Source of the DNA: Devosia sp. 2618
GTDB taxonomy: Bacteria > Pseudomonadota > Alphaproteobacteria > Rhizobiales > Devosiaceae
Assembly: GCF_040546815.1 (NCBI RefSeq)
Contig: NZ_JBEPOO010000001.1
Location: 2,914,001-2,978,000 of the forward strand
Length of the DNA stretch: 64,000 nucleotides
Reading direction: 5' to 3'
This document shows, piece by piece, positions 1 through 64,000 of the stretch. A model generated the notes under the pieces. That model worked only from the letters and a program-made list of their open reading frames with translations, made no database searches and had not been told where the DNA came from. Within the stretch, counting starts at the first letter, position 1. Every line of letters starts with the position of its first letter. A program made the position numbers and the translations under genes.

Positions 1-149
1 ACCTCTCCATTGTCCTCGCGAGCGCGGCTGGATTTTTGGCCTTCGGTGAAGTGCCCGGCTGGTCGACCCTGATTGGCATCGTCGTCATTGTCGGCGCGCT
101 GGTGGCAACGTCGCGCCTCGATAGGCGTAGGCTCAATCGCGATGTTTGA
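1..149 (+). CDS. EamA/DMT-family transporter, C-terminal fragment
   Basis: The window opens inside a gene whose last 48 codons are readable from base 3 to the TGA at 147-149. The peptide is a hydrophobic helix pair (LSIVLASAAGFLAFGEVPGW, then a Val/Ile-rich helix) ending in a basic tail. The FGE-x-P-x-W loop followed by a G-x-x-x-I/V-x-x-G helix is typical of the last two transmembrane segments of EamA drug/metabolite exporters. Substrate cannot be judged. A strong hairpin terminator follows directly, so the gene ends its transcription unit. Confidence 0.7.
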   Translation, partial: LSIVLASAAGFLAFGEVPGWSTLIGIVVIVGALVATSRLDRRRLNRDV

Positions 150-154
150 ATAGA

Positions 155-192
155 AAAGGCCTCCGGACCGGGAGGATTGGTCGGAGGCCTTT
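155..192. terminator. Bidirectional intrinsic terminator
   Basis: AAAGGCCTCCG (155-165) pairs with CGGAGGCCTTT (182-192), an 11-bp stem flanked by A-tract and T-tract. It can stop transcription from the transporter on the plus strand and any read-through from the PIG-L gene on the minus strand. Confidence 0.85.
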
Positions 193-217
193 CTGCGCCC
201 GCCGCTTTAGCGGACAG

Positions 218-250
218 CGCTGGCCTGCGCGGGAGAAACGCAGGCCAGTG
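218..250 (-). terminator. Hairpin just after the PIG-L stop codon
   Basis: CTGGCCTGCG (220-229) pairs with CGCAGGCCAG (239-248) just beyond the PIG-L stop. There is no U-tract, so it may act as a transcript-end stabiliser with the 155-192 hairpin as the actual terminator. Confidence 0.5.
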
Positions 251-255
251 TTGGT

Positions 256-2763
256 TTAGTGCTTGGCTGGCTGAGTGAGGTTTGCCAGCAGGCGGAATGC
301 GCCCGGCACCAGCTTGTCGAGCTGATGGTGTAGCACGAGACTGGTGTGGGTGTGACGACCTTCGCCGATCACAGCCGATAGCAGCGAACCGTTCAGCGGC
401 TCTTCGCCCGCATCGCTCATGGCAAGGAGCGGCTTATAGGCCTCGTCCCAGCTCGATGCGAAGTATAGACCACGCTCCTTGTCCCAGTTTGCCCAATCGT
501 CTTCGCCAATGACGTTGGGATAGTTGAGCAGTGGGTGATCAGCCTCAAGCACGGTAACGGCTGCCTTGGCATCGGTGACGCGGAAGCGGATCGATGGCGT
601 ACCGATTTCGATCTTGGCCAGCGGCACCGTCTCTGGGTTCCAGCCGTCCGACGGACGGTGGTAAAGCGTGACAAGGTGGCCACCATTTCGCACCCATTCG
701 TGGATGCCGGGCAGCGCCGCGACCAGATCCTTGCGGCGACCGAACGAGAAGATGCCGACGATAAGCGTCGTCAGGTCACGATAGGCACCGGCTTCGATAT
801 CGGATGGGGTCAGTTCGACGAGCTTGACGCCCAGACGACGCAGCCAGATGGCGACGTTGTCATTGCCACCGCCGACATAACCAACCTTGGCATCTGGCGG
901 CAGCACCGCATCAACCGACTGCACCGGAATGGACACGAGGGTGGGGACCACCGACTTGCCGATATGCGGATATGAGAAAGTGTTGATGGCGTAGGCAGGC
1001 TGATCCAGCAGAGTTGGCTCAATGGCAATGCGCGCCACGCCCAGATCTGCCGGTGGGGACAGCTCGAACGTGCCGGCTTCGCGACCGGTTTCGCCGGTTG
1101 CCGCAATGGCCCAGCCTTCTGGCAGGTCGAACTTGAGATCGTCTGTCGTCGCATTGGCCACAACAGCGGTCAGCTCAACCGGGGCGATGTCCTGCTCGGT
1201 ATTGAACACGACAGCGTCGGGCTTGAGTTCGAGCGAGGCTGCAGGCAGCACACGCAGGGCATCTTCCAGATCGATATCGAGTACGGCGGTGTGGCCACCG
1301 ATATCGGCGGTGATGCGGACGAAAGCATCACCATTGCCGCCGAGCGGGTCGAACTGTTCGGCCAGCGGATTGGTCAGCGCCGCGTCGGCCGCGACGGTAA
1401 CCTTTTCGCCATCGGCAGTGGTTTCCGTTGTCAGACCATCGCGGGCGATGACGGCAACGGACTGGATCGCAACCGTGTCCGGCGCATCGACGACCGTCTT
1501 GACGATGATGTCCTGACCGGGACGGAGATCGCCGCCATCGGTGTAGGCGCGGATGTTCATCCCGGCGGCTGTTGCCAGCACCAGATCGACTTCCTTGGCC
1601 TTGCGGTCGAGGCGATGGGCGACGCTGTCTTCGAGTTCAGCGGGCAGCTGGGCGCGGGCTTCGGCGATGGCCTTGCCGATTTCGGCAACCTTGGAGAGCA
1701 CGGCAACCGGATCGCCATAATCAGCGATAGCGTCTTCGATCAGGCCCTGTGCATTGCGCAGTGCGTCGGCGGCCGAGGCTGGCATGCCGTCGAGTTCGGC
1801 GATGTGGCCAACGGTGGCGATCAGGCCTTCGCGGATGTCCTGTTCTTCGCCGCCCGGATTGCCCTGGGCCGTCCAGGCGAGATTGAGCGCCCATTCGGTC
1901 TGCGGATCGGGCTGCCAACGACCCATGCCCTGCGTCAGATGGCAGGAACGGGACCATTCGCCCATCTGTGGGAAAGTCGCGCCCGAGATTGGGTCGCGCT
2001 CTGGAGCGCGGACGGTCAGCGTGGTTGGAGGGGGCGGGGTTTCGTCGTCATAAACGCCGCCACCGCCGCCATAGGCCGGCAGGTAGATTTTCGGCACGGC
2101 CCATGGCTTGAGGCCAGATGCGATCTGATCGGGGAATTCCGCGGCATTGCCCGACAGTTCAGCAGTAACGAAGGTCGCAACGTTTGCCGCGCGGTGATGA
2201 CCGTGCTGGCCGCCAACATCGAGGAAGCAGTTCATGATGACGTCGGGACGATAATAACGGAACGCCCAGGTCATGCGCTCGATGACGCGGTCACGACCCC
2301 AGCGGTCGATGGTGGCGTTGGGGTCCTTGGAGAAGCCGAAATCATGCACGCTGTCATTGTGGCCCTGGCCACCAAAGGCCAGCGAGGCGTCGAGCGAACG
2401 GGAGGCTTCAGTCATTTCTCGGGTGCGCAACACACCCAGCACAGAACCGCGTTCTGGGCCAATGGCGTTCTGACCGCCTTCGCCGCGCGTGATGCAATAA
2501 AGAACTGGGCGGATACCATAGACATGGCGCAGTGCGGCAAGCATGCCGCTTGGCTCATCGTCTGGATGTGCGCCGGTGGTCATGAGCGTAACCGTGGAGG
2601 TCAGGCGTTCCAGCTGACGGTAGAGTTTGACGATTGCCGGCTCGCCCTTTTGGGCAGCAATCAGTTCAAGGTTGGACGCGGGGGCAGCCCAAGCGGGGAT
2701 CTGCGTGGCGGCCAAGGCAGGCGGAACGGTGGCGATAAAAGTTCGCCGGCTCATTCGAGTCAT
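256..2763 (-). CDS. Exported PIG-L (LmbE-like) deacetylase, multidomain
   Basis: 835-residue protein if it starts at the ATG at 2763, which has AGAGGA six bases upstream; an in-frame extension to 2859 has no ribosome site. The N-terminus MTRMSRRTFIATVPP is a Tat-like signal (SRRTF, then a hydrophobic stretch and an Ala-rich cleavage region). The zinc motif AHPDDE lies near residues 65-70 and a second ligand motif QHGHH near residue 190, as in PIG-L/LmbE N-acetylglucosaminide deacetylases. About 450 further residues follow, with beta-rich stretches and a C-terminal part reminiscent of a GATase-like/ThuA fold. PIG-L enzymes remove acetyl groups from GlcNAc-type sugars. The gene faces the GNAT-nagZ-importer operon across a 251-bp promoter region, which suggests a periplasmic amino-sugar role. 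Substrate is inferred. Confidence 0.85.
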   Translation of the reverse strand: MTRMSRRTFIATVPPALAATQIPAWAAPASNLELIAAQKGEPAIVKLYRQLERLTSTVTLMTTGAHPDDEPSGMLAALRHVYGIRPVLYCITRGEGGQNAIGPERGSVLGVLRTREMTEASRSLDASLAFGGQGHNDSVHDFGFSKDPNATIDRWGRDRVIERMTWAFRYYRPDVIMNCFLDVGGQHGHHRAANVATFVTAELSGNAAEFPDQIASGLKPWAVPKIYLPAYGGGGGVYDDETPPPPTTLTVRAPERDPISGATFPQMGEWSRSCHLTQGMGRWQPDPQTEWALNLAWTAQGNPGGEEQDIREGLIATVGHIAELDGMPASAADALRNAQGLIEDAIADYGDPVAVLSKVAEIGKAIAEARAQLPAELEDSVAHRLDRKAKEVDLVLATAAGMNIRAYTDGGDLRPGQDIIVKTVVDAPDTVAIQSVAVIARDGLTTETTADGEKVTVAADAALTNPLAEQFDPLGGNGDAFVRITADIGGHTAVLDIDLEDALRVLPAASLELKPDAVVFNTEQDIAPVELTAVVANATTDDLKFDLPEGWAIAATGETGREAGTFELSPPADLGVARIAIEPTLLDQPAYAINTFSYPHIGKSVVPTLVSIPVQSVDAVLPPDAKVGYVGGGNDNVAIWLRRLGVKLVELTPSDIEAGAYRDLTTLIVGIFSFGRRKDLVAALPGIHEWVRNGGHLVTLYHRPSDGWNPETVPLAKIEIGTPSIRFRVTDAKAAVTVLEADHPLLNYPNVIGEDDWANWDKERGLYFASSWDEAYKPLLAMSDAGEEPLNGSLLSAVIGEGRHTHTSLVLHHQLDKLVPGAFRLLANLTQPAKH

Positions 2764-2946
2764 GAAGTTTCCTCTCTTCTTCATTGGCCAAAGCGGCCAC
2801 TCAACGGGGTCTGTGACAACCCTGTGACGAACTATGAGAGCCCCATTAACGTAACTCAAGTGTGTTAATAATAAGAATTTGTAGGTCTTTGGGATGACCG
2901 CCTCACCTGGGGACTGCCAACATTGGCGCTTGCAAAGTGGTTCTTA

Positions 2947-2984
2947 ATTGGTATTATTTTGGTTAGATTGGTATTTTCGATACC
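2947..2984. promoter_or_regulatory. Candidate operator, direct and inverted repeats
   Basis: The divergent promoter between the PIG-L gene and the GNAT-nagZ operon contains ATTGGTATT at 2947-2955 and again at 2967-2975, with TTTGGT between them at 2958-2963, then the inverted repeat GGTAT-TTTCG-ATACC at 2970-2984. TGGTATT is the reverse complement of AATACCA seen at 14098-14104 and 26230-26236. It is AT-rich against a GC-rich background. I infer a regulator site, possibly for the GntR/UTRA protein encoded at 9905-10696. Confidence 0.5.
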
Positions 2985-3014
2985 GACCGGCGCAGCAATC
3001 ACCAAAAGGGCTCT

Positions 3015-3503
3015 ATGGACCTCCTGGTAAACCTCTATTCGCGGAAGCTTTCTGAGCTTGGCAGCCGCGTTGCAGACGTCGCGGCGACGATCCGTGTGGC
3101 GCTGCCGCCTGAACAGCACATCGTCAAAGACTGGGTTCGGGACAATTTCAGCGAGTACTGGGTGAGCGAAGTCACCGCCGCCATGGCGCATCAGCCGGCG
3201 GGATGCCTTGTCGCCATTGTCGAGGGCAAGCTGGTTGGCTTTGCCTGCTACGACGCAACCGCACGCGGCTTTTTCGGGCCTACCGGCGTTGCCGAAGACC
3301 AGCGCGGCAAGAAAATCGGGCTAGCACTCCTCTATCACGCGCTGATCGCGATGAAGGCACAGGGCTATGCCTATGCCATCATTGGCTCAGCCGGACCGGT
3401 CGACTTTTATGCCAGCGCCGTGGGCGCCGTGGCCATCGAGTCCGACAAGGAAGACATTTATCAGGGCCTGCTGCGCCTGAACCCAATACAGGCAAAGGAC
3501 TGA
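3015..3503 (+). CDS. GNAT family N-acetyltransferase
   Basis: 162 residues with the acetyl-CoA-binding motif QRGKKIGLALL at 96-106 (the R/Q-x-x-G-x-G/A signature), preceded by a beta-strand with GFFGPTGV. ATG at 3015 follows AAAAGGGCTCT, a moderate ribosome site. It is the first gene of the operon; nagZ starts two bases after its stop. GNAT genes beside cell-wall sugar genes may acetylate amino sugars, muropeptides or products made toxic by accumulation. The substrate is not visible from sequence. Fold assignment is firm, function open. Confidence 0.85.
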   Translation: MDLLVNLYSRKLSELGSRVADVAATIRVALPPEQHIVKDWVRDNFSEYWVSEVTAAMAHQPAGCLVAIVEGKLVGFACYDATARGFFGPTGVAEDQRGKKIGLALLYHALIAMKAQGYAYAIIGSAGPVDFYASAVGAVAIESDKEDIYQGLLRLNPIQAKD

Positions 3504-3505
3504 GC

Positions 3506-4528
3506 ATGTCGCAAACCCCATTGGCGCTTTTTGTTGGCATGCCGGGCCTGACGCTATCAGCGGACGAGGTCGCCTTCTTCCGCGAAACCAATCCGCTCGG
3601 TTTGTTTCTGTTCAAGCGAAACCTCGACAATGATGAGCAGGTTCGCCGTCTCTGCGCACAGTTTCGTGAGGCAGTGGGCCGCGACGATGCGCCGGTGTTC
3701 ATTGATCAGGAAGGAGGTCGCGTCCAGCGACTCGACAATGGTCACTGGCCGAGCTTTCGCAGCCTGGGAGCGTTTGGAGCATTGGCGCGCAAGGATCTCG
3801 AACTGGGCAAGCACGCTCTGAAGCTATCGAGCCAGGCAATGGGTTCGCTGATGGCTGAGCTGACCATCGATAGCGGCACCACGCCGGTCGTCGATCTGGC
3901 GCGCAAGGGTACCCATGACGTGATCGGCCAGCGCGCCTTCGGCGATGATCCGGACCTGGTGATCGAGCTTGGCCGCGTCGTCATCGACGCCATGCTGTCG
4001 GTCGGCGAAATGCCGATCATGAAGCATATTCCCGGCTATGGCCGCGTAACGGTTGATCCGCATTTCCACTGCCCGGTGGTGGACGCGAGCGTCGAGGATA
4101 TGCGCGCTACCGACTTCAAGCCGTTCGTTGCCCTCAAGGACAGCCCTTGGGCGATGGTGGCGCATTTGATCTTCACCCAGATCGACGCCGAGCGTCCGGC
4201 TTCCGTTTCGCCAGTGGTCTGCGATCTCATTCGCGACGAAATTGGCTACGATGGTGTGATGATCACCGACTGCCTGACCATGGAAGCTCTGAGCGGCACC
4301 TGGGCGGAGCGCGTCACCGCCTCGCTGGATGCCGGCTACGACATTGCCCTGCACAGTCAGGGTGATCTGGCAGCCAGCCAGGCAGCCGCTCATGCGGCGC
4401 GGCCACTGAGCGCGGTGTCGCTGGCCCGTATCACCCGCGCGCAGAACCAGCGTGGCAACCTACGTGTCGATGTCGCGGCGGTTCACGCCGAAGTCGAACA
4501 AATCTTCAAGGAGAACGGCATCGCCTAA
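3506..4528 (+). CDS. nagZ: Beta-N-acetylhexosaminidase NagZ (GH3)
   Basis: 340 residues, about the length of E. coli NagZ. Visible family marks are IDQEGGRVQRL (66-76), the substrate-loop motif KHIPGYGR with a downstream D-P-H (173-186; family form KH-F/I-PG-x-G...D-S/x-H, where His and Asp act as the acid/base dyad), and the nucleophile region MITDCLTMEAL (Asp255). No signal peptide, so it acts in the cytoplasm. It removes GlcNAc from GlcNAc-anhydroMurNAc(-peptide). The ATG at 3506 is two bases after the GNAT stop; a longer in-frame reading into the GNAT gene is not needed. Placement directly before a peptide importer fits muropeptide uptake and recycling. Confidence 0.92.
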   Translation: MSQTPLALFVGMPGLTLSADEVAFFRETNPLGLFLFKRNLDNDEQVRRLCAQFREAVGRDDAPVFIDQEGGRVQRLDNGHWPSFRSLGAFGALARKDLELGKHALKLSSQAMGSLMAELTIDSGTTPVVDLARKGTHDVIGQRAFGDDPDLVIELGRVVIDAMLSVGEMPIMKHIPGYGRVTVDPHFHCPVVDASVEDMRATDFKPFVALKDSPWAMVAHLIFTQIDAERPASVSPVVCDLIRDEIGYDGVMITDCLTMEALSGTWAERVTASLDAGYDIALHSQGDLAASQAAAHAARPLSAVSLARITRAQNQRGNLRVDVAAVHAEVEQIFKENGIA

Positions 4529-4559
4529 GCGGTACCGGTAGAAAAAAGGGAGACGAGCA

Positions 4560-6218
4560 GTGCTAAGAAACAAGTTGATCCTCGCCGCGTCAGCGGCGGT
4601 ATTGGCGATGGTGGCTCCGGCCGCCGCGCAGTCGGTTCTGACCGCGAGTTCGGAACAGACCACCACTTGGGTCCGCAATTTCAACCCGTTCCAGCAGACC
4701 TCGGCGCGCTACACGACGCTCGATTTCATCTACGAGCCGCTGGTGGTGTTCAACCGTCTGGCCGGCAATGAGCCGAACTTCCGTCTCGCTGAAAGCTACG
4801 AGCTGTCGGACGATCTTAAGTCGATCACCTTTGTGCTGCGCGATGGTCTGAAGTGGTCCGACGGCGAGGCGTTCACCGCCGACGACGTGCTGTTCACCTA
4901 TGACTATATCAAGAAGTTCCCAGCGCTCGATTTCATCTCGATCTCGGCACTGCTGGAGTCGGTTGAAAAGGTTGATGACCGCACGGTCCGCTTCCACCTG
5001 CTTGAGCCGAACTCGCTGATTGCCAACACCATTGTCGGCATGCCGATCGTGCCAGAGCACATCTGGTCGGGCATCACCGAGCCAGTGACTTTCGCCAACG
5101 AAAACCCCGTCGGTTCGGGTCCGCTGACCGAAATCACCCGTTTTACGCCGCAGGTTTACGAGCAGTGCCGCAACCCCAATTACTGGGATAACGCGACGCT
5201 GGCCGTCGACTGCATGCGCCTGCCACAACTTGCCGACAATCCGCAGGTGCTTGCCGCACTCGCCGAAGGCTCGCTTGATTGGGCCACGAGCTTTATCCCT
5301 GACATCGACAATACCTTTGTCGCCAAGGACCCAGAGCACAACAAATACTGGTTCACGCCATCGAGCCTGGTCTCGTTCTCGTTCAACCTCGAAACGGCTG
5401 ACGCGAACAACTCCAAGGCGTTCAACGACGTCCAGTTCCGCCGTGCGGTCAGCATGTTGATCGACCGCGAAACCATCGTCGACATCGCCGGTTATGGCTA
5501 TCCGCTGGTCAACGAAGATCCGTCCATGCTGGGCGAGCTGTATGCGTCCTTCGCCAACCCCGAAGTCGCGACCCAGTTCGGCCAGTATGGCAAGTTCGAC
5601 CTCGACGCCGGCATGGCCCTGCTCGACGAAGCTGGCTATGTCGACGCCAACAATGACGGCTTCCGCGACAATCCGGACGGCACGCCGATCACAATCGACA
5701 TCGAAGTTCCAAACGGCTGGACCGACTGGATCGATGCGGTGCAGATCGCCATGGAAACCATGCAGCAGGCTGGCCTCAACGTGAAGATGAGCACGCCGGA
5801 ATCGGCTGTGTGGACCTCGGACCTGATCGACGCCAAGTACTCGATGACGCTGAACTCACTGGCAGCGGCTGCGAACCCATACTTCCCCTACCGCCGTTCG
5901 TTCAATCCAGACGATTTCGGCAAGAGCCGCTTCTCGGCCCAGCGTTGGACCAATCCCGAAGTGATGGACCTGCTCGACAGCTATACGCAGAGCAAGGATC
6001 CGGCCGAACAGAAGACCATGATGGATCGTATTCAGCTGATCGTGGCTGAAAACCTGCCAGTCATTCCGATCTACAACAGCCCAGCTTTCTACCAGTACAG
6101 CACCAAGCGCTTTACCGGTTGGGCCGATGCGGAAAACCCCTTCGTTTCGCCGACCATCTCCAATGCCAATCCGGCCCGCCTGCTCCAGTTGCTGGCGCTG
6201 CGTCCGGTCGCTCAATAA
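4560..6218 (+). CDS. ABC importer periplasmic binding protein, Dpp/Opp family (SBP_bac_5)
   Basis: 552 residues starting with GTG at 4560, preceded by AAGGGAGACGAG. Residues 1-23 form a Sec signal peptide ending PAAA-Q. The mature part has the cluster-C features: NFNPFQQTSARYTTLDFIYE, SYELSDDLKSITFVLRDGLKWSDG, and SFNLETADANNSKAFNDVQF-type ligand loop with a VSMLIDRETIV helix. These proteins deliver peptides or oligosaccharides to an inner-membrane permease. It is encoded 31 bases after nagZ and before its own two permeases and two ATPases, so murein peptides or disaccharide-peptides are the likely cargo (inference). Confidence 0.9.
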   Translation: MLRNKLILAASAAVLAMVAPAAAQSVLTASSEQTTTWVRNFNPFQQTSARYTTLDFIYEPLVVFNRLAGNEPNFRLAESYELSDDLKSITFVLRDGLKWSDGEAFTADDVLFTYDYIKKFPALDFISISALLESVEKVDDRTVRFHLLEPNSLIANTIVGMPIVPEHIWSGITEPVTFANENPVGSGPLTEITRFTPQVYEQCRNPNYWDNATLAVDCMRLPQLADNPQVLAALAEGSLDWATSFIPDIDNTFVAKDPEHNKYWFTPSSLVSFSFNLETADANNSKAFNDVQFRRAVSMLIDRETIVDIAGYGYPLVNEDPSMLGELYASFANPEVATQFGQYGKFDLDAGMALLDEAGYVDANNDGFRDNPDGTPITIDIEVPNGWTDWIDAVQIAMETMQQAGLNVKMSTPESAVWTSDLIDAKYSMTLNSLAAAANPYFPYRRSFNPDDFGKSRFSAQRWTNPEVMDLLDSYTQSKDPAEQKTMMDRIQLIVAENLPVIPIYNSPAFYQYSTKRFTGWADAENPFVSPTISNANPARLLQLLALRPVAQ

Positions 6219-6226
6219 TATCCTTC

Positions 6227-6252
6227 GGGAGCGCGCCGCAAAGCGCGCTCCC
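6227..6252 (+). promoter_or_regulatory. Intercistronic hairpin after binding-protein gene
   Basis: GGGAGCGCGC (6227-6236) and GCGCGCTCCC (6243-6252) form a perfect 10-bp stem with loop CGCAAA, nine bases after the binding-protein stop and 50 before the permease ATG. There is no U-tract. Such hairpins commonly protect the upstream part of the mRNA so that more binding protein than permease is made. Confidence 0.7.
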
Positions 6253-6302
6253 GATCCATCTTAACGCCCCGCCAGGAACGCAGAGAAAAGGAACACGGCT
6301 CG

Positions 6303-7280
6303 ATGGTTTTTCTGCTCAGGCGACTGGCGTTTTACCTCGCGGCTTTTCTTGCCGCCGCGACGATCAATTTCTTTCTGCCGCGGGTCCTGCCTGGCGACCC
6401 CATCCAGATCATGTTCGCCAGCGCTGGCTCGGAACTGTCGCTGGAAAATCTCAACGCGCTCAAGTTGACCTTCGGCTTTATCGACGCGCCGCTTCACGAG
6501 CAGTATTTCGCCTATCTGCAGAGCGTCTTCACCGGCGATCTGGGCCGTTCGATCAAGTACTTCCCGCTGCCGGTAACCGAGCTGCTGGGCCGCGCGCTGG
6601 TCTGGACACTGGGCCTTGTCGGCATCGCCACCCTGATCAGCTTCACGCTCGGCACCTTTATGGGCGTGATGGCGGCCTGGCGACGCGGCACGGTGTTTGA
6701 CACGATTGTGTCGCTGACCGCGATCTTTTCGAGCTCGGTTCCAGCCGTCGTCGTGTCGCTGATCATGCTGTTTGTGTTCGGCTATACGCTGGGCTGGTTC
6801 CCCAATGGCTATGCAGCCAACCCGCTGCTCGATCCGGCCTTCACCTGGGAATATATCTCGAGCGTCCTCTATCACGGCACGCTGCCCATGCTGACGCTGG
6901 TGATGGTGCTGACCGGCGGGTTCGCCGTGACCATGCGCAACAACATGATCAATCTGCTGGGCGAAGACTATATCGTGATGGGTCGCGCCAAGGGCCTGTC
7001 CGACAGCCGCGTCATGCTATGGTACGCCGCCCGCAACGCGCTGCTGCCCACCGTTTCGAGCCTCGCCATCGCGGTCGGCACCGTGCTCGGCGGCTCGCTG
7101 ATCGCCGAGGTGGTCTACAATTATCCTGGCCTCGGCAACACGCTCTATCAAGCCATTCTGGCGCGTGACTATCCGGTTATCCAGGGCCAGCTCCTGATCA
7201 TGACCGCCGCCATGCTCGTTTCAAACTTTGTCGTCGATCTGAGCTACGTCCTGCTCGATCCGCGCCTGAAGAAGGCCTGA
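6303..7280 (+). CDS. ABC importer permease, DppB/OppB type
   Basis: 325 residues with the standard DppB architecture: one N-terminal helix, a long periplasmic loop, then five helices with the EAA loop (NLLGEDYIVMGRAKGLSDSR-type motif near 215-235, followed by the basic ARNALLP segment). ATG at 6303. It forms the inner-membrane channel with the next gene product. The four-base gap to the next gene implies co-translation. Confidence 0.92.
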   Translation: MVFLLRRLAFYLAAFLAAATINFFLPRVLPGDPIQIMFASAGSELSLENLNALKLTFGFIDAPLHEQYFAYLQSVFTGDLGRSIKYFPLPVTELLGRALVWTLGLVGIATLISFTLGTFMGVMAAWRRGTVFDTIVSLTAIFSSSVPAVVVSLIMLFVFGYTLGWFPNGYAANPLLDPAFTWEYISSVLYHGTLPMLTLVMVLTGGFAVTMRNNMINLLGEDYIVMGRAKGLSDSRVMLWYAARNALLPTVSSLAIAVGTVLGGSLIAEVVYNYPGLGNTLYQAILARDYPVIQGQLLIMTAAMLVSNFVVDLSYVLLDPRLKKA

Positions 7281-7284
7281 TCCC

Positions 7285-8172
7285 ATGAAGCTCCTGTCTC
7301 AGCTTCTGCATAACAAGAAGGCCTTGGTGGGCGTGACCCTTCTGGCCATCATCCTGCTCGTCGCGATCTTTGCGCCGATGCTCACCGAATATAGCCCGAC
7401 CCAACGCGTCGGACGGCCGCACCAGCCGCCATCCGCCGACCATTGGCTGGGCACCACTCGCCTCGGGCACGACGTCTTTACCCGGCTGATCTACGGCGCC
7501 CGCGTTTCGCTGGCTGTGGGTTTTGGCGCCGGCCTCATGATCACGCTCATCGGCACGGTGCTGGGCATCATTGCCGGCTACAAGGGCGGTGTGGTCGACG
7601 AAATCATCAACTTCTTCACCAACATGGTGCTGGTCGTTCCAAACCTGCCACTGTTGCTGGTGCTGGCGGCCTTTATCGGCCAAGCGAGCCCGCTGGTCAT
7701 CGCGGTCATTCTGGGCCTGACCTCATGGGCATGGGGCGTGCGTGTCACCCGCTCAGAGACGCTCTCGATCCGGCAGAAGGATTTCGTCAAATCCGCCGAA
7801 ATGCTGGGGGAGCCGAGTTGGCGCATCATGGCTTTCGAGGTTTTCCCGAACCTGATCTCGATCGTCGGCATCAACTTCATCGGCAGCGTGATCTTCGCTG
7901 TCATCACCGAAGCGACGTTGGAATTCCTTGGTTTGGGCGATCCCAATACCGTGTCCTGGGGCATCATGCTCTACAACGCGCAGAACGCTTCGGCGCTTTC
8001 GGTCGGCGCGTGGTGGGACCTGCTGTCGCCATGTCTGGCGCTGGCACTCTTGGGCCTCAGCCTCGCGCTCATCAACTTCGCCATCGACGAAATCGCCAAT
8101 CCGCGCCTGCGCACCGGGGGCATGTTGGGGCGCTGGACCGGCATGGTTCGCACCGGGGAGGGCAAGCTATGA
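7285..8172 (+). CDS. ABC importer permease, DppC/OppC type
   Basis: 295 residues. The N-terminus shows the OppC-type single helix followed by the HWLGTTRLGHDVFTRLIYGAR motif region (about 50-70), five further helices and the EAA-like loop near FVKSAEMLGEPSWRI. Its TGA overlaps the ATG of the following ATPase (ATGA at 8169-8172). It pairs with the DppB-type protein encoded just upstream. Confidence 0.92.
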   Translation: MKLLSQLLHNKKALVGVTLLAIILLVAIFAPMLTEYSPTQRVGRPHQPPSADHWLGTTRLGHDVFTRLIYGARVSLAVGFGAGLMITLIGTVLGIIAGYKGGVVDEIINFFTNMVLVVPNLPLLLVLAAFIGQASPLVIAVILGLTSWAWGVRVTRSETLSIRQKDFVKSAEMLGEPSWRIMAFEVFPNLISIVGINFIGSVIFAVITEATLEFLGLGDPNTVSWGIMLYNAQNASALSVGAWWDLLSPCLALALLGLSLALINFAIDEIANPRLRTGGMLGRWTGMVRTGEGKL

Positions 8173-8987
8173 GCCAGCCAGTTCTATCCATTCGCGATCT
8201 CTGCATCGACTATATCGGCGCCGAAAAGGACTTTCGCGCCGTCAAGAATGTCAGCTTCGACATTGCGCCGGGCGAGTTCTTCGGGCTTGCCGGGGAGTCC
8301 GGTTGCGGCAAGAGCACCATCGCCTTTGCCGTCAGCCGGCTGCATAAACCACCCGCCCTGATCCGCACCGGCAGCCAGATATTGGTCAATGGGCAGGACG
8401 TAATGGCACTGGATGACAAGGCGCTGCGCAGCTTCCGTTGGCGCGAAGTGGCCATGGTGTTCCAGAGCGCGATGAATTCGCTCAACCCCGTGCTGACCAT
8501 CGAAGCGCAGTTCCACGACGTGCTGAAAACCCATGCCGGGATGAACCGCGCCCAATCGCGCGTGCGGGCGGCTGAATTGCTCAAGCTGGTCGACATTTCC
8601 CCCGACCGGCTCGACAGCTATCCGCACCAGTGTTCGGGCGGCATGCGGCAGCGCATCGTCATTGCCATTTGCCTGGCGCTCAATCCAAAGCTGCTGATCA
8701 TGGATGAGCCGACCACGGCGCTCGACGTGGTGGTGCAGCGTGAAATCCTGCTGCGCATCGACCAGTTGCGCAAGGACCTCGGGTTTGCCGTGCTGTTCAT
8801 CACCCACGATCTGGGCCTGATGGTACAGGTCAGTGATCGCATCGGCATCATGCTCGAAGGCTCGCTGGTCGAGGTCAACGACGCACAGACGATCTACAAC
8901 ACGCCCCAGCATGACTACACGCGCCGCCTGTGGGCTTCGATGCCGCGGCTGCATGGCGAACAGATCCGGCAGGACGCATCCGCATGA
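8169..8987 (+). CDS. ABC importer ATPase, DppD/OppD type (short)
   Basis: 272 residues from the ATG at 8169, which overlaps the previous stop. Walker A is GESGCGKST, the signature is CSGGMRQRIVIAICLAL, Walker [15 protein letters not shown] and the H-loop ITHDLGL. At 272 residues it is shorter than usual DppD (about 320) because it lacks the C-terminal oligopeptide/dipeptide (Oligo_HPY) extension with its Cys cluster. It energises the adjacent permeases together with the next gene product. Confidence 0.92.
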   Translation: MSQPVLSIRDLCIDYIGAEKDFRAVKNVSFDIAPGEFFGLAGESGCGKSTIAFAVSRLHKPPALIRTGSQILVNGQDVMALDDKALRSFRWREVAMVFQSAMNSLNPVLTIEAQFHDVLKTHAGMNRAQSRVRAAELLKLVDISPDRLDSYPHQCSGGMRQRIVIAICLALNPKLLIMDEPTTALDVVVQREILLRIDQLRKDLGFAVLFITHDLGLMVQVSDRIGIMLEGSLVEVNDAQTIYNTPQHDYTRRLWASMPRLHGEQIRQDASA

Positions 8988-9895
8988 CCGATACCGCGCC
9001 CGTTCTCGCCCTCGATGGCGTCTCAAAAGTCTTCGGCGCTGGCGACAATGCCGTCTATGCCGCGCGCTCGATATCATTCGCGCTGCATGCAGGCCGTACG
9101 CTGGCACTGGTCGGGGAGTCCGGCTCCGGCAAGACCACCGCCGCCCGCCTGATCATGCGCGAATACCAGCCCGATCAAGGCCAGCTGTTGTTCCGCGGCG
9201 TGCCGGTTGGCAGCAGTGCCGTCAGCAGCCTCAAGGCTTACCGCGCGGCCGTGCAGATGGTGTTTCAGGATCCGTTTTCATCGCTGAACCCCGCCCATAC
9301 CATTCGCTATCATCTCGAGCGCCCGCTGCGGTTGCATCAGCCCAAGCTCAACAAAAAGCAGCGGCTGGCGGCAATCGACGAACTGCTGGCATTGGTCAAG
9401 CTTGATCCGGCCCTTGTGGCACCAAAGTACCCGCACGAACTGTCCGGTGGACAGCGCCAGCGCATCAGCATTGCACGCGCTCTGGCGGTCAAGCCCGAGG
9501 TCATCGTTGCCGATGAGCCGACCTCGATGCTCGACGTGTCGGTGCGACTAGGCATTCTTAATCTGCTCAACGACATGAAAAAGCAGCTCGGTCTGGCGCT
9601 GCTCTACATCACCCATGACATCGCGACCGCGCGTTATGTCGCCGAAGACATCATGGTGATGTATGCGGGGCAGATCGTCGAATGGGGTGATATGGAAAGC
9701 GTGTTGGGCAACCCACAGCACCCATACACCCGACTGCTGTTGGCAGCCGTTCCCGACCCTGATCGTCGCTTCACCGATACGGAGTTTGATAATGAGCTGA
9801 GTCGGATCGACATCATCCGCCGTCAGTCAGCGCTGCCGCAGCCGGAGACGCGCGAGGTTGCGCCAAACCACTTCATTAGGCCCATGCCTGAATAG
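8984..9895 (+). CDS. ABC importer ATPase, DppF/OppF type
   Basis: 303 residues, ATG at 8984 overlapping the preceding TGA (ATGA). Walker A GESGSGKTT, Q-loop MVFQDPFSSLNP, signature [15 protein letters not shown], Walker B VIVADEPTSMLDVS, H-loop YITHDIATA. The Cys-containing C-terminal extension seen in the second importer's ATPases is missing here too. It is the last gene of the GNAT-nagZ-importer operon. The converging GntR gene ends nine bases away and no terminator is visible between them. Confidence 0.92.
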   Translation: MTDTAPVLALDGVSKVFGAGDNAVYAARSISFALHAGRTLALVGESGSGKTTAARLIMREYQPDQGQLLFRGVPVGSSAVSSLKAYRAAVQMVFQDPFSSLNPAHTIRYHLERPLRLHQPKLNKKQRLAAIDELLALVKLDPALVAPKYPHELSGGQRQRISIARALAVKPEVIVADEPTSMLDVSVRLGILNLLNDMKKQLGLALLYITHDIATARYVAEDIMVMYAGQIVEWGDMESVLGNPQHPYTRLLLAAVPDPDRRFTDTEFDNELSRIDIIRRQSALPQPETREVAPNHFIRPMPE

Positions 9896-9904
9896 TGGAT
9901 TGCC

Positions 9905-10696
9905 TCAGGTCGCCAGTTTCAGCTCGGCGATGAAGTCGTAGCGGTCGCCACGATAGGCGGATTTGGTGATCTCGATGGCGCGTCCATTGGCGAGGAAGCC
10001 GTGCCGTTCGATGCGCAGGATAGGCGAGCCACGCTCGATGCCCAGATGCTCGGCTTCCCAGTCTTCGGCGATGCCCGCCCGCAGGCGCTGCAAGGCGCGG
10101 ACCGGTGGATTGCCGGTCGCTCGCAACGCAGCGTAGAGCGAGTCATTGGCCAGCCCCTCCCCCACCGCAAAGCGCGGCACTACGGCGTGCTCAATGGCCA
10201 GCGCCTCGCCGTCGGCAAAGCGAATGCGCGACACGCGAAACACTTCCTCCGACGCCATTAGCCCCAGCCGCAGCATTTCGTCGGCAGTTGGCAGTGCGAT
10301 GGCTTCACTGATGATGCGCGAACCAGACACCGCACCACGCCGCGCCATATCTTCGGTAAAACCCACCAGCACCGATAGCGGCTGATCGAGGTAGGGCGAA
10401 ACCTGCGACCCCGCACCCGGCCGGGTTTCGATCAGGCGGTCATCCATCAACCCTTCCATCGCCTTGCGAATGGTAACGCGGGAGAGGCCTGTCGCCTTCA
10501 TCAAGGCGCGTTCGGACGGGATCGTCTGACGAGCGCGCAACTCGCCGTTTTCGATGAGGCGGCGGACGGCCAGTTCGAGGCGAACATAGAGCGGATCGGG
10601 CGAGCCATCGGCGGCAGCGAGCAGCGCGGTGACCCGCGTGAGGATGCCGGCAGGGACGTGATCGCTAGGCTCGCTTTCGTCCGCCGACGGCGTCAT
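9905..10696 (-). CDS. GntR/HutC-family transcriptional regulator (UTRA domain)
   Basis: 263 residues. The N-terminal winged helix-turn-helix is clear (IPSERALMKATGLSRVTIRK, about 60-80, then a wing LIETRPGAGSQV). The C-terminal half carries UTRA features: VFRVSRIRFADGEALAIEH and LRIERHGFLANGRAIEI. UTRA repressors of this class often sense amino-sugar phosphates (NagR/DasR type). The ATG overlaps the stop of the upstream permease gene by one base (TGATG), so the regulator is the last gene of the second importer's minus-strand unit. It is the only DNA-binding regulator inside the murein locus and the natural candidate for binding the AATACCA sites. Confidence 0.9.
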   Translation of the reverse strand: MTPSADESEPSDHVPAGILTRVTALLAAADGSPDPLYVRLELAVRRLIENGELRARQTIPSERALMKATGLSRVTIRKAMEGLMDDRLIETRPGAGSQVSPYLDQPLSVLVGFTEDMARRGAVSGSRIISEAIALPTADEMLRLGLMASEEVFRVSRIRFADGEALAIEHAVVPRFAVGEGLANDSLYAALRATGNPPVRALQRLRAGIAEDWEAEHLGIERGSPILRIERHGFLANGRAIEITKSAYRGDRYDFIAELKLAT

Positions 10697-11523
10697 CAGG
10701 TTTGCCCCCGCAGACGTGGATCGAGCGCATCGCGCAAAGCGTCGCCGAGCAGGTTAAAGCCGAACGACAGGAACAGGATCGCAAAGCCTGCAAACACGGC
10801 TGGCCACGGCGCCAGCATCAGGAAGTTGCGGCCTTCCGACAGCATGAGTCCCAAAGATGGCGTCGGTGGCTGCGCGCCCAGGCCGAGGAAGGACAGTGAC
10901 GCTTCGACCAGCACCGCCGCCGACAGCAGAAGGCTGGTCTGGACCAGCACGACTGACGCCAGATTGGGCAGCAGGTGAATGAAGATGATGCGCGCGTTGG
11001 AACTGCCGATGGCGCGGGCGCCATTCACATATTCGCTTTCGCAGATGACCAGCGCCGGGCCACGCAGCAGCCGCGCAAAGATTGGCGTATAGACGATGGC
11101 GATCGCGATGGCCGCGCTCCAGACGCTGGGGCCGAGCACAGCGATGACGCCAATGGCCAGCAGCATGATCGGGAAGGCAAACAGCACGTCCATGCAGCGC
11201 ATAACGATGCGATCAAACCAGCCGCGATAAAAAGCAGCCAACATGCCCAGCGTACCGCCTGCCAGTAGCGATATGACCACCGCCGTCACGCAGGTCAGCA
11301 GCGAGGTGCGATAGCCGTAAATGATGCGGGACAGCACGTCGCGGCCGAGCTGGTCGGTGCCCAGCCAGTTGAGCATGTTCGGCCCTTTGAGGCGCTGCAC
11401 CACGACCTGCGCAAACGGGTCCTGCAGACCGATGAACGGCGCGAATACCGCAAGCAGGACCTGAAAGGTGACAAAGATCGCTGCGAAGGTCAGCAGCTTG
11501 TTCTGGCGCATATACTCGATCAT
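10696..11523 (-). CDS. Second peptide importer, DppC-type permease
   Basis: 275 residues with the OppC-type N-terminus (helix, then NWLGTDQLGRDVLSRIIYGYR region) and an EAA loop at EYVNGARAIGSSNARI. It overlaps the upstream DppB-type gene by four bases and the downstream GntR gene by one. Together with 11520-12470 it forms the membrane channel whose binding protein is 12540-14039 and whose ATPases lie on the opposite strand at 14185-16091. Confidence 0.92.
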   Translation of the reverse strand: MIEYMRQNKLLTFAAIFVTFQVLLAVFAPFIGLQDPFAQVVVQRLKGPNMLNWLGTDQLGRDVLSRIIYGYRTSLLTCVTAVVISLLAGGTLGMLAAFYRGWFDRIVMRCMDVLFAFPIMLLAIGVIAVLGPSVWSAAIAIAIVYTPIFARLLRGPALVICESEYVNGARAIGSSNARIIFIHLLPNLASVVLVQTSLLLSAAVLVEASLSFLGLGAQPPTPSLGLMLSEGRNFLMLAPWPAVFAGFAILFLSFGFNLLGDALRDALDPRLRGQT

Positions 11524-12470
11524 CGCGTCACCCGCGGATCGATGACGGAATAGAGCATATCGACAACGAAATTGACGATGACAAAGGCCGCCGTCATGAC
11601 GAGGATCGTCGCCTGCACCAGCGGATAATTGCGTTCGGCGATGGCGCCCAGCACCAGCCGTCCAAGCCCCGGAATGGCGAACACCTGTTCCACCACGATG
11701 GCCCCGCCCAGCAGATAACCGGCCGATACACCAACGCTGGTGATGAAGGGGATCAGCGCGTTGCGCAAAGCGTGCTTGTAAATGATGCGCCGCCGCCCTG
11801 CCCCCTTGGCCTTGGCGGTGCGGATATAATCCTGGCTCAAGGCATCGAGCATGGCCGACCGCACGAGGCGCGACAGGTTTGCCAGCATGGGCAACGATAG
11901 CGCGATCACCGGCAGGATCATGCGCTGCAGATTGCCCAGCGGGTCTTGATGGAACGGCACATAGCCCAGCGCCTGCACGCCGGGCAGAAATTTCGAAACC
12001 AGAAAGATCGAGACGATCCCGAGCCAGAAGGACGGAATGGTCAGCCCGGCGATGGCGCCGATGCGCACCACCACTTCTGCGCCCTTGCCGCGCGCTTCGG
12101 CCATGAAGGCGCCGAGCGGAATGGAGAGGCCTGCACCCACGAGAATGGAGAGCAGCGTCAGTTCAACCGTCGGCCAGATATTGGCGGCGATTTCCTGCGT
12201 GACCGGTCGACCGGTCCAGATCGAGGTGCCTAGATCGCCCTGCAATACGCCCCAAATCCAGCGGCCATATTGTTCGAGCAGCGGCTTGTCGATGCCAATG
12301 CGCGCTTCGAGTTCGGCAATGCGTTCGGGCGTGACTTCGGTGTTGGCGCCGAGCATGATGGCGACGGCATCGCCGGGTATGAGGCGGATCATCAAGAAGA
12401 CGATGGCCGACACGCCGAACAGCACGATAGCGAGATCGACCAGCCGGCTGATCAGGTAGCGATGCGACAT
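11520..12470 (-). CDS. Second peptide importer, DppB-type permease
   Basis: 316 residues. DppB features include the first helix ending IRLIPGDAVAIMLG, the cytoplasmic loop ending LSQDYIRTAKAKGAGRRRI (EAA motif) and the final helices with VVEQVFAIPGLGRL. It lies 69 bases after the binding-protein gene, separated by a GC-rich hairpin at 12502-12529, and overlaps the DppC-type gene by four bases. Confidence 0.92.
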   Translation of the reverse strand: MSHRYLISRLVDLAIVLFGVSAIVFLMIRLIPGDAVAIMLGANTEVTPERIAELEARIGIDKPLLEQYGRWIWGVLQGDLGTSIWTGRPVTQEIAANIWPTVELTLLSILVGAGLSIPLGAFMAEARGKGAEVVVRIGAIAGLTIPSFWLGIVSIFLVSKFLPGVQALGYVPFHQDPLGNLQRMILPVIALSLPMLANLSRLVRSAMLDALSQDYIRTAKAKGAGRRRIIYKHALRNALIPFITSVGVSAGYLLGGAIVVEQVFAIPGLGRLVLGAIAERNYPLVQATILVMTAAFVIVNFVVDMLYSVIDPRVTR

Positions 12471-12501
12471 CGGTGGTTCCGGTGCAGAAATTGGGAAGTG
12501 A

Positions 12502-12529
12502 CCGGCGCGAGCAGAATGGCCCGCGCCGG
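12502..12529 (-). promoter_or_regulatory. Intercistronic hairpin after second binding-protein gene
   Basis: CCGGCGCG (12502-12509) pairs with CGCGCCGG (12522-12529) between the binding-protein stop (12540) and the permease start (12470). No U-tract. It occupies the same place as the hairpin at 6227-6252 and probably has the same mRNA-stabilising role. Confidence 0.6.
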
Positions 12530-12539
12530 AAGTGCGGGA

Positions 12540-14039
12540 TTACTCAGCGACCGACACATTGACCAGGCTGGTCAGCCGGCCATTCGGGAAGATCACGAAG
12601 TCTTTGACGCTGTTGTTGACGGCAGTATTGAGCGAGCCATAGGCGATGTGCGCCGCTGGACCGTCACAGGCGAGCTTGGCCTGCACCTTGTCGTAGATGG
12701 CCTTGCGCGCTGCCGGATCGGTTTCCGAGCGGCCTTCGTCGAGCCAGGTATCGATTTCAGCGTCGTCATACTTGAAGACGTTGGTCGAACCGCCGCCATA
12801 GAAGGTGCGGTAGAAATATTCGTCCGGATCGGGGCTACCGCCATTGGCGGAGACGAACAGGTCAAAGTTAGAATTGCGCCAATCCTGCACGAACTGGCCG
12901 ATTTCCTGATTGATCAGTTCAACCTCGATGCCGCCGGCGGCCAGCTGCTGCTGCACCACCTGGGCAATGTCGCGCGTGTCCTGGCGCGGCAAGACGTTCA
13001 GCTTGAGCTTGAGCGGCGTGGTGACGCCAGCCTCTGCCAGAAGCGCCTTGGCGCCATCAACATTGGTCGTGTAGCAGGCATAGGTCGATGGATCGACAGC
13101 CCAGTTCACCAGCGCCGGCGACAGCGGACCGGCGGGCACGCCCATGCCGAACAGGGCCGCATCGATGATTTCCTGACGGTTGAGCAGCATGTTGACGGCT
13201 TCGCGAACCTTTGGATTGCCAAAGGGCTCGCGGCTGACATTCATGCCGAGCAGGGTATAGGCGATGTCGCGCGTTTCCTGCACGGTCACATTCGGCTGCC
13301 CCTGCAACTGCAAGGCCGTTGCCGGATCGATGCCCGGCAGCAGGTCATATTCGCCGCTGGTGATGCCCACCTGACGCGTAGCCGATTCCGGCACGAAGCT
13401 GAACTTGACGCCATCGAGCTTTGGCAACCCCGCGACGTAATAGTCAGGGTTCTTTTCAAGGCTGATGAAGCCGTTTGGCTGCCACTCAACGAACTTGAAC
13501 GGACCGGTGCCAACCGGCACCTGCTGCAGGCTTTCGGCGTTGGATTCAACTTCTGCCGGAACGATGGCGATGCCGGACAGCGAGCTCAGGATCGGCGCGA
13601 ATGGCGCGTTCAGCGTCAATGCGACGGTCAGCGGATCGATGACTTCGATACCGGTGATCGGTGTAACGCGGCTGGCCAGCGGCGACGCGATCGCTTCGGA
13701 CTGCACACGACGGATGGACGCGGCGACGTCCTCGGCATCGAAGGTGGTGCCATCGTGGAACTTGACGCCATCATGGAGCTTGAACGTGTAGGTCAGGCCG
13801 TCGGCCGAGATTTCCCAGGACTCAGCCAGACCGGGCACGACGGCGAGGTCCTTGTCGATGGCTGTCAGGGCTTCGTAGATATTGCTTTGCACGATCACCA
13901 CCGAATTGAACGCGGTGATCAGATGCGGGTCGAGCCCGGCGGGCGATGAGTCGATGGCGACGTCTATCGTTGCGGCGCTGGCCGCACCGACCAGCATGGT
14001 TGACGCGAGCAGACCAAGTCCAAGTTTACGCAGTGTCAT
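12540..14039 (-). CDS. Second peptide importer, periplasmic binding protein (SBP_bac_5)
   Basis: 499 residues. Signal peptide 1-22 ending ASA-A; ATG at 14039 has GGAGGG four bases upstream. Mature features: SPAGLDPHLITAFNSVVIVQ, SWEISADGLTYTFKLHDGVKFHDG and a MLLNRQEIIDAAL helix, all typical of the Dpp/Opp/nickel family. Divergent from the two ATPase genes, so binding protein plus permeases and the ATPases are split over two facing transcripts that share one 145-bp control region. Confidence 0.9.
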   Translation of the reverse strand: MTLRKLGLGLLASTMLVGAASAATIDVAIDSSPAGLDPHLITAFNSVVIVQSNIYEALTAIDKDLAVVPGLAESWEISADGLTYTFKLHDGVKFHDGTTFDAEDVAASIRRVQSEAIASPLASRVTPITGIEVIDPLTVALTLNAPFAPILSSLSGIAIVPAEVESNAESLQQVPVGTGPFKFVEWQPNGFISLEKNPDYYVAGLPKLDGVKFSFVPESATRQVGITSGEYDLLPGIDPATALQLQGQPNVTVQETRDIAYTLLGMNVSREPFGNPKVREAVNMLLNRQEIIDAALFGMGVPAGPLSPALVNWAVDPSTYACYTTNVDGAKALLAEAGVTTPLKLKLNVLPRQDTRDIAQVVQQQLAAGGIEVELINQEIGQFVQDWRNSNFDLFVSANGGSPDPDEYFYRTFYGGGSTNVFKYDDAEIDTWLDEGRSETDPAARKAIYDKVQAKLACDGPAAHIAYGSLNTAVNNSVKDFVIFPNGRLTSLVNVSVAE

Positions 14040-14088
14040 GTTCCCTCCAATGCGCTTGCCTTACCGAGCAGCAGCATTTCCAGCATAG

Positions 14089-14112
14089 GTCCAGTTCAAT
14101 ACCAGTCTGGAC
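14089..14112. promoter_or_regulatory. Candidate operator in divergent promoter
   Basis: GTCCAG (14089-14094) and CTGGAC (14107-14112) form an inverted repeat around AATACCA (14098-14104); CCAGTCTGG at 14102-14110 is a second, tighter palindrome. The site lies between the binding-protein gene (minus) and the ATPase genes (plus) and shares AATACCA with the promoters at 2.95 kb and 26.23 kb. A GntR/UTRA operator is the likeliest reading. Confidence 0.5.
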
Positions 14113-14184
14113 TTATGGCACGCTATGGTACTAACTGAGACGGCGCAAGCGCACAAAATCGGCGCACGCCACAGCGGAGGTTCC

Positions 14185-15141
14185 ATGCAGGCCGAGCCTT
14201 TGCTCGACATCGAAAACCTATGCATCACGGCAGCAGGCCGCCCGGTGATCGAAGGCGTGTCGCTATCGATCGCTGCCGGTGAAATGGTCGGGCTGGTTGG
14301 CGAATCCGGGTGCGGCAAGTCGGTGACGGCACTGTCGATCATGCGCCTGCTGGCGGAGCCGCAGATGCGCGTGACGGATGGCAGCATTCGCTTTGATGGC
14401 CGGGATATTCTGGCGCTGGACGAGCGCGCGCTTGAGCGCCTGCGCGGCGATGATATCGCCATGATCTTTCAGGAGCCGATGACCTCGCTCAATCCCGTGC
14501 TGAACGTCGGCGAGCAGATTGCCGAGGTGGTGTTGCTGCATCGGCGGGTGTCACATGCCGAAGCAAACCAGCGCGCGATCGATCTTCTGACGCGCGTGGG
14601 TATTCCCGCGCCGGCCGCCGCCATGCAGCGTTATCCACATCAAATGTCTGGCGGTCAGCGTCAGCGTGTGATGATCGCCATGGCACTCGCCTGCGAGCCA
14701 CGCCTGCTGGTAGCAGATGAGCCGACCACCGCGCTGGACGTGACCGTTCAGGCGCAAATTCTCGACCTGCTCGATGATCTGCGCCGCGAAACTGGCATGG
14801 CCGTTTTGCTGATCACCCATGATCTCGGCGTCGTTTCGCAATACTGCGACCGAGTGGCCGTCATGTATGGCGGCCGCGTTGTGGAAGAGGCGCTGGCCAG
14901 TGAAATCTTCGCCCATCCGCGCCATCGCTATACCGAGGCGCTGCTGCGCACCATTCCGGCGTCGAACCCGCCGGGCACCGAGCTTCCAGCCATTCCCGGC
15001 ACTGTACCGCCGCCCGGCCGTCGTCCGGCTGGCTGTGCGTTTCATCCGCGCTGCCATGCCATGGTCGCGCCCTGCGCAACCGAAATGCCGCAACTGGCTG
15101 GTACCGGCCATCTGACGCGCTGCTGGAACCCTGCTGCATGA
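14185..15141 (+). CDS. Second peptide importer, DppD-type ATPase
   Basis: 318 residues from the ATG at 14185, which has CGGAGG four bases upstream; an upstream ATG at 14125 would read through the operator region and lacks a ribosome site. Walker [10 protein letters not shown], signature [16 protein letters not shown], Walker [15 protein letters not shown]-loop LITHDLGVV. The C-terminal Oligo_HPY extension is present ([17 protein letters not shown], cysteines near 290-303). Overlaps the next ATPase by four bases. Confidence 0.92.
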
Positions 15142-16091
15142 GCCTGCTTGAACTCAACAATCTGTCCAAGACCTATCCGGGCCCCAATGGCAGCAAGGTG
15201 CAGGCCGTGTCAGAGGTCTCACTCACCATTGCGCCGGGCGAAGTGCTGGGCGTTGTGGGGGAATCGGGTTGTGGCAAGTCGACCCTTGGACGCACGCTGC
15301 TCAAGCTGATCGAGCCGACAGGTGGGCAGATCATCTTTGAAGGCGCGGATATCACCGCCCTGTCGCGGGCGCAGATGAAACCCGTCCGCCGCGACATGCA
15401 GGTGATCTTTCAGGACCCGTTCGGCTCACTCAATCCGCGCCACACGGTTGGTTACATCATCGGCGAACCGCTGATCGTCCACCGCATTGGCGACAAGGCG
15501 TCTCGCACGGCGCGGGTCGCCGAGCTGCTGCGCATCGTTGGTTTGCCAGAGGATGCGGCAGAGCGCTATCCGCACGAATTTTCCGGCGGGCAGCGTCAGC
15601 GTATCGCCATCGCCCGCGCGCTTGCCCTCGACCCGAAATTGCTGGTGGCGGACGAAGCTGTGTCGGCGCTCGATGTGTCGATCCAGAGCCAGATCATCAA
15701 TCTGATTGCCGATCTGCAAAAGCGGCTCAATCTCTCGATCCTGTTCATCAGCCATGACCTGTCGGTCATCCGCCATGTCAGCGACCGGATTGCCGTGATG
15801 TATCTGGGCCGGATCGTTGAAGTCGGACCGGCCGAGGAAATCATGGCCAGCCCGCAGCATCCCTATACTCAGGCGCTGCTATCGGCCATTCCGCGCCCCG
15901 GCGTGACGCGCGCCCAGCGTATCGTGCTGCAGGGCGAATTGCCCGACCCGTCCAATCCGCCCACCGGCTGCAGCTTCCACACGCGCTGTCCCATTGCGGT
16001 CGACATCTGTTCGGCCAGCCGTCCGGAACTGGCGCCGCCCGCCAATCCAACACAGCCCCATATAGGACTGGCCGCATGTCATCTCGCCTAG
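15138..16091 (+). CDS. Second peptide importer, DppF-type ATPase
   Basis: 317 residues. Walker [11 protein letters not shown]-loop [12 protein letters not shown], signature [16 protein letters not shown], Walker [16 protein letters not shown]-loop FISHDLSVI, then the Oligo_HPY tail [16 protein letters not shown]. Its ATG overlaps the previous TGA. Its 3' end overlaps the following serine-hydrolase gene by 16 bases, which suggests translational coupling. Confidence 0.92.
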
Positions 16092-17092
16092 ATATCGAAA
16101 CGCGGCTCGACCGCGCGTTTTCGCCGGTCGCGGCCCTGGTTGAAGCCGGGCGCGTTCCCGGCGCGGTGCTGGGCATTGTCGATGCCGATGGCTCGCGCCG
16201 CCTTCGCCACATCGGGCAAGCGCAGACAGTGCCGGAAGCGCGGCCGATGACGCAGGACACCTGGTTCGACCTGGCGTCGCTGACCAAGGTGCTGTTCACG
16301 ACGCCGGCCATTCTGGCCCTCGCCGACGCCGGCACAATCGACCTCGATACGCCGCTGACGACTGTGCTGCCCGATCTGCGGCATTACAATCTCGATGCCT
16401 GGGAGCGGAAGGTGACGTTCCGGCAGTGCCTCGGCCACCAGACGCCATTCCCTGCGGTCGAGCCGATCTATACCTATGGCCGCGATCCCGATCTGTTGCG
16501 CACCTTCATTTTGCAGCGCGAATGGCGGGCCGGGCCTTCGGTCTATTCCGACATCAATTTCATCCTGCTCGGCTTCGTGCTGGAGCGGCTCAACGGTAAG
16601 TGGATCCGCGAGCTGGATCCGGGGGCGGGCTTTGCGTGGTCGGCCGATCCGCTCAATGCAGCCGCGACTGAGAACTGCTACTGGCGCCACCGCGTGCTCT
16701 GCGGCGAAGTGCATGACGACAATTGTTCGGCGCTTGAGGGGGCTGGACATGCCGGTCTTTTCGGCACGGCAGACAGCGTGCTCGACTTCGCCCAAGGCCT
16801 GCTCGACGGCACAGGTGCATCCGCAGACGCCATCGCGCTGATGCGGCTGCCGATCTCCGGCAAGCGCACGCATGGCTGGGAACTGCCCTATGACGGCTGG
16901 TCGGGCGGCGATCAGTGCAACGGCTCGGTCATCGGCCATACCGGCTTCACCGGCACGGGCCTGTGGATCGACTTCGCAACGGGCAGCGCCTGGACGCTAT
17001 TGACCAATCGGGTTCACCCCACGCGCCACTTCGATAGCGGCATTTTCACCCTGCGCCGCGCTGTGGGCGACGCCATCAACGCCAAAAGCTAG
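16076..17092 (+). CDS. Serine hydrolase of the class C beta-lactamase / AmpH-EstB family
   Basis: 338 residues. Active-site motifs are in order: S68-L-T-K71 (SxxK nucleophile and base), Y157-S-D159 (Y-x-N/D) and H288-T-G290 (the KTG box with His for Lys, as in many esterase-like members). No signal peptide is visible, so it should act in the cytoplasm, unlike AmpC/AmpH. The family includes D,D-peptidases, D-amino acid amidases and esterases. Set between importer ATPases and anmK, it may trim peptide stems of imported muropeptides; this is inference. The start ATG at 16076 lies inside the ATPase gene. Confidence 0.85.
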
Positions 17093-17100
17093 AGATCACC

Positions 17101-18213
17101 ATGCAACCTCTGTGGGCCATCGGCCTGATGACCGGCACTGTGCTGGACGGCAATATCGACATCGCGCTGCTCCGCACCGATGGTGAGACCATTGCAGAGT
17201 TCGGCGCTTACACGCTGGCGCCCTATGGGCAACCTCTGCGTGAGCTGCTGGTGGAAACGCTGGATGTGGCGCGGAAATGGAACTTCGATGGACCCGAGCC
17301 CGCCATCTTTGCCGAAGCCGAAGCGGAACTGACGCGGGCACAGTCTTACGCCGTGCGCGATTTCGTGACGGCGCAGGGCATGAGCATGGGCGATATCGGC
17401 ATTATCGGCTTTCACGGTCAGAGCGTACTGCACCGCGCGCCGCAGCCGGGACGCATCGGGGCGACGCGGCAGTTGGGCGATGGCGCACTGATGGCCGAAA
17501 TCCTCGGCACCAAGGTCGCCTACGACTTCCGCAGCGCCGACGTTCGCGCCGGAGGACAGGGCGCCCCGCTATCGGCCATCTACCATCAAGCCTTGTTGCG
17601 CGGCATTGGTGCCAAAGGCGAGACAGCCGTGCTCAATCTCGGCGGCGTCGCCAATATCACCTGGTGGGATGGAGCGGACCAACTCATCGCCTTCGATACC
17701 GGGCCGGCCAATGCACCGATCAATGATTTCGTCAAATCACTGGGTCTCGGGGAAATGGACCGCGACGGCAAGCTCGCCTTGGCCGGCACCGTCGACGAGG
17801 CACGCCTCGCGGCTGCGCTATCGCACCCCTATCTCACCGCTGCCTATCCCAAGTCGCTCGACCGCTCCGATTTTACCGCCGAAATGGCCAAGGGTCTGTC
17901 GGCCGAGGATGGCGCAGCGCTGCTGACGGCATTCACCACATCCGCGGTAGGCAAGGCACTGGATCTATTGCCGCGTCGGCCAGATCGGCTGATCGTCTGC
18001 GGCGGTGGTCGCCGCAATCCGGCGATCATGGCCATGCTACCCAAGCGGGCCAATATCGACGTTCTGCCGGCCGAGGCCGTTGGCTGGCGCGGGGATGCAG
18101 TTGAGGCGGAGTGCTTTGGCTTGCTCGCGGTCCGCACGCTATGTGGCCTGCCGATCAGCTTTCCGACCACGACTGGTGTAGGTCCGATGACGGGTGGCCA
18201 GATCGCCGGCTAA
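17101..18213 (+). CDS. anmK: Anhydro-N-acetylmuramic acid kinase
   Basis: 370 residues, essentially the length of E. coli AnmK (369). Motifs: [21 protein letters not shown] region at 7-26 (phosphate-binding loop), [12 protein letters not shown] near 101-112, [10 protein letters not shown] near 179 and [10 protein letters not shown] near 199. The enzyme opens the 1,6-anhydro bond of anhMurNAc and phosphorylates O6 with ATP, giving MurNAc-6-phosphate for MurQ. Last gene of the ATPase-hydrolase-anmK transcript; its stop overlaps the converging EamA gene by four bases, so no terminator fits between them. Confidence 0.95.
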
Positions 18214-19100
18214 GCGGCGGCCACAGCGGTGACGCGACGGGACGCCTGTGTGCCTATGACACAGGCGACAATGATCAGCCCGCCGCCAATCCACACCTGC
18301 AAAGGCGGCAATTCGGCAAAGAAAATGTAGCCGAACAGCGCCGCCCACAGTAGGCCGGTATAGTCGAGAATGGCAAAGATCGAAGCCGGGATGCGGCGCA
18401 ATCCGGTGATCAGGAGCAGATAGCCCATGGCACCGAGGAACCCGACGCCGAACACCATCGGATAGGTTTCTGTCGGCGGCCATTCAAAGGTCGGGATGAG
18501 AAAAGGCACGGCCACCAATGCCGCCGCCAGCGATTGCGCCAGCGTCATCTGCGGCGCGCCTTCATCACTCGAGTGGTGCTTGAGCAAGACAATGGCACCG
18601 GCATAGGCGACCGGCGCCAGAACGGCTGCCGCCCAGGCCAGCGGTTCGAACTCGCCCGACACTTCGAGCATTTCGCCGCCAAACCCGATCACTGCCGAAC
18701 CCGCCAGTCCAAAGGCCAGCGCCACGAAGATCAGTCGATGCGCACGCTCCTTGAGCAGCAACACGCTCATGCCTGTGATGTAGAGCGGCGCGGTCATCGC
18801 CAGCGCCGCAACTACCGCCAGCGGCAGGCGCGTGACAGCAAAGAAGAACAGAAAAGCCGTCGCGCCCATCAATGCACCGCGCACGGCGTGCCGGCCGAAG
18901 TTTTCGCGACGGGGCCAGGGCTGGCGGAACGCAGCAAGATAAAGCGCCAGCACCAGCGCCGCGCCGGTGTAGCGCACGAACACCACAAAGGGCGTGCCGA
19001 CATGTGCGCCGAGCGCCTTGGCGACGGCGTCCATGGCACAAAGCAGCGTTATTCCGCTCATGGCGATGAGCATGCCGGTGGCCAGACCCTTGGGTGGCAT
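18210..19100 (-). CDS. EamA/DMT-family transporter
   Basis: 296 residues, ten predicted membrane helices in two EamA repeats (first near 10-130, second near 150-285). It is the last gene of the murein-sugar operon running from 26187 downward, two bases after the GNAT stop. DMT proteins usually export metabolites; here a role in exporting an overflow product such as lactate or an acetylated sugar is only a guess. Confidence 0.85.
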
Positions 19101-19102
19101 GT

Positions 19103-19522
19103 TCAGAGAGCTTTCTGCAGGAAGACGCGGGTGCGGCCGGGCGGGAAGTCGTTCAGGCGGCCAAATTCGACATAACCGGCGCGCTGATAGACGTCTATAG
19201 CGGTGGGGCTGAAGCTATCGATATAGGCACCGTGGCAGCCGCGCTTGATCGCTTCGCTATCGGCCATTGCCAGAAGCCGAGCCGCGAGCCCCTGCCCGCG
19301 CAGGTCCTCGGCCAGCCACAACCACTGCACATAAAGCCAGCCCCACGCCGTGTAGCCACTGAGCCCGCCCTGCACCGTGTCACCGTCCCCGCGCACGAGG
19401 ATAGCCAACGGGTTGCGTTCGGCGGGACCGACATCGTTGTCATTGAATGCGGTCAGCCCACCACCGACCGCCGCAAGTTCGGCGGCGCTCGGATTGTCGG
19501 TCAGTTCCAGCCGCAGGGACAT
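19103..19522 (-). CDS. GNAT family N-acetyltransferase
   Basis: 139 residues if translation starts at MSLRLELTD (ATG at 19522), one base after the murQ stop (TGACATG), which points to translational coupling; a longer reading overlaps murQ. Acetyl-CoA motif DLRGQGLAARLL (R-G-x-G-x-A) follows the strand LYVQWLWLAE. The C-terminal VYQRAGYVEFGRL is typical of RimI-like GNATs. Second GNAT of the murein locus; substrate unknown. Confidence 0.85.
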   Translation of the reverse strand: MSLRLELTDNPSAAELAAVGGGLTAFNDNDVGPAERNPLAILVRGDGDTVQGGLSGYTAWGWLYVQWLWLAEDLRGQGLAARLLAMADSEAIKRGCHGAYIDSFSPTAIDVYQRAGYVEFGRLNDFPPGRTRVFLQKAL

Positions 19523-19523
19523 G

Positions 19524-20405
19524 TCAGGCCAGCGCGCGGCGCAGATTGCCGCCATTCTGATCGAGCAGCGCCTGCGCTGCCGCCTTATCCAAATCGCGGG
19601 TCAACATCACGGTTGCCAGCTTGATGCTGCCATCGGCGGTATCGAGCGCGGCACGGGACGTGTCGTAGTCGCGGTCGGTGAGTGTGGCGACCATCTTGGC
19701 GGCCCGATCCTGCAACTTCACATTGGTGGGCCGCATCTCGACCATGAGGCCGCGATAGACATAGCCGAGGCGGATCATGATGCCGGTGGAAATGACGTTG
19801 AGCGCCACTTTCTGCGCCGTGCCTGCCTTCATGCGCGTTGAACCAGCAAGCAGTTCCGCGCCGGTTTCGAGCAGCACGGCGATGTCGGCCACTTCGCCAA
19901 GCTTGGCGTTGCGGTTGTTGAAAATGCCGATGGTGAGGGCACCGGCTTTTTTGGCGTGGACCAGCCCGGCAATCGCATAGGGCGTGCGGCCGCTGGCAGC
20001 GAGGGCAACGACCACGTCGGTGTCGTTGACCTGAACTTCGTCGAGCGCGGCGATAGCCAGTTCTTCGCTGTCTTCGGCGCCTTCGGCCGCCACAAAGATC
20101 GCATTGCGGCCGCCGGCCATCAGGTTGAGTGCGCGCTCATAGGGCCAGTTGAAGGTGGGCGGCAATTCGGCTGCGTCCTGCCCCCCGATGCGGCCCGAAG
20201 TGCCTGCGCCCATATAGATCAGGCGACCACCGCGCGCGAGCCGCTCGGCGCCCTGATCGATGGCTGCGGCTAGCGCCACATTGGCCGCCTGTACCGCGCC
20301 GATGGCAGCGAACTGGCCTTCGACGATGCCGGTGACGAGGCTGGCGCTATCCCAATCTTCGATGCTGGCAAAACGGGGCGAGGAGGCTTCGGTGGTGGTG
20401 GTCAC
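19524..20405 (-). CDS. murQ: N-acetylmuramic acid 6-phosphate etherase
   Basis: 293 residues, close to E. coli MurQ (298). The family signature LIYMGAGTSGRIGGQDAAELPPTF (shown here in part: GAGTSGRIGGQDAAELPP, near 66-83) and the SIS-domain segments AAEGAEDSEELA and TRMKAGTAQKVALN are present. The enzyme cleaves the D-lactyl ether of MurNAc-6-P to give GlcNAc-6-P and D-lactate. Its ATG overlaps the stop of the kinase gene by four bases. It uses the product of AnmK, encoded on the facing operon. Confidence 0.95.
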   Translation of the reverse strand: MTTTTEASSPRFASIEDWDSASLVTGIVEGQFAAIGAVQAANVALAAAIDQGAERLARGGRLIYMGAGTSGRIGGQDAAELPPTFNWPYERALNLMAGGRNAIFVAAEGAEDSEELAIAALDEVQVNDTDVVVALAASGRTPYAIAGLVHAKKAGALTIGIFNNRNAKLGEVADIAVLLETGAELLAGSTRMKAGTAQKVALNVISTGIMIRLGYVYRGLMVEMRPTNVKLQDRAAKMVATLTDRDYDTSRAALDTADGSIKLATVMLTRDLDKAAAQALLDQNGGNLRRALA

Positions 20406-21316
20406 GGCGTGGTCCTTTGAGTAGCGGCGAGGCGCGCAGCATTGGCTGCATGCAAGGCCGGATCGATTTGCGGAAAGCTGATATCTACGCCGGGGAGCGC
20501 AGCAATCAGCGCCGACTGGATTGAGGGATGGAGGCGAATGACGCCGCCGATGAAGGCCACTGGCAGCGCCCCGCCCCGACCGATCAGCGCCTTGGCCAGC
20601 CGAGCCAGTTCGCCCGCCGCGTCGGACAGCACCTTTAGAGCGAGCGGATCGCCCTCATCTGCGGCGCTCGCCACGGCCTGCGCCAGACCGCCGATGCGCC
20701 CACGGTCGCTGCCATAGATATATTGCTTGGTGATGTCCCAATCATCGCCACCCATAGCGGCAAACAGCTTGTCAGCGAGGACGCCCGCCTCGGCCGCGCC
20801 ACCGGTTTCGTCGATGCGCCGATAGAGCTGGTCGAGCGCCGTCAGCGCGATCCAGGTGCCCGAACCGCCATCGTCGATCAAAAGGCCACGCCCACCGACG
20901 CGCAGCGTATTGCCGGCTGCGTCGATGTGAAGACCAATTGACCCGGTACCAGCAGACACCAGATGTCCCGCGCCCAGTTGGAAGGTGGCGTGGAAGGCCA
21001 GATCGAGGTCGTTCGTCACAGCAACATCGTCGGTTGCCAGACCAAGCCGTGCTGCGGCTAATGTCTTGAGTTCAGTCTCGACAGCATCACCAAAACCGGT
21101 AAGGCCAAGTCGCGCAGCGGTGATGGGCGCCACCTGCCCTGCATCAGCCGCGATGGCTTGCAGCACGGCATCAAGCTTGTTGCGTTCGACGGGATTGAAC
21201 ACGTGTGCCGTTGCACCGCCCGCCGCGCCACGACCGAGCACTTTGCCCTGAGCATCGACCAGCGCCCAGCGCGAGGCCGTACCGCCAACATCGATGCCGA
21301 GGTAAGCGGCCTGCAT
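20402..21316 (-). CDS. BadF/BadG-type amino-sugar kinase (GlcNAc or MurNAc kinase-like)
   Basis: 304 residues of the ASKHA fold: phosphate-1 loop GIDVGGTASRWALVD (7-21), SAGTGSIG (near 121-128), then GGRGLLIDDGGSGTWI (about 139-154). Relatives are N-acetylglucosamine kinases and the clostridial MurK, which phosphorylates both MurNAc and GlcNAc. Here it would convert GlcNAc freed by NagZ, or sugar brought in by the adjacent CUT1 importer, into the 6-phosphate. One-base overlap (TAATG) with nanE, four-base overlap with murQ. Confidence 0.85.
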   Translation of the reverse strand: MQAAYLGIDVGGTASRWALVDAQGKVLGRGAAGGATAHVFNPVERNKLDAVLQAIAADAGQVAPITAARLGLTGFGDAVETELKTLAAARLGLATDDVAVTNDLDLAFHATFQLGAGHLVSAGTGSIGLHIDAAGNTLRVGGRGLLIDDGGSGTWIALTALDQLYRRIDETGGAAEAGVLADKLFAAMGGDDWDITKQYIYGSDRGRIGGLAQAVASAADEGDPLALKVLSDAAGELARLAKALIGRGGALPVAFIGGVIRLHPSIQSALIAALPGVDISFPQIDPALHAANAARLAATQRTTP

Positions 21317-21990
21317 TACGACCCCATCACCTGCCGCACGAACATGCGGGTGATCTCGCGCGGATTGGTGATCATCGTGCCTACAACCACGGCATGGGCC
21401 CCTGCATCGAGCGCTGCACGCGCCAGTTCGGGCGTATTGTAGCGACCTTCGGCGACGATGGGCACCGTGATCCGCTTGGCGAGTTGTTCGACCAGTGCCA
21501 GATCGGGCTCAACAGGCTTGGGCATGGTGTAGCTGGTATAGCCAGAAAGGGTCGTCGACACATAGGTCGCCCCCATGTCGGCCGCCGCCAATCCCTCGTC
21601 CAGGGTCGATATGTCGGCGAAGACTTCGACGCCCAGTTCCTCGCGAATGCGGCGCACCATTGCGGCAGGCGCATCGCCGATTCGCGGACGTGGCGTACAA
21701 TCGAGCGCGATGATATCGGCGCCCGCTTTCACCAATGCCTCGGCACTCGCAAAATCGGGGGTGATATAGACGTCGTAGCCGTCGCTCATCACCTTGTGGA
21801 TGCCGATGACCGGCAGGCCCGCCGCCTTGACCGCAGCAACGTCGTCCGGACCATTGGCGCGGATGCCGACGGCTCCACCATCGCGCGCCGCCAGCGCCAT
21901 CGCGCCCATGAAGTGCGCCCCATGCAGTGGGTTGTCGGCGCGGGCCTGGCAGGAAACCACCAGGCCGCCCTTTGGCAGAAGCAGGCTCAC
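21316..21990 (-). CDS. nanE: N-acetylmannosamine-6-phosphate 2-epimerase
   Basis: 224 residues, a (beta/alpha)8 barrel of the NanE family: VSCQARADNPLHG near 13-25, AVGIRANGPDDV near 40-51, IGIHKVMSDGYDVYITPDF, the ALDCTPRPR strand near 98-106 and the phosphate-binding VVAEGRYNTPE. It interconverts ManNAc-6-P and GlcNAc-6-P. No sialic-acid lyase (NanA) or ManNAc kinase is in the window, so its role here is tied to amino sugars imported by the adjacent CUT1 transporter or made by MurQ and the kinase. Confidence 0.9.
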   Translation of the reverse strand: MSLLLPKGGLVVSCQARADNPLHGAHFMGAMALAARDGGAVGIRANGPDDVAAVKAAGLPVIGIHKVMSDGYDVYITPDFASAEALVKAGADIIALDCTPRPRIGDAPAAMVRRIREELGVEVFADISTLDEGLAAADMGATYVSTTLSGYTSYTMPKPVEPDLALVEQLAKRITVPIVAEGRYNTPELARAALDAGAHAVVVGTMITNPREITRMFVRQVMGS

Positions 21991-22850
21991 TTCACCGCCC
22001 CTGCCGTCATGCCGGAGATGAACTGCTTGGAGAGCAGGATATAGATGATGATGATCGGCGCGGCCGACAGGGTGAGCCCCGAGAACAGCGCGCCGTAATC
22101 GGTCGCGTATTCGCCCATGAACGTCGTGAGGCCCTGCGGCAGGGTCTTGAGATTATCGTTCTGGATGAAGACCAGCGGGAAAAAGAAGTCGTTCCAGATC
22201 GGCACGACGTTCTGGATCGCCGCAATCACCATGGCAGGCCGCACCAGCGGCAGCATGATGGCCCACATGATCCGCGCTTCGCTGGCGCCATCCATGCGCG
22301 CAGCGTCTTCCAGCTCGTTGGGCAATGTGCGGATAAAGCCGGTCATGATGAAGACCGTCGTGGGCAGGCCCATCGCCGTATAGACAAAGATCAGCGACAG
22401 CTGATTGTTGAGGATGCCCAGATCACGCATCAGCATGAACAGCGGAATGATCGCCAGCTTGAGCGGCAGGGTCAGCCCGGCAAGGAAGAACATCAGGATG
22501 AAGGAATTGCCCCAAAACTGGTATCGGCCAAGCGCATAGGCGGCCATGGTTCCCAGCGTCAGGATCAGCACCATCGAGGTACCGGTCACCACGAAAGAGT
22601 TGAACAGGTAGCGCAGGAAATTGGTGTCGGTCCATATCTTGACGAAGTTACCGACATTGGAAAAGTCGGGCACCGAGAACGGGCTCTGGAAGATTTCCAT
22701 GTTCGTCTTGAACGCGGAAAACACCATGATGATGATCGGCGCCAGCATGATGAAGGTGTTGGCGACGAGAATGATCTGCAGCATGCCGTCGCGCCCAAGC
22801 GTCGCCAGCAATCCCTTACGATCGTAGTAGTTGTCGGTCGCGGTGCTCAT
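21987..22850 (-). CDS. CUT1 sugar ABC importer permease, MalG/UgpE type
   Basis: 287 residues, six helices, EAA loop ELEDAARMDGASEARIMWAIMLPL region (start at ELEDAARMDGASE, near 190-202). Overlaps both neighbours by four bases. Forms the inner-membrane channel with the MalF-type protein 22847-23758 and is powered by the ATPase at 25123-26187. Confidence 0.92.
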   Translation of the reverse strand: MSTATDNYYDRKGLLATLGRDGMLQIILVANTFIMLAPIIIMVFSAFKTNMEIFQSPFSVPDFSNVGNFVKIWTDTNFLRYLFNSFVVTGTSMVLILTLGTMAAYALGRYQFWGNSFILMFFLAGLTLPLKLAIIPLFMLMRDLGILNNQLSLIFVYTAMGLPTTVFIMTGFIRTLPNELEDAARMDGASEARIMWAIMLPLVRPAMVIAAIQNVVPIWNDFFFPLVFIQNDNLKTLPQGLTTFMGEYATDYGALFSGLTLSAAPIIIIYILLSKQFISGMTAGAVK

Positions 22851-23758
22851 AGCTGGATCTCCCGCGCCCGCAGTCGCACAGTGATGACGCTGGCCACCAC
22901 GGCGATGAACAGGAACATCAGCACGGCAAGCGCGCTACCCAGACCGAAATCCTGGTGCGCCGCCGAGACGTTGCCGAAGGCCGTGCGGTAGAAATAGAGG
23001 CCCAGCACGTCGGTCGACCCATAGGGCGAGCCATCAAGCCCTGCCATGATGTAGGGCAGCTCGAACCAGTTGAAGGCACCCACGAACAGCAGCACGAAAA
23101 CGATGGTGGTGCTGGGCGCGACAAGCGGCCAGACGATCTTGGTGATCTTGACCCATTCGCTCTGGGTTTCCATGCGCACGGCATCGACGATATCGGTCGG
23201 AATGCGCTGCATGCCGGCAAGGAACACCAGCGTCGGAAAGCCAACCATGTGCCAGGCCTGCGCGATGATCAGCGCCCAAAGTGCTGTTGAATCCTGCCCC
23301 AGCCAAGGCTGGGCGAAGTCGCCAAGCCCGATACCGCGCAGGCTCTGATTGACCGCGCCGAACAGGGGGTGAAGGAACAGCTTCCACAGATAGGCAACGA
23401 TGATGGTGGAGAGCACCACCGGCAGGAACACCGCGACGCGATGGAAACGCGCGCCGGGCAATTCGCGCCACAGTGCGTAGGCCAGCAGAAAGCCCATGCC
23501 GTTTTGCAGCACCATCAGCGCAAAGAACACGATGATGTTGTGGCTAAAGGCATTCATCGTGCGCGAAGCATAGGGCTCGACGAACAGCACGGTGCGGAAA
23601 TTTTCAAACCAGACGAAGTCGCCGCGCAGCAGGCCCTGCCAATCGTAAAAGGCATAGGCGAAGGCCGCGAGAATTGGGTAGACGATGAACAGCCCCACAA
23701 AGGCGAGCGGCGGCGCGATCAGCGCTGTAATCCACAAGCCGCGTCCAGTCATGCGCAT
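22847..23758 (-). CDS. CUT1 sugar ABC importer permease, MalF/UgpA type
   Basis: 303 residues if it starts at MRMTGRGLW (ATG at 23758), which gives the usual short cytoplasmic lead before helix 1 (ITALIAPPLAFVGLFIVYPI). The frame stays open to 23824, but that stretch contains the hairpin at 23804-23818 and no ribosome site. Six helices; EAA-like loop DIVDAVRMETQSEWVKI near 205-220. Partner of the MalG-type permease. Confidence 0.9.
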   Translation of the reverse strand: MRMTGRGLWITALIAPPLAFVGLFIVYPILAAFAYAFYDWQGLLRGDFVWFENFRTVLFVEPYASRTMNAFSHNIIVFFALMVLQNGMGFLLAYALWRELPGARFHRVAVFLPVVLSTIIVAYLWKLFLHPLFGAVNQSLRGIGLGDFAQPWLGQDSTALWALIIAQAWHMVGFPTLVFLAGMQRIPTDIVDAVRMETQSEWVKITKIVWPLVAPSTTIVFVLLFVGAFNWFELPYIMAGLDGSPYGSTDVLGLYFYRTAFGNVSAAHQDFGLGSALAVLMFLFIAVVASVITVRLRAREIQL

Positions 23759-23803
23759 TGTCGGGTCTTTCTTCGGCTGGCTTTCGTCGGGGTAAGAGTG
23801 GAC

Positions 23804-23818
23804 GGGGCTCAGCGCCCC
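23804..23818 (-). promoter_or_regulatory. Intercistronic hairpin after CUT1 binding-protein gene
   Basis: GGGGC (23804-23808) pairs with GCCCC (23814-23818) just after the binding-protein stop. It is the third GC-rich hairpin in this locus at a binding-protein/permease junction and probably tunes the protein ratio. Confidence 0.5.
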
Positions 23819-23832
23819 GCCCATCAGATTGC

Positions 23833-25071
23833 TTACTTCTTGAACGGCGCGTACCAGGCAGCCAGTTCCTTGGTGATGCGTTCACCGGCAGCTTCAGGCG
23901 TGGTCTGGCCAGCCATCAGCTTCTGAACTTCTTCCTGCAGCAGCACGGAGCCGGAAGGCTCGCCAAAGCGGAAGTGGACCAGCATGATGTAGGGGATCGA
24001 GTGCTGGTTCAGCTCGGCAACTTCAGCCAGCAGCGGGTTGTCGAAGGTGACGCCCGGAACGGTCGAAATGTTGTTGAGCGTGTTGGCGAACGCCTGGCCG
24101 AATTCCTGGCTCGCAACGTAGTTCAGGAACTTGAGGGCCGCTTCCTTGTTCTTGCCGCTGGCATTGGCGGCATAGCCACCGTCGTAATAGATGCCGACCA
24201 GCTTCTCATCGGTGGCCGCTTCGCCGGGCGCAGCGAAAATGCCGAGTTCGATGTCTGGGTTCATGGTCTTGAACGTGGCGAGCTCATAGGAGCCGCCCGC
24301 GAACATGCCGGCGAGACCCGAAACGAACAGCTGCTGGGCCGAGGGATAGTCGAGGCCGATAAAGCCGTCCGGGAAGTAGGCGCTGATGTCCTTGAGCTTG
24401 GCCAGCGCATTGGTAAAGCGCGCGTCGGTGAAGTCAGCTTTGCCGGCCATCAGGTCATCATAGAAGCCGCGCGTCATGATCGACGACACGAGGTCCGAGA
24501 CGATGGTTTCGTTCTGCCAGGCGGTCGCAGTGCCATTGGCAAAGGCCATGACGCCAGCATCCTTGAGCTTCTGGCTCAGGGCGATGAACTCGTCCCAGGT
24601 CTGGGGTTCATCGAGGCCGTTGGCGTCGAAAATGCCCTTATTGTAGATAACGAACTGGGTCTGGCTGGCGAAAGGCACAGCATAGAGCGTGCTGTCGGAC
24701 CGCATGGTTTCGGCCTGCAGTGCGCTTTCGGCAAAACCCTTGAGGTTCGGCACGGTGTCGACGCTGATTGGCTCAAGATAGCCGGCCGACGCGATGGCTT
24801 CCATGCCGCCATAGGCGCGCACCATCATCAGATCCGGGCCGGTACCACCAGCAAGGGCGGTCGACAGAATGGTGTTGTAGTTTGCCGCTTCGAACGTTTC
24901 GAAGGTGACAGTGATGCCTGGATTGGCGGCTTCAAAGGTGTCGATGAACTTTTCGTACTGGGCGCGGTCTTCCTGCCGCCAGCTCCAGAACGTCAAATCC
25001 TGCGCCATCGCTGGCGCTGCAACGAGAACGGCCGCAAGAGCCGCGCCGATGCGCAAAGTTGTCCGATTCAT
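23833..25071 (-). CDS. CUT1 sugar ABC importer periplasmic binding protein (SBP_bac_1)
   Basis: 412 residues; signal peptide 1-23 (PAMA-Q). ATG at 25071 has AGGAGG nine bases upstream. Mature start DLTFWSWRQEDRAQYEKFID and the FEAANPGITVTFETF strand are standard for family 1 sugar binding proteins. In an operon with nanE, an amino-sugar kinase and murQ, the ligand is probably an amino sugar (MurNAc, GlcNAc or ManNAc); the sequence alone does not decide. Confidence 0.9.
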   Translation of the reverse strand: MNRTTLRIGAALAAVLVAAPAMAQDLTFWSWRQEDRAQYEKFIDTFEAANPGITVTFETFEAANYNTILSTALAGGTGPDLMMVRAYGGMEAIASAGYLEPISVDTVPNLKGFAESALQAETMRSDSTLYAVPFASQTQFVIYNKGIFDANGLDEPQTWDEFIALSQKLKDAGVMAFANGTATAWQNETIVSDLVSSIMTRGFYDDLMAGKADFTDARFTNALAKLKDISAYFPDGFIGLDYPSAQQLFVSGLAGMFAGGSYELATFKTMNPDIELGIFAAPGEAATDEKLVGIYYDGGYAANASGKNKEAALKFLNYVASQEFGQAFANTLNNISTVPGVTFDNPLLAEVAELNQHSIPYIMLVHFRFGEPSGSVLLQEEVQKLMAGQTTPEAAGERITKELAAWYAPFKK

Positions 25072-25122
25072 TGTCTTAGTCCTCCTGAGATTAAGGTATG
25101 CGAAGTGTTCTTTGAGGCCCCC

Positions 25123-26187
<1,065 letters not shown>

Positions 26188-26221
26188 GCCCCAACCTAGT
26201 CCAAAATGCTACCGCAATACG

Positions 26222-26238
26222 ACCAATAGAATACCAAT
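26222..26238. promoter_or_regulatory. Candidate operator of the CUT1-nanE-murQ operon
   Basis: ACCAAT at 26222-26227 and again at 26233-26238, eleven bases (about one helical turn) apart, with AATACCA at 26230-26236. The spacing and sequence mirror ATTGGT at 2947-2952 and TTTGGT at 2958-2963 in front of the nagZ operon. It lies 35-51 bases upstream of the ATPase start codon. Confidence 0.5.
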
Positions 26239-26303
26239 TGAGCCCATCTCAAGGGTTCTGTACAGCCCCATGCGCTTGCGCCCGAGCTTTCCCACAAAGG
26301 AAA

Positions 26304-26340
26304 ACGCCCCGGCGGCCGCTTTCGCGACCATCCGGGGCGT
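26304..26340 (-). terminator. Intrinsic terminator of the ABC-F gene
   Basis: ACGCCCCGG (26304-26312) pairs with CCGGGGCGT (26332-26340); on the minus strand the stem is followed by TTTTCC. It lies 37 bases after the ABC-F stop and separates that gene from the murein-sugar operon promoter. Confidence 0.8.
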
Positions 26341-26376
26341 CAAATCTGTCTGGTCTTTGTCGGGCGCTAGCCCGGC

Positions 26377-27999
26377 TTAGCTGCGCAGGCCCGGGGCTTC
26401 CTGGCCGGTGCTCTCGACATATTCGGTATAGCCGCCGCCATAGACGTGAACGCCCTCAGGCGTCAGTTCCAGAACGCGGTTCGAAAGCGCGGCGAGGAAA
26501 TGGCGGTCGTGCGAGACGAAAAGCATGGTGCCTTCATATTGCGACAGCGCGGTGATGAGCATTTCCTTGGTGGCGATGTCCAGATGGTTGGTCGGCTCGT
26601 CAAGCACGAGGAAGTTCGGAGGATCGAACAGCATCATGGCCATGACCAGACGGGCCTTTTCGCCACCCGACAGCACGCGGCACTTCTTTTCGATCTCGTC
26701 GCCGGAAAAACCAAAAGCCCCAGCCAGAGCGCGCAGTGGGGCCTGCCCGGCTTGCGGGAACGAGCTTTCCAGCTGCTGGAACACGGTGAGGTCACCCTCA
26801 AGCACATCCATCGCGTGCTGGGCAAAATAGGCCATCTTGACCGAAGGCCCACGCGAAACATTGCCTTGATCTGGATCGGCCGTGCCGGTCACCAGCTTGA
26901 GCAGCGTCGACTTGCCGGCGCCGTTGACGCCCATGATGCACCAGCGTTCCTTGCGGCGTACGTGGAAATCGAGCCCGTCATAGATGGTGCGATCGCCATA
27001 GCTCTTGGACACACCCTTAAGCAGCGCCACGTCTTCGCCTGAACGCGGCGCGGGGCGGAACTCAAAGTCCACCGTCTGGCGGCGCTTGGGCGGCTCGACG
27101 CGGTCGATCTTGTCGAGCTTTTTGACCCGGCTCTGCACCTGCGCAGCGTGAGACGCGCGGGCCTTGAAGCGGGCGATGAAGTCCAACTCCTTCGCCAACA
27201 TCGCTTGTTGGCGCTCAAATTGCGCCTGCTGGTTCTTTTCCGAGATGGCGCGCTGCTGCTGGTAGAATTCGTAATTGCCCGAATAGGTGGTCAGCGAGCC
27301 GGCGTCGATTTCGACGATCTTGGTGCAGATGCGGTTCATGAATTCGCGGTCGTGCGAGGTCATGAACAGGGCGCCGCTATAGTTCTGCAGGAAAGCTTCG
27401 AGCCAGATCAGGCTTTCGAGATCCAGATGGTTGCTCGGCTCGTCGAGCAGCAGCGCGTCAGGCCGCATCAGAAGGATGCGGGCCAGCGCCACGCGCATCT
27501 TCCAGCCGCCGGAAAGCTTGCCGACATCACCATCCATCATTTCCTGGGAAAAGCCGAGGCCATCGAGCACTTCGCGGGCGCGACCGTCGAGCGAATAGCC
27601 GTCCAGTTCTTCGAACTGGTGCTGGATTTCGCCATAGCGTTCGATGATGGCATCCATCTCGTCGGCCTTGTCGGGATCGCCCATATCGGCTTCGAGCGCG
27701 CGCATTTCGGTGATCAGGGCACTGACCGGACCGGCGCCATCCATCACTTCGGCAACGGCGCTGCGCCCACCCATCTCGCCGACATCCTGGCTGAAATAGC
27801 CGATGGTGACGCCGCGCTCCATCGACACCTGCCCCTCGTCGGGCTGTTCTTCGCCGGTGATCATGCGGAACAGAGTGGTCTTGCCGGCGCCATTGGGGCC
27901 GACCAGACCGATCTTTTCGCCCTTCTGCAACACTGCCGAAGCGTCGATGAAGACGATCTGTTTGCCGTTCTGTTTGCCGATGCTTTCGAGACGTATCAT
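26377..27999 (-). CDS. ABC-F family ATPase (ribosome-associated)
   Basis: 540 residues with two nucleotide-binding domains and no membrane segments. First Walker A GPNGAGKTT (near 34-42) with LSGGWKMRVALARIL; second Walker A GVNGAGKST with LSGGEKARLVMAMML. Between them lies the charged ABC-F linker rich in Lys/Arg/Gln (about 240-310). ABC-F proteins act on the ribosome (EttA/YbiT/Uup relatives); subtype is not certain. Single-gene unit with its own terminator, divergent from the diguanylate cyclase. Confidence 0.9.
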   Translation of the reverse strand: MIRLESIGKQNGKQIVFIDASAVLQKGEKIGLVGPNGAGKTTLFRMITGEEQPDEGQVSMERGVTIGYFSQDVGEMGGRSAVAEVMDGAGPVSALITEMRALEADMGDPDKADEMDAIIERYGEIQHQFEELDGYSLDGRAREVLDGLGFSQEMMDGDVGKLSGGWKMRVALARILLMRPDALLLDEPSNHLDLESLIWLEAFLQNYSGALFMTSHDREFMNRICTKIVEIDAGSLTTYSGNYEFYQQQRAISEKNQQAQFERQQAMLAKELDFIARFKARASHAAQVQSRVKKLDKIDRVEPPKRRQTVDFEFRPAPRSGEDVALLKGVSKSYGDRTIYDGLDFHVRRKERWCIMGVNGAGKSTLLKLVTGTADPDQGNVSRGPSVKMAYFAQHAMDVLEGDLTVFQQLESSFPQAGQAPLRALAGAFGFSGDEIEKKCRVLSGGEKARLVMAMMLFDPPNFLVLDEPTNHLDIATKEMLITALSQYEGTMLFVSHDRHFLAALSNRVLELTPEGVHVYGGGYTEYVESTGQEAPGLRS

Positions 28000-28250
28000 G
28001 GGATTCCGAGGTGTCTGGCTGCCCGCCTCAAGGCGCGCGGAAAGCGCCGGTAAAGCATTGCAGACCGCTCAACGCAAGCATCGCGCGGTCACAGGTGGTT
28101 TGCGCTGGCTGCTCGGGACAAAATACCGCGTCTTTTCCTGAATAAAGTTTGCAGTGATGGGGCGGTGATTCAGGAAATGACAAAGAGTTTGGCGCAACAT
28201 GGACATGCGTCGGTGCCTTGTATTGCGTCCGCCGACCCATGGAGAACGAC

Positions 28251-30152
28251 GTGTCGTCACCTTGGCAGATGTTGGCCGGCAATCTTGCCGTCGTAACGCT
28301 GTTTGTGCTCGGTTGGGGGCATGCACGCTTTTGGCTGCGCAATGTGCCCGGCCTGGCGCGGAGCGCGCTGTTCGGTCTGGCCATGGGGCTCGGGGCCATC
28401 GCCTCGATGATGATGTCGGCGCAGATGCAGCCCGGCTCCTATATCGATCTCCGGCTGTCGCTCATTGCTGTCGCTGCGTTTTTTGGTGGCCCGCTATCTG
28501 CACTGATCGCGACGACGCTGGCGCTGAACTGGCGTTATGAAATGGGTGGCGTCGGCCTGACCGCCGGCCTGACCACCATTGCCCTGATGACCGTACTGGG
28601 CCTGCTGGGGCGCGTCGCCGTGGCCAGACAGGGCTCCAAGCCCTGGCATGGTGCGGTGCTCGGCGTTGTTGTCGGGGCCATTTCGGCGGCTGGCATCCTG
28701 CTGCTGCCGGGCGATACGGTCGCTGAGGCCATCTTCAACCACGCCCTGCCACTTGGCGTCCTGAATACGTTGACGACGGCGCTGGCAGGCGTGGTCTTCT
28801 TGCAGGCCCGCCGGTTTTCCGCTGACCGCGACCTGTTGGCCGCGGCGCTCTCACAGGCCCCCGACTATGCCTATGTCAAAGACCGCCATGGCCGGTTCAG
28901 CGCGGTCAATGACGCGGTTGTTGGCCTTTATGGGCGCAGCAGCCCGGCAGAAATGATCGGCAAAACGGACTTTGACGTATCGCCTCCAGAGCGGGCGCAG
29001 ACCGTGTTTGAAGCCGAGCGACGGATCATCGAAACCGGCGTGCCGCAGGTAGCACTCGAGGAGTTCGTCAAGGATTCCAAGGGGGTGACGCGCTGGTATG
29101 TGACGTCCAAGGTGCCGCTATACGCACCGAATGGCGATGCCATCGGTATGGCGGGTGTTACCCGCGACATCACCGCCGACAAGCAGATGCGCGAGGATCT
29201 GATCGAGAGCCGCAACACGCTGTCCTATGCACTGGCAGAAATGTCGGACGGGCTGGCAATGTTTGATGCGACGGGGCGCATTGAGCTTTCGAACGAGCAG
29301 TATCGCGCCAGCTTTCCCTATACCGGTCATCTCCGCCAACCTGGCGCGCACATGCGCGACATTTTGCGCGCAGTGATCGAGACCGGAGAACAGGTTACCG
29401 CGCCCAAGTCCCGCGTCGAAGGCTGGATGACCCATATCATCGCCAATCTGCACCGCGAGAGCGAGGAAGAGGTCAACCTCTTTAACGGGCGCTGGTTGCA
29501 GGTGCGAACTCGGCCGACGTCGAAAGGCAAGACGCTTGTTGTCGTGACCGATGTAACGCGCCTCAAGCAGACGGAACTCGATCTGCAGGACGCCAGCGAC
29601 AAGCTCAAATATCTGGTGCGCACCGATGCGCTGACGGGGCTCTACAATCGCCGGGCTTTTGATGATGCCGTTGAAACCGAGGTGTCGCGCAGCTCGCGCA
29701 CCGGGACACCGATGAGCCTGCTGCTGATCGATGTGGATCGCTTCAAAGCCTATAACGACCACTATGGCCATCCAGCAGGCGACGACTGCCTGCGTCGGGT
29801 TGGCGAGTACCTTAGTGCCGGGTTGCATCGCCCGGCCGACATGGAGGCGCGTTACGGTGGCGAAGAGTTTGTCGCCATCTTGCCCGATACGGACGAGGAC
29901 GGCGCCTATCTCGTGGCGGAAGGCTTCCGCAAGTCGCTGGCGGCGGGCAGAATTCCTCATCTTGCCAGCGAGCGCGGCTATGTGACGGCCAGTGTTGGCG
30001 TCGCAACTTACACTGCCGACAATCTGCACCGCAGCGTCCGCGAAATCATCCAGGCCGCCGACGAAGCGCTTTACAGCGCCAAAGCCGCCGGCCGGGATCG
30101 TGTGTTTGGCACCCGCGTCAGCGGCGTGCGCCGCCGCTACGCGAGCGAGTAA
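28251..30152 (+). CDS. Membrane diguanylate cyclase with 5TM-LYT-like sensor and two PAS domains
   Basis: 633 residues from the GTG at 28251, which has GGAG six bases upstream; ATG at 28239 is the alternative. About five or six helices at 8-185 with a GPLSALIATTLALNWRY-type segment resemble the 5TMR-LYT sensor. PAS 1 begins near APDYAYVKDRHGRF, PAS 2 near EMSDGLAMFDATGR, then GGDEF: metal-binding IDVDRFKAYND, inhibitory RPAD exactly five residues before the active GGEEF. It should make c-di-GMP with product inhibition. It ends directly against the converging siderophore-binding-protein gene with no gap. Confidence 0.9.
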   Translation: MSSPWQMLAGNLAVVTLFVLGWGHARFWLRNVPGLARSALFGLAMGLGAIASMMMSAQMQPGSYIDLRLSLIAVAAFFGGPLSALIATTLALNWRYEMGGVGLTAGLTTIALMTVLGLLGRVAVARQGSKPWHGAVLGVVVGAISAAGILLLPGDTVAEAIFNHALPLGVLNTLTTALAGVVFLQARRFSADRDLLAAALSQAPDYAYVKDRHGRFSAVNDAVVGLYGRSSPAEMIGKTDFDVSPPERAQTVFEAERRIIETGVPQVALEEFVKDSKGVTRWYVTSKVPLYAPNGDAIGMAGVTRDITADKQMREDLIESRNTLSYALAEMSDGLAMFDATGRIELSNEQYRASFPYTGHLRQPGAHMRDILRAVIETGEQVTAPKSRVEGWMTHIIANLHRESEEEVNLFNGRWLQVRTRPTSKGKTLVVVTDVTRLKQTELDLQDASDKLKYLVRTDALTGLYNRRAFDDAVETEVSRSSRTGTPMSLLLIDVDRFKAYNDHYGHPAGDDCLRRVGEYLSAGLHRPADMEARYGGEEFVAILPDTDEDGAYLVAEGFRKSLAAGRIPHLASERGYVTASVGVATYTADNLHRSVREIIQAADEALYSAKAAGRDRVFGTRVSGVRRRYASE

Positions 30153-31064
30153 TCAGGCCAGCGTGCCGTAGAGTTCGTCGAACAGCTTGGCGACATGCAT
30201 GGCTGTGTAGATGCCACCGAAATTGGTGTTACCCACCCGGCCAATCACCTTGCCTGCTGCAACGGCCGGAAGGCGGGTCCAGGTCTGCTGCTGCGCCACG
30301 GGCTCAAGCCCGCCTTCGGTGTGCAGCACCAGCAGGATGCCATCGACGCCGCCCAGAACATCGCTGAAGTTCTCGGCACTGACGATGTTGCCCTCGACCA
30401 CGGGAATGGTCTTGGCACCAAGGTCAGCCATGATCTGGGGCTGCAGCAGGCTCAACTCGGCCTGAAGGAAAATGGTGCCGTCGCTCCAGGGCTGCACCAC
30501 GGCAATGGTCTTGCTGGCGATCTGCTCGGCACGGCGCTGTTTGATGTCGGCAATCAGCGCATCATACTCGGCAAGCATCGCATCGGCAGCGCCTTCGCGA
30601 CCGGTCCAGACGCCAATCTGGGCGAGGATTTCTTTCCACGGCAGCACGTATGGCGGCGGCAGAACCGGCGCGACGTCCTTGAGGCGATTGATCGGCCAAT
30701 ACTCGCTGTCGCGGTCGCCAACGTCGGTGCAGATGATGAGGTCGGGATCGAGCGCCAGCACTTGCTCCAGATCGGGGACTTCGCCAACAAACTTCCAGTT
30801 TGGATCGGCGGGCACCCATGGCTCGACCTTGTCATAGGCATGGCCGACGATATTGAGGCCCAGCGCAACGGCCGGTTCGATATCGAGGCGGCTATCGACG
30901 CAGAGCACGCGCTGCGGATCGGCCGGAATGTCGTAGGTGCCGAGCGCCGTTGTAACGCTGCGTGTTTCCTGCGCAAAGGCGCTCTGCGGCACGAGGCCTG
31001 CCAAAGCCAGCCCTGCCGCACCGATACCGAAGCTGCGGCGGTTCAAAGTGATCGTCTTGGTCAT
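30153..31064 (-). CDS. Iron-siderophore ABC importer binding protein (FecB/FhuD-like)
   Basis: 303 residues with a Tat signal (LNRRSFGIGAAGLALAGL, then SAFA-Q). Mature motifs include YDIPADPQRVLCVDSRLD, the PBP_II/TroA-like lobe and DPDLIICTD. It is a clear paralogue of the protein at 35853-36773, sharing the YDIPADP start and overall layout. Last gene of the seven-gene iron operon, nine bases after the ATPase stop. Binds ferric siderophore in the periplasm. Confidence 0.88.
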   Translation of the reverse strand: MTKTITLNRRSFGIGAAGLALAGLVPQSAFAQETRSVTTALGTYDIPADPQRVLCVDSRLDIEPAVALGLNIVGHAYDKVEPWVPADPNWKFVGEVPDLEQVLALDPDLIICTDVGDRDSEYWPINRLKDVAPVLPPPYVLPWKEILAQIGVWTGREGAADAMLAEYDALIADIKQRRAEQIASKTIAVVQPWSDGTIFLQAELSLLQPQIMADLGAKTIPVVEGNIVSAENFSDVLGGVDGILLVLHTEGGLEPVAQQQTWTRLPAVAAGKVIGRVGNTNFGGIYTAMHVAKLFDELYGTLA

Positions 31065-31073
31065 GGTATTTCC

Positions 31074-31910
31074 TTATGCGGCAGGCGCAGAACCGCGCGG
31101 AATAACCAGCGGTGTGTGGGCAATAGGATCGTCGATGATGATGCAGGGCAGGCCGAAGACTTCTTCGACCAGTTCGGCCGTGACGATGTCGCGCGGGGCC
31201 CCTTCGGCAATCACCGCGCCATCGCGCATGGCGATGATGTGGGTGGCGTAGCGGCAGGCGTGGTTGAGATCGTGGAGCACGGCGACGATGGTCTGGCCAT
31301 CGCGACGGTTGAGTTCGCCCAGCAGTTCAAGAAGTTCGATCTGGTGGGTGATGTCGAGGAAGGTGGTCGGTTCGTCGAGCAACAGGAGCGGGGTTTCCTG
31401 CGCCAGCACCATGGCGACCCAGACGCGCTGGCGCTGGCCGCCGGACAGTTCGTCCATCAGACGATGCGACAGCGCTGTCACCTTGGTGGCTTCCATGGCG
31501 GCAATGACAGCCACTTCATCCTCGGTCGACCACTGGCGCAAGAGCTTTTGGTGCGGATAGCGGCCACGGGCGATCAGATCGGCAACGGTAATGCCTTCTG
31601 GCGCAATCGAGCTCTGGGGCAAGAGACCCAGACGGCGCGCGACTTCTTTGGCCGGGTAGGACGAGATGGTCTGCCCGTCCAGCACCACCCTGCCCTCGGC
31701 TGGCTTGATCAGACGAGACAGCGCGCGCAGCAAGGTGGACTTACCGCAGGCATTTGCCCCAACCACGACGGTGAAGGAACGGTCCGGAATTTTCACCGAC
31801 AGGTCGGTGGAAATGACACGCTTGTCGTAGCCGATGGTAATGCCTTCGGCGAACAGGCGCGGATCGGCTGCGGCGAGTGCGGGATCGTGTCGGTTCATCG
31901 GATCATCCAT
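31074..31910 (-). CDS. Iron-siderophore ABC importer ATPase (FecE/FepC-like)
   Basis: 278 residues from ATG 31910 (two bases after the permease stop; ATG 31898 is an alternative, and neither has an ideal ribosome site). Walker A GANACGKST, signature [16 protein letters not shown], Walker B LLLLDEPTTFLDI, H-loop AVLHDLNHA. It powers the two FecCD-type permeases encoded upstream. Confidence 0.9.
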   Translation of the reverse strand: MDDPMNRHDPALAAADPRLFAEGITIGYDKRVISTDLSVKIPDRSFTVVVGANACGKSTLLRALSRLIKPAEGRVVLDGQTISSYPAKEVARRLGLLPQSSIAPEGITVADLIARGRYPHQKLLRQWSTEDEVAVIAAMEATKVTALSHRLMDELSGGQRQRVWVAMVLAQETPLLLLDEPTTFLDITHQIELLELLGELNRRDGQTIVAVLHDLNHACRYATHIIAMRDGAVIAEGAPRDIVTAELVEEVFGLPCIIIDDPIAHTPLVIPRGSAPAA

Positions 31911-31912
31911 TC

Positions 31913-32980
31913 CTATCGTCTTGTTTCGCGCAGCAGCAGCCACACGAAGTAAACGCCGCCCAGGCTGACCGTGACAATGCCAACGGGAAGCTGGGTGGGT
32001 GCGAAAGCGCGTTGCGCCAGATAGTCAGCGGCCGCCAGCAGAAGCGCGCCCATGGCCGCAGCGGGCAGCATGGCGACACCGGGGCTGCCGGTCAGGCGAC
32101 GGGCCAGCTGTGGTGCGGCCAGTGCCACAAAACCGATTGGGCCGGCCGTTGCCGTCACTGTCGCCGTCAGGGCAACGCCGAGCACCAGCAAGGCCAGACG
32201 CGTCCGCTCGGCGCTGACCCCGAGGGCTCGGGCCGCGTCGTCGCCCAGTTCAAGCTGCGCCATCGGGCGGCTCATCAACAGCGCAAGCGGGATCAGGATA
32301 CCAAGGATCAGCACCGACGGGCCGAGGCGATCAAGGCCGAGGCCGTTGAGCGAACCCGCACCCCAGATCGCAGCGGCCATCGCCACTTCGAGCTTGGCGC
32401 GCAGCAGCATCCAGGTGTTGAGCGAGTTGAGCATGGCCGAAACGCCAATGCCGACGATGATCAGGCGGAAGCCCTGCACGCCTCGGCTATAGGCCAGCAC
32501 ATAGACGATCAGCGCCGTCGCCAGCCCGCCGAGCAGCGCGCCGCCTGCGATGAAGTAATAGCCGCCCTGCATCAAGATGATGACGACCAGTGCGCCAGTA
32601 TAAGCGCCGGCGTCAAAGCCGATGATGTCGGGGCTACCCAGCGGGTTGCGGGTCAGCGACTGGAAAATGGCGCCGCCAATGCCCAGTGCTGCGCCCAAAA
32701 TGAGCGCCAGCGCGGTACGCGGCAGGCGCCATTCGACGACCACCATATGGACGCGACCTTCGGCCTGTCCCAGCAATGCCCAGATCACGTCCGGTAGTGG
32801 CACCTGATACTCGCCACTCGCCAGCGTGATCAGCGCGACCACTAAAGCGACGCCCAGCAATATGGCGCAGACGGTGACGGTCTTGACGTCGAGCCGATAG
32901 GACAGCGCACCACCGAAATTGCGCACCGCCTGGATCGGGCGGCCAAAGTCGATGCCCTTGGGTTGCTCGATAATGCTCAT
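31913..32980 (-). CDS. Iron-siderophore ABC permease (FecCD family)
   Basis: 355 residues from the ATG at 32980, which overlaps the upstream permease stop (ATGA). About ten helices; the family segments LPRTALALILGAALGIGGAIFQ and RNPLGSPDIIGFDAGAYTGA are present in the middle (quoted in part). The frame is open further upstream but would lie inside the neighbouring gene. Forms a heterodimer with 32977-34074. Confidence 0.9.
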   Translation of the reverse strand: MSIIEQPKGIDFGRPIQAVRNFGGALSYRLDVKTVTVCAILLGVALVVALITLASGEYQVPLPDVIWALLGQAEGRVHMVVVEWRLPRTALALILGAALGIGGAIFQSLTRNPLGSPDIIGFDAGAYTGALVVIILMQGGYYFIAGGALLGGLATALIVYVLAYSRGVQGFRLIIVGIGVSAMLNSLNTWMLLRAKLEVAMAAAIWGAGSLNGLGLDRLGPSVLILGILIPLALLMSRPMAQLELGDDAARALGVSAERTRLALLVLGVALTATVTATAGPIGFVALAAPQLARRLTGSPGVAMLPAAAMGALLLAAADYLAQRAFAPTQLPVGIVTVSLGGVYFVWLLLRETRR

Positions 32981-34074
32981 AGCCCACTCACCCGGCGGCG
33001 GCGCGCCAACAAGATCAGAACCGGTGCGCCGACGAAGGCGGTGACGATACCGACCTGCAATTCGCCCGGCCGCATGACGAGGCGGCCGACAATATCGGAG
33101 GTGAGCAACAGCACTGGCGACAGCACAACCGTAAAGAGGAATATCCAGCGCTGGTCCGGACCAACGATCCAACGCGCGACGTGGGGCACCATCAGCCCAA
33201 CAAAGCCAATAGGACCGGCAGCAGCCGTGGCCGCACCCGCCAATAGCGTGGTGGAGACGATGACCAGTGCCCGCGTGCGCGTGATGTTGGCACCCAGCGC
33301 CGATGCGAGGTCGTCACCTAATGCCACCGCGTTCAGTGGCCGCGCCACAAACAGCGAGATGATCAGGCCGATCACGATGAACGGCAGCACAGCCCAGAGC
33401 GTCTCGTAGCCAGGAGCCACCAGCGAACCAGCGCCCCACTGGCGCATGCGATCGAAAATGGTCGGGTTGAGCAGGGTAATGCCTGATGAAATGCCGCTTA
33501 GAACAGCGCCGATGGCAACACCGGCCAGCGTCAGACGCACTGGCGTCGCCCCTGCCCGACCAGCCGAGCCGATGGCATAGACGACGACGGTGGTGAGGAT
33601 CGCGCCGAGGAACGCGAACCAGATATAGCTTTGCACCGATGTCAGGCCGAACAGGCCAACTGCCAGCACCACGAAGAACGCCGCACCGGCATTGACGCCG
33701 AGAATACCGGGATCAGCCAGCGGATTGCGGGTCAGCGCCTGGATCAGCGCACCGGACATGCCAAGCGCTGCGCCGACCACCAGCCCCATCAGCGTACGCG
33801 GAACGCGCAGCGCCTGAATGATGGCGTGGTCGTCGCTGTCATTGTAGGCAAACAGCGCGTCGAGAACGGTGGACACCGGAATGTCCTTGGAGCCGATGGC
33901 GATGCTGGCGAGCAGCACCGCAACGAGCACGAGAACGGCCAGCATAAGCCAGCCGAACCGCATGGCGTTGGTCTGGGCGAGCCCGGGGCGTTTCTGCTCC
34001 TGGCGCGCCAGATCCTGACTGGTGACGGCTGTCGTGCTCACCTCAGAGACCGAACTTTTCGAGGGTGGCTTCAT
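32977..34074 (-). CDS. Iron-siderophore ABC permease (FecCD family)
   Basis: 365 residues with a hydrophilic 40-residue lead and about ten helices. Family marks: VPRTLMGLVVGAALGMSGAL and RNPLADPGILGVNAGAAF. ATG at 34074 lies 32 bases inside the siderophore-interacting protein gene; a GTG at 34041, one base after that gene's stop, is an equally plausible coupled start. Partner of the permease 31913-32980. Confidence 0.9.
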   Translation of the reverse strand: MKPPSKSSVSEVSTTAVTSQDLARQEQKRPGLAQTNAMRFGWLMLAVLVLVAVLLASIAIGSKDIPVSTVLDALFAYNDSDDHAIIQALRVPRTLMGLVVGAALGMSGALIQALTRNPLADPGILGVNAGAAFFVVLAVGLFGLTSVQSYIWFAFLGAILTTVVVYAIGSAGRAGATPVRLTLAGVAIGAVLSGISSGITLLNPTIFDRMRQWGAGSLVAPGYETLWAVLPFIVIGLIISLFVARPLNAVALGDDLASALGANITRTRALVIVSTTLLAGAATAAAGPIGFVGLMVPHVARWIVGPDQRWIFLFTVVLSPVLLLTSDIVGRLVMRPGELQVGIVTAFVGAPVLILLARRRRVSGL

Positions 34075-34930
34075 ATTCGTCGCGCACTTCTTCGGGGTCG
34101 CGATCGGAATCCCAGGCGGCGTCGATTTCCGACTTTACCGCTGGATCGAGCGCTTCCCACTTGGCTTCCCATTCTTCGCCATTGGCGGTCCAATAGCCAA
34201 CCAGCTCGTAGCGCTCTGGTGGCAGCTTGAGGTCCTGACGGACGAACTTGCGAATGGTGCGCACCACTTTCTGCTCACCGGCCACCCAGACATAGCCGGG
34301 GGTGGATGGCAGCGGAACGGCCCGAACGACCTCTTCCATGCGGCTCGGGGCAACACCATTGCCGCTCTTGTGCAGCCAGGTCACCGTCGCGCCGGGATGG
34401 GCAAACAGCGGCTGCTCATGATCGACATCGGCAACCTCGATAAAGACACGCGATTGGATGTGTTTTGGCGTCTGTTCCAGCAGCCGCGCCAGCGCCGGCA
34501 AGCCCGTCGCATCGGCGATCAGCAACTGCCAGACGGTATCTTCTGGTGGGGTATAAAGCCCACGCGGATTGTTGATTGTAATGCTATCGCCGGGCGCTGC
34601 CTTTTGGGCCCACTCGCTGGCGAGACCGCCCTCATGCACCACGAAATCGATGTCGAGTTCGCCGGTTTCGGAACTGTGGCGGCGCACCGTATAGGTCGAG
34701 CAACGCACAGCGTCCTGTCCGTCGGGATAGGTCCAGCGGCCTTCTTCGGTGATCACCGGAAGATGCAGTTTGCCGGTTTCCGGATTGGGGAAGAACAGAC
34801 GCAGATACTCGTCGCCGACGCCGGTGGGCTGGAACTTGGCAAGACCGTCGCCGCCCAAAGTGACGCGCACCATGCCGGGCGTCAGCTGCGTACGAGAAAG
34901 AACGGTGGCTTCGTGGAACTTGGGAGTCAT
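34043..34930 (-). CDS. Siderophore-interacting protein (FAD-dependent ferric-siderophore reductase)
   Basis: 295 residues of the ViuB/YqjH family. FAD-binding motif CSTYTVRR (near 76-83; family R-x-Y-T-x-R), DFVVHEGGLASEWA, NAD(P)-domain segments LLIADATGLPALAR and VWVAGEQKVVRTIRK, and the family C-terminus GYWTANGEEW. About 40 acidic residues follow. It releases iron in the cytoplasm by reducing the ferric siderophore after uptake. Overlaps the upstream binding-protein gene by four bases. Confidence 0.92.
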   Translation of the reverse strand: MTPKFHEATVLSRTQLTPGMVRVTLGGDGLAKFQPTGVGDEYLRLFFPNPETGKLHLPVITEEGRWTYPDGQDAVRCSTYTVRRHSSETGELDIDFVVHEGGLASEWAQKAAPGDSITINNPRGLYTPPEDTVWQLLIADATGLPALARLLEQTPKHIQSRVFIEVADVDHEQPLFAHPGATVTWLHKSGNGVAPSRMEEVVRAVPLPSTPGYVWVAGEQKVVRTIRKFVRQDLKLPPERYELVGYWTANGEEWEAKWEALDPAVKSEIDAAWDSDRDPEEVRDEYEATLEKFGL

Positions 34931-35841
34931 TGGGCGTCGGCCTTCTCGAGTACAGCCATGGCTTCAGTAAAATCCTGGACCAGGTCGATGGCCGTCAGCG
35001 CGAAGCCCCAACTATTGACCGTGTCCATCTCATATTGGGCGCCGCGCGCGATGGCCGGCAGGCGCTGCCACATCGCGTTATCGGCCATATCCTTGGACCA
35101 GAGCGACATGATCAGTGCGGCGTCGTGATAGGCGCCGAGGTTCTCTGCGCTATAAACCTGATAGCCATCTTCAGCTTCTACTGGACCCGTTGCCAGGTCA
35201 ATCCCCAGGTCGCGGGCAACGGCAGCGGAAAAGGTCTCGGTCTGGAGGGCAAACTGGTCGCCCCAGATGTCGGTGACCGCGACCTTGCGACCATGCAACA
35301 CGCGCGCGATCTCGGGCCTGGCCGCCGCAACGGCCGCATCATATTCAGCGATCAGCGCCGCGCCCTTTTCCGGGCGGTTATAGGCCGCCAGTTGGCTAGT
35401 CAGCTGCTCTTTCCAGTCCGGGCCGGTGCCGTCCTTGATCACGAGTACCGGCAGGCCATTGGCGTTGAAGCTGTTATTGTCTTTCCAATAATTCCACCAA
35501 CCGGCGCCCACGACCAACAGATCCGGGTCATAGGTCAGCACCAGTTCGGCATTGGGTTCACCGCGGAAGATCAGGCGGTCGACGTTTTCGGGAATGAACT
35601 TGTCGAGGTGCATTTCCTCGTCATCGTCCCAATCGGTGGCGACAATCGGGAAACCGGCGCTGACGGCAAAGTCGAGCGCAGTGCGCGAGTCCATGACAAA
35701 GACGCGCTGCGGATCGACCGGCAACTCAGCGGTGTAGTCGCCGTAGGTATAGGTGAACGTCTCCTGCGCGAAGGCGGGAGCGACAAGCGCTGTAAAGGCG
35801 ACAGCCAGAAGGAAATGGCGGGGCAGCATGGGCACCAACAT
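34927..35841 (-). CDS. Iron-siderophore binding protein, divergent member
   Basis: 304 residues from the ATG at 35841 (MLVPMLPRH..., 11 bases after the previous stop; ATG at 35829 is also possible). It has a Sec signal ending APAFA-Q, whereas the other two binding proteins of the operon have Tat signals. YGDYTAELPVDPQRVFVMDS matches the family N-lobe and YDPDLLVVGAGWW its middle strand. It is acidic (DWDDDEEMH) and only distantly like its neighbours, so it may bind a different chelate. Confidence 0.83.
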   Translation of the reverse strand: MLVPMLPRHFLLAVAFTALVAPAFAQETFTYTYGDYTAELPVDPQRVFVMDSRTALDFAVSAGFPIVATDWDDDEEMHLDKFIPENVDRLIFRGEPNAELVLTYDPDLLVVGAGWWNYWKDNNSFNANGLPVLVIKDGTGPDWKEQLTSQLAAYNRPEKGAALIAEYDAAVAAARPEIARVLHGRKVAVTDIWGDQFALQTETFSAAVARDLGIDLATGPVEAEDGYQVYSAENLGAYHDAALIMSLWSKDMADNAMWQRLPAIARGAQYEMDTVNSWGFALTAIDLVQDFTEAMAVLEKADAQ

Positions 35842-35852
35842 GGGTTTGAAAA

Positions 35853-36773
35853 TCAGGCGCTCAACAGCGAATAGAGCTTGTCCCATTCGCCGATGAGGTG
35901 GCGGGCGGTGTAGCCACCGCCGTAATAGGCGCCGCTGGTCGGCAGGGCGCGGCCAGCCTTGACGGCGGGCAGACGGCTCCAGACCGGCGAGGTTTCGAGC
36001 GCGTCGAGTTCGCTCTGCTCGAAGTGATCGATGACGATGCCTTCAACATCGGCGAGAATTTCGTCCATGCGCTCGTAGCTGACATTGCCATATTCGCCCA
36101 AGCCTTCGGGCGAGACGGTGATGCCGCCCAGATCATCGAGCACCTGACCGATTGCGGTCACCTGCGGCGTGTTCACGCCCATCAGGATGTTGATCTCGCC
36201 CGCGTCGGGGCTGGACCAGATTGCCGCCACCTTACGATTGAGCACGGCCGCGTGCTTGATCTTGAAGGCTTCGACCTCGGCCTCATAGGCGGCGATGAAC
36301 GCGTCCGCCCGGTCGCGACGGCCGAGCCAGTCGCCCATACGGGTCAGGTTATCGCGCCAATGCATATTGAAATCCACCGGCAGAACCGGGGCGATGTCGG
36401 ACAGCTTGTCGATGGGCCAGAGTTCGCTTTCCGGGATGTCGGTGCAAACGATCAGGTCCGGGTCGAGCGCTAGCACAGCCTCGCGCGATGGCGGCGTGCC
36501 GATATATTTGTCGGCGCCCTCATAGGGCACCCAGGGCTCGATATCCTGATAATAGCTGTAGCCGACGATGGGCAGTCCGAGCGCCACCGCAGGCTCCAGG
36601 TCGAGCCGTGTATCGATCACGACGACGCGCTTGGGGTCGGCTGGAATGTCATAGGTGCCAACCGAGGTGGTGATCGTGCGGACCGAGGACTGAGCCAGTG
36701 TGGGACCGGCCAGCAGCGTTGCACCCAGACCCGCCGCGCCAAGGATAAATTGTCGGCGACTGATGATGCTCAT
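35853..36773 (-). CDS. Iron-siderophore binding protein (FecB/FhuD-like)
   Basis: 306 residues with a Tat signal (SRRQFILGAAGLGATLL, TLA-Q). YDIPADPKRVVVIDTRLDLE and DPDLIVCTD strongly parallel the protein at 30153-31064, so the operon begins and ends with paralogues. It is the first gene of the iron operon; a palindromic AT-rich site lies 51-72 bases upstream of its ATG. Confidence 0.88.
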   Translation of the reverse strand: MSIISRRQFILGAAGLGATLLAGPTLAQSSVRTITTSVGTYDIPADPKRVVVIDTRLDLEPAVALGLPIVGYSYYQDIEPWVPYEGADKYIGTPPSREAVLALDPDLIVCTDIPESELWPIDKLSDIAPVLPVDFNMHWRDNLTRMGDWLGRRDRADAFIAAYEAEVEAFKIKHAAVLNRKVAAIWSSPDAGEINILMGVNTPQVTAIGQVLDDLGGITVSPEGLGEYGNVSYERMDEILADVEGIVIDHFEQSELDALETSPVWSRLPAVKAGRALPTSGAYYGGGYTARHLIGEWDKLYSLLSA

Positions 36774-36823
36774 GGCGGCATTCCCCGATAGACGGGCCGC
36801 GCCGGCCCTCTCGTGGAGGCTTG

Positions 36824-36845
36824 CTACATATTATGATTTTTGTAG
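36824..36845. promoter_or_regulatory. Candidate iron-responsive operator
   Basis: CTACA (36824-36828) and TGTAG (36841-36845) flank an AT-rich core in the 77 bases before the iron operon. Rhizobial iron genes are usually controlled by RirA or Fur/Irr through AT-rich palindromes. This one does not exactly match a consensus I know, so the identity of the regulator is open. Confidence 0.4.
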
Positions 36846-36850
36846 TCAAG

Positions 36851-38707
36851 TTAGGAAATGCGTAGGCCACCAAATATGCGGCGGCGGGCCTTGCGCCTGC
36901 GCCTCGCCACCTCGGTCGCCGCCGGCCTGTGCGGTGTCTTGAACCAATGAAATGGGCGCACAAGCAGTTCATGCCCGGCCCGGAATGTCGCAAAGCCCAT
37001 CAGCAGCCAATACAGCGGCAATAACAGTTGCTGGCCCAGCAGGTGTGTCTTGCCCAGGCGAGCGAGGCCAAGCCAGCTGGTGGCAAAGGCGCTGCCGTAG
37101 CCAATGATCAAGACCCAGATATAGAAGACGCCCCACGGCCAATCTCCGACGCCAAGCGCGCCCAAGATTAAATGAACCACGACCATTACAGCGAAGGCAC
37201 AATGCAGCACTGGCGCAGTGATCATGCCGATGACGAGGATCTGGAAGGCGAGAAATGAGCGCAGCCCCATCTGCTTGCACAGAAGGCCCGGATTGCGGTT
37301 GTGGACGATGAACGTCTGCATCCAACCTTTCATCCAGCGGGTGCGCTGACCCATCCATGGCGCAAGCATGGCGGGCGCAGTTTCGCGGGTCCGCGATGCC
37401 AACACATCGACGCGCAGCCTCTGACGCGCAAGCCGGACGCCGAGGTCAGCATCTTCGGTGACATTGTAAGCGTCCCAACCACCCAGTTCGCGCAGCACAT
37501 TGGTGCGGAAATGGTTGGAGGTCCCGCCAAGCGGCATGGGCAGGCGCCAACGCGCCAGAGCGGGAAGCAGTACCGTGAACAGGCCTGCATATTCGCCCGT
37601 GAACAGCGCAGCCAGCCAGTTGCGGCGACCGTTGTCGATGACGAGATGGGCCTGCAGGCAAACGATGTCTGGGTTGTCGCGAAAGCGGACGACCGCCTTC
37701 CACAGCTGGTCGGGGTCGGGAATATCCTCGGCGTCATAGACAACGACGTGCTCGCCCCGGCAGAGCGGCAGGGCAAAATCGAGCGCCTTGGGTTTGGTAC
37801 GCGGCGCGGCATCCGGCACAGCCACGAGCGTAAACCGCGGGTCGCCCAATTGCGCCCGCACGGCGTTCACCGTCCAGGTCGACTGAGCCTCGACGACAAA
37901 CTTGATGTCGAGACGCTCCGCCGGATAGTCCAGCGCGCGCATGGCCGCGAACAGTTGTGGCACCATCAGGGCTTCGTTGTGCAGAGGAATCATTACCGAA
38001 TAGATCGGTAAGTCCTCATCGGCAGGACGATGCATCTCGGGGATTTTGCGCGGCGGCGTCAGCAGCGCCGCAATGCGGATCAGCGCGGGTAGAACGAGTA
38101 TGCACATCACCAGCGGCAGCAGCCACAGCTGCATGAGGTAGGGCGCAATCAGCACCAGCGCGACCAGCAGCCCCATCCCGGCAACGAAACCCCATCGCGC
38201 CAGTATCGTCAGCTCAAGTTGCGCGCAGGCATAGGGCCAGCGTCGCGCCAGTCCCTGCCGGGCGGCATCGATCAGTGCAGGCGCCGCAGCTTCAGTCAGG
38301 AAATCCCGCAAGGCCGTTTCAGGGACGAGGCAAATGGTCTGGCGCAGACTCGGCTTGGCGATCAACGCCTGTCGCAGCCGGATGACACCCAAAAAGTCCG
38401 GTGCCGCGAAGGCCACTTCTCTATCGAGCATCGTGACGCGGAACAACCGAACCTCGGCGAGTGCCTCTAGTCGCGCGGGCACGGTGACGCCCTTCACATG
38501 GCGCGGAACGCGGTCGAAATAACCGTAGCCAGCCCAGACAGCAGCCCGTTCCATGACTATGGCCTCGCCCAGTCCGAGCGTCACGGCGCAATAGAGAAGA
38601 ACGTCCACTTCGCGCTCAAGCGCAGCGTCCAGCACAGCAAGCGCCACGGCGTCGCTTTGTTGATCTTCCGCGAGGATTGCTTTGACGAGTTCTACTGCGT
38701 CCGACAT
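36851..38707 (-). CDS. Membrane GT2 glycosyltransferase with T2SS-E-like N-terminal domain
   Basis: 618 residues. The N-terminal 160 residues (GYGYFDRVPRH..., VAFAAPDFLG..., then two short helices) resemble the GspE/MshE N-terminal domain. Two helices follow (about 170-220), then the GT-A domain: YSVMIPLHNEALMVPQL, YDAEDIPDP (UDP/metal site), TEDADLG (catalytic Asp) and QRTRWMKGW (QxxRW), then four C-terminal helices. This is the layout of processive polysaccharide synthases of the XagB/cellulose-synthase-like class. The C-terminus is very basic. The product is probably a surface polysaccharide; the sugar is unknown. Some N-domains of this type bind c-di-GMP. Confidence 0.85.
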   Translation of the reverse strand: MSDAVELVKAILAEDQQSDAVALAVLDAALEREVDVLLYCAVTLGLGEAIVMERAAVWAGYGYFDRVPRHVKGVTVPARLEALAEVRLFRVTMLDREVAFAAPDFLGVIRLRQALIAKPSLRQTICLVPETALRDFLTEAAAPALIDAARQGLARRWPYACAQLELTILARWGFVAGMGLLVALVLIAPYLMQLWLLPLVMCILVLPALIRIAALLTPPRKIPEMHRPADEDLPIYSVMIPLHNEALMVPQLFAAMRALDYPAERLDIKFVVEAQSTWTVNAVRAQLGDPRFTLVAVPDAAPRTKPKALDFALPLCRGEHVVVYDAEDIPDPDQLWKAVVRFRDNPDIVCLQAHLVIDNGRRNWLAALFTGEYAGLFTVLLPALARWRLPMPLGGTSNHFRTNVLRELGGWDAYNVTEDADLGVRLARQRLRVDVLASRTRETAPAMLAPWMGQRTRWMKGWMQTFIVHNRNPGLLCKQMGLRSFLAFQILVIGMITAPVLHCAFAVMVVVHLILGALGVGDWPWGVFYIWVLIIGYGSAFATSWLGLARLGKTHLLGQQLLLPLYWLLMGFATFRAGHELLVRPFHWFKTPHRPAATEVARRRRKARRRIFGGLRIS

Positions 38708-38859
38708 GGCGCCACCGGACTGACGCGGTTACTCAGCGCACGGCTTAGCTCAAAAGCGTCGGCGTTCACCTGGCACCCCCCTGCCCGGATACTTACGGAC
38801 AAATACTGCTCAGGTTTGATGAAAATGGCAAGCATAGCAGCCACTTGCTGCCAGCAACG

Positions 38860-38891
38860 AAAATGGCCGCCCTTTTTCAAGGACGGCCATT
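38860..38891 (-). terminator. Intrinsic terminator of hslO
   Basis: ATGGCC (38863-38868) and GGCCAT (38885-38890) form the stem, with CCTT/AAGG extending it, and on the minus strand it is followed by TTTT. It lies 19 bases after the hslO stop codon. Confidence 0.75.
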
Positions 38892-38909
38892 CGGTCTTGG
38901 ATCATTCGC

Positions 38910-39911
38910 TCAGTGCTTGGCGTCGAACTGGTGCGGATTGAAGTGATAGGCGGTTGAACAGAACTCGCAGACCACTTCGATTTCGCCATCAACCGCCATT
39001 TCCTCGCGGTCTTCGGCGGTGAAGCTGGTGGCCAGCATGTTCTCGATATTGTCGGCAGAACAGGTGCAGCGCTCCACCATCGGCAGTGGGGTGAACACGC
39101 GCACGCCGGTCTCGTGATAAAGCCGGAACAGCAGGCGTTCCGAGCTCAGATCGGGGTCGGCGAGCTCAAGATCATCCAGCGTTGCCAGCAAAGTCTTGGC
39201 TTCGGTCCAGCCGTCGGCTTCCTCGATATCCTCGAAATTCCCATCACCCGGCAGGTCGGCAACATGGGACATGCCATGCTCGGGCAGGTGCTGGATCAGC
39301 ACGCCGCCAGCGCGCCAATGGGGGCGATGATCGCCCTTCTTGGTGAACTCAGCGACGGCCAGGCGAACCTGGGTCGGGATTTGCTCGGACTGCATGAAAT
39401 AGGCATGCGCCACTTCCTCAAGGGAATGGCCTTCAAGCGCGACAATACCCTGATACCTCTCGGTATGAGGGCCCTGATCGATGGTCATGGCGAGATGCCC
39501 CTTGCCGAGCAATTCGCCCGGCTTGGTGCGGCCTTCCTCGGCAGCCTTGAGCAAGGCGTCATGATCAAAGCGGGCATAGCCGCGCAACCCGTCCGGTGCG
39601 TCGAAGTCGACGACCAACAGGTTCACCGGGCCATCGGTCTGGGTCTGCATGATGAAACGACCCTCGAATTTGAGGGACGAGCCGATCAAAGATGCCAGCA
39701 CCACCGCTTCGCCGAGCAGGCGCGCGACGGGTGCGGGATATTTGTGGCGGGCCAGAATGGTATCAAGCGCTTCGCCCAGCCGCACGCTGCGGCCGCGGGT
39801 ATCGAGCTTGTCCAGCGTGAACGGCACGACCACATCGTCGCCGCTTTCCGGCCGGTCGAGCCCGAGGGCACTCATCATGTTCTCGGTCATGGTCGTCGTA
39901 TCCGTAGTCAT
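38910..39911 (-). CDS. hslO: Hsp33 redox-regulated chaperone
   Basis: 333 residues, somewhat longer than E. coli Hsp33 (292). The C-terminal redox switch is intact: C-x-C in VERCTCSADN (near 281-290) and C-x-x-C in VVCEFCSTAYHF (near 314-325), the four zinc ligands. It is inactive when reduced and zinc-bound and becomes a holdase on oxidative unfolding. It follows argF, separated by 236 bases that contain a 12-bp perfect hairpin and a conserved-looking element. The order argD-argF-hslO is common in Hyphomicrobiales. Confidence 0.95.
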   Translation of the reverse strand: MTTDTTTMTENMMSALGLDRPESGDDVVVPFTLDKLDTRGRSVRLGEALDTILARHKYPAPVARLLGEAVVLASLIGSSLKFEGRFIMQTQTDGPVNLLVVDFDAPDGLRGYARFDHDALLKAAEEGRTKPGELLGKGHLAMTIDQGPHTERYQGIVALEGHSLEEVAHAYFMQSEQIPTQVRLAVAEFTKKGDHRPHWRAGGVLIQHLPEHGMSHVADLPGDGNFEDIEEADGWTEAKTLLATLDDLELADPDLSSERLLFRLYHETGVRVFTPLPMVERCTCSADNIENMLATSFTAEDREEMAVDGEIEVVCEFCSTAYHFNPHQFDAKH

Positions 39912-39956
39912 TTTCGGTCAGGTGGCTTTCAAGTCGGCGCGGCCACAATGGTCATA

Positions 39957-39985
39957 CTGCCCAAACTCGGCAAGAGTTTGGGCAG
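39957..39985 (-). promoter_or_regulatory. Perfect 12-bp hairpin in the hslO leader
   Basis: CTGCCCAAACTC (39957-39968) and GAGTTTGGGCAG (39974-39985), loop GGCAA. It lies 46-74 bases upstream of the hslO ATG on the minus strand. No U-tract follows, so it is not a plain terminator. It could cap argF read-through or control hslO translation. Confidence 0.6.
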
Positions 39986-40024
39986 CCATTGCCGGGGCGG
40001 TCCGTGAAACTGCAATGAGCTTCT

Positions 40025-40147
40025 GGTTGGGGCGAGCCGAAAATGGTGGGCTTCGAGAACCGGAGCGGAGCGTACATTGGTACGTGAGCACCGGAAGCGC
40101 AGAAGGCTGCCATTTGCAGGCCGTCCCCGGCCAGAAGATCGAAGCAG
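40025..40147 (-). other. Conserved-looking structured intergenic element downstream of argF
   Basis: Immediately after the argF stop. An imperfect stem spans 40051-40105: CTTC/GAAG outside, CCGG/CCGG in the middle, GTAC (40072-40075) and GTAC (40080-40083) closing an ATTG loop. I recall near-identical sequence in many rhizobial genomes, often mis-called as a small protein. This is recollection, not a search result. It may be a structured RNA, a repeat or an extended 3' end. Confidence 0.4.
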
Positions 40148-41080
40148 TTAGTTAACGTCGACCCCGAAGGCCCAGCACAGGATGGCTTTTTGGGCATGCA
40201 GACGGTTTTCCGCCTCGTCAAACACCACCGACTGCGGACCGTCGATCACTTCGTCGGTCACTTCGTCGCCGCGATGAGCGGGCAGGCAATGCATGAAAAG
40301 GGCGTTCTTGTCCGCCAAGGCCATCAAATTGGTGTTGACCTGATAGGGTTTCAAGACCCGGCGGCGTTCGGCGGCATCCACGTCGCCCATCGACACCCAG
40401 GTGTCGGTGATGACGAGGTCGGCGCCTTCGACAGCTTCGCGCGGATCTTCGATCAGCCTGACGCGCGAACCGGCGCGCTGGATGTCCAGCATCAGGTCCT
40501 TTTCGGGGCTATATTCGTCCGGCACGGCAATGGTCAGGTCGCAATCGAACAGTTCGGCCGCGTTGACCCAGGAGTGCAGTACGTTGTTGCTGTCGCCCAC
40601 CCAGGCAACCTTGGCGCCCTTGATGTTGCCGCGGTGCTCTTCAAAGGTTTGCAGATCGGCCATGATCTGGCACGGATGAGCCCGGCGGGTCAGGCCATTG
40701 ATGACCGGCACGCTGGCGCCTTCGGCCAGCTCGAGCAGATCGGCATGGCTGAGGATGCGGATCATGATCGCATCGACATAGCGGCTCATCACCTTGGCGG
40801 TGTCTTCCAGCGTTTCTTCGCGGCTGAGCTGCATTTCCTGGCCGGACAGCATGATGGTTTCGCCACCAAGCTGGCGCATGCCGACATCGAACGAAACGCG
40901 CGTCCGGGTCGACTGGCGCTCAAAGATCATGGCCAGCACCTTGTCCTTGAGGGGCTGTGGCCGGTCGCCCTGCTTGAGGCGAGCCTTGAGCGATGCTGCC
41001 GTGTCGAGCATGCCGCGCAGTTCGGAATAGTCGAAATCGTCGATCGATAGAAAATGCCGTGGGGTGCCGGTCGAAGTCAT
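40148..41080 (-). CDS. argF: Ornithine carbamoyltransferase
   Basis: 310 residues. Carbamoyl-phosphate motif STRTR (near 55-59 in [13 protein letters not shown]), HPCQIMADL (near 133-141), ornithine-binding region and [11 protein letters not shown] with the active-site Cys near 268. It makes citrulline from ornithine and carbamoyl phosphate. It follows argD by 122 bases with a GC hairpin between. The trimeric anabolic form is likely. Confidence 0.96.
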
Positions 41081-41132
41081 GGGCCGGGTTCCTTTGTGAC
41101 GCTATGGTTTTCGGTGAATACGCGCGTTGTCG

Positions 41133-41152
41133 CTCCGCCCCTCAGGGCGGAG
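41133..41152 (-). promoter_or_regulatory. Hairpin between argD and argF
   Basis: CTCCGCCC (41133-41140) and GGGCGGAG (41145-41152) with tetraloop CTCA. No U-tract. Probably an mRNA-processing or partial-termination structure in the argD-argF transcript. Confidence 0.5.
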
Positions 41153-41202
41153 GAAACAGGCCGCGTCGTCGGCGACCATAGTGGTAAACACCGAAGTCCA
41201 TA

Positions 41203-42402
41203 TCAACCCACTGTAGGCGCTGAAGCCGTTTCAGTTTCGATGGCTTCAAAAGCCGCGCCGAGTTTGCCCATGGCTTCCTCGATATCGGCCTCGGTGACGA
41301 TCAGCGGCGGCAGCAGACGCAACACGTTATCGCCTGCGCCGATGGTCAGCAGCTGGTGGTCGTCGCGCAGGCGCGCCACGAAATCGCGCACCGGTGGCGT
41401 GATCTTGATGCCAGCCAGCAGGCCCTTGCCGCGCGATTCCACCACGTATTCAGGGTACTTTTGCGCCAGCTGCTGCAGGTGCCAGGCCAGTTTCTGGCCC
41501 ATCAGGTTGACGTGGTCGATAAAGCCGGGCGCCAGAATCCGGTCGAGCACAGCATTACCCACGGTCGAAGCCAGTGGGTTACCGCCATAGGTCGAGCCAT
41601 GGGTGCCCGGCACCATCGAAGCCGCCACATCGCCCTTGGCAAGGCAGGCGCCGAGCGGGAAGCCGCCGCCGATGGCCTTGGCCACCGCGACGATATCGGG
41701 CGTGATGCCGCTCCACTCAAAGGCAAAGAAGCGCCCGGTCCGGCCATAGCCGCACTGCACTTCATCAAGGATCAGCAGCATGCCGTGCTCGTCGCATAGC
41801 GCGCGCAGGCCCTGCATGAACTCATTGGTCATGGCGGTCACGCCGCCCTCACCCTGCACCGTCTCGATCAGGATGGCGCAGGTCTGCGGGGTGATCAGAG
41901 CCTTGACGGCCTCCAGGTCGCCTGGGGCGGTGTGCTTGAAGCCAGCCATTGGCGGGCCGAAGCCTTCCAGATAGCTCGGATTGCCGCCAGCAGCGATGGT
42001 GCCCATCGTCCGACCATGGAACGAGCCGGTAAAGGCAATGATCTCGTAGCGATCGACTTCGCCCTTGGCCCAGAAATAATGACGCGCAGTCTTGATGGCG
42101 CATTCCAGCGCTTCTGCACCCGAATTGGTGAAGAAGACCGAGTCCGCAAAAGTGGCATCTACCAACCGCTGACCCAGCCGTTCCTGCTCGGGAATGGTGA
42201 AGACATTGGAGGTGTGCCAGACCTTGTCGGCAGCGCTCTTGAGCGCAGACACAATATGGGCGTCGCCATGGCCCAGCGCGTTCACCGCAATACCGGAATG
42301 GAAATCGAGATAGTCTCGGCCATGCTGATCGTACAGTCGCATACCCTCGCCCCGCTCAAAGGCGAGTTCGGACCGGGCATACGTGCCGTAGAGCGCAGAC
42401 AT
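41203..42402 (-). CDS. argD: Acetylornithine aminotransferase
   Basis: 399 residues from the ATG at 42402 (MSALYGTYARSEL), with AAGGA eight bases upstream; the frame is open further but has no ribosome site. PLP-fold type I class III motifs: NSGAEALECAIKTAR near 100, ILDEVQCGYGRTGRFFAFE near 215, and the PLP lysine in VAVAKAIGGGFPLGA. It converts N-acetylglutamate semialdehyde to N-acetylornithine (and often the succinyl-diaminopimelate step). First gene of argD-argF-hslO. Confidence 0.95.
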   Translation of the reverse strand: MSALYGTYARSELAFERGEGMRLYDQHGRDYLDFHSGIAVNALGHGDAHIVSALKSAADKVWHTSNVFTIPEQERLGQRLVDATFADSVFFTNSGAEALECAIKTARHYFWAKGEVDRYEIIAFTGSFHGRTMGTIAAGGNPSYLEGFGPPMAGFKHTAPGDLEAVKALITPQTCAILIETVQGEGGVTAMTNEFMQGLRALCDEHGMLLILDEVQCGYGRTGRFFAFEWSGITPDIVAVAKAIGGGFPLGACLAKGDVAASMVPGTHGSTYGGNPLASTVGNAVLDRILAPGFIDHVNLMGQKLAWHLQQLAQKYPEYVVESRGKGLLAGIKITPPVRDFVARLRDDHQLLTIGAGDNVLRLLPPLIVTEADIEEAMGKLGAAFEAIETETASAPTVG

Positions 42403-42566
42403 GGGTTCATTCCTTATACGTGTCGGGGTGAAAACAGGCTTCGTGGCGGACAGTGACAATAGAGCCACAAAAACCAAAAACGCGCTCTTAGCTCGGCGCG
42501 TTTCAGCGTCCGAATTAGGCCAATTTTTGCAGATAAGTCAATGATCGCGCGCCAAGTGCCTGATTT

Positions 42567-42763
42567 GACTCGCAGATCGTTAGCATAATTTTAACCACTG
42601 AATTTACGGGGAAAGTCCGCCCCGACTCTTGATCCTGATTCCGCCCATAGAGTAAACTCAAGGACATTGGGAACACGATATCTCGTGTGGCGGACCCACT
42701 TAGCATACGACGCCTAGCGTTTGATGGCTGCCATTACCATTTTGGCAGCACAATGAAGGATTC
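42567..42763. promoter_or_regulatory. Cluster of GANTC (CcrM) sites in the argD-gcrA intergenic region
   Basis: GACTC at 42567-42571 and 42624-42628, GATTC at 42637-42641 and 42759-42763. The 371-base gap between argD and gcrA is otherwise AT-richer than its surroundings and holds no gene I can support. GcrA is known to act at GANTC-methylated promoters, so this cluster may mark cell-cycle-dependent control of gcrA itself. Confidence 0.55.
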
Positions 42764-42773
42764 TGTTTTGAGC

Positions 42774-43352
42774 ATGGTTTCAGGAGCACAATCGGCGGGC
42801 TGGACTGACGAGCGCGTCGAAACTTTGAAGAAGCTCTGGATGGAAGGCCTGTCGGCCAGCCAGATTGCTGGCGAACTTGGCGAGGGCGTTACACGCAACG
42901 CCGTCATCGGCAAGGTACATCGCCTGAAGCTTTCGGCCCGTGCCAAGCCTACCAATTCGGCACCGCGCGCCCGTCCGGCAGCGCGTCCGGCACCCCGTCG
43001 GGTTTCGAGCCCATCGGCAGGCATTTCCAACCTCGGCGGCAGCAGTGCAGCTGCCAAGCCGCGCCCGGCTATGCAGCAGTCGCGGCCACAATCTATCGGC
43101 GCAACGGCGCTGGCGCATAATCCAGAAATGGAACAGCAGCTCTATGTCGCGCCCGTCGCGGCCGAGCTGTTCATTCCCGAGGACAAGCGTCTGAGCCTGC
43201 TGCAGCTGAACGAACACACCTGCAAGTGGCCAATCGGCGACCCGCTCTCGAGAGATTTTTATTTCTGCGGTCAGCACAGCCTCGAAACCGGCCCCTATTG
43301 CGACTTCCACTCGCGTCGCGCCTATCATCAGGTCGACAAGAAGCGTCGTTGA
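42774..43352 (+). CDS. gcrA: GcrA cell cycle regulator
   Basis: 192 residues from ATG 42774. The conserved N-terminus GWTDERVETLKKLWMEGLSA, then QIAGELGEGVTRNAVIGKVHRLKLS, is the GcrA DNA-binding region; an Ala/Pro/Arg-rich linker and a Cys/His-containing C-terminus (HTCKWPIGDP, YFCGQHSLETGPYCDFH) follow. Starts at 42753 (ATG) or 42768 (TTG, with AAGGA seven bases upstream) are also possible. GcrA binds RNA polymerase sigma70 and activates promoters carrying methylated GANTC in alphaproteobacteria. Confidence 0.93.
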   Translation: MVSGAQSAGWTDERVETLKKLWMEGLSASQIAGELGEGVTRNAVIGKVHRLKLSARAKPTNSAPRARPAARPAPRRVSSPSAGISNLGGSSAAAKPRPAMQQSRPQSIGATALAHNPEMEQQLYVAPVAAELFIPEDKRLSLLQLNEHTCKWPIGDPLSRDFYFCGQHSLETGPYCDFHSRRAYHQVDKKRR

Positions 43353-43377
43353 TCCCCGCAATAGACTGAATAAAAGA

Positions 43378-43403
43378 GGGCGCCAGTGGCGCCCTTTTTG
43401 TTT
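43378..43403 (+). terminator. Intrinsic terminator of gcrA
   Basis: GGGCGCC (43378-43384), loop AGT, GGCGCCC (43388-43394), then TTTTTGTTTT. A textbook terminator 26 bases after the gcrA stop. Confidence 0.92.
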
Positions 43404-43493
43404 TGGGGGCGGGGTGAGACGGTTGGGATTGCCTGACTGTACATGTGCGGCGCGACTTCCGCTAATCTCCTACAAATCCCGCCACAACCACCA

Positions 43494-43577
43494 CGCTGCC
43501 CTCGGGCTTGACCCGAGGGCCTTTTCCAGCGCGGCGCAGATGGCGAGTGGTCCTCGGATCAAGTCCGAGGACAGCGC
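43494..43577. repeat. Paired palindromic repeat, type A
   Basis: Two hairpins in opposite orientation: CCCTCGGG/CCCGAGGG around 43498-43520 with loop CTTGA, and GTCCTCGGA/TCCGAGGAC at 43550-43572 with loop TCAAG, flanked by CGCTG and CAGCG. It is a REP-pair like those in other Hyphomicrobiales. The 826 bases from 43404 to 44229 hold only such repeats; I see no credible gene there. Confidence 0.75.
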
Positions 43578-43671
43578 GGCGTTGGGGCGGCAGGCAGCGG
43601 TTATCTTCAGGATATACAGACCAGCGCAGATTTTGGGAGGCATAGGAGCTACGCCCCCCAGCTACCCCACC

Positions 43672-43753
43672 CGTCATTACCCGGCTTGTCCGGGTAATCC
43701 ATCTCTCCACAGTCGCTGACCCATGGATTGCCCGGACAAGCCGGGCAATGACG
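43672..43753. repeat. Palindromic repeat, type B, copy 1
   Basis: Left arm 43672-43702 (CGTCATTACCCGGCTTGTCC onward) and right arm 43723-43753 are reverse complements with few mismatches; each arm also folds on itself (CCCGG/CCGGG). A second member is at 52700-52784. Confidence 0.8.
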
Positions 43754-43798
43754 ATCGATTGGTTGTTTCGCCTGATAGAGTTGCTCCAGATGCAGCGC

Positions 43799-43924
43799 CA
43801 CGCTCTCGTGGTTCGAGGCTCGCTGTGCTCCCACCTCACCATGAGGGCTGTTCTTGGTGCGGTGCATCAGTAGCCCTCATGGTGAGGTGCGAGTTCTTCA
43901 CGAGCCTCGAACCACGAGGGCGTG
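43799..43924. repeat. Large inverted repeat, type C, copy 1
   Basis: Outer arms 43799-43822 and 43901-43924 match with one mismatch (core CTCGTGGTTCGAGG); inner arms CACCTCACCATGAGGGCT (43832-43849) and its complement (43872-43889) are perfect. One half recurs at 60896-60943. Non-coding. Confidence 0.8.
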
Positions 43925-44125
43925 CCCCAAACCAACAACTTATCCCCGCACCCAAAACCGCGCGCATACTCCTCCCCGTTGCCCACGTCAGAGCCCAGTC
44001 ATGACGAGTGATGGTCGTGGGGATTGCCGGGGAGGAGGGGTCGCCTTCCTCGTGCGGGTTGGAAACACGGCAGCCGCGCCTGCAATAATGGTAGCGCCTG
44101 AACCGGACCTGTTCGAAATCCCGGT

Positions 44126-44186
44126 ATGGTGGCGAGGCAGCAGTCTCACTCCCAATACTAGATCGAGGCTGATGCCTCGCCACCAT
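44126..44186. repeat. Inverted repeat, type D
   Basis: ATGGTGGCGAGGCA (44126-44139) and TGCCTCGCCACCAT (44173-44186) form a perfect 14-bp stem around a 33-base spacer. It lies 44 bases beyond the phoR stop and may also help end that transcript. Confidence 0.75.
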
Positions 44187-44229
44187 CGCTCTACTTGAAA
44201 ACCGCATCACAGGCGGCGCTTTTGCACGC

Positions 44230-45513
44230 CTAAGGCAGAAACACATCCACCCGCATGCCCTCGCCGGGCTTGCTTTTGATCGTCAGCTGTCCGCGATGGC
44301 GGTTGACGATGTGCTTGACGATGGCCAGTCCGAGGCCCGTGCCTTTTTTCTTGCGGCTGGCGTCGGCGTCGATGCGGTAGAACCGCTCGGTCAGGCGCGG
44401 CACATGCTCCGGCTCCACGCCCGGACCATGGTCGACGATGGTCACCACATGCTGCAGGCCGGGCCGACCTGCGGGCGACAGGCTCACTTCGACAAACTTG
44501 CCGACAGCGCCATACTTGATGGCGTTTTCCATGAGGTTTTCGAACACTTCATAGAGCTGACCCCGGTCGCCGATGGTCGTGCTGGGACCGGCGAACATAT
44601 CCATGCGGATTTCGACATCGGCCGCTTTGGCCTGTGTCATCAGCCCTTCACGAACCTCGCGCAATAGGCCTGCCAGATCGATGCTACCGGTGGGGCGCAC
44701 ATGCTGATGCATTTCAATACGCGACAGGCTGAGCAGGTCATCGATCAGCTTGCTCATGCGTTCAGCCTGGCCGCGCATGATGCCGAGAAACTTTTCGCGC
44801 GCCACCGTGTCCTTGGCCGCGGGGCCGAGCAAGGTATCGATAAAGCCGAGCAACGAGGCGAGCGGCGTGCGCAGTTCATGGCTGGCATTGGCGATGAAGT
44901 CAGTGCGCAGGGCCTCGACGCGCTTGAGTTCGGTGAGGCTCTGGAACGTCACGACCAGTTGGCGGTCGTCAGCGCCCAGCCAGTCACGGCCGGGGCGGCG
45001 CAGCGGCGAGACCACGACGCGATCCCAGGTTTCGGACGGCACGGTCTCATGCAGCTCGATGGTGCGGGCAACGCCAGTGCGCATCACCAGATCGATGGCC
45101 TGCACCAATTCGGGGTTGCGCATGGAAAAGGTCAGCGGGTTGCTGTTGCTGATGGTCGGGAACTGCCGGCTGGCGGCGGCGTTGGCATGCTGCACGACAC
45201 TGCGGCGGTCAAGCACCAGGCAGGGGTCGACCAGCGCGTCGGCGAAAGCAAACACGGTTTCGTCGCCATCATCGGCAAGCAGGCCCGGCACATCCACCGT
45301 CTGGGCAACAGTGACGGCGCGCGTCGGCAAGATCGCGACGCCCACCACCATGACAAGCAGGCTAATCAGCGCGGCAACAATGTTGAGTTCACCGAAAATC
45401 ACCAGCGCCAGCAGCACGCCGCCAATGCCAGCCAGCACACCGGACTGCGCAACAATGCGGGCGATGCCGATGGACCGGGACGGCGCAGATCGGCTTATGT
45501 CAGGCTCGTCCAT
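44230..45513 (-). CDS. phoR: PhoR-like sensor histidine kinase
   Basis: 427 residues: two N-terminal helices (about 18-62), a PAS-like segment (DALVDPCLVLDRRSVV), then the dimerisation box SHELRTPLASLLGF (phospho-acceptor His near 211), N box ENAIKYG, G1 HGPGVE, F and G2 GTGLGLAIVKHI. The layout is that of PhoR, the phosphate-starvation kinase. No phoB or pst genes are in view; phoR is instead divergent from ppk2, a phosphate-storage enzyme. It may be an orphan kinase of another pathway, so the name is likely but not certain. Confidence 0.82.
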   Translation of the reverse strand: MDEPDISRSAPSRSIGIARIVAQSGVLAGIGGVLLALVIFGELNIVAALISLLVMVVGVAILPTRAVTVAQTVDVPGLLADDGDETVFAFADALVDPCLVLDRRSVVQHANAAASRQFPTISNSNPLTFSMRNPELVQAIDLVMRTGVARTIELHETVPSETWDRVVVSPLRRPGRDWLGADDRQLVVTFQSLTELKRVEALRTDFIANASHELRTPLASLLGFIDTLLGPAAKDTVAREKFLGIMRGQAERMSKLIDDLLSLSRIEMHQHVRPTGSIDLAGLLREVREGLMTQAKAADVEIRMDMFAGPSTTIGDRGQLYEVFENLMENAIKYGAVGKFVEVSLSPAGRPGLQHVVTIVDHGPGVEPEHVPRLTERFYRIDADASRKKKGTGLGLAIVKHIVNRHRGQLTIKSKPGEGMRVDVFLP

Positions 45514-45602
45514 GTTTTGCTTCTTGAAATCAGACAGTTGCGACGCCTCTTGCGCGCGGGGGCGCCTTCATAGCACGGTGAAGATGACAACGGAGAGACA
45601 GC

Positions 45603-46460
45603 ATGACCGACCCGCTTGATGGTTTCGACATTGAAAATCCAAAGCTGCCCAAGGCAATAAAGAAAAACGCCATGGCCTCTGGCGGCTATCCTTACGAGGA
45701 TAAGCTGGATAGCGAAATCTATGAAGCGCATATGTATGAGCTGCAAAAGCAGCTTGTGCTGTTGCAGGCCCACCTCGCCAAGACCGGCGAGCGCGTCATG
45801 GTGGTGTTTGAAGGCCGCGACGCTGCCGGCAAGGGCGGCACCATCAAGACCTATTTGGCAAACCTCAACCCGCGCTACAATCTGATCGCGGCCCTGCCCA
45901 AGCCCAACGATCGCGAACGCACGCAGTGGTATTTCCAGCGCTATGTCGACTGGCTACCCGCCGCTGGCGAAACGGTGCTGTTCGACCGCTCCTGGTACAA
46001 CCGGGCTGGCGTCGAACCCGTGATGGGCTTTTGCACGCCCGAACAGACTGAGCATTTCCTCGAAGAAGCCCCCGAGTTTGAAAAACGCCTGACGCGCGAC
46101 GGCATTCACCTGTTCAAGTTCTGGCTCTCCATCGGCCGCGAAATGCAGCTCAAACGGTTCCACGACCGTCGCCACGATCCGCTCAAGGTCTGGAAGCTCT
46201 CGCCCATCGACATCGAGGCGCTGAACAAATGGGACGCCTATAGCAAGGCCCGCGACGAGATGCTGTCGCGCACGGATACCCAATACGCGCCCTGGACGGT
46301 CATTCGCGCCAACGACAAGCGGCGTGGCCGGATAAATGTCATCCAGACGATGCTCGACAAGCTCGATTTCACCGGCAAGAGCAGCAAGGCCATTGGGGAT
46401 ATCGATCCCAATATCACGATGGCGGCTGCGGACTTTATGAAGTTGAGCAAGTCGGACTAG
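45603..46460 (+). CDS. ppk2: Polyphosphate kinase 2, class I
   Basis: 285 residues. Walker A EGRDAAGKGGT (70-80), Walker B FDRSWYNRAGVE (Asp128), lid module with R-rich KRFHDRRHDPLKVWKLSP. Single PPK2 domain of class I, which phosphorylates nucleoside diphosphates with polyphosphate (usually making GTP/ATP). ATG 45603 follows GGAGAGACAGC. It is 89 bases from the divergent phoR gene and 11 bases from the converging rpiR-type gene. Confidence 0.93.
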   Translation: MTDPLDGFDIENPKLPKAIKKNAMASGGYPYEDKLDSEIYEAHMYELQKQLVLLQAHLAKTGERVMVVFEGRDAAGKGGTIKTYLANLNPRYNLIAALPKPNDRERTQWYFQRYVDWLPAAGETVLFDRSWYNRAGVEPVMGFCTPEQTEHFLEEAPEFEKRLTRDGIHLFKFWLSIGREMQLKRFHDRRHDPLKVWKLSPIDIEALNKWDAYSKARDEMLSRTDTQYAPWTVIRANDKRRGRINVIQTMLDKLDFTGKSSKAIGDIDPNITMAAADFMKLSKSD

Positions 46461-46471
46461 GGGGGGCGCCC

Positions 46472-47308
46472 CTACTGCCCCTCAATCGCCCCCATCCGCT
46501 TGCTCGCCGTGGTCCACGCCAATTCCGTCGTGCGCGCAATGATGGCTTCCACCAATGTGAACAGCGAACCATTGGCGTCCCAGGTGCGGCCCATTTCAGT
46601 GCGGCAGGGCAAGACCAGTTTTGCGAAGCGGCTCACCGGGCTCATCCATTCATCGGTGATGAGCACGATATGCGCCCGGCGCGAAGCCAGCTCCGTCGCC
46701 ACATCGACAAGCTCGGCATCATAGCGCCGGACGTCAAAGATGATGGCTGTATCGCCCGGCCGCACGTCGATCAACTGGTCGGCCCGCGTCGCAGGACGAC
46801 CATCGAGTCGCCGAATGCCGGGTCGGATCAGGCGCAGATGGGCCTCCATATAACCGGCCAGAAAATCGGTGAAGCGACCGCCTGCAAGAAAACACGCGCC
46901 CTTGGCTTCCGCCAGACGCGCGCAGACCGCTTCAAACTCGGATGCCGGGATCAGGTCGGCGGTGTCGCGCAGGTTCTCGGTGGCTTGCGTGGCGAACCGA
47001 CCGAGAAAATTGTTATCACCATCGGCAACGCCGGCCGTAGAGTGGCTGCGCTGTAGCGGCGACTTGGACCGCTGCTCCAGTTCATCGCGCAGCGCCCGCT
47101 GAAAGTCTGGATAGGATTTGTAGCCGATCTGGGACACGAAGCGCAGCACGGTCGCCGAACTCGCACCGGCCTGCTGGCCAAACTCGGCGACAGGGGCCAG
47201 CCCCAGGGTTGGATAAGAACCGAGCAGTCCACGGGCCGCCCGTTTTTCCGCTGCAGTCAGGCGGTGAATGGCTTCGTGAATACGCCCCGCAACCGTCTTC
47301 CCTTCCAT
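46472..47308 (-). CDS. RpiR/MurR-family transcriptional regulator
   Basis: 278 residues. N-terminal HTH_6 domain (LTAAEKRAARGLLGSYP, then AGASSATVLRFVSQIGYKSY), C-terminal SIS domain (about 120-260; KGACFLAGGRFTDFLAGYME, GDTAIIFDVRRYDAELVD). RpiR regulators usually sense sugar phosphates with the SIS domain; here the gene is divergent from an amino-alcohol/polyamine-like catabolic operon, so the effector may differ. An imperfect inverted repeat lies in the 77-base gap between them. MurR, the repressor of murQ in E. coli, belongs to this family, but this gene is 26 kb from murQ. Confidence 0.85.
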   Translation of the reverse strand: MEGKTVAGRIHEAIHRLTAAEKRAARGLLGSYPTLGLAPVAEFGQQAGASSATVLRFVSQIGYKSYPDFQRALRDELEQRSKSPLQRSHSTAGVADGDNNFLGRFATQATENLRDTADLIPASEFEAVCARLAEAKGACFLAGGRFTDFLAGYMEAHLRLIRPGIRRLDGRPATRADQLIDVRPGDTAIIFDVRRYDAELVDVATELASRRAHIVLITDEWMSPVSRFAKLVLPCRTEMGRTWDANGSLFTLVEAIIARTTELAWTTASKRMGAIEGQ

Positions 47309-47322
47309 GCGCCCCCCTGAAT

Positions 47323-47374
47323 TTCTGATTTCAGTATTGACACTTTTGGCCAGTATGGAACTACTGATACAGAA
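47323..47374. promoter_or_regulatory. Candidate RpiR operator
   Basis: TTCTGATTTCAGTA (47323-47336) and TACTGATACAGAA (47362-47374) are near reverse complements, placed symmetrically in the 77-base divergent promoter of the RpiR gene and the amidohydrolase operon. AT-rich; likely bound by the RpiR protein. Confidence 0.5.
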
Positions 47375-47385
47375 GTTAACTGGTC

Positions 47386-48171
47386 ATGCGTAGGGGCAAA
47401 GTGGACGTTAGCGGTCAAAACTCGGTGCTTGTGTCCAATGCGCGGGGGCGTTCGCCCTTCGTGATCGTGTGCGACCATGCCAGCAACCGCATCCCCGCAA
47501 AATATGGCGACCTGGGCCTGACCGCCACTGAACGGCTCAGCCACATTGCCTGGGATCCGGGCGCGCTGGCAGTCAGCCGCGCGCTCTCGGACAGCCTCGA
47601 CGCGCCGCTGGTGCAGTCGACCGTTTCGCGCATCGTCATCGACTGCAATCGCGAGCTTGATGCGCCGGACCTGATCTGGACCCTGTCGGAATCGACCCGC
47701 ATCGCCGCCAATGAAAACCTCGATGCGGCCGAGCGCCAGTACCGCATCGATCACTTCCACCGCCCCTATCACGCCTCCATCGAGACGCTGCTCGAAGCGC
47801 GTCGGCATGCGGGGCAGGAAACGGTGCTGGTCTGCCTGCACTCCTTTACCCCGGTCTATCACGGCGTCGCCCGTCCCTGGCCAATCGGGCTGATCCACGG
47901 CGTCGACACCGGCTACACCAAGGCATTGTTCGATGCGCTCAAGGCCGATGATCCGACGCTCAATGTTGGCTGGAACGAGCCCTATGCGGCGCTCAATGGG
48001 GTAACGTTGACGCTTGAAAAACACGGTGACGGGCGCGGGCTCGAAGCCACCATGATCGAAATCCGGCACGACGAAATTCTTGAACCTACTGGCGTGACCC
48101 TTTGGGCAGACCGGTTGGCGCGTTGTCTGCAAACCGCGCGGGTCGCGCGCAAGAGGGCAATGGCAGTCTAG
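47386..48171 (+). CDS. N-formylglutamate amidohydrolase family protein
   Basis: 261 residues of the FGase (HutG-type metallo-amidohydrolase) family: VCDHASNRIP (zinc-site HASN, near 26-33), IDCNRELDAPD, CLHSFTPVY and GVDTGYT-type ligand regions. A GTG at 47401 with AGGGG four bases upstream may be the true start. No other histidine-degradation gene is present, so N-formylglutamate is an unlikely substrate. In this operon it could hydrolyse a gamma-glutamyl amide, for example gamma-glutamylglycine, releasing glutamate (inference). Confidence 0.85.
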   Translation: MRRGKVDVSGQNSVLVSNARGRSPFVIVCDHASNRIPAKYGDLGLTATERLSHIAWDPGALAVSRALSDSLDAPLVQSTVSRIVIDCNRELDAPDLIWTLSESTRIAANENLDAAERQYRIDHFHRPYHASIETLLEARRHAGQETVLVCLHSFTPVYHGVARPWPIGLIHGVDTGYTKALFDALKADDPTLNVGWNEPYAALNGVTLTLEKHGDGRGLEATMIEIRHDEILEPTGVTLWADRLARCLQTARVARKRAMAV

Positions 48172-48205
48172 ACTTCACTTGGGCTTCAATTCAGGGGACG
48201 TGACT

Positions 48206-49714
48206 ATGGCTGAGACCAAGAAGGTCGGCAGTGTCGCCTATGCGACACGCGACAAGGACTATTTCGAAAAACGTGGGCTGCAACGCTATGCCGGCATCTG
48301 GTCGCTATGGGCACTGGGCGTTGGCGCAGTGATTTCCGGCCACTTCTCTGGCTGGAATTTTGGCTTCATGACCGGCGGCTGGGGCGGCATGGTGGTCGCC
48401 GCCGGCATTATCGCCATCATGTATCTGGGCTTGGTCTCGTCCATCGCCGAAATGAGCCCCGCTTTGCCCCATACGGGTGCCGCCTATTCCTTCGCCCGCA
48501 CATCGATGGGGCCATGGGGCGGCTTCGTCACCGGGCTGTTCGAGAACGTCGAATATGTGCTCACCCCGGCGGTGATCTGTACCTTCATCTCGGGCTACTT
48601 CGGCTCGATCACCGGGCTCGATACGGCCTATTACCCGATCCTCTGGGTGGTGTTCTTCGCCCTGTTCCTCGCGCTCAATATTTTTGGTGTGGCGCTTAGC
48701 TACAAGGTGACGCTCACTGTCACGCTGATCTCGCTGGCAGGTCTGGTGTTCTTCTGGTTCAGCGCCTTCCCGCATATCGATTTCTCGCGCTGGGCGCTCA
48801 ATATCGGCGTTGGGCCGGATGGCGCGGCTGTCGAACTGCCGGAAGGCAATGGTTCGTGGTTCCCCTTTGGCTGGCAGGGCGTGTTGTCCACCCTGCCCTT
48901 CGCGGTCTGGCTGTTCCTTGCCATCGAGCAGGTGCCGCTGGCGGCCGAAGAATCCGTTGACCCCAAGCGCGACATGCCACGCGGCATTCTACTCGGCTTC
49001 TGCACACTGTTGCTCAGCGCCTTCATGATCGTGTTGCTCAACCCATCCATCGCCGGCGTCGGTGCGTTCAGCCTCGGCTCATCGCTTGAGCCTGCGCTGC
49101 AGGGTATCCGCGCCATCTATGGCGATGCGGCCGCTCCTGTCTTTGGCGTCGTGGCGCTGATCGGTCTGATCGCCTCGTTCCACACCATCCTCTATGCGCA
49201 GGGCCGTCAGGTCTATTCGCTGAGCCGCGCTGGCTACTTCCCATCTGCGCTGTCGGTCACCCATCCCAAGTACAAGACACCGCATATCGCGATGGTCTCG
49301 GGTGCTCTGCTGGGTCTGGCCGTGATGCTCATCATCTGGTTTGCCAATGGTGGCGGCGGCGATGGCGCTGATCAGCTGGGCGATGACATCATCGGCTCGG
49401 TGCTCCTCAACATGGCCGTGTTCGGCGCGATGCTGAGCTACATCATGCAGGCCCTGAGCTTTATCATCCTGCGCCGCAACCTGCCCAATATCGAGCGGCC
49501 ATTCCGTTCGCCCGTCGGCATTCCTGGCGCCGTTCTGACCATCATCATTGCGGCCGTGACCTTGTTCTACCAGCTGCAGGATCCGAACTTTTACAAGGGC
49601 GTGATCTGGGTGGTGCTGTGGTGCGCCGTCGGCATCGTCTATTTCGCCGCGATCGGTCGCCACAAGCTGATCATGTCGCCTGAAGAAGAGTTTGCGCTCG
49701 AAAACAAGGCGTAA
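48206..49714 (+). CDS. APC-superfamily permease, ethanolamine-permease type
   Basis: 502 residues, twelve helices, from the ATG at 48206 (MAETKKVGSVAY; GGGG nine bases upstream). The GxG-x-x-x-S-G of helix 1 (GVGAVISGHFSGWNFG), SSIAEMSPALPHTGAAYSFA in helices 2-3 and LAIEQVPLAAEES in helix 6 match the ethanolamine permease (Eat) branch of the APC family. It would bring ethanolamine or a related amine into the cell. Two hairpins (49727-49747 and 49785-49800) separate it from the ligase gene. Confidence 0.85.
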   Translation: MAETKKVGSVAYATRDKDYFEKRGLQRYAGIWSLWALGVGAVISGHFSGWNFGFMTGGWGGMVVAAGIIAIMYLGLVSSIAEMSPALPHTGAAYSFARTSMGPWGGFVTGLFENVEYVLTPAVICTFISGYFGSITGLDTAYYPILWVVFFALFLALNIFGVALSYKVTLTVTLISLAGLVFFWFSAFPHIDFSRWALNIGVGPDGAAVELPEGNGSWFPFGWQGVLSTLPFAVWLFLAIEQVPLAAEESVDPKRDMPRGILLGFCTLLLSAFMIVLLNPSIAGVGAFSLGSSLEPALQGIRAIYGDAAAPVFGVVALIGLIASFHTILYAQGRQVYSLSRAGYFPSALSVTHPKYKTPHIAMVSGALLGLAVMLIIWFANGGGGDGADQLGDDIIGSVLLNMAVFGAMLSYIMQALSFIILRRNLPNIERPFRSPVGIPGAVLTIIIAAVTLFYQLQDPNFYKGVIWVVLWCAVGIVYFAAIGRHKLIMSPEEEFALENKA

Positions 49715-49726
49715 GAACAAACAGGT

Positions 49727-49800
49727 TGTCCGGCCCCGCGCCGGACAGCCATCCTCCTTCGGCGTGGTTCCTGCGGAGACGGGAATGTCCTGCCGGACAT
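49727..49800 (+). promoter_or_regulatory. Two intercistronic hairpins between permease and ligase genes
   Basis: TGTCCGGC/GCCGGACA at 49727-49747 (8 bp, loop CCCGC) and ATGTCC/GGACAT at 49785-49800. No U-tract after either. They may tune the ratio of membrane permease to cytoplasmic ligase. Confidence 0.5.
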
Positions 49801-49837
49801 TGGGGGAACGACGCAGTGATACTTGGAGGAAACACTG

Positions 49838-51199
49838 ATGGCCTACTCTCTTGCCGAGCTGAAAAAAGACGTCGCAGCCGGGTCAATCGACACCGTGCTG
49901 GTCGCCTTCCCTGACATGCAGGGGCGAATGATCGGCAAGCGCTTTCAGGCTGAGTATTTCCTCGAAGTGGCCAATGACGAAACCCACGGCTGCGACTATC
50001 TGCTGGCCGACGATATCGATATGGAGCCGGTGCCCGGCTACGACGCCGCCAATTGGGGCAAGGGCTATGGCGACTTCGTCATGAAGCCCGACCTGACCAC
50101 GCTGATGAAAGCGACCTGGCTTGAGGGTACCGCCATCGTTCTGTGTGACCTCTCCGACCACCACCATCACGAGCCGGTGCCACATAGCCCGCGCGCCATT
50201 CTCAAGCGTCAGCTCGAGCGCCTCGCCAAGCTTGGCTACACGGCAAATGTTGCCACAGAACTTGAGTTCTACCTGTTCGACGATGACTACCGCACCGTCC
50301 ACCAGAAGGGCCATCGCAACCTGCAGCCGGCAGGCGACTACATTCAGGACTACAATATTTTCCAGACCACCAAGGAAGAAGGCGTGATGCGCGCGCTGCG
50401 CAAGCATCTGCAGGCGTCGGGCATTCCGGTGGAATCCTCCAAAGGCGAGTGGGGCCCGGGGCAGGAAGAGATCAACGTCAAATATGCCGATGCGCTGACC
50501 ATGGCTGACCGCCACGTGGTCCTTAAGAACGCCACTAAGGAAATCGCCTACGCGCAGGGCAAGTCGGTCACCTTCATGGCCAAATGGGACTATGCGCTGG
50601 CTGGTTCGTCGAGCCACATCCACATGTCGCTGGCCGACAAGGCGGGGAAACCGCTTTTCGTCGGTGACAAAGACGAGCGCGGCATGAGCGATCTGATGAA
50701 GCATTTCATGGCAGGGCAGCTCGCCTATGCCCGCGAGATCACCTATTTTCTCGCCCCCTATATCAATAGTTACAAGCGCTTCCAGGCCGGCACTTTTGCG
50801 CCGACCAAGGCGATCTGGTCGCCGGACAACCGCACCGCTGGCTTCCGCCTTTGCGGCGAGCATTCCAAATCCATCCGCGTCGAATGCCGCATGGGCGGCG
50901 CTGACCTCAATCCCTATCTGGCCATTGCGGCACTGATCGCCGCTGGCATTGAGGGCATCGAGGAAAAGCTGCCGCTCGAACCAGCTTTCGTCGGCGACGC
51001 ATACATCACCGAAAAGTTGCGCGAGATTCCCAAGACGCTGCGCGAAGCCACCGACACGCTGCGCAACTCGGCAATGCTCAAGGATGCGTTCGGCGAGCAG
51101 GTCGTCAGCCATTATGTGCACACCGCCGAATGGGAACAGCTCGAATATGATCGCCGTGTCACCGACTGGGAACTCAAGCGCGGTTTCGAGCGGAGCTAG
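49838..51199 (+). CDS. Glutamine synthetase-like gamma-glutamyl ligase
   Basis: 453 residues from the ATG at 49838 with GGAGGA seven bases upstream. Catalytic glutamate/metal motifs of the GS fold are present: TELEFYLFDDD (near 139-149), GPGQEEINVKYADA, AGSSSHIHMSL (ATP/metal His), NSYKRFQAGTFAPT and RVECRMGGADLNPYLAIA. The adenylylation motif NLYDLPP of true GlnA is missing, so it is not the main ammonia-assimilating enzyme. Relatives are PuuA, IpuC and Streptomyces GlnA4, which glutamylate putrescine, isopropylamine/alaninol and ethanolamine. Context favours ethanolamine or another amino alcohol. Confidence 0.87.
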   Translation: MAYSLAELKKDVAAGSIDTVLVAFPDMQGRMIGKRFQAEYFLEVANDETHGCDYLLADDIDMEPVPGYDAANWGKGYGDFVMKPDLTTLMKATWLEGTAIVLCDLSDHHHHEPVPHSPRAILKRQLERLAKLGYTANVATELEFYLFDDDYRTVHQKGHRNLQPAGDYIQDYNIFQTTKEEGVMRALRKHLQASGIPVESSKGEWGPGQEEINVKYADALTMADRHVVLKNATKEIAYAQGKSVTFMAKWDYALAGSSSHIHMSLADKAGKPLFVGDKDERGMSDLMKHFMAGQLAYAREITYFLAPYINSYKRFQAGTFAPTKAIWSPDNRTAGFRLCGEHSKSIRVECRMGGADLNPYLAIAALIAAGIEGIEEKLPLEPAFVGDAYITEKLREIPKTLREATDTLRNSAMLKDAFGEQVVSHYVHTAEWEQLEYDRRVTDWELKRGFERS

Positions 51200-51291
51200 C
51201 CAGATTGCTGCCGCACTGATCGACCACTACTAGCTGCACAACCATCCATGACCTGCGTCCTTTTCGCGGCCAAGAACACGAGGACTTCTCG

Positions 51292-52674
51292 ATGACCGAA
51301 ACGGTCAAGATCATCTCCCCCATCGACGGCAGCGTCTATGCCGAACGCCCCCTGGCTACCGGGCAGCAAATCGACAGTGCCGTTCTCAACGCCAAGGCAG
51401 CGCGCCGGGCGTGGGGCGAGACGACCATCGCCGAGCGGCAGAAAATCCTGACGCATTTCGTCGATGCGCTGCTGTTGATGAACGATGACATTGTGCCCGA
51501 ACTGGCCTGGCAGATGGGCCGTCCGGTCCGTTTTGGCGGCGAGAAGCGTGGCGTCGAAGAGCGCGCGCGCTATATGATCGAACTGGCTGCCGAGGCTCTG
51601 GCGCCGTCGATCAAACCTGAGAAAGAAGGCTTCACCCGCTACATCACCCGCGAGGCGCTCGGCACCGTCATGGTAATCGCGCCATGGAACTATCCGTTCC
51701 TCACCGCGGTCAACTCCATCGTTCCGGGTCTGATGGCGGGCAATGCCATCATCCTCAAACACGCTAGCCAGACGCTGCTGGCCGGTGAGCGTTTCGCCGC
51801 CGCTGCCGAAAGCGCCGGCCTGCCATCCGGGCTGTTCCAGAATCTGGTCCTTGGCCACGCCGATACCGAAAAGCTGATCGGTTCAGGGCAGATCGACCAC
51901 ATCAATTTCACCGGCTCGGTCGAAGGCGGCCGCCGCATCGAAAAGGCCGCAGCTGGCACCTTTGCTACTCTCGGCCTCGAACTTGGCGGCAAGGATCCGG
52001 CCTATGTCCGGGCCGACGCAAATCTTGAAAACGCCGTCGAAAACCTCGTCGATGGCTCGTTCTTCAATTCCGGTCAAAGCTGCTGCGGCGTCGAGCGCAT
52101 TTATGTGCATGAAAGCGTCTACGGCAATTTTGTCGAACGCTTCATCGACAATGCCAAGGGCTGGACGCTGGGCAATCCGCTTGATGCCGACACAATCGTC
52201 GGCCCGATGGCGCGCGGCAATTTTGCTGACCATGTGCGCCAACAGACCGCCGAAGCCCTGCGGGGTGGCGCGACCCGACATCTCAATACCAAGCATGAAC
52301 TCGACAAAGCCGGCTCGCCCTATCTGGCGCCTGAGGTGCTGACGAACGTCAACCACCAGATGTCGATCATGCGCGAAGAGAGCTTTGGCCCCGTCGTCGG
52401 CATCATGAAAGTGGCCGACGATGCGGAAGCGATGACGCTGATGAACGACAGCCCCTATGGGCTCACTGCCTCGATCTGGACCGACGACCTCGACGCTGCG
52501 GCCAAGCTTGGTGGGCAGATCGAAACCGGCACCGTGTTTGCCAATCGCTGTGATTATCTCGATCCGGCGCTGGTCTGGACCGGGGTCAAAGACACTGGCA
52601 AGGGCGGCGGGCTGAGCGAGATCGGCTATGCGAATTTGACCCAGCCCAAAAGCTATCATTTGAAGCGGATTTAA
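51292..52674 (+). CDS. NAD-dependent aldehyde dehydrogenase
   Basis: 460 residues. Cofactor strand WNYPFLTAVNSIVPGLMAGN, active-site Glu in ELGGKDPAYV (near 232) and catalytic Cys in FFNSGQSCCGVER (near 263). Then EESFGPVVGIMKV and the C-terminal KGGGLSEIGY. In the proposed pathway it oxidises gamma-glutamyl-aminoaldehyde to the acid, parallel to PuuC. 92 bases after the ligase gene, with no visible terminator. Confidence 0.9.
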   Translation: MTETVKIISPIDGSVYAERPLATGQQIDSAVLNAKAARRAWGETTIAERQKILTHFVDALLLMNDDIVPELAWQMGRPVRFGGEKRGVEERARYMIELAAEALAPSIKPEKEGFTRYITREALGTVMVIAPWNYPFLTAVNSIVPGLMAGNAIILKHASQTLLAGERFAAAAESAGLPSGLFQNLVLGHADTEKLIGSGQIDHINFTGSVEGGRRIEKAAAGTFATLGLELGGKDPAYVRADANLENAVENLVDGSFFNSGQSCCGVERIYVHESVYGNFVERFIDNAKGWTLGNPLDADTIVGPMARGNFADHVRQQTAEALRGGATRHLNTKHELDKAGSPYLAPEVLTNVNHQMSIMREESFGPVVGIMKVADDAEAMTLMNDSPYGLTASIWTDDLDAAAKLGGQIETGTVFANRCDYLDPALVWTGVKDTGKGGGLSEIGYANLTQPKSYHLKRI

Positions 52675-52699
52675 TTCGGGAAACCGATCACTCCCCCAT

Positions 52700-52784
52700 C
52701 GTCACCACCGGGCCTGTCCCGGTGGTCCATGCCACCGCCGGCGCGAAGCCGCGATGGATTGCCGGGACAAGCCCGGCAATGACG
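52700..52784. repeat. Palindromic repeat, type B, copy 2
   Basis: Arms 52700-52730 and 52754-52784 are imperfect reverse complements, each with an internal CCGGG/CCCGG palindrome. Same family as 43672-43753. It fills the 152-base gap between the aldehyde and alcohol dehydrogenase genes. Confidence 0.8.
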
Positions 52785-52826
52785 CTGGTGGGAAGTTAAG
52801 AAGCCGAACCGAACAACGAGGCCACA

Positions 52827-53981
52827 ATGACCAAAGCCAACTGGAACTACCCGACCGCCATCAAGTTCGGTCCCGGCCGTATCGCCGAGCTACCCGAAGC
52901 GCTCAAGACGGCCGGGATTTCACGGCCGCTGCTCGTCACCGATGCGGGGTTGGTCAACCTGCCGGTGACGCAGAACACCATTGCCCTGCTCAAGGCCGCG
53001 GGCGTCCCGGTCGGCGTGTTCGCCGATGTCAAACCCAACCCGATTTCGGCCAATGTCGAAGCCGGCATTCGCGTATTGCGCGAAGGCGGCCATGACGGTG
53101 TGATCGCCTTTGGCGGCGGTTCGGGGCTCGATGTGGGCAAGGTCATCGCCTTCATGGCTGGCCAGACCCGCCCGATGTGGGATTTCGAAGATATCGGCGA
53201 CTGGTGGACCCGCGCCGATCCTGCAGGCATTTTCCCGATTGTCGCCGTGCCGACCACGGCGGGCACTGGCTCAGAAGTGGGCCGCGCGGGCGTCATCACT
53301 GACGAGACGACCCACACCAAGAAAGTCATCTTCCATCCGCTGATGATGCCAAAGGTGGTCATCGTCGATCCTGAACTCACCGTCGGGATGCCCAAATTCA
53401 TCACCGTTGGCACCGGCATGGACGCGCTGGCGCATTGCCTCGAAGCCTATTGCGCGCCGGGCTATCATCCAATGGCGGACGGCATTGCGGTCGAGGGCAT
53501 TCGCCTGGTGTTTGAGAACCTGCCTAAAGTTTATGCTAACCCAAACGATGTCGAAGCGCGCGGCCACATGATGAGCGCCGCCGCCATGGGCGCCACCGCG
53601 TTCCAGAAAGGCCTTGGCGCCATTCACGCACTGAGCCATCCCGTCGGCGCGCTTTATGACACTCATCACGGCATGACCAATGCCGTGTTCATGCCCTATG
53701 TGCTGGTGGTCAATCGTCCGGCCATCGAAGCGCGCATCGCGCGGCTGGCAGCTTATCTTGGCCTCGCGCCGAGCTTTGAGGCATTCCTCCACGCCGTCAC
53801 CGCGCTGCGCCTGCGATTGGACGTGCCGCATACCTTGGCTGAGTTCAAGGTGGATGGGAGCAAGCGCGAATTGATCGGAGACATGGCAATTGTCGACCCG
53901 ACAGCCGGTGGCAATCCGGTGGAATTGACCAAGGAACGGGCGCTCGAGATCTTTGATCGGGCGATGGAAGGGCGGGTTTAG
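52827..53981 (+). CDS. Iron-containing alcohol dehydrogenase
   Basis: 384 residues. NAD-binding FGGGSGLDVGKVIAF (near 96-110), PTTAGTGSEVGRAGVITDE, and the iron ligands in GMDALAHCLEAY and HALSHPVGALYDTHHG (H-x3-H and H). ATG 52827 lies in AACGAGGCCACA context. In the operon it could oxidise the free hydroxyl of a gamma-glutamylated amino alcohol to an aldehyde, the step performed by an amine oxidase (PuuB) in the putrescine pathway, which is missing here. Confidence 0.9.
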   Translation: MTKANWNYPTAIKFGPGRIAELPEALKTAGISRPLLVTDAGLVNLPVTQNTIALLKAAGVPVGVFADVKPNPISANVEAGIRVLREGGHDGVIAFGGGSGLDVGKVIAFMAGQTRPMWDFEDIGDWWTRADPAGIFPIVAVPTTAGTGSEVGRAGVITDETTHTKKVIFHPLMMPKVVIVDPELTVGMPKFITVGTGMDALAHCLEAYCAPGYHPMADGIAVEGIRLVFENLPKVYANPNDVEARGHMMSAAAMGATAFQKGLGAIHALSHPVGALYDTHHGMTNAVFMPYVLVVNRPAIEARIARLAAYLGLAPSFEAFLHAVTALRLRLDVPHTLAEFKVDGSKRELIGDMAIVDPTAGGNPVELTKERALEIFDRAMEGRV

Positions 53982-53990
53982 GCGAAGAGT

Positions 53991-54035
53991 ACCCCACCTA
54001 GCCTCACCCCTGAAAAGGGGGAGGCTAGGTGGGGT
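53991..54035. terminator. Strong bidirectional hairpin between convergent genes
   Basis: ACCCCACCTAGCCTC (53991-54005) and GAGGCTAGGTGGGGT (54021-54035), a perfect 15-bp stem, extended inside by CCCC/GGGG. It separates the alcohol dehydrogenase from the converging oxidoreductase. The word AGGGGATACCCC next to a CCTC-rich stem recurs at 56600-56639, so it is also a repeat family. Confidence 0.75.
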
Positions 54036-54040
54036 ATCCC

Positions 54041-55510
54041 CTAAGCAGCAACTACCTCTGCCACAGCTTCCTTCACCCCAATCTCGAGCAGACTATCGAG
54101 ATGGGTCGCCACGGCCTCGCCGAACGCCTGGTTTTCAGCCAGATCGGTGCCGAACACCTCGGTCAGGCCCGCCAGCCCGATATAGAGCTCCTCGGCGTCA
54201 TCGCCTGCATCTGCGGCAATCGCCAGCATGCGCATAGCCAGCGGATCGCGCACGTCGATCTCGTCGCCGTTCTCGTCGATGCCCATGACATAACGCATCC
54301 AACCGGCGACACCGAGCGCAAGGCGGTCGAACGGCTGATCGGCATTGAGACGATTGCGGATGGTGCCGAGCAGGCGCTGGGGCAGTTTTTGGCTGCCGTC
54401 CATGGCGATCTGCCAGGTGCGATGCTGTAGCGCTGGATTGCGGAAACGGTTGAGCAACTGATCGCGATAGGCACCGAGGTCAACGCCGGGCATATCCAGC
54501 GTTGGCATAGCTTCTTCGGTCATGAGGTCGTGGATCAGTGTGACGAAGTTTTCGTCTGCCATGACGTCGGAAATGTATTCATAGCCAGACAGATAGCCGA
54601 GGTAGGCCATGGTCGAATGGCTGCCGTTGAGCATGCGCAGCTTCATGCGCTCGAACGGCTCGACGTCCTTGACCAGCTGCGCCCCGGCCTTTTCGAACGG
54701 CGGACGGCCCTGCGGGAAGTCATCCTCGATAACCCATTGGGTAAAGGGCTCGGTCATGATCGGCCAGGCATCGTCGACGCCGGTCAGGTCGGCAATCGTC
54801 GTGCGGTCGGCATCGGTCGTGGAGGGTACGATGCGGTCGACCATGGTGCCCGGGAACGCGACTTCGGCCACCCATTCGCCCAGCGCTGCATCGCGCAGGC
54901 TGGCAAACTTGGTGACGATGCGCTTCACGGTCGCGCCATTGGACGGCAGGTTATCGCAGCTCATCACCGCGAACGGAGCAATGCCTGCGGCTTTGCGGCG
55001 CGCCAACGCCTCGACAATCATGCCGGGAGCCGAATGTGGTTCGGTCGGGTTGGCCAGATCGTGGACGATGTCGGGATGGCGCTGATCGAGCTCGCCGGTT
55101 GCCGGATCGTGGCAGTAGCCCTTTTCCGTCACCGTCAGCGAAACGATCCGAATGGCAGGGCTGGCCATCAGCGACAGCAGTTCTTCACGCTGCGTATTGG
55201 CGTCGAGCACCTTGAGGATCGAGCCGATAATGCGCGGATGAGTGCCGGAGGCATCGCGCACGGCTACTGTGTAGAGACCGTCCTGCGGCTCAAGCGCCTC
55301 CTTGGTGTCCGGACGACGGAGGCTGGCGCCGACGATGGCCCAATCGGGATTGTCCTTGAGCAGGTCGTCGACATAGACCGCCATATGCGCGCGATGGAAG
55401 GCGCCAATACCCAGATGCACGATGCCAGCAGTGACCTTGGTCCGGTCGTAGTTGGGCACGGCAACACCGGTGGGGGCGTTGGCAAGAATGGCGGCGCTGA
55501 GGCGCGTCAT
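54041..55510 (-). CDS. Mannitol dehydrogenase family oxidoreductase (fructuronate reductase-like)
   Basis: 489 residues from the ATG at 55510 with GGAGA six bases upstream. Rossmann start GIVHLGIGAFHRAHMAVY (near 28-45), the catalytic-region Lys in VEPFERMKLRMLNGSHS and the C-terminal helical domain define the long-chain mannitol dehydrogenase/UxuB family. Candidates are D-fructuronate reductase and mannitol 2-dehydrogenase. Divergent from a KDG-kinase-like gene, which favours a uronate pathway. UxuA and transporters are not in view. Confidence 0.88.
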   Translation of the reverse strand: MTRLSAAILANAPTGVAVPNYDRTKVTAGIVHLGIGAFHRAHMAVYVDDLLKDNPDWAIVGASLRRPDTKEALEPQDGLYTVAVRDASGTHPRIIGSILKVLDANTQREELLSLMASPAIRIVSLTVTEKGYCHDPATGELDQRHPDIVHDLANPTEPHSAPGMIVEALARRKAAGIAPFAVMSCDNLPSNGATVKRIVTKFASLRDAALGEWVAEVAFPGTMVDRIVPSTTDADRTTIADLTGVDDAWPIMTEPFTQWVIEDDFPQGRPPFEKAGAQLVKDVEPFERMKLRMLNGSHSTMAYLGYLSGYEYISDVMADENFVTLIHDLMTEEAMPTLDMPGVDLGAYRDQLLNRFRNPALQHRTWQIAMDGSQKLPQRLLGTIRNRLNADQPFDRLALGVAGWMRYVMGIDENGDEIDVRDPLAMRMLAIAADAGDDAEELYIGLAGLTEVFGTDLAENQAFGEAVATHLDSLLEIGVKEAVAEVVAA

Positions 55511-55552
55511 GGGAGTCTCCGACTTGAAAATCGTGGGCAGCATAGTGCCTTC

Positions 55553-55572
55553 CTATCTTGTATGGAAGATAG
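55553..55572. promoter_or_regulatory. Palindromic operator between oxidoreductase and sugar kinase genes
   Basis: CTATCTT (55553-55559) and AAGATAG (55566-55572), spacer GTATGG, with CTTCC/GGAAG nested. It sits 43-62 bases upstream of the oxidoreductase start in the 179-base divergent promoter. A FadR/UxuR-type GntR regulator site is plausible; no such regulator gene is nearby. Confidence 0.55.
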
Positions 55573-55689
55573 TGGCTTGCGGCGAATTGGGCTTTACCGG
55601 CATAAGCCATGAGCGTTTGCAGTAAAAGTGGCTACCGGTTTTTCGTTCGCAAACGCGTCTAGGACTGGCACGCAAGGCAGGAGATGTGT

Positions 55690-56601
55690 TTGGCACAGCA
55701 GCGCTTCGTCAGCATCGGGGAATGCATGATCGAAATGAGTGGCGGCGAAGATCGCCAATACCGGCTTGGCTATGCGGGTGATACGCTCAACACCGCCTGG
55801 TATATGCGCGCACTGCTCGGTGAGGATTGGTCGGTAGACTATTACACAGGCCTGGGCGAAGATCGCTATTCGGGCGATATCCGTCAGTTCCTCGATGACA
55901 ACAATATCGGCACCAGCCATATCCGCACCGTGCCCGGCCGCCGCCCTGGCCTTTACATGATCCATCAGCAAGACGGTGACCGCCACTTCACCTATTGGCG
56001 CGATACGTCCGCTGCCAAACTTTTGGCCGATGACAAGGATGCGCTGGCAGCCGCGGTCAAGGGGGCGAGCGTGGTGTATTTCTCGGGTATTACCCTCGCC
56101 ATTCTGACGCCACGGGCGCGTGGCCGGTTGCTCGGCGCCATCGTCAAGGCGCGCGATGCCGGTGCACGGATCGTGTTCGACACCAATATCCGCCCTGCCC
56201 TGTGGACCAGCCCGCGCGTTATGACGGCCGTGCTGACGGCTGCAGCGACGCTGTGTGATGTGGTTCTGCCGACCCATAGCGATGAAGCACCGCTGTTTGG
56301 CGACAAGTCGGTTGATGACACAGCCGACCGCTATCTCGAACTGGGTGTCGAGGAAGTGGTGGTCAAGGATGGTGCTGGCGAAGCGCTCATTGCCACGGCG
56401 AGCGAGCGGGTAAGGGTTGCGCCCAAGCCCGGTGCGACGGTGGTCGATGCGACGGGCGCCGGCGACAGTTTTAACGGGGCGTATCTGTCGGCACGGTTGG
56501 CGGGCAAGTCACTGCAGGAGGCGGCGGAAGCGGCGCACCGGGTGGCTGGGGTCGTGATCGGGCAGAAGGGTGCGTTGGTCGATCCGAAGTTGTTGGTTTA
56601 G
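55690..56601 (+). CDS. PfkB-family sugar kinase (2-keto-3-deoxygluconate kinase-like)
   Basis: 303 residues if it starts at TTG 55690, where AGGAG lies six bases upstream; the ATG at 55684 would abut the ribosome site. RFVSIGECMIEMSGG start, GYAGDTLNTAWYM (near 25-37), YWRDTSAAKLL (near 106) and the PfkB signature DATGAGDSFNGAY with catalytic Asp. The pattern fits KdgK, making KDPG for the Entner-Doudoroff pathway, which suits the divergent fructuronate-reductase-like gene. Confidence 0.85.
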   Translation: MAQQRFVSIGECMIEMSGGEDRQYRLGYAGDTLNTAWYMRALLGEDWSVDYYTGLGEDRYSGDIRQFLDDNNIGTSHIRTVPGRRPGLYMIHQQDGDRHFTYWRDTSAAKLLADDKDALAAAVKGASVVYFSGITLAILTPRARGRLLGAIVKARDAGARIVFDTNIRPALWTSPRVMTAVLTAAATLCDVVLPTHSDEAPLFGDKSVDDTADRYLELGVEEVVVKDGAGEALIATASERVRVAPKPGATVVDATGAGDSFNGAYLSARLAGKSLQEAAEAAHRVAGVVIGQKGALVDPKLLV

Positions 56602-56639
56602 GGGATACCCCCACCTCGCCTCCCCCTGATAGGGGGAGG
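56600..56639. repeat. Hairpin repeat after sugar kinase gene
   Basis: AGGGGATACCCCC overlaps the kinase stop; CCTCCCCCT (56619-56627), loop GAT, AGGGGGAGG (56631-56639). Related to 53991-54040. It may also terminate the kinase transcript. Confidence 0.65.
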
Positions 56640-56684
56640 AATCCGGGCGGTGTGTTCGGTATAATCTCGCGCACCCACCGCCCC

Positions 56685-57230
56685 TTAAAACGCCCGGTCG
56701 CCCTGCTCTACCATATAGGCCAATTCCTCGGCAGTGCTCTCGCGGCCCAGCGCCTTGTTCCGGAACGGGAACCGCCCGAACCGCGCGACTGTGTCGCGGT
56801 GGCCGGTCATGAAATCGAGAAGGAAAGCATCGTTCAGCGCTGCGAACAGGCGCACGCCGTCATCCTGCACTTTCAGCGATTCCGCATGCATGAAGGGCAT
56901 GTAGAAGAACATGCGCCACTTGGCATCCACCGCCTGGTCTGCTCCGGCGGTGATCGCTTCCTGCGCCAATGCCGTTGCCATTGTGTCCTGCGCAAAAGCC
57001 TTGGCAGAGTTGCGATGCAGCTGACGTGAAAACTGATCGAGCACGATGAGTTCGGCCAGCCGCCCTTCGGCGGTCTTGCGCCAATCCCAGGCTTCGCCCA
57101 GCGCGACTTTGGGATGGGTATCGGCAAAGCGTTCAGCAAGCGCGGCATCGAATTCGGGCTTGCCGCCGAACCAGTCATCCATGCCGTGGTCGACAAACCA
57201 GAATGTGATGATGTCCTGAGCTGTGCGCAT
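56685..57230 (-). CDS. DUF924 family protein
   Basis: 181 residues. The family pattern is clear: DIITFWF start, WFGGKPEFDAALAERF, LAELIVLDQFSRQLHRNSAKAFAQD and FFYMPFMHAESL. All-helical TPR-like fold, cytoplasmic, function unknown. Stand-alone gene. Confidence 0.92.
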   Translation of the reverse strand: MRTAQDIITFWFVDHGMDDWFGGKPEFDAALAERFADTHPKVALGEAWDWRKTAEGRLAELIVLDQFSRQLHRNSAKAFAQDTMATALAQEAITAGADQAVDAKWRMFFYMPFMHAESLKVQDDGVRLFAALNDAFLLDFMTGHRDTVARFGRFPFRNKALGRESTAEELAYMVEQGDRAF

Positions 57231-57286
57231 GAAAAAGTCCTCCTATCGATGTGACAGGAGGACTAACGCGTTCTGCGGTGCAAAGG

Positions 57287-58207
57287 CTAGGCCAGGATGA
57301 TCTTGATGCGGTTGCCAGACGGGTCCTGCGTCTCGATGCCGCCGTCGATGGGCGTCACGGCGGCATTGGCATTGACCAGTCGGGTTTTGACGCCGTCGAG
57401 CGTGGCGGCATCGGGCAGCACGATGGTGAACCAGCGCAGGCCGGCGGACCCGGCCACGGGCAGGCTGGCGTTGGGGCCAGACCAGATGTTGAAGGCGATG
57501 GTGTGGGGCATGTAGTCGAGCCCCACATCGCCCATGCCGAACGAGTCGATGAGCAGGAACCCGGCAAAACCAAGCACGTCGCGATAGAACTCCATCGACT
57601 GGCGCAGGTCTTTGACATGGACATGCACGTGCCCGATCCGCGTGCCTTCAGGCATGCGGGGGACGATTACGGGCGCAGGCCCCAGTTCGGCAAGCAGGCC
57701 ATCGAGATCGATTGGGTCGCGACCCGAGTGACGCTTGCCATCGACGGTGATCGCGTAGGTTTCCCCCTTGTCGGGATCACCCAACCGGCCGCGCCAAGGC
57801 GTCTCAAAGGTGATTTCAATGCCATTGCCATCAAGATCCCACAGGTAGATGGCTTCGCTGACAAGGTGATCGGTCGGCGAAATTCGGACATTACGCTGCA
57901 TGGCCCGAACCGCCAGCTGGGCCATATCGACCCGTTTGGGCACGTGGACAGCAACGTGATAGAGCCCGATCGTGTGCTGCTGACTCGGGCGGGTCGCGCC
58001 CGTTTCGAGTACGATCAGCGGCTTGCCGCCTGCGCCGAGGGTCAACTCGTTGCCGGTTTCAGAGATGATGTCGAGGCCAACCACGTCCTGCCAGATGGCG
58101 AGGGCCTTGGCGCGGTCGGTCACCGCGATATGGACGGTACCCAGCTTCGTGGTCAGGGGCAGGATGGGGGCCGATTTGACGTTGGTCTGGACGGAGGTAT
58201 CAATCAT
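57287..58207 (-). CDS. Double VOC-domain protein (catechol 2,3-dioxygenase-like)
   Basis: 306 residues with two glyoxalase/VOC modules (about 18-135 and 168-300): TVHIAVTDRAKALAIWQDVV and GHVHVHVKDLRQSMEFYRDV begin the modules; HVAVHVPKR, WDLDGNGIEI, IGHVHVHV and QDPSGNRIKI supply the metal-ligand positions. Resembles CatE-type extradiol dioxygenases and related proteins of unknown substrate. No aromatic-degradation genes are nearby. Confidence 0.87.
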   Translation of the reverse strand: MIDTSVQTNVKSAPILPLTTKLGTVHIAVTDRAKALAIWQDVVGLDIISETGNELTLGAGGKPLIVLETGATRPSQQHTIGLYHVAVHVPKRVDMAQLAVRAMQRNVRISPTDHLVSEAIYLWDLDGNGIEITFETPWRGRLGDPDKGETYAITVDGKRHSGRDPIDLDGLLAELGPAPVIVPRMPEGTRIGHVHVHVKDLRQSMEFYRDVLGFAGFLLIDSFGMGDVGLDYMPHTIAFNIWSGPNASLPVAGSAGLRWFTIVLPDAATLDGVKTRLVNANAAVTPIDGGIETQDPSGNRIKIILA

Positions 58208-58369
58208 GACGCGCTTCCTGGTTCATTTGTTGCCCAAGATATAATACCGGCCACCGCCCGCAGCCATTGGCACCGTGGCGAAGGCATCGTTCGCCAAACA
58301 ACGGCCAATCGCCCCCCTTCCCCGCCACCCCATTTCGTGGTGAGGTCAGCCATCCTTGGGAGGTTCGTG

Positions 58370-58696
58370 ATGAATTTGAGGATAATCTTGACGGTTGCCG
58401 CGCTGCTCGCCGGAACAGGCGCGGCGACGGCGAACTGCTATGAAGGGCTGGGCTGCGACGATAGCCAGTATTTCACCACCCAGGCGCTGCAGCAGGGCAC
58501 GTGCCAGCAGCTCTGGGAGGTCAGAAACATGATTTATCAACAGAACGGCTATTGCTTCCAGACCAACCGCGCCAAGCAGAGTTTCAGCAATGACGGTTGC
58601 TACATCAACGATCAGGCGTCGGTGCGGCTCAACGTATATGAGCGCAAGAACGTCGCCACCATCCAGTCTGTGGAAAAGGCCAAGGGCTGCAAGTAG
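58370..58696 (+). CDS. Small secreted YARHG-domain protein
   Basis: 108 residues, ATG 58370 with GGGAGG six bases upstream. Signal peptide 1-22 (ending ATA-N). The mature 86 residues carry six cysteines and a YARHG-like core: LWEVRNMIYQQNGYCF followed by NDGCY. YARHG domains occur in extracellular or periplasmic proteins of unknown function. Mono-cistronic, closed by a bidirectional hairpin shared with the converging ABC exporter gene. Confidence 0.8.
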   Translation: MNLRIILTVAALLAGTGAATANCYEGLGCDDSQYFTTQALQQGTCQQLWEVRNMIYQQNGYCFQTNRAKQSFSNDGCYINDQASVRLNVYERKNVATIQSVEKAKGCK

Positions 58697-58712
58697 GGCC
58701 CCGCAAACAATG

Positions 58713-58744
58713 AAAAACGCCGGAGCTTTCGCCCCGGCGGTTTG
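58713..58744. terminator. Bidirectional intrinsic terminator
   Basis: AAAAACGCCGG ... CCGGCGGTTT: CGCCGG (58718-58723) pairs with CCGGCG (58734-58739), flanked by an A-tract and T-tract, between two convergent genes. Confidence 0.8.
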
Positions 58745-58746
58745 TC

Positions 58747-60552
58747 TCAGGCGACAAGGCCCTTGGTAAGCTCTAGTGCCTGGCGCTCGAACAGGCGGCG
58801 ATAGATACCGCCATTGAGCCGGATGAGTTCGGCGTGATCGCCTTCCTCAACAATGCGGCCCTTGTCGAACACCAGCAGGCGGTCAAGCGCGCGGACGGTC
58901 GACAGACGGTGCGCAATGACCAGCGTGGTGCGGCCAACCATCAGGCGTTCCATCGCCTCCTGGATCTGCACTTCGCTTTCGCTGTCGAGGCTCGATGTTG
59001 CCTCGTCGAGGATCAACACCCGAGCATCGGCCAGGAACGCGCGAGCGATGGCGACACGCTGGCGCTCGCCACCGGACAGTTTCACGCCACGCTCACCAAC
59101 CATGGTCTCATAGCCCTTGGGCAGGCTTTGGATGAAGTCGTGCGCATTGGCCTGACTTGCCGCAAGCTCAATCTCGGCGCGGGTGGCGCCGGGGCGGGCA
59201 TAGGCGATGTTTTCGGCTAGCGTTCGGTGGAACAGGATTGGCTCCTGCTGCACGATGGCGATCTGGCCACGCAAATCGGACTGCTTCACATCGGCGATGT
59301 TCTGGCCGTCGACAGTGATGGCGCCCTCATTGATGTCATAGAGCCGCTGGATTAGCTTGACGAACGTGGTCTTGCCCGAGCCGGAATGGCCAACCAGACC
59401 GACGCGTTCGCCCGGCGCAATGCGCACCGAAAAATCGCGATACAGCGGGGTCCGGTGCAAACCATACTGGAAGGTGACGTTGTCGAAGGCGATTTCGCCC
59501 TTGTCGATGACAATGTTGGTCGCGCCTGGCTTGTCGGCAATGCCGAACGGCTGACGATCAAGCGCCACCAGTTCTTCCATGTCGTTGACCGAGCGCTGCA
59601 GATTGCGGATGTGCTGACCGACGTCGCGCAGGTGACCTTGCAGGACGAAGAACATGGTCAGAACAAAGGTGATGTCGCCCGGCGTTGCAGCACCCTGCTG
59701 CCACAGCAGCAAGGCGGTACCCAGAATAGCGGTCTGCATGATAGCCATCATCAGGCCCTGCGCGCCGCCGTTGAGCGTGCCACGCTGCCAGACACGGCGG
59801 GTGCGCTTGCGCCATTTGGCGACGACACGACCAAGGATGGATTCCTCGCGCATTTCGGCGCCGAAGGCCTTGACCACCGAATTGCAGCTGACCGCATCGG
59901 CCAGCGCGCCACCCATCTTGGTGTCCCAGGCATTGGCCAACGCACCGGCAGGCGCAACGAAGCCAACCGACAGCCAGACCGTCAGGACAACATAGATCAG
60001 CGAACCGATGCCGACGACCAGACCCATGACCGGCCAGAATGCGCCGAGAATAACGGTCGCGCCGACTAGCATGACCAGCGACGGCAGCAGCGCCACCAGC
60101 AGTGTGTCGTTCAGAAGATCGATGGCGCTCGAGCCACGCGTGATCTTGCGGACGGTGGAACCAGCAAAGCTGTTGGCATGCCAATCGGTCGAGAAGCGCT
60201 GCACGCGATGGAAAGCGTTGGCGATCACGTCGTTCATGATCTGCAGCGTGAAGGTGATCAGGTTGAAAAATACAAACTGACGCAGGATCACCGAGACAAG
60301 GTAAAGCCCCGCCATGGTCCAAAAGGCGGTGACGGCTGGAATCCAGGACGCATTGTCATTGCCAGTGCCCGAGGCGACGGCATCGACAAGACGACCGGCA
60401 AAGACCGGGCTGAACGCCTCGGCCAGCGTTGCACCCAGCACCAGCAGGGCAATGAATGTGGCGCGAAGAGGCTGTTTGGCCCAGTGGCGGAAGGTGAAGC
60501 CGAGCACATCACGGAAGGCATCGGCACGGAAATCGAGTTTCTTGCGACTCAT
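58747..60552 (-). CDS. ABC exporter, fused membrane and ATPase domains
   Basis: 601 residues: six-helix ABC type 1 membrane domain (about 30-330), then the ATPase domain with Walker A GHSGSGKTT, Q-loop IVQQEPILFH, signature LSGGERQRVAIARAF, Walker B VLILDEATSSLDSES and H-loop IAHRLSTV. MsbA/LmrA-like half transporter working as a homodimer. Substrate unknown; lipid or drug export is usual for the family. Confidence 0.92.
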   Translation of the reverse strand: MSRKKLDFRADAFRDVLGFTFRHWAKQPLRATFIALLVLGATLAEAFSPVFAGRLVDAVASGTGNDNASWIPAVTAFWTMAGLYLVSVILRQFVFFNLITFTLQIMNDVIANAFHRVQRFSTDWHANSFAGSTVRKITRGSSAIDLLNDTLLVALLPSLVMLVGATVILGAFWPVMGLVVGIGSLIYVVLTVWLSVGFVAPAGALANAWDTKMGGALADAVSCNSVVKAFGAEMREESILGRVVAKWRKRTRRVWQRGTLNGGAQGLMMAIMQTAILGTALLLWQQGAATPGDITFVLTMFFVLQGHLRDVGQHIRNLQRSVNDMEELVALDRQPFGIADKPGATNIVIDKGEIAFDNVTFQYGLHRTPLYRDFSVRIAPGERVGLVGHSGSGKTTFVKLIQRLYDINEGAITVDGQNIADVKQSDLRGQIAIVQQEPILFHRTLAENIAYARPGATRAEIELAASQANAHDFIQSLPKGYETMVGERGVKLSGGERQRVAIARAFLADARVLILDEATSSLDSESEVQIQEAMERLMVGRTTLVIAHRLSTVRALDRLLVFDKGRIVEEGDHAELIRLNGGIYRRLFERQALELTKGLVA

Positions 60553-60895
60553 ATTGCAGCCCGGCGCCGTTCTCCGGCAACCGGCCCTCAGATACAGGGG
60601 ATGAAAGGCACAGCCGCAGCGAGGGACGCAGTAATCCCGTCAGATCAGGTCGGCTATGATGAAAAACAGGCGGCGGACCACAAAAAGGCGGGCCGCGAAT
60701 GGCAAAGACCTAAGGTCGAGGCATGCCAAGCGGGGGGCGGTTGGAAAATGTCACTGCCATACAACGCCTCCCTGGTTCGAAATTTGAAGCGGTGGACGTT
60801 TTGTAGACAAACCGTTCCGGCTTGCCAACCTGGTATTTTCAACGGGCGCAAGAGTTGGTGCGGGAATGCCACAGGGGCAGCACGCCCAGAGTAGA

Positions 60896-61064
60896 CCTCA
60901 TGGTGAGATGGGAGCGTGGCGACCCTCGAACCACGAGGGCGTGGCAGCATCTCGTAGCATTTGACAGATAGGCCCCCTCCCGTGAGGGAGAGGGTTAGGG
61001 TTGGTTCAGAGCCGCACGAGTACAGTGGCCGCGGCAATGCTGCCCTCTCACCCGATGGATCGGG
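60896..61064. repeat. Intergenic repeat mosaic
   Basis: The 547 bases between the ABC exporter and the small membrane protein hold no gene I can support. They contain a half copy of the type C repeat (60896-60943), a CCCTC-CCGT-GAGGG hairpin near 60974-60988 and CCCGAT-GG-ATCGGG at 61051-61064. A long open frame across it on the minus strand has no family features and follows the repeats. Confidence 0.65.
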
Positions 61065-61099
61065 CGAACCTCTCCCTTCGGGCCGGATGCAGCGCGATC

Positions 61100-61219
61100 T
61101 CAGTCTTTGGGCGTCAGTACCACGTCGCGGGTTGCCCAGGAGCCGTAGGCGAGGCCGATCATGAAGATGCCGAAAAGGGACAGAATAGCGGTAATGAGGA
61201 TGGGCAGATTGGCAGCCAT
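61100..61219 (-). CDS. 39-residue single-helix membrane protein
   Basis: ATG at 61219 with AGGAG eight bases upstream, TGA at 61100-61102. The peptide begins MAANLPILITAILSLFG, continues through FMIGLAYGSWA and ends TRDVVLTPKD: one transmembrane helix with a charged C-terminus. Good ribosome site, clean amphipathic ends and typical composition argue for a real small protein. Too short for usual gene callers. No family assigned. Confidence 0.65.
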   Translation of the reverse strand: MAANLPILITAILSLFGIFMIGLAYGSWATRDVVLTPKD

Positions 61220-61379
61220 TTCTAAGCTCCTGTGATGACTGCGCTACAGATCTCACACCGCCCAAATTCACCCTTGATTTAGGTCAAGAGTTTTTCCGAT
61301 TTCGGCGGGGTGGAATTGCCATCGCGCCGGGACTAGGCTTTCTGCGACCGATTCAAAAATACAGAGGCATTCGCCCAAG

Positions 61380-62612
61380 ATGACTATTGATCCCGTCAAG
61401 CTCGACAAACTCGCCCAGGTCGCCATCAAGGTTGGCCTGCAACTGGCTGAAGGCCAGGACCTGGTGATGACCGCGCCGATGACCGCCGCTCCGCTGGTTC
61501 GCCGCATCACCGAACATGCCTACAAGGCTGGTGCGGGTGTCGTGACCACGATCTATTCCGACGAGGAATCCACCCTCGCCCGCTACAAGCACGCCAATGA
61601 CGCCAGCTTCGACAAGGCGGCAGGCTGGCTCTATTCGGGTATGGCCGAGGCGTTCAAGAACAACGCGGCCCGCCTCGCCATTGCCGGCGACAACCCAATG
61701 ATGCTGGCCGGGCAAGACCCTGACAAGGTGACCCGCGCCATGCGCGCCAATTCAGCAGCGTACAAGCCTGCGCTACAGCTGATCACCGGCTTTGACATCA
61801 ACTGGAACATCGTTTCCTACCCAAGCGCTGCCTGGGCCAAGCTGGTGTTCCCGAACGACAGCGAAGACGTAGCGGTCACCAAACTGGCCGACGCGATCTT
61901 TAAGGCGTCGCGCGTCGATCAGGACGATCCGATTGCGGCCTGGAAGGATCACAATGCCAACCTCAAGAAGCGCTGGACCTGGCTTAACGGCAAAGCTTTC
62001 TCGGCGCTGAAATATACCGGACCAGGCACCGACCTCACGGTAGGTCTGGCCGATGGCCATCGCTGGAAGGGCGGCGCGTCGGAAGCCAAGAACGGCATCA
62101 CCTGCAACCCCAATATTCCGACCGAAGAAGTGTTCACCACGCCGCACAAGCTGCGCGTGGAGGGCTATGTGGCTGGCACCAAGCCGCTCAGCCACAATGG
62201 CGCGCTGATCGAGGACATGCAGGCGCGTTTTGAAGGCGGCCGTCTCGTCGAATTCAAGGCATCCAAGAACCAGGACCTGTTCAACAAGGTGCTCGACACC
62301 GACGAAGGTGGCCGTCACCTCGGCGAAGTGGCCCTCGTGCCGCATTCCTCGCCGATTTCGGCTTCGGGCGTACTGTTCTTCAACACGCTCTATGACGAAA
62401 ACGCTTCGTGCCACATCGCGCAGGGCCAGTGCTATTCGGACTGCTTTGTGAACGGCAAGGACCTGACCCAGGAACAGATCGCGGCACAGGGTGGCAATAC
62501 GTCCAACATCCACATCGACTGGATGATCGGCAGCGACAAGATCGACATCGACGGCATCAATGCCGACGGCAGCGCCGAACCGGTGATGCGCGGCGGCGAG
62601 TGGGCCAACTAG
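61380..62612 (+). CDS. M29 family metallo-aminopeptidase (aminopeptidase T type)
   Basis: 410 residues. The M29 ligand set is visible in the C-terminal half: NIPTEEVFTTP (Glu near 245), GGRHLGEVALVP (Glu near 318), LYDENASCHIAQGQ (His near 345) and SNIHIDWMIGSD (His/Asp near 378). No signal peptide, cytoplasmic. Removes N-terminal residues from peptides. ATG at 61380 directly follows CCAAG. Followed 29 bases later by a secreted protein gene. Confidence 0.92.
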   Translation: MTIDPVKLDKLAQVAIKVGLQLAEGQDLVMTAPMTAAPLVRRITEHAYKAGAGVVTTIYSDEESTLARYKHANDASFDKAAGWLYSGMAEAFKNNAARLAIAGDNPMMLAGQDPDKVTRAMRANSAAYKPALQLITGFDINWNIVSYPSAAWAKLVFPNDSEDVAVTKLADAIFKASRVDQDDPIAAWKDHNANLKKRWTWLNGKAFSALKYTGPGTDLTVGLADGHRWKGGASEAKNGITCNPNIPTEEVFTTPHKLRVEGYVAGTKPLSHNGALIEDMQARFEGGRLVEFKASKNQDLFNKVLDTDEGGRHLGEVALVPHSSPISASGVLFFNTLYDENASCHIAQGQCYSDCFVNGKDLTQEQIAAQGGNTSNIHIDWMIGSDKIDIDGINADGSAEPVMRGGEWAN

Positions 62613-62641
62613 CACAAACACCAGCGCCAGGAAGACTCCGC

Positions 62642-63100
62642 ATGAAACGCTTGCTACCCGTTATCGGCCTCCTCTTTCTGGCGCAGCCCGCCTTAGCCCA
62701 AACCGTCACCGATTCAGACTTCGTGCTGCAGCTCAATGATGGCTCGGCGCCCCAGAGCACGACGATCATCCCGCTGATTGACGGCGCCTGTTACGAGTGG
62801 CGGCTCAAGCTGGCCAAGGCCAAGTCTGCAGTTGACGTCACCGAGATCTTCACCCTGCCCGCGCCGCCCACCAGCTGGAATGGCGTTGGCAGCAATGTGA
62901 CCATCTCGAACGACAAGACGACGGCAACGTCGGCTTTGCAGTTGTCGCCACAAGACGGCTGGATCTCACATGGCTGGTGCGTGGCCACTGGCGATCCGGT
63001 GGGCGGACACACAGTCGTCGTCAAAGTCGGCGACAAGGTATTGGGCGAGTTCCCGTTCATCGTCGAGAAACAGAAAACACGCCGTCCGACACGTCAGTAG
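62642..63100 (+). CDS. Secreted protein of unknown function
   Basis: 152 residues from the ATG at 62642. Signal peptide 1-19 or so (LLFLAQPALA-Q). The mature part is beta-rich, with two cysteines (GACYEW and HGWCVATG) that may pair, and a basic tail. I do not recognise a family. Probably co-transcribed with the aminopeptidase. A periplasmic Ig-like or lipocalin-like fold is only a guess. Confidence 0.75.
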   Translation: MKRLLPVIGLLFLAQPALAQTVTDSDFVLQLNDGSAPQSTTIIPLIDGACYEWRLKLAKAKSAVDVTEIFTLPAPPTSWNGVGSNVTISNDKTTATSALQLSPQDGWISHGWCVATGDPVGGHTVVVKVGDKVLGEFPFIVEKQKTRRPTRQ

Positions 63101-63189
63101 TTCGTTGCAGAGCCGGCAACTGAAATCGTGCGAAACTGTGGATCATCGACGCTAACACCTAAGCAACTTTGTTGATCCATAGTTTTTCG

Positions 63190-63981
63190 ATGACCACGAG
63201 CCAGACGCCGCGCAGCAGTAAACTAAGCCAGCTTTACAAAGCGGGCCTCGACGCCATGATATCGATGGGCATTGTGCGGGCGGTGATCCTTGCCACAGCT
63301 GCCTCGACATTGCTGTCAGTGGTGGTCTGCGGCTTGGCAATATATGTCTCCATGCCATATGTGCCGCCTATCGAGTGGTTGCCGTTTGCCGTTGTGACGC
63401 CTGCCGTGGTGTCTCCGCTTGTGAGCTGGGCCATCTTCACCATGGCTTATGAACTGGCGGAAACCCGCGCAGCGCTTGCCAATACCGCGGCGACCGATCC
63501 GCTGACCGGCGTCGGCAATCGCCGGCGGTTCTACGAGGGCACCGATCGTGACCTGGCTCGCTCGCGGCGCGATGGTTCGCCCATCTCCATCGTGATGATG
63601 GATATCGACCATTTCAAACGCCTCAACGACCAATTCGGCCATGAAAAGGGCGATGCCGCGCTGGTGGCGGTAGCGGAAACCTGCAGCGCTCGGTTACGCG
63701 AGACGGACCTGTTCTGCCGTTGGGGCGGTGAGGAATTTATTGCGCTGCTACCGCTTTGCAGTCTGGCTGATGCCATCCGGCTGGCCGACGCACTTCGCGC
63801 AGGCGTCGAAGCGATCCGTCTCAAGGGTGTATCGACCGGGCTCACCATCAGCCTGGGCGTCGCCGAGATCGGACCCAAAGAGTCTTTGTCCGAAGCGATC
63901 GCGCGGGCCGACGAACTGCTTTATCAGGCTAAGGCGGCCGGCCGCAACATTGTCCGGCCGGCCTTCAATAGGGCTGCCTAA
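63190..63981 (+). CDS. Membrane diguanylate cyclase (GGDEF)
   Basis: 263 residues from the ATG at 63190; a TTG at 63169 is the alternative and neither has a strong ribosome site. Two helices (about 30-95) then GGDEF: DPLTGVGNRRRF, metal-binding MMDIDHFKRLND, inhibitory RETD five residues before the active GGEEF, and GLTISLGVAEI. Should make c-di-GMP with feedback inhibition. No sensory domain besides the short membrane part. Confidence 0.9.
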   Translation: MTTSQTPRSSKLSQLYKAGLDAMISMGIVRAVILATAASTLLSVVVCGLAIYVSMPYVPPIEWLPFAVVTPAVVSPLVSWAIFTMAYELAETRAALANTAATDPLTGVGNRRRFYEGTDRDLARSRRDGSPISIVMMDIDHFKRLNDQFGHEKGDAALVAVAETCSARLRETDLFCRWGGEEFIALLPLCSLADAIRLADALRAGVEAIRLKGVSTGLTISLGVAEIGPKESLSEAIARADELLYQAKAAGRNIVRPAFNRAA

Positions 63982-64000
63982 CCCTTAAACTCGTTGGCCG

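Follow-up and report, generated by a model that had tools for sequence, protein, structure and literature searches.

Gene organization of the locus

The window analysed here is a 64,000-nucleotide stretch of the Devosia sp. 2618 genome, in which positions 46472–53981 contain six open, intact genes: a minus-strand gene for an RpiR-family regulator, and five plus-strand genes that diverge from it (Table 1). The gene calls, coordinates and divergent arrangement given in a preliminary description of this DNA were correct, and each of the six products matched a Pfam family at a score exceeding the gathering score. For the permease and the ligase, our coordinates take the first ATG as the start, versus the TTG used in the open reading frame list. 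An Rfam scan of positions 44000–57500 had no hits at the gathering thresholds.

Table 1. Features of the Devosia sp. 2618 locus, in window coordinates.
Feature	Position	Strand	Evidence
RpiR-family regulator (HTH_6 + SIS)	46472..47308	-	SIS 53.5 bits, HTH_6 31.4 bits (Pfam)
Divergent intergenic region, 77 bp	47309..47385	.	Between RpiR and FGase genes
FGase-family amidohydrolase, proposed gamma-glutamylglycine amidohydrolase	47386..48171	+	FGase PF05013 147.4 bits
APC-superfamily permease, ethanolamine-permease-like, proposed ethanolamine uptake	48206..49714	+	AA_permease_2 120.3 bits; TIGR00908 331.2 bits
GS-like ligase, proposed ethanolamine gamma-glutamylase	49838..51199	+	Gln-synt_C 343.7 bits
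Aldehyde dehydrogenase (ALDH), proposed gamma-glutamylacetaldehyde dehydrogenase	51292..52674	+	Aldedh 390.7 bits
Iron alcohol dehydrogenase (Fe-ADH), proposed gamma-glutamylethanolamide dehydrogenase	52827..53981	+	Fe-ADH 169.5 bits, ADH_Fe_C 149.4 bits

The divergent intergenic region contains a TTGACA hexamer and, as read by eye, a candidate regulator-site pair, TCAGTA...TACTGA; a scripted inverted-repeat search of the same region (arms of 6–8, spacer of at most 11) printed none. A 12-mer from this region, TACAGAAGTTAA, recurs in 12 of 23 compared sequences (Devosia sp. 2618 included). The RpiR gene is likewise divergent in Paracoccus and Sinorhizobium meliloti, and in Phaeobacter the order of locus tags places it directly before the gene for GGAH (PMC10132767).

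The gene set recurs around relatives of the ligase

We surveyed named loci around relatives of the ligase, taking the best 80 of 592 confirmed stretches. All 80 are at least 64% identical, making this a survey of close relatives. A locus was judged if its ligase match lay at position 6000 or beyond and was followed by at least about 3.6 kb, which left 68 of the 80, and a gene was scored as present if a tblastn match (E 1e-10) covered more than half of the query. Of these 68 loci, 65 had Fe-ADH, 62 ALDH (including a 33% match on the opposite strand), 47 FGase and 42 RpiR. The recurrence of these four genes indicates that they did not come to lie together by chance.

The exact Devosia sp. 2618 order with this permease type was present at 11 of the 68 judged loci from the best 80, bearing out the expectation that the same gene set would be co-conserved elsewhere. 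A TRAP set was present at 12 loci, ligase, ALDH and Fe-ADH alone were detected at 15, and the remaining orders made up 12. Another 18 had RpiR-FGase-ligase-ALDH-FeADH with neither transporter query matching; in 17 of these the gap between FGase and ligase is filled by an open frame of 512–576 residues, and in the other (L090) the frame selected was short. We classified the gap frames of six of the 18, and all had TIGR00907 as best match, below its cut-off, as did the permeases of another Devosia locus (L038) and S. meliloti (L114) and the downstream permease of L045.

We also surveyed whole genomes, a set that overlaps the named loci and so is not independent of them. At E 1e-60 the ligase was present in 22 of 36 other genomes of the genus and, counting the own genome and one match of only 34% identity, in 36 of 61 relatives; at E 1e-120 it was present in 42 of 385 genomes of the class, again with the own genome counted. 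The version with an APC permease also occurs in Agrobacterium (L101 and L105).

A predicted gamma-glutamylation route for ethanolamine

Sequence comparison suggests that the operon very probably serves ethanolamine utilization by the published gamma-glutamylation route. The permease would import ethanolamine, which the GS-like ligase would join to glutamate with ATP to give gamma-glutamylethanolamide. With the amine masked in this way, the iron alcohol dehydrogenase would oxidize the hydroxyl to the aldehyde, the aldehyde dehydrogenase would produce gamma-glutamylglycine, and the FGase-family amidohydrolase would release reusable glutamate and glycine. The glycine could enter the glycine cleavage system, as GcvP is present in the genome (389.2 bits). 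The RpiR protein is presumably the regulator of the operon. We infer every reaction, its substrate and the regulation. The step-by-step enzyme assignment agrees with the published route, and the operon logic that the preliminary description had offered as its own inference is supported but not new, as the same steps are printed in papers of 2019, 2022 and 2023 (PMC6529630, PMC9397018, PMC10132767).

The label of a B12- and microcompartment-independent pathway also fits the genome, where neither EutB nor EutC (E 0.001) nor BMC shell proteins had a match, whereas the E. coli control gave one in each search. The six genes include no amine oxidase by Pfam and have an alcohol dehydrogenase instead, as had been noted; Fe-ADH (PF00465), ALDH (PF00171) and FGase (PF05013) all lie within one cluster alongside the GS-like ligase, and a review table of pathway families gives these three together with PF00120 (PMC9397018).

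Among the matches listed, the solved chains nearest to the ligase were 11zs (677.4 bits) and 5dm3 (566.2 bits), followed by a chain at 177.7 bits, with the other 36 chains scoring at most 178 bits. The ligase is 57% identical to 5dm3, which we take to be a C. salexigens protein. By these nearest chains it would fit the ethanolamine gamma-glutamylase group. Glu141, Glu143, Glu204, Glu211, His260 and Glu349, presumably the metal ligands of the GS fold, were invariant in a ten-sequence alignment, and many of the best protein matches were from Devosia. The aldehyde dehydrogenase reached no NCBIfam cut-off among 25 listed of 44 matches, and none of the 16 NCBIfam matches of the iron alcohol dehydrogenase reached its cut-off. 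The sole solved match of the amidohydrolase at E 0.001 was 2odf, Atu2144 (169.9 bits); we rejected its assignment as the N-formylglutamate deformylase HutG, for which it scored 32.8 bits against a cut-off of 278.75 (TIGR02017).

The enzyme logic would suit any primary amino alcohol, and the pathway might therefore apply identical chemistry to another small one, for example L-alaninol, serinol or 3-aminopropanol, with ethanolamine minor or unused. The permease scored 331.2 bits to the ethanolamine permease model TIGR00908, under the cut-off of 381.75, and GS-like ligases of glutamylation pathways vary in substrate, with 1-naphthylamine and putrescine among the other amines in the accessible literature. 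We nevertheless regard this alternative as unlikely, as close relatives of these enzymes in the same genus are accompanied by a TRAP binding protein of the ethanolamine-binding Csal_0678 type, and published relatives are tied to ethanolamine. The structure 4UAB is Csal_0678 solved with ethanolamine bound (PMC12410723); the TRAP binding proteins of Devosia crocina (L042) and Paracoccus score 459 and 567 bits to it. The published ethanolamine ligand is Glu220 (PMC12410723), and the nearest Glu in 4UAB chain numbering, Glu217, which we assume to be the same residue, is conserved in the D. crocina protein. The pairing of close enzyme relatives with an ethanolamine-type TRAP binding protein, in the very place of the permease within one genus, supports ethanolamine, short of proof, as the predicted substrate of the APC version and makes this assignment firmer. 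This pairing is a feature of the relatives; in the Devosia sp. 2618 genome the best match to EtoX was 26% identical and no close relative was found.

The contexts of ligase relatives on plasmids bear on the same question. FGase, ALDH and Fe-ADH are annotated together in 4 of 9 plasmid regions around such relatives (L112, L113, L114 and L117). L115, L116, L118, L119 and L123, with ligases 39–58% identical, have no annotated FGase or Fe-ADH, and L116 has no annotated ALDH either. A dehydrogenase, apparently of the short-chain type, is annotated in L115, L118, L119 and L123, and the Embleya region (L122) came without annotation. The L116 ligase, at 58% identity, is about as far from ours as 5dm3, so relatives at this distance can occupy another context, and more distant ones may do other things. 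The regions lacking the full set make the ethanolamine reading slightly weaker and one of another amino alcohol slightly stronger.

It is very unlikely that the ligase instead makes glutamine or gamma-glutamylmethylamide beside unrelated neighbours. It carries the catalytic domain of the glutamine synthetase family, but fell below the cut-offs for type I (245.2 versus 429.15 bits) and type III (248.9 versus 469.6 bits) glutamine synthetases, and the genes around it accompany it in several genera. Apart from the ligase itself, the genome has a single match to it (38% over residues 191–410), which could be the ordinary glutamine synthetase. A Puu-type pathway for putrescine or another polyamine would likewise combine gamma-glutamylation by a GS-like ligase with a neighbouring aldehyde dehydrogenase and amino acid permease, yet it is extremely improbable given that the six genes include an Fe-ADH and, by Pfam, no amine oxidase, and given scores of 196.6 bits to the gamma-glutamylputrescine synthetase model (cut-off 650) and 210.9 bits for the aldehyde dehydrogenase to the PuuC model (cut-off 850). 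On these curated cut-offs we rejected both the polyamine and the plain glutamine synthetase readings.

A proposed exchange of the transporter gene

Among the 22 other genomes of the genus that carry the ligase, 15 have an APC permease, 6 a TRAP set (L133, L134, L135, L141, L144 and L145) and 1 neither (L146); a third permease query matched none of the 22. In two of the TRAP genomes, L133 and L135, the TRAP set lies at the same chromosomal site as the Devosia sp. 2618 operon, flanked by PhoR-PPK2 on one side and by a fructuronate-reductase-like gene and then a PfkB-family kinase on the other. DNA similarity to Devosia sp. 2618 is about 80–83% on both sides of the transporter, stopping at 48141 and 48122 and resuming at 49865 and 49841, and these breakpoints indicate that little beyond the permease gene and spacer differs. 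A further Devosia locus (L036) also has TRAP genes at this site, and in L038 the TIGR00907-type permease lies beside PhoR-PPK2 on a contig that ends soon after the ligase.

We compared distances across 16 APC genomes, Devosia sp. 2618 included (RpiR in 10 of them). Permease distances did not track those of the ligase (rho -0.08, a value equalled or exceeded in 638 of 1000 permutations), whereas distances of FGase, ALDH, Fe-ADH, PPK2 and RpiR did (rho 0.72–0.88; 0 of 1000 permutations). Leaving out the two most divergent permeases (L125 and L127) gave a permease rho of 0.03 (393 of 1000 as high), and leaving out L142 and L143 as well gave 0.20 (115 of 1000), while on that last set ALDH, Fe-ADH and FGase retained rho values of 0.73–0.80 (at most 1 of 1000). 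The contrast between permease and enzymes is therefore persistent after genome removal but weaker. In the six TRAP genomes, rho against the ligase was 0.10 for the binding protein, -0.16 for the large permease, 0.22 for FGase and 0.07 for Fe-ADH; because FGase and Fe-ADH also fail to track the ligase there, these six give no clear signal on exchange of the TRAP genes, and the evidence for exchange comes from the APC genomes and from the DNA breakpoints.

On balance, and with moderate confidence, we favour a model in which the transporter slot is an exchange site, occupied gene-for-gene among Devosia records, beside the same PhoR-PPK2 genes, by an APC permease, a TRAP set or, in L038, a TIGR00907-type permease. 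Regulator, enzymes and flanks would be inherited together, with uptake replaced or tuned independently of the conserved catabolic core. The pathway itself is already published; we found no description of transporter exchange in this operon in the accessible text of the literature searched, which covered few subscription journals, and we regard it as a modest new observation. It adds a genus in which one catabolic core pairs with different uptake systems and, if the model is true, these loci form a natural operon series for asking why bacteria swap a transporter but keep the enzymes.

Comparison with known systems

The Puu putrescine pathway uses an amine oxidase. It has the gamma-glutamylation strategy in common with the route proposed here, while the ligase and ALDH of Devosia sp. 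2618 lie far below the Puu model cut-offs. The Eut pathway also serves ethanolamine utilization, but it does so via ethanolamine ammonia lyase (EutBC), a B12-dependent enzyme, with or without a microcompartment.

The glutamylation of ethanolamine by Streptomyces GlnA4, which the preliminary description had mentioned, is confirmed for S. coelicolor, where GlnA4 (SCO1613) is a gamma-glutamylethanolamide synthetase and the later steps, including an FGase-family amidohydrolase, are predicted (PMC6529630). Together with SCO1611, SCO1612 and SCO1615, it likewise provides a GS-like ligase, two predicted dehydrogenases and the predicted amidohydrolase. The regulator there is EpuRI (SCO1614), versus RpiR here, so RpiR is not universal, and S. 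coelicolor is described as having no specific ethanolamine permease (PMC6529630), whereas one is proposed for the Devosia sp. 2618 cluster.

In Phaeobacter sp. MED193, the gamma-glutamylglycine amidohydrolase GGAH, the TRAP ethanolamine-binding protein EtoX, the ethanolamine gamma-glutamylase ETAGA and the two dehydrogenases GAADDH and GETADH are elevated on phosphorylethanolamine; the Kd of EtoX for ethanolamine is ~7.9 uM (PMC10132767). The same paper describes the genes as close relatives of ones demonstrated in A. tumefaciens C58 and C. salexigens, although the C. salexigens pathway is an in silico prediction according to PMC6529630. The Phaeobacter locus-tag series runs RpiR, amidohydrolase, TRAP genes, ligase, aldehyde dehydrogenase and alcohol dehydrogenase (PMC10132767). 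This operon (RpiR, GGAH, EtoVWX, ETAGA, GAADDH, GETADH) resembles ours in regulator family, in the four enzyme functions and in this series, a comparison made by locus tags, and differs in having a TRAP transporter where Devosia sp. 2618 has an APC permease.

On pSymB of S. meliloti Ak57 (L114), the genes follow the same order with RpiR divergent, but the best model for its permease is TIGR00907 (211.5 bits, below the cut-off) and not TIGR00908 as in Devosia sp. 2618. Agrobacterium tumefaciens MEJ076 (L105) has the same gene order, a divergent RpiR gene and a permease of the same type, at 78% identity.

Genes and repeats in and around the operon

Of the 22 other same-genus genomes in which the ligase is present, 14 have both a PhoR-like kinase gene and a PPK2 polyphosphate kinase gene upstream of the operon, and a further four have at least one of the two downstream. 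Within the window, a palindromic intergenic repeat occurs twice, against a mean of 0.00 copies expected from shuffled sequences, and one copy occupies the gap between the aldehyde dehydrogenase (ALDH) and iron alcohol dehydrogenase (Fe-ADH) genes. We looked for a T run directly after the inverted repeat that follows Fe-ADH and found none.

Features of the window and of ligase regions in other genomes
Feature	Sequence	Coordinates	Strand	Remark
PhoR-like kinase	Window	44230-45513	-	279.8 bits, below the model cut-off of 334.2
PPK2 polyphosphate kinase	Window	45603-46460	+	Directly upstream of the operon, with the PhoR-like kinase
Palindromic repeat	Window	52755-52785		
Palindromic repeat, second copy	Window	43724-43754		3 mismatches
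Inverted repeat	Window	53990-54036		15-base arms; after the Fe-ADH stop; read directly from the sequence
Ligase region	L118, Allomeiothermus	6962-10531		Annotated neighbors
Ligase region	L115, Thermomicrobium	6974-10725		Annotated neighbors
Ligase region	L123, Arthrobacter	6959-11260		Annotated neighbors
Ligase region	L116, Paraburkholderia phymatum pBPHY02	880-8359		Ligase 58% identical to the window ligase
Operon copy	L117, Aminobacter aminovorans pAA03	5181-15348		No transporter gene

Relatives of the ligase in other gene sets

At L045 and similar loci in other genomes, the ligase, ALDH and Fe-ADH are present, and neither the FGase-family enzyme nor RpiR was detected. In L159, a ligase only 34% identical to that of the window is accompanied by ALDH and Fe-ADH relatives at 56% identity, a set that perhaps applies the same chemistry to a different amino alcohol.

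Each of the Allomeiothermus, Thermomicrobium and Arthrobacter ligases (49–52% identity) is accompanied by a gene whose annotation reads glucose 1-dehydrogenase or 3-oxoacyl-ACP reductase; these regions lack an annotated Fe-ADH. An ethanolamine permease is annotated in the Thermomicrobium region, and a gamma-glutamyl-GABA hydrolase family gene is found in that of Arthrobacter. Around the Paraburkholderia ligase, the annotation includes neither ALDH nor Fe-ADH; its neighbors encode a member of the gamma-glutamyl-GABA hydrolase family, a translocator of the LysE family and PLP-type enzymes, perhaps reflecting a different use of gamma-glutamylation.

The Aminobacter plasmid, typed as conjugative, carries its operon copy next to bhcR and bhcABC of the beta-hydroxyaspartate cycle, and bhcABC could possibly provide an onward route for glycine via glyoxylate.
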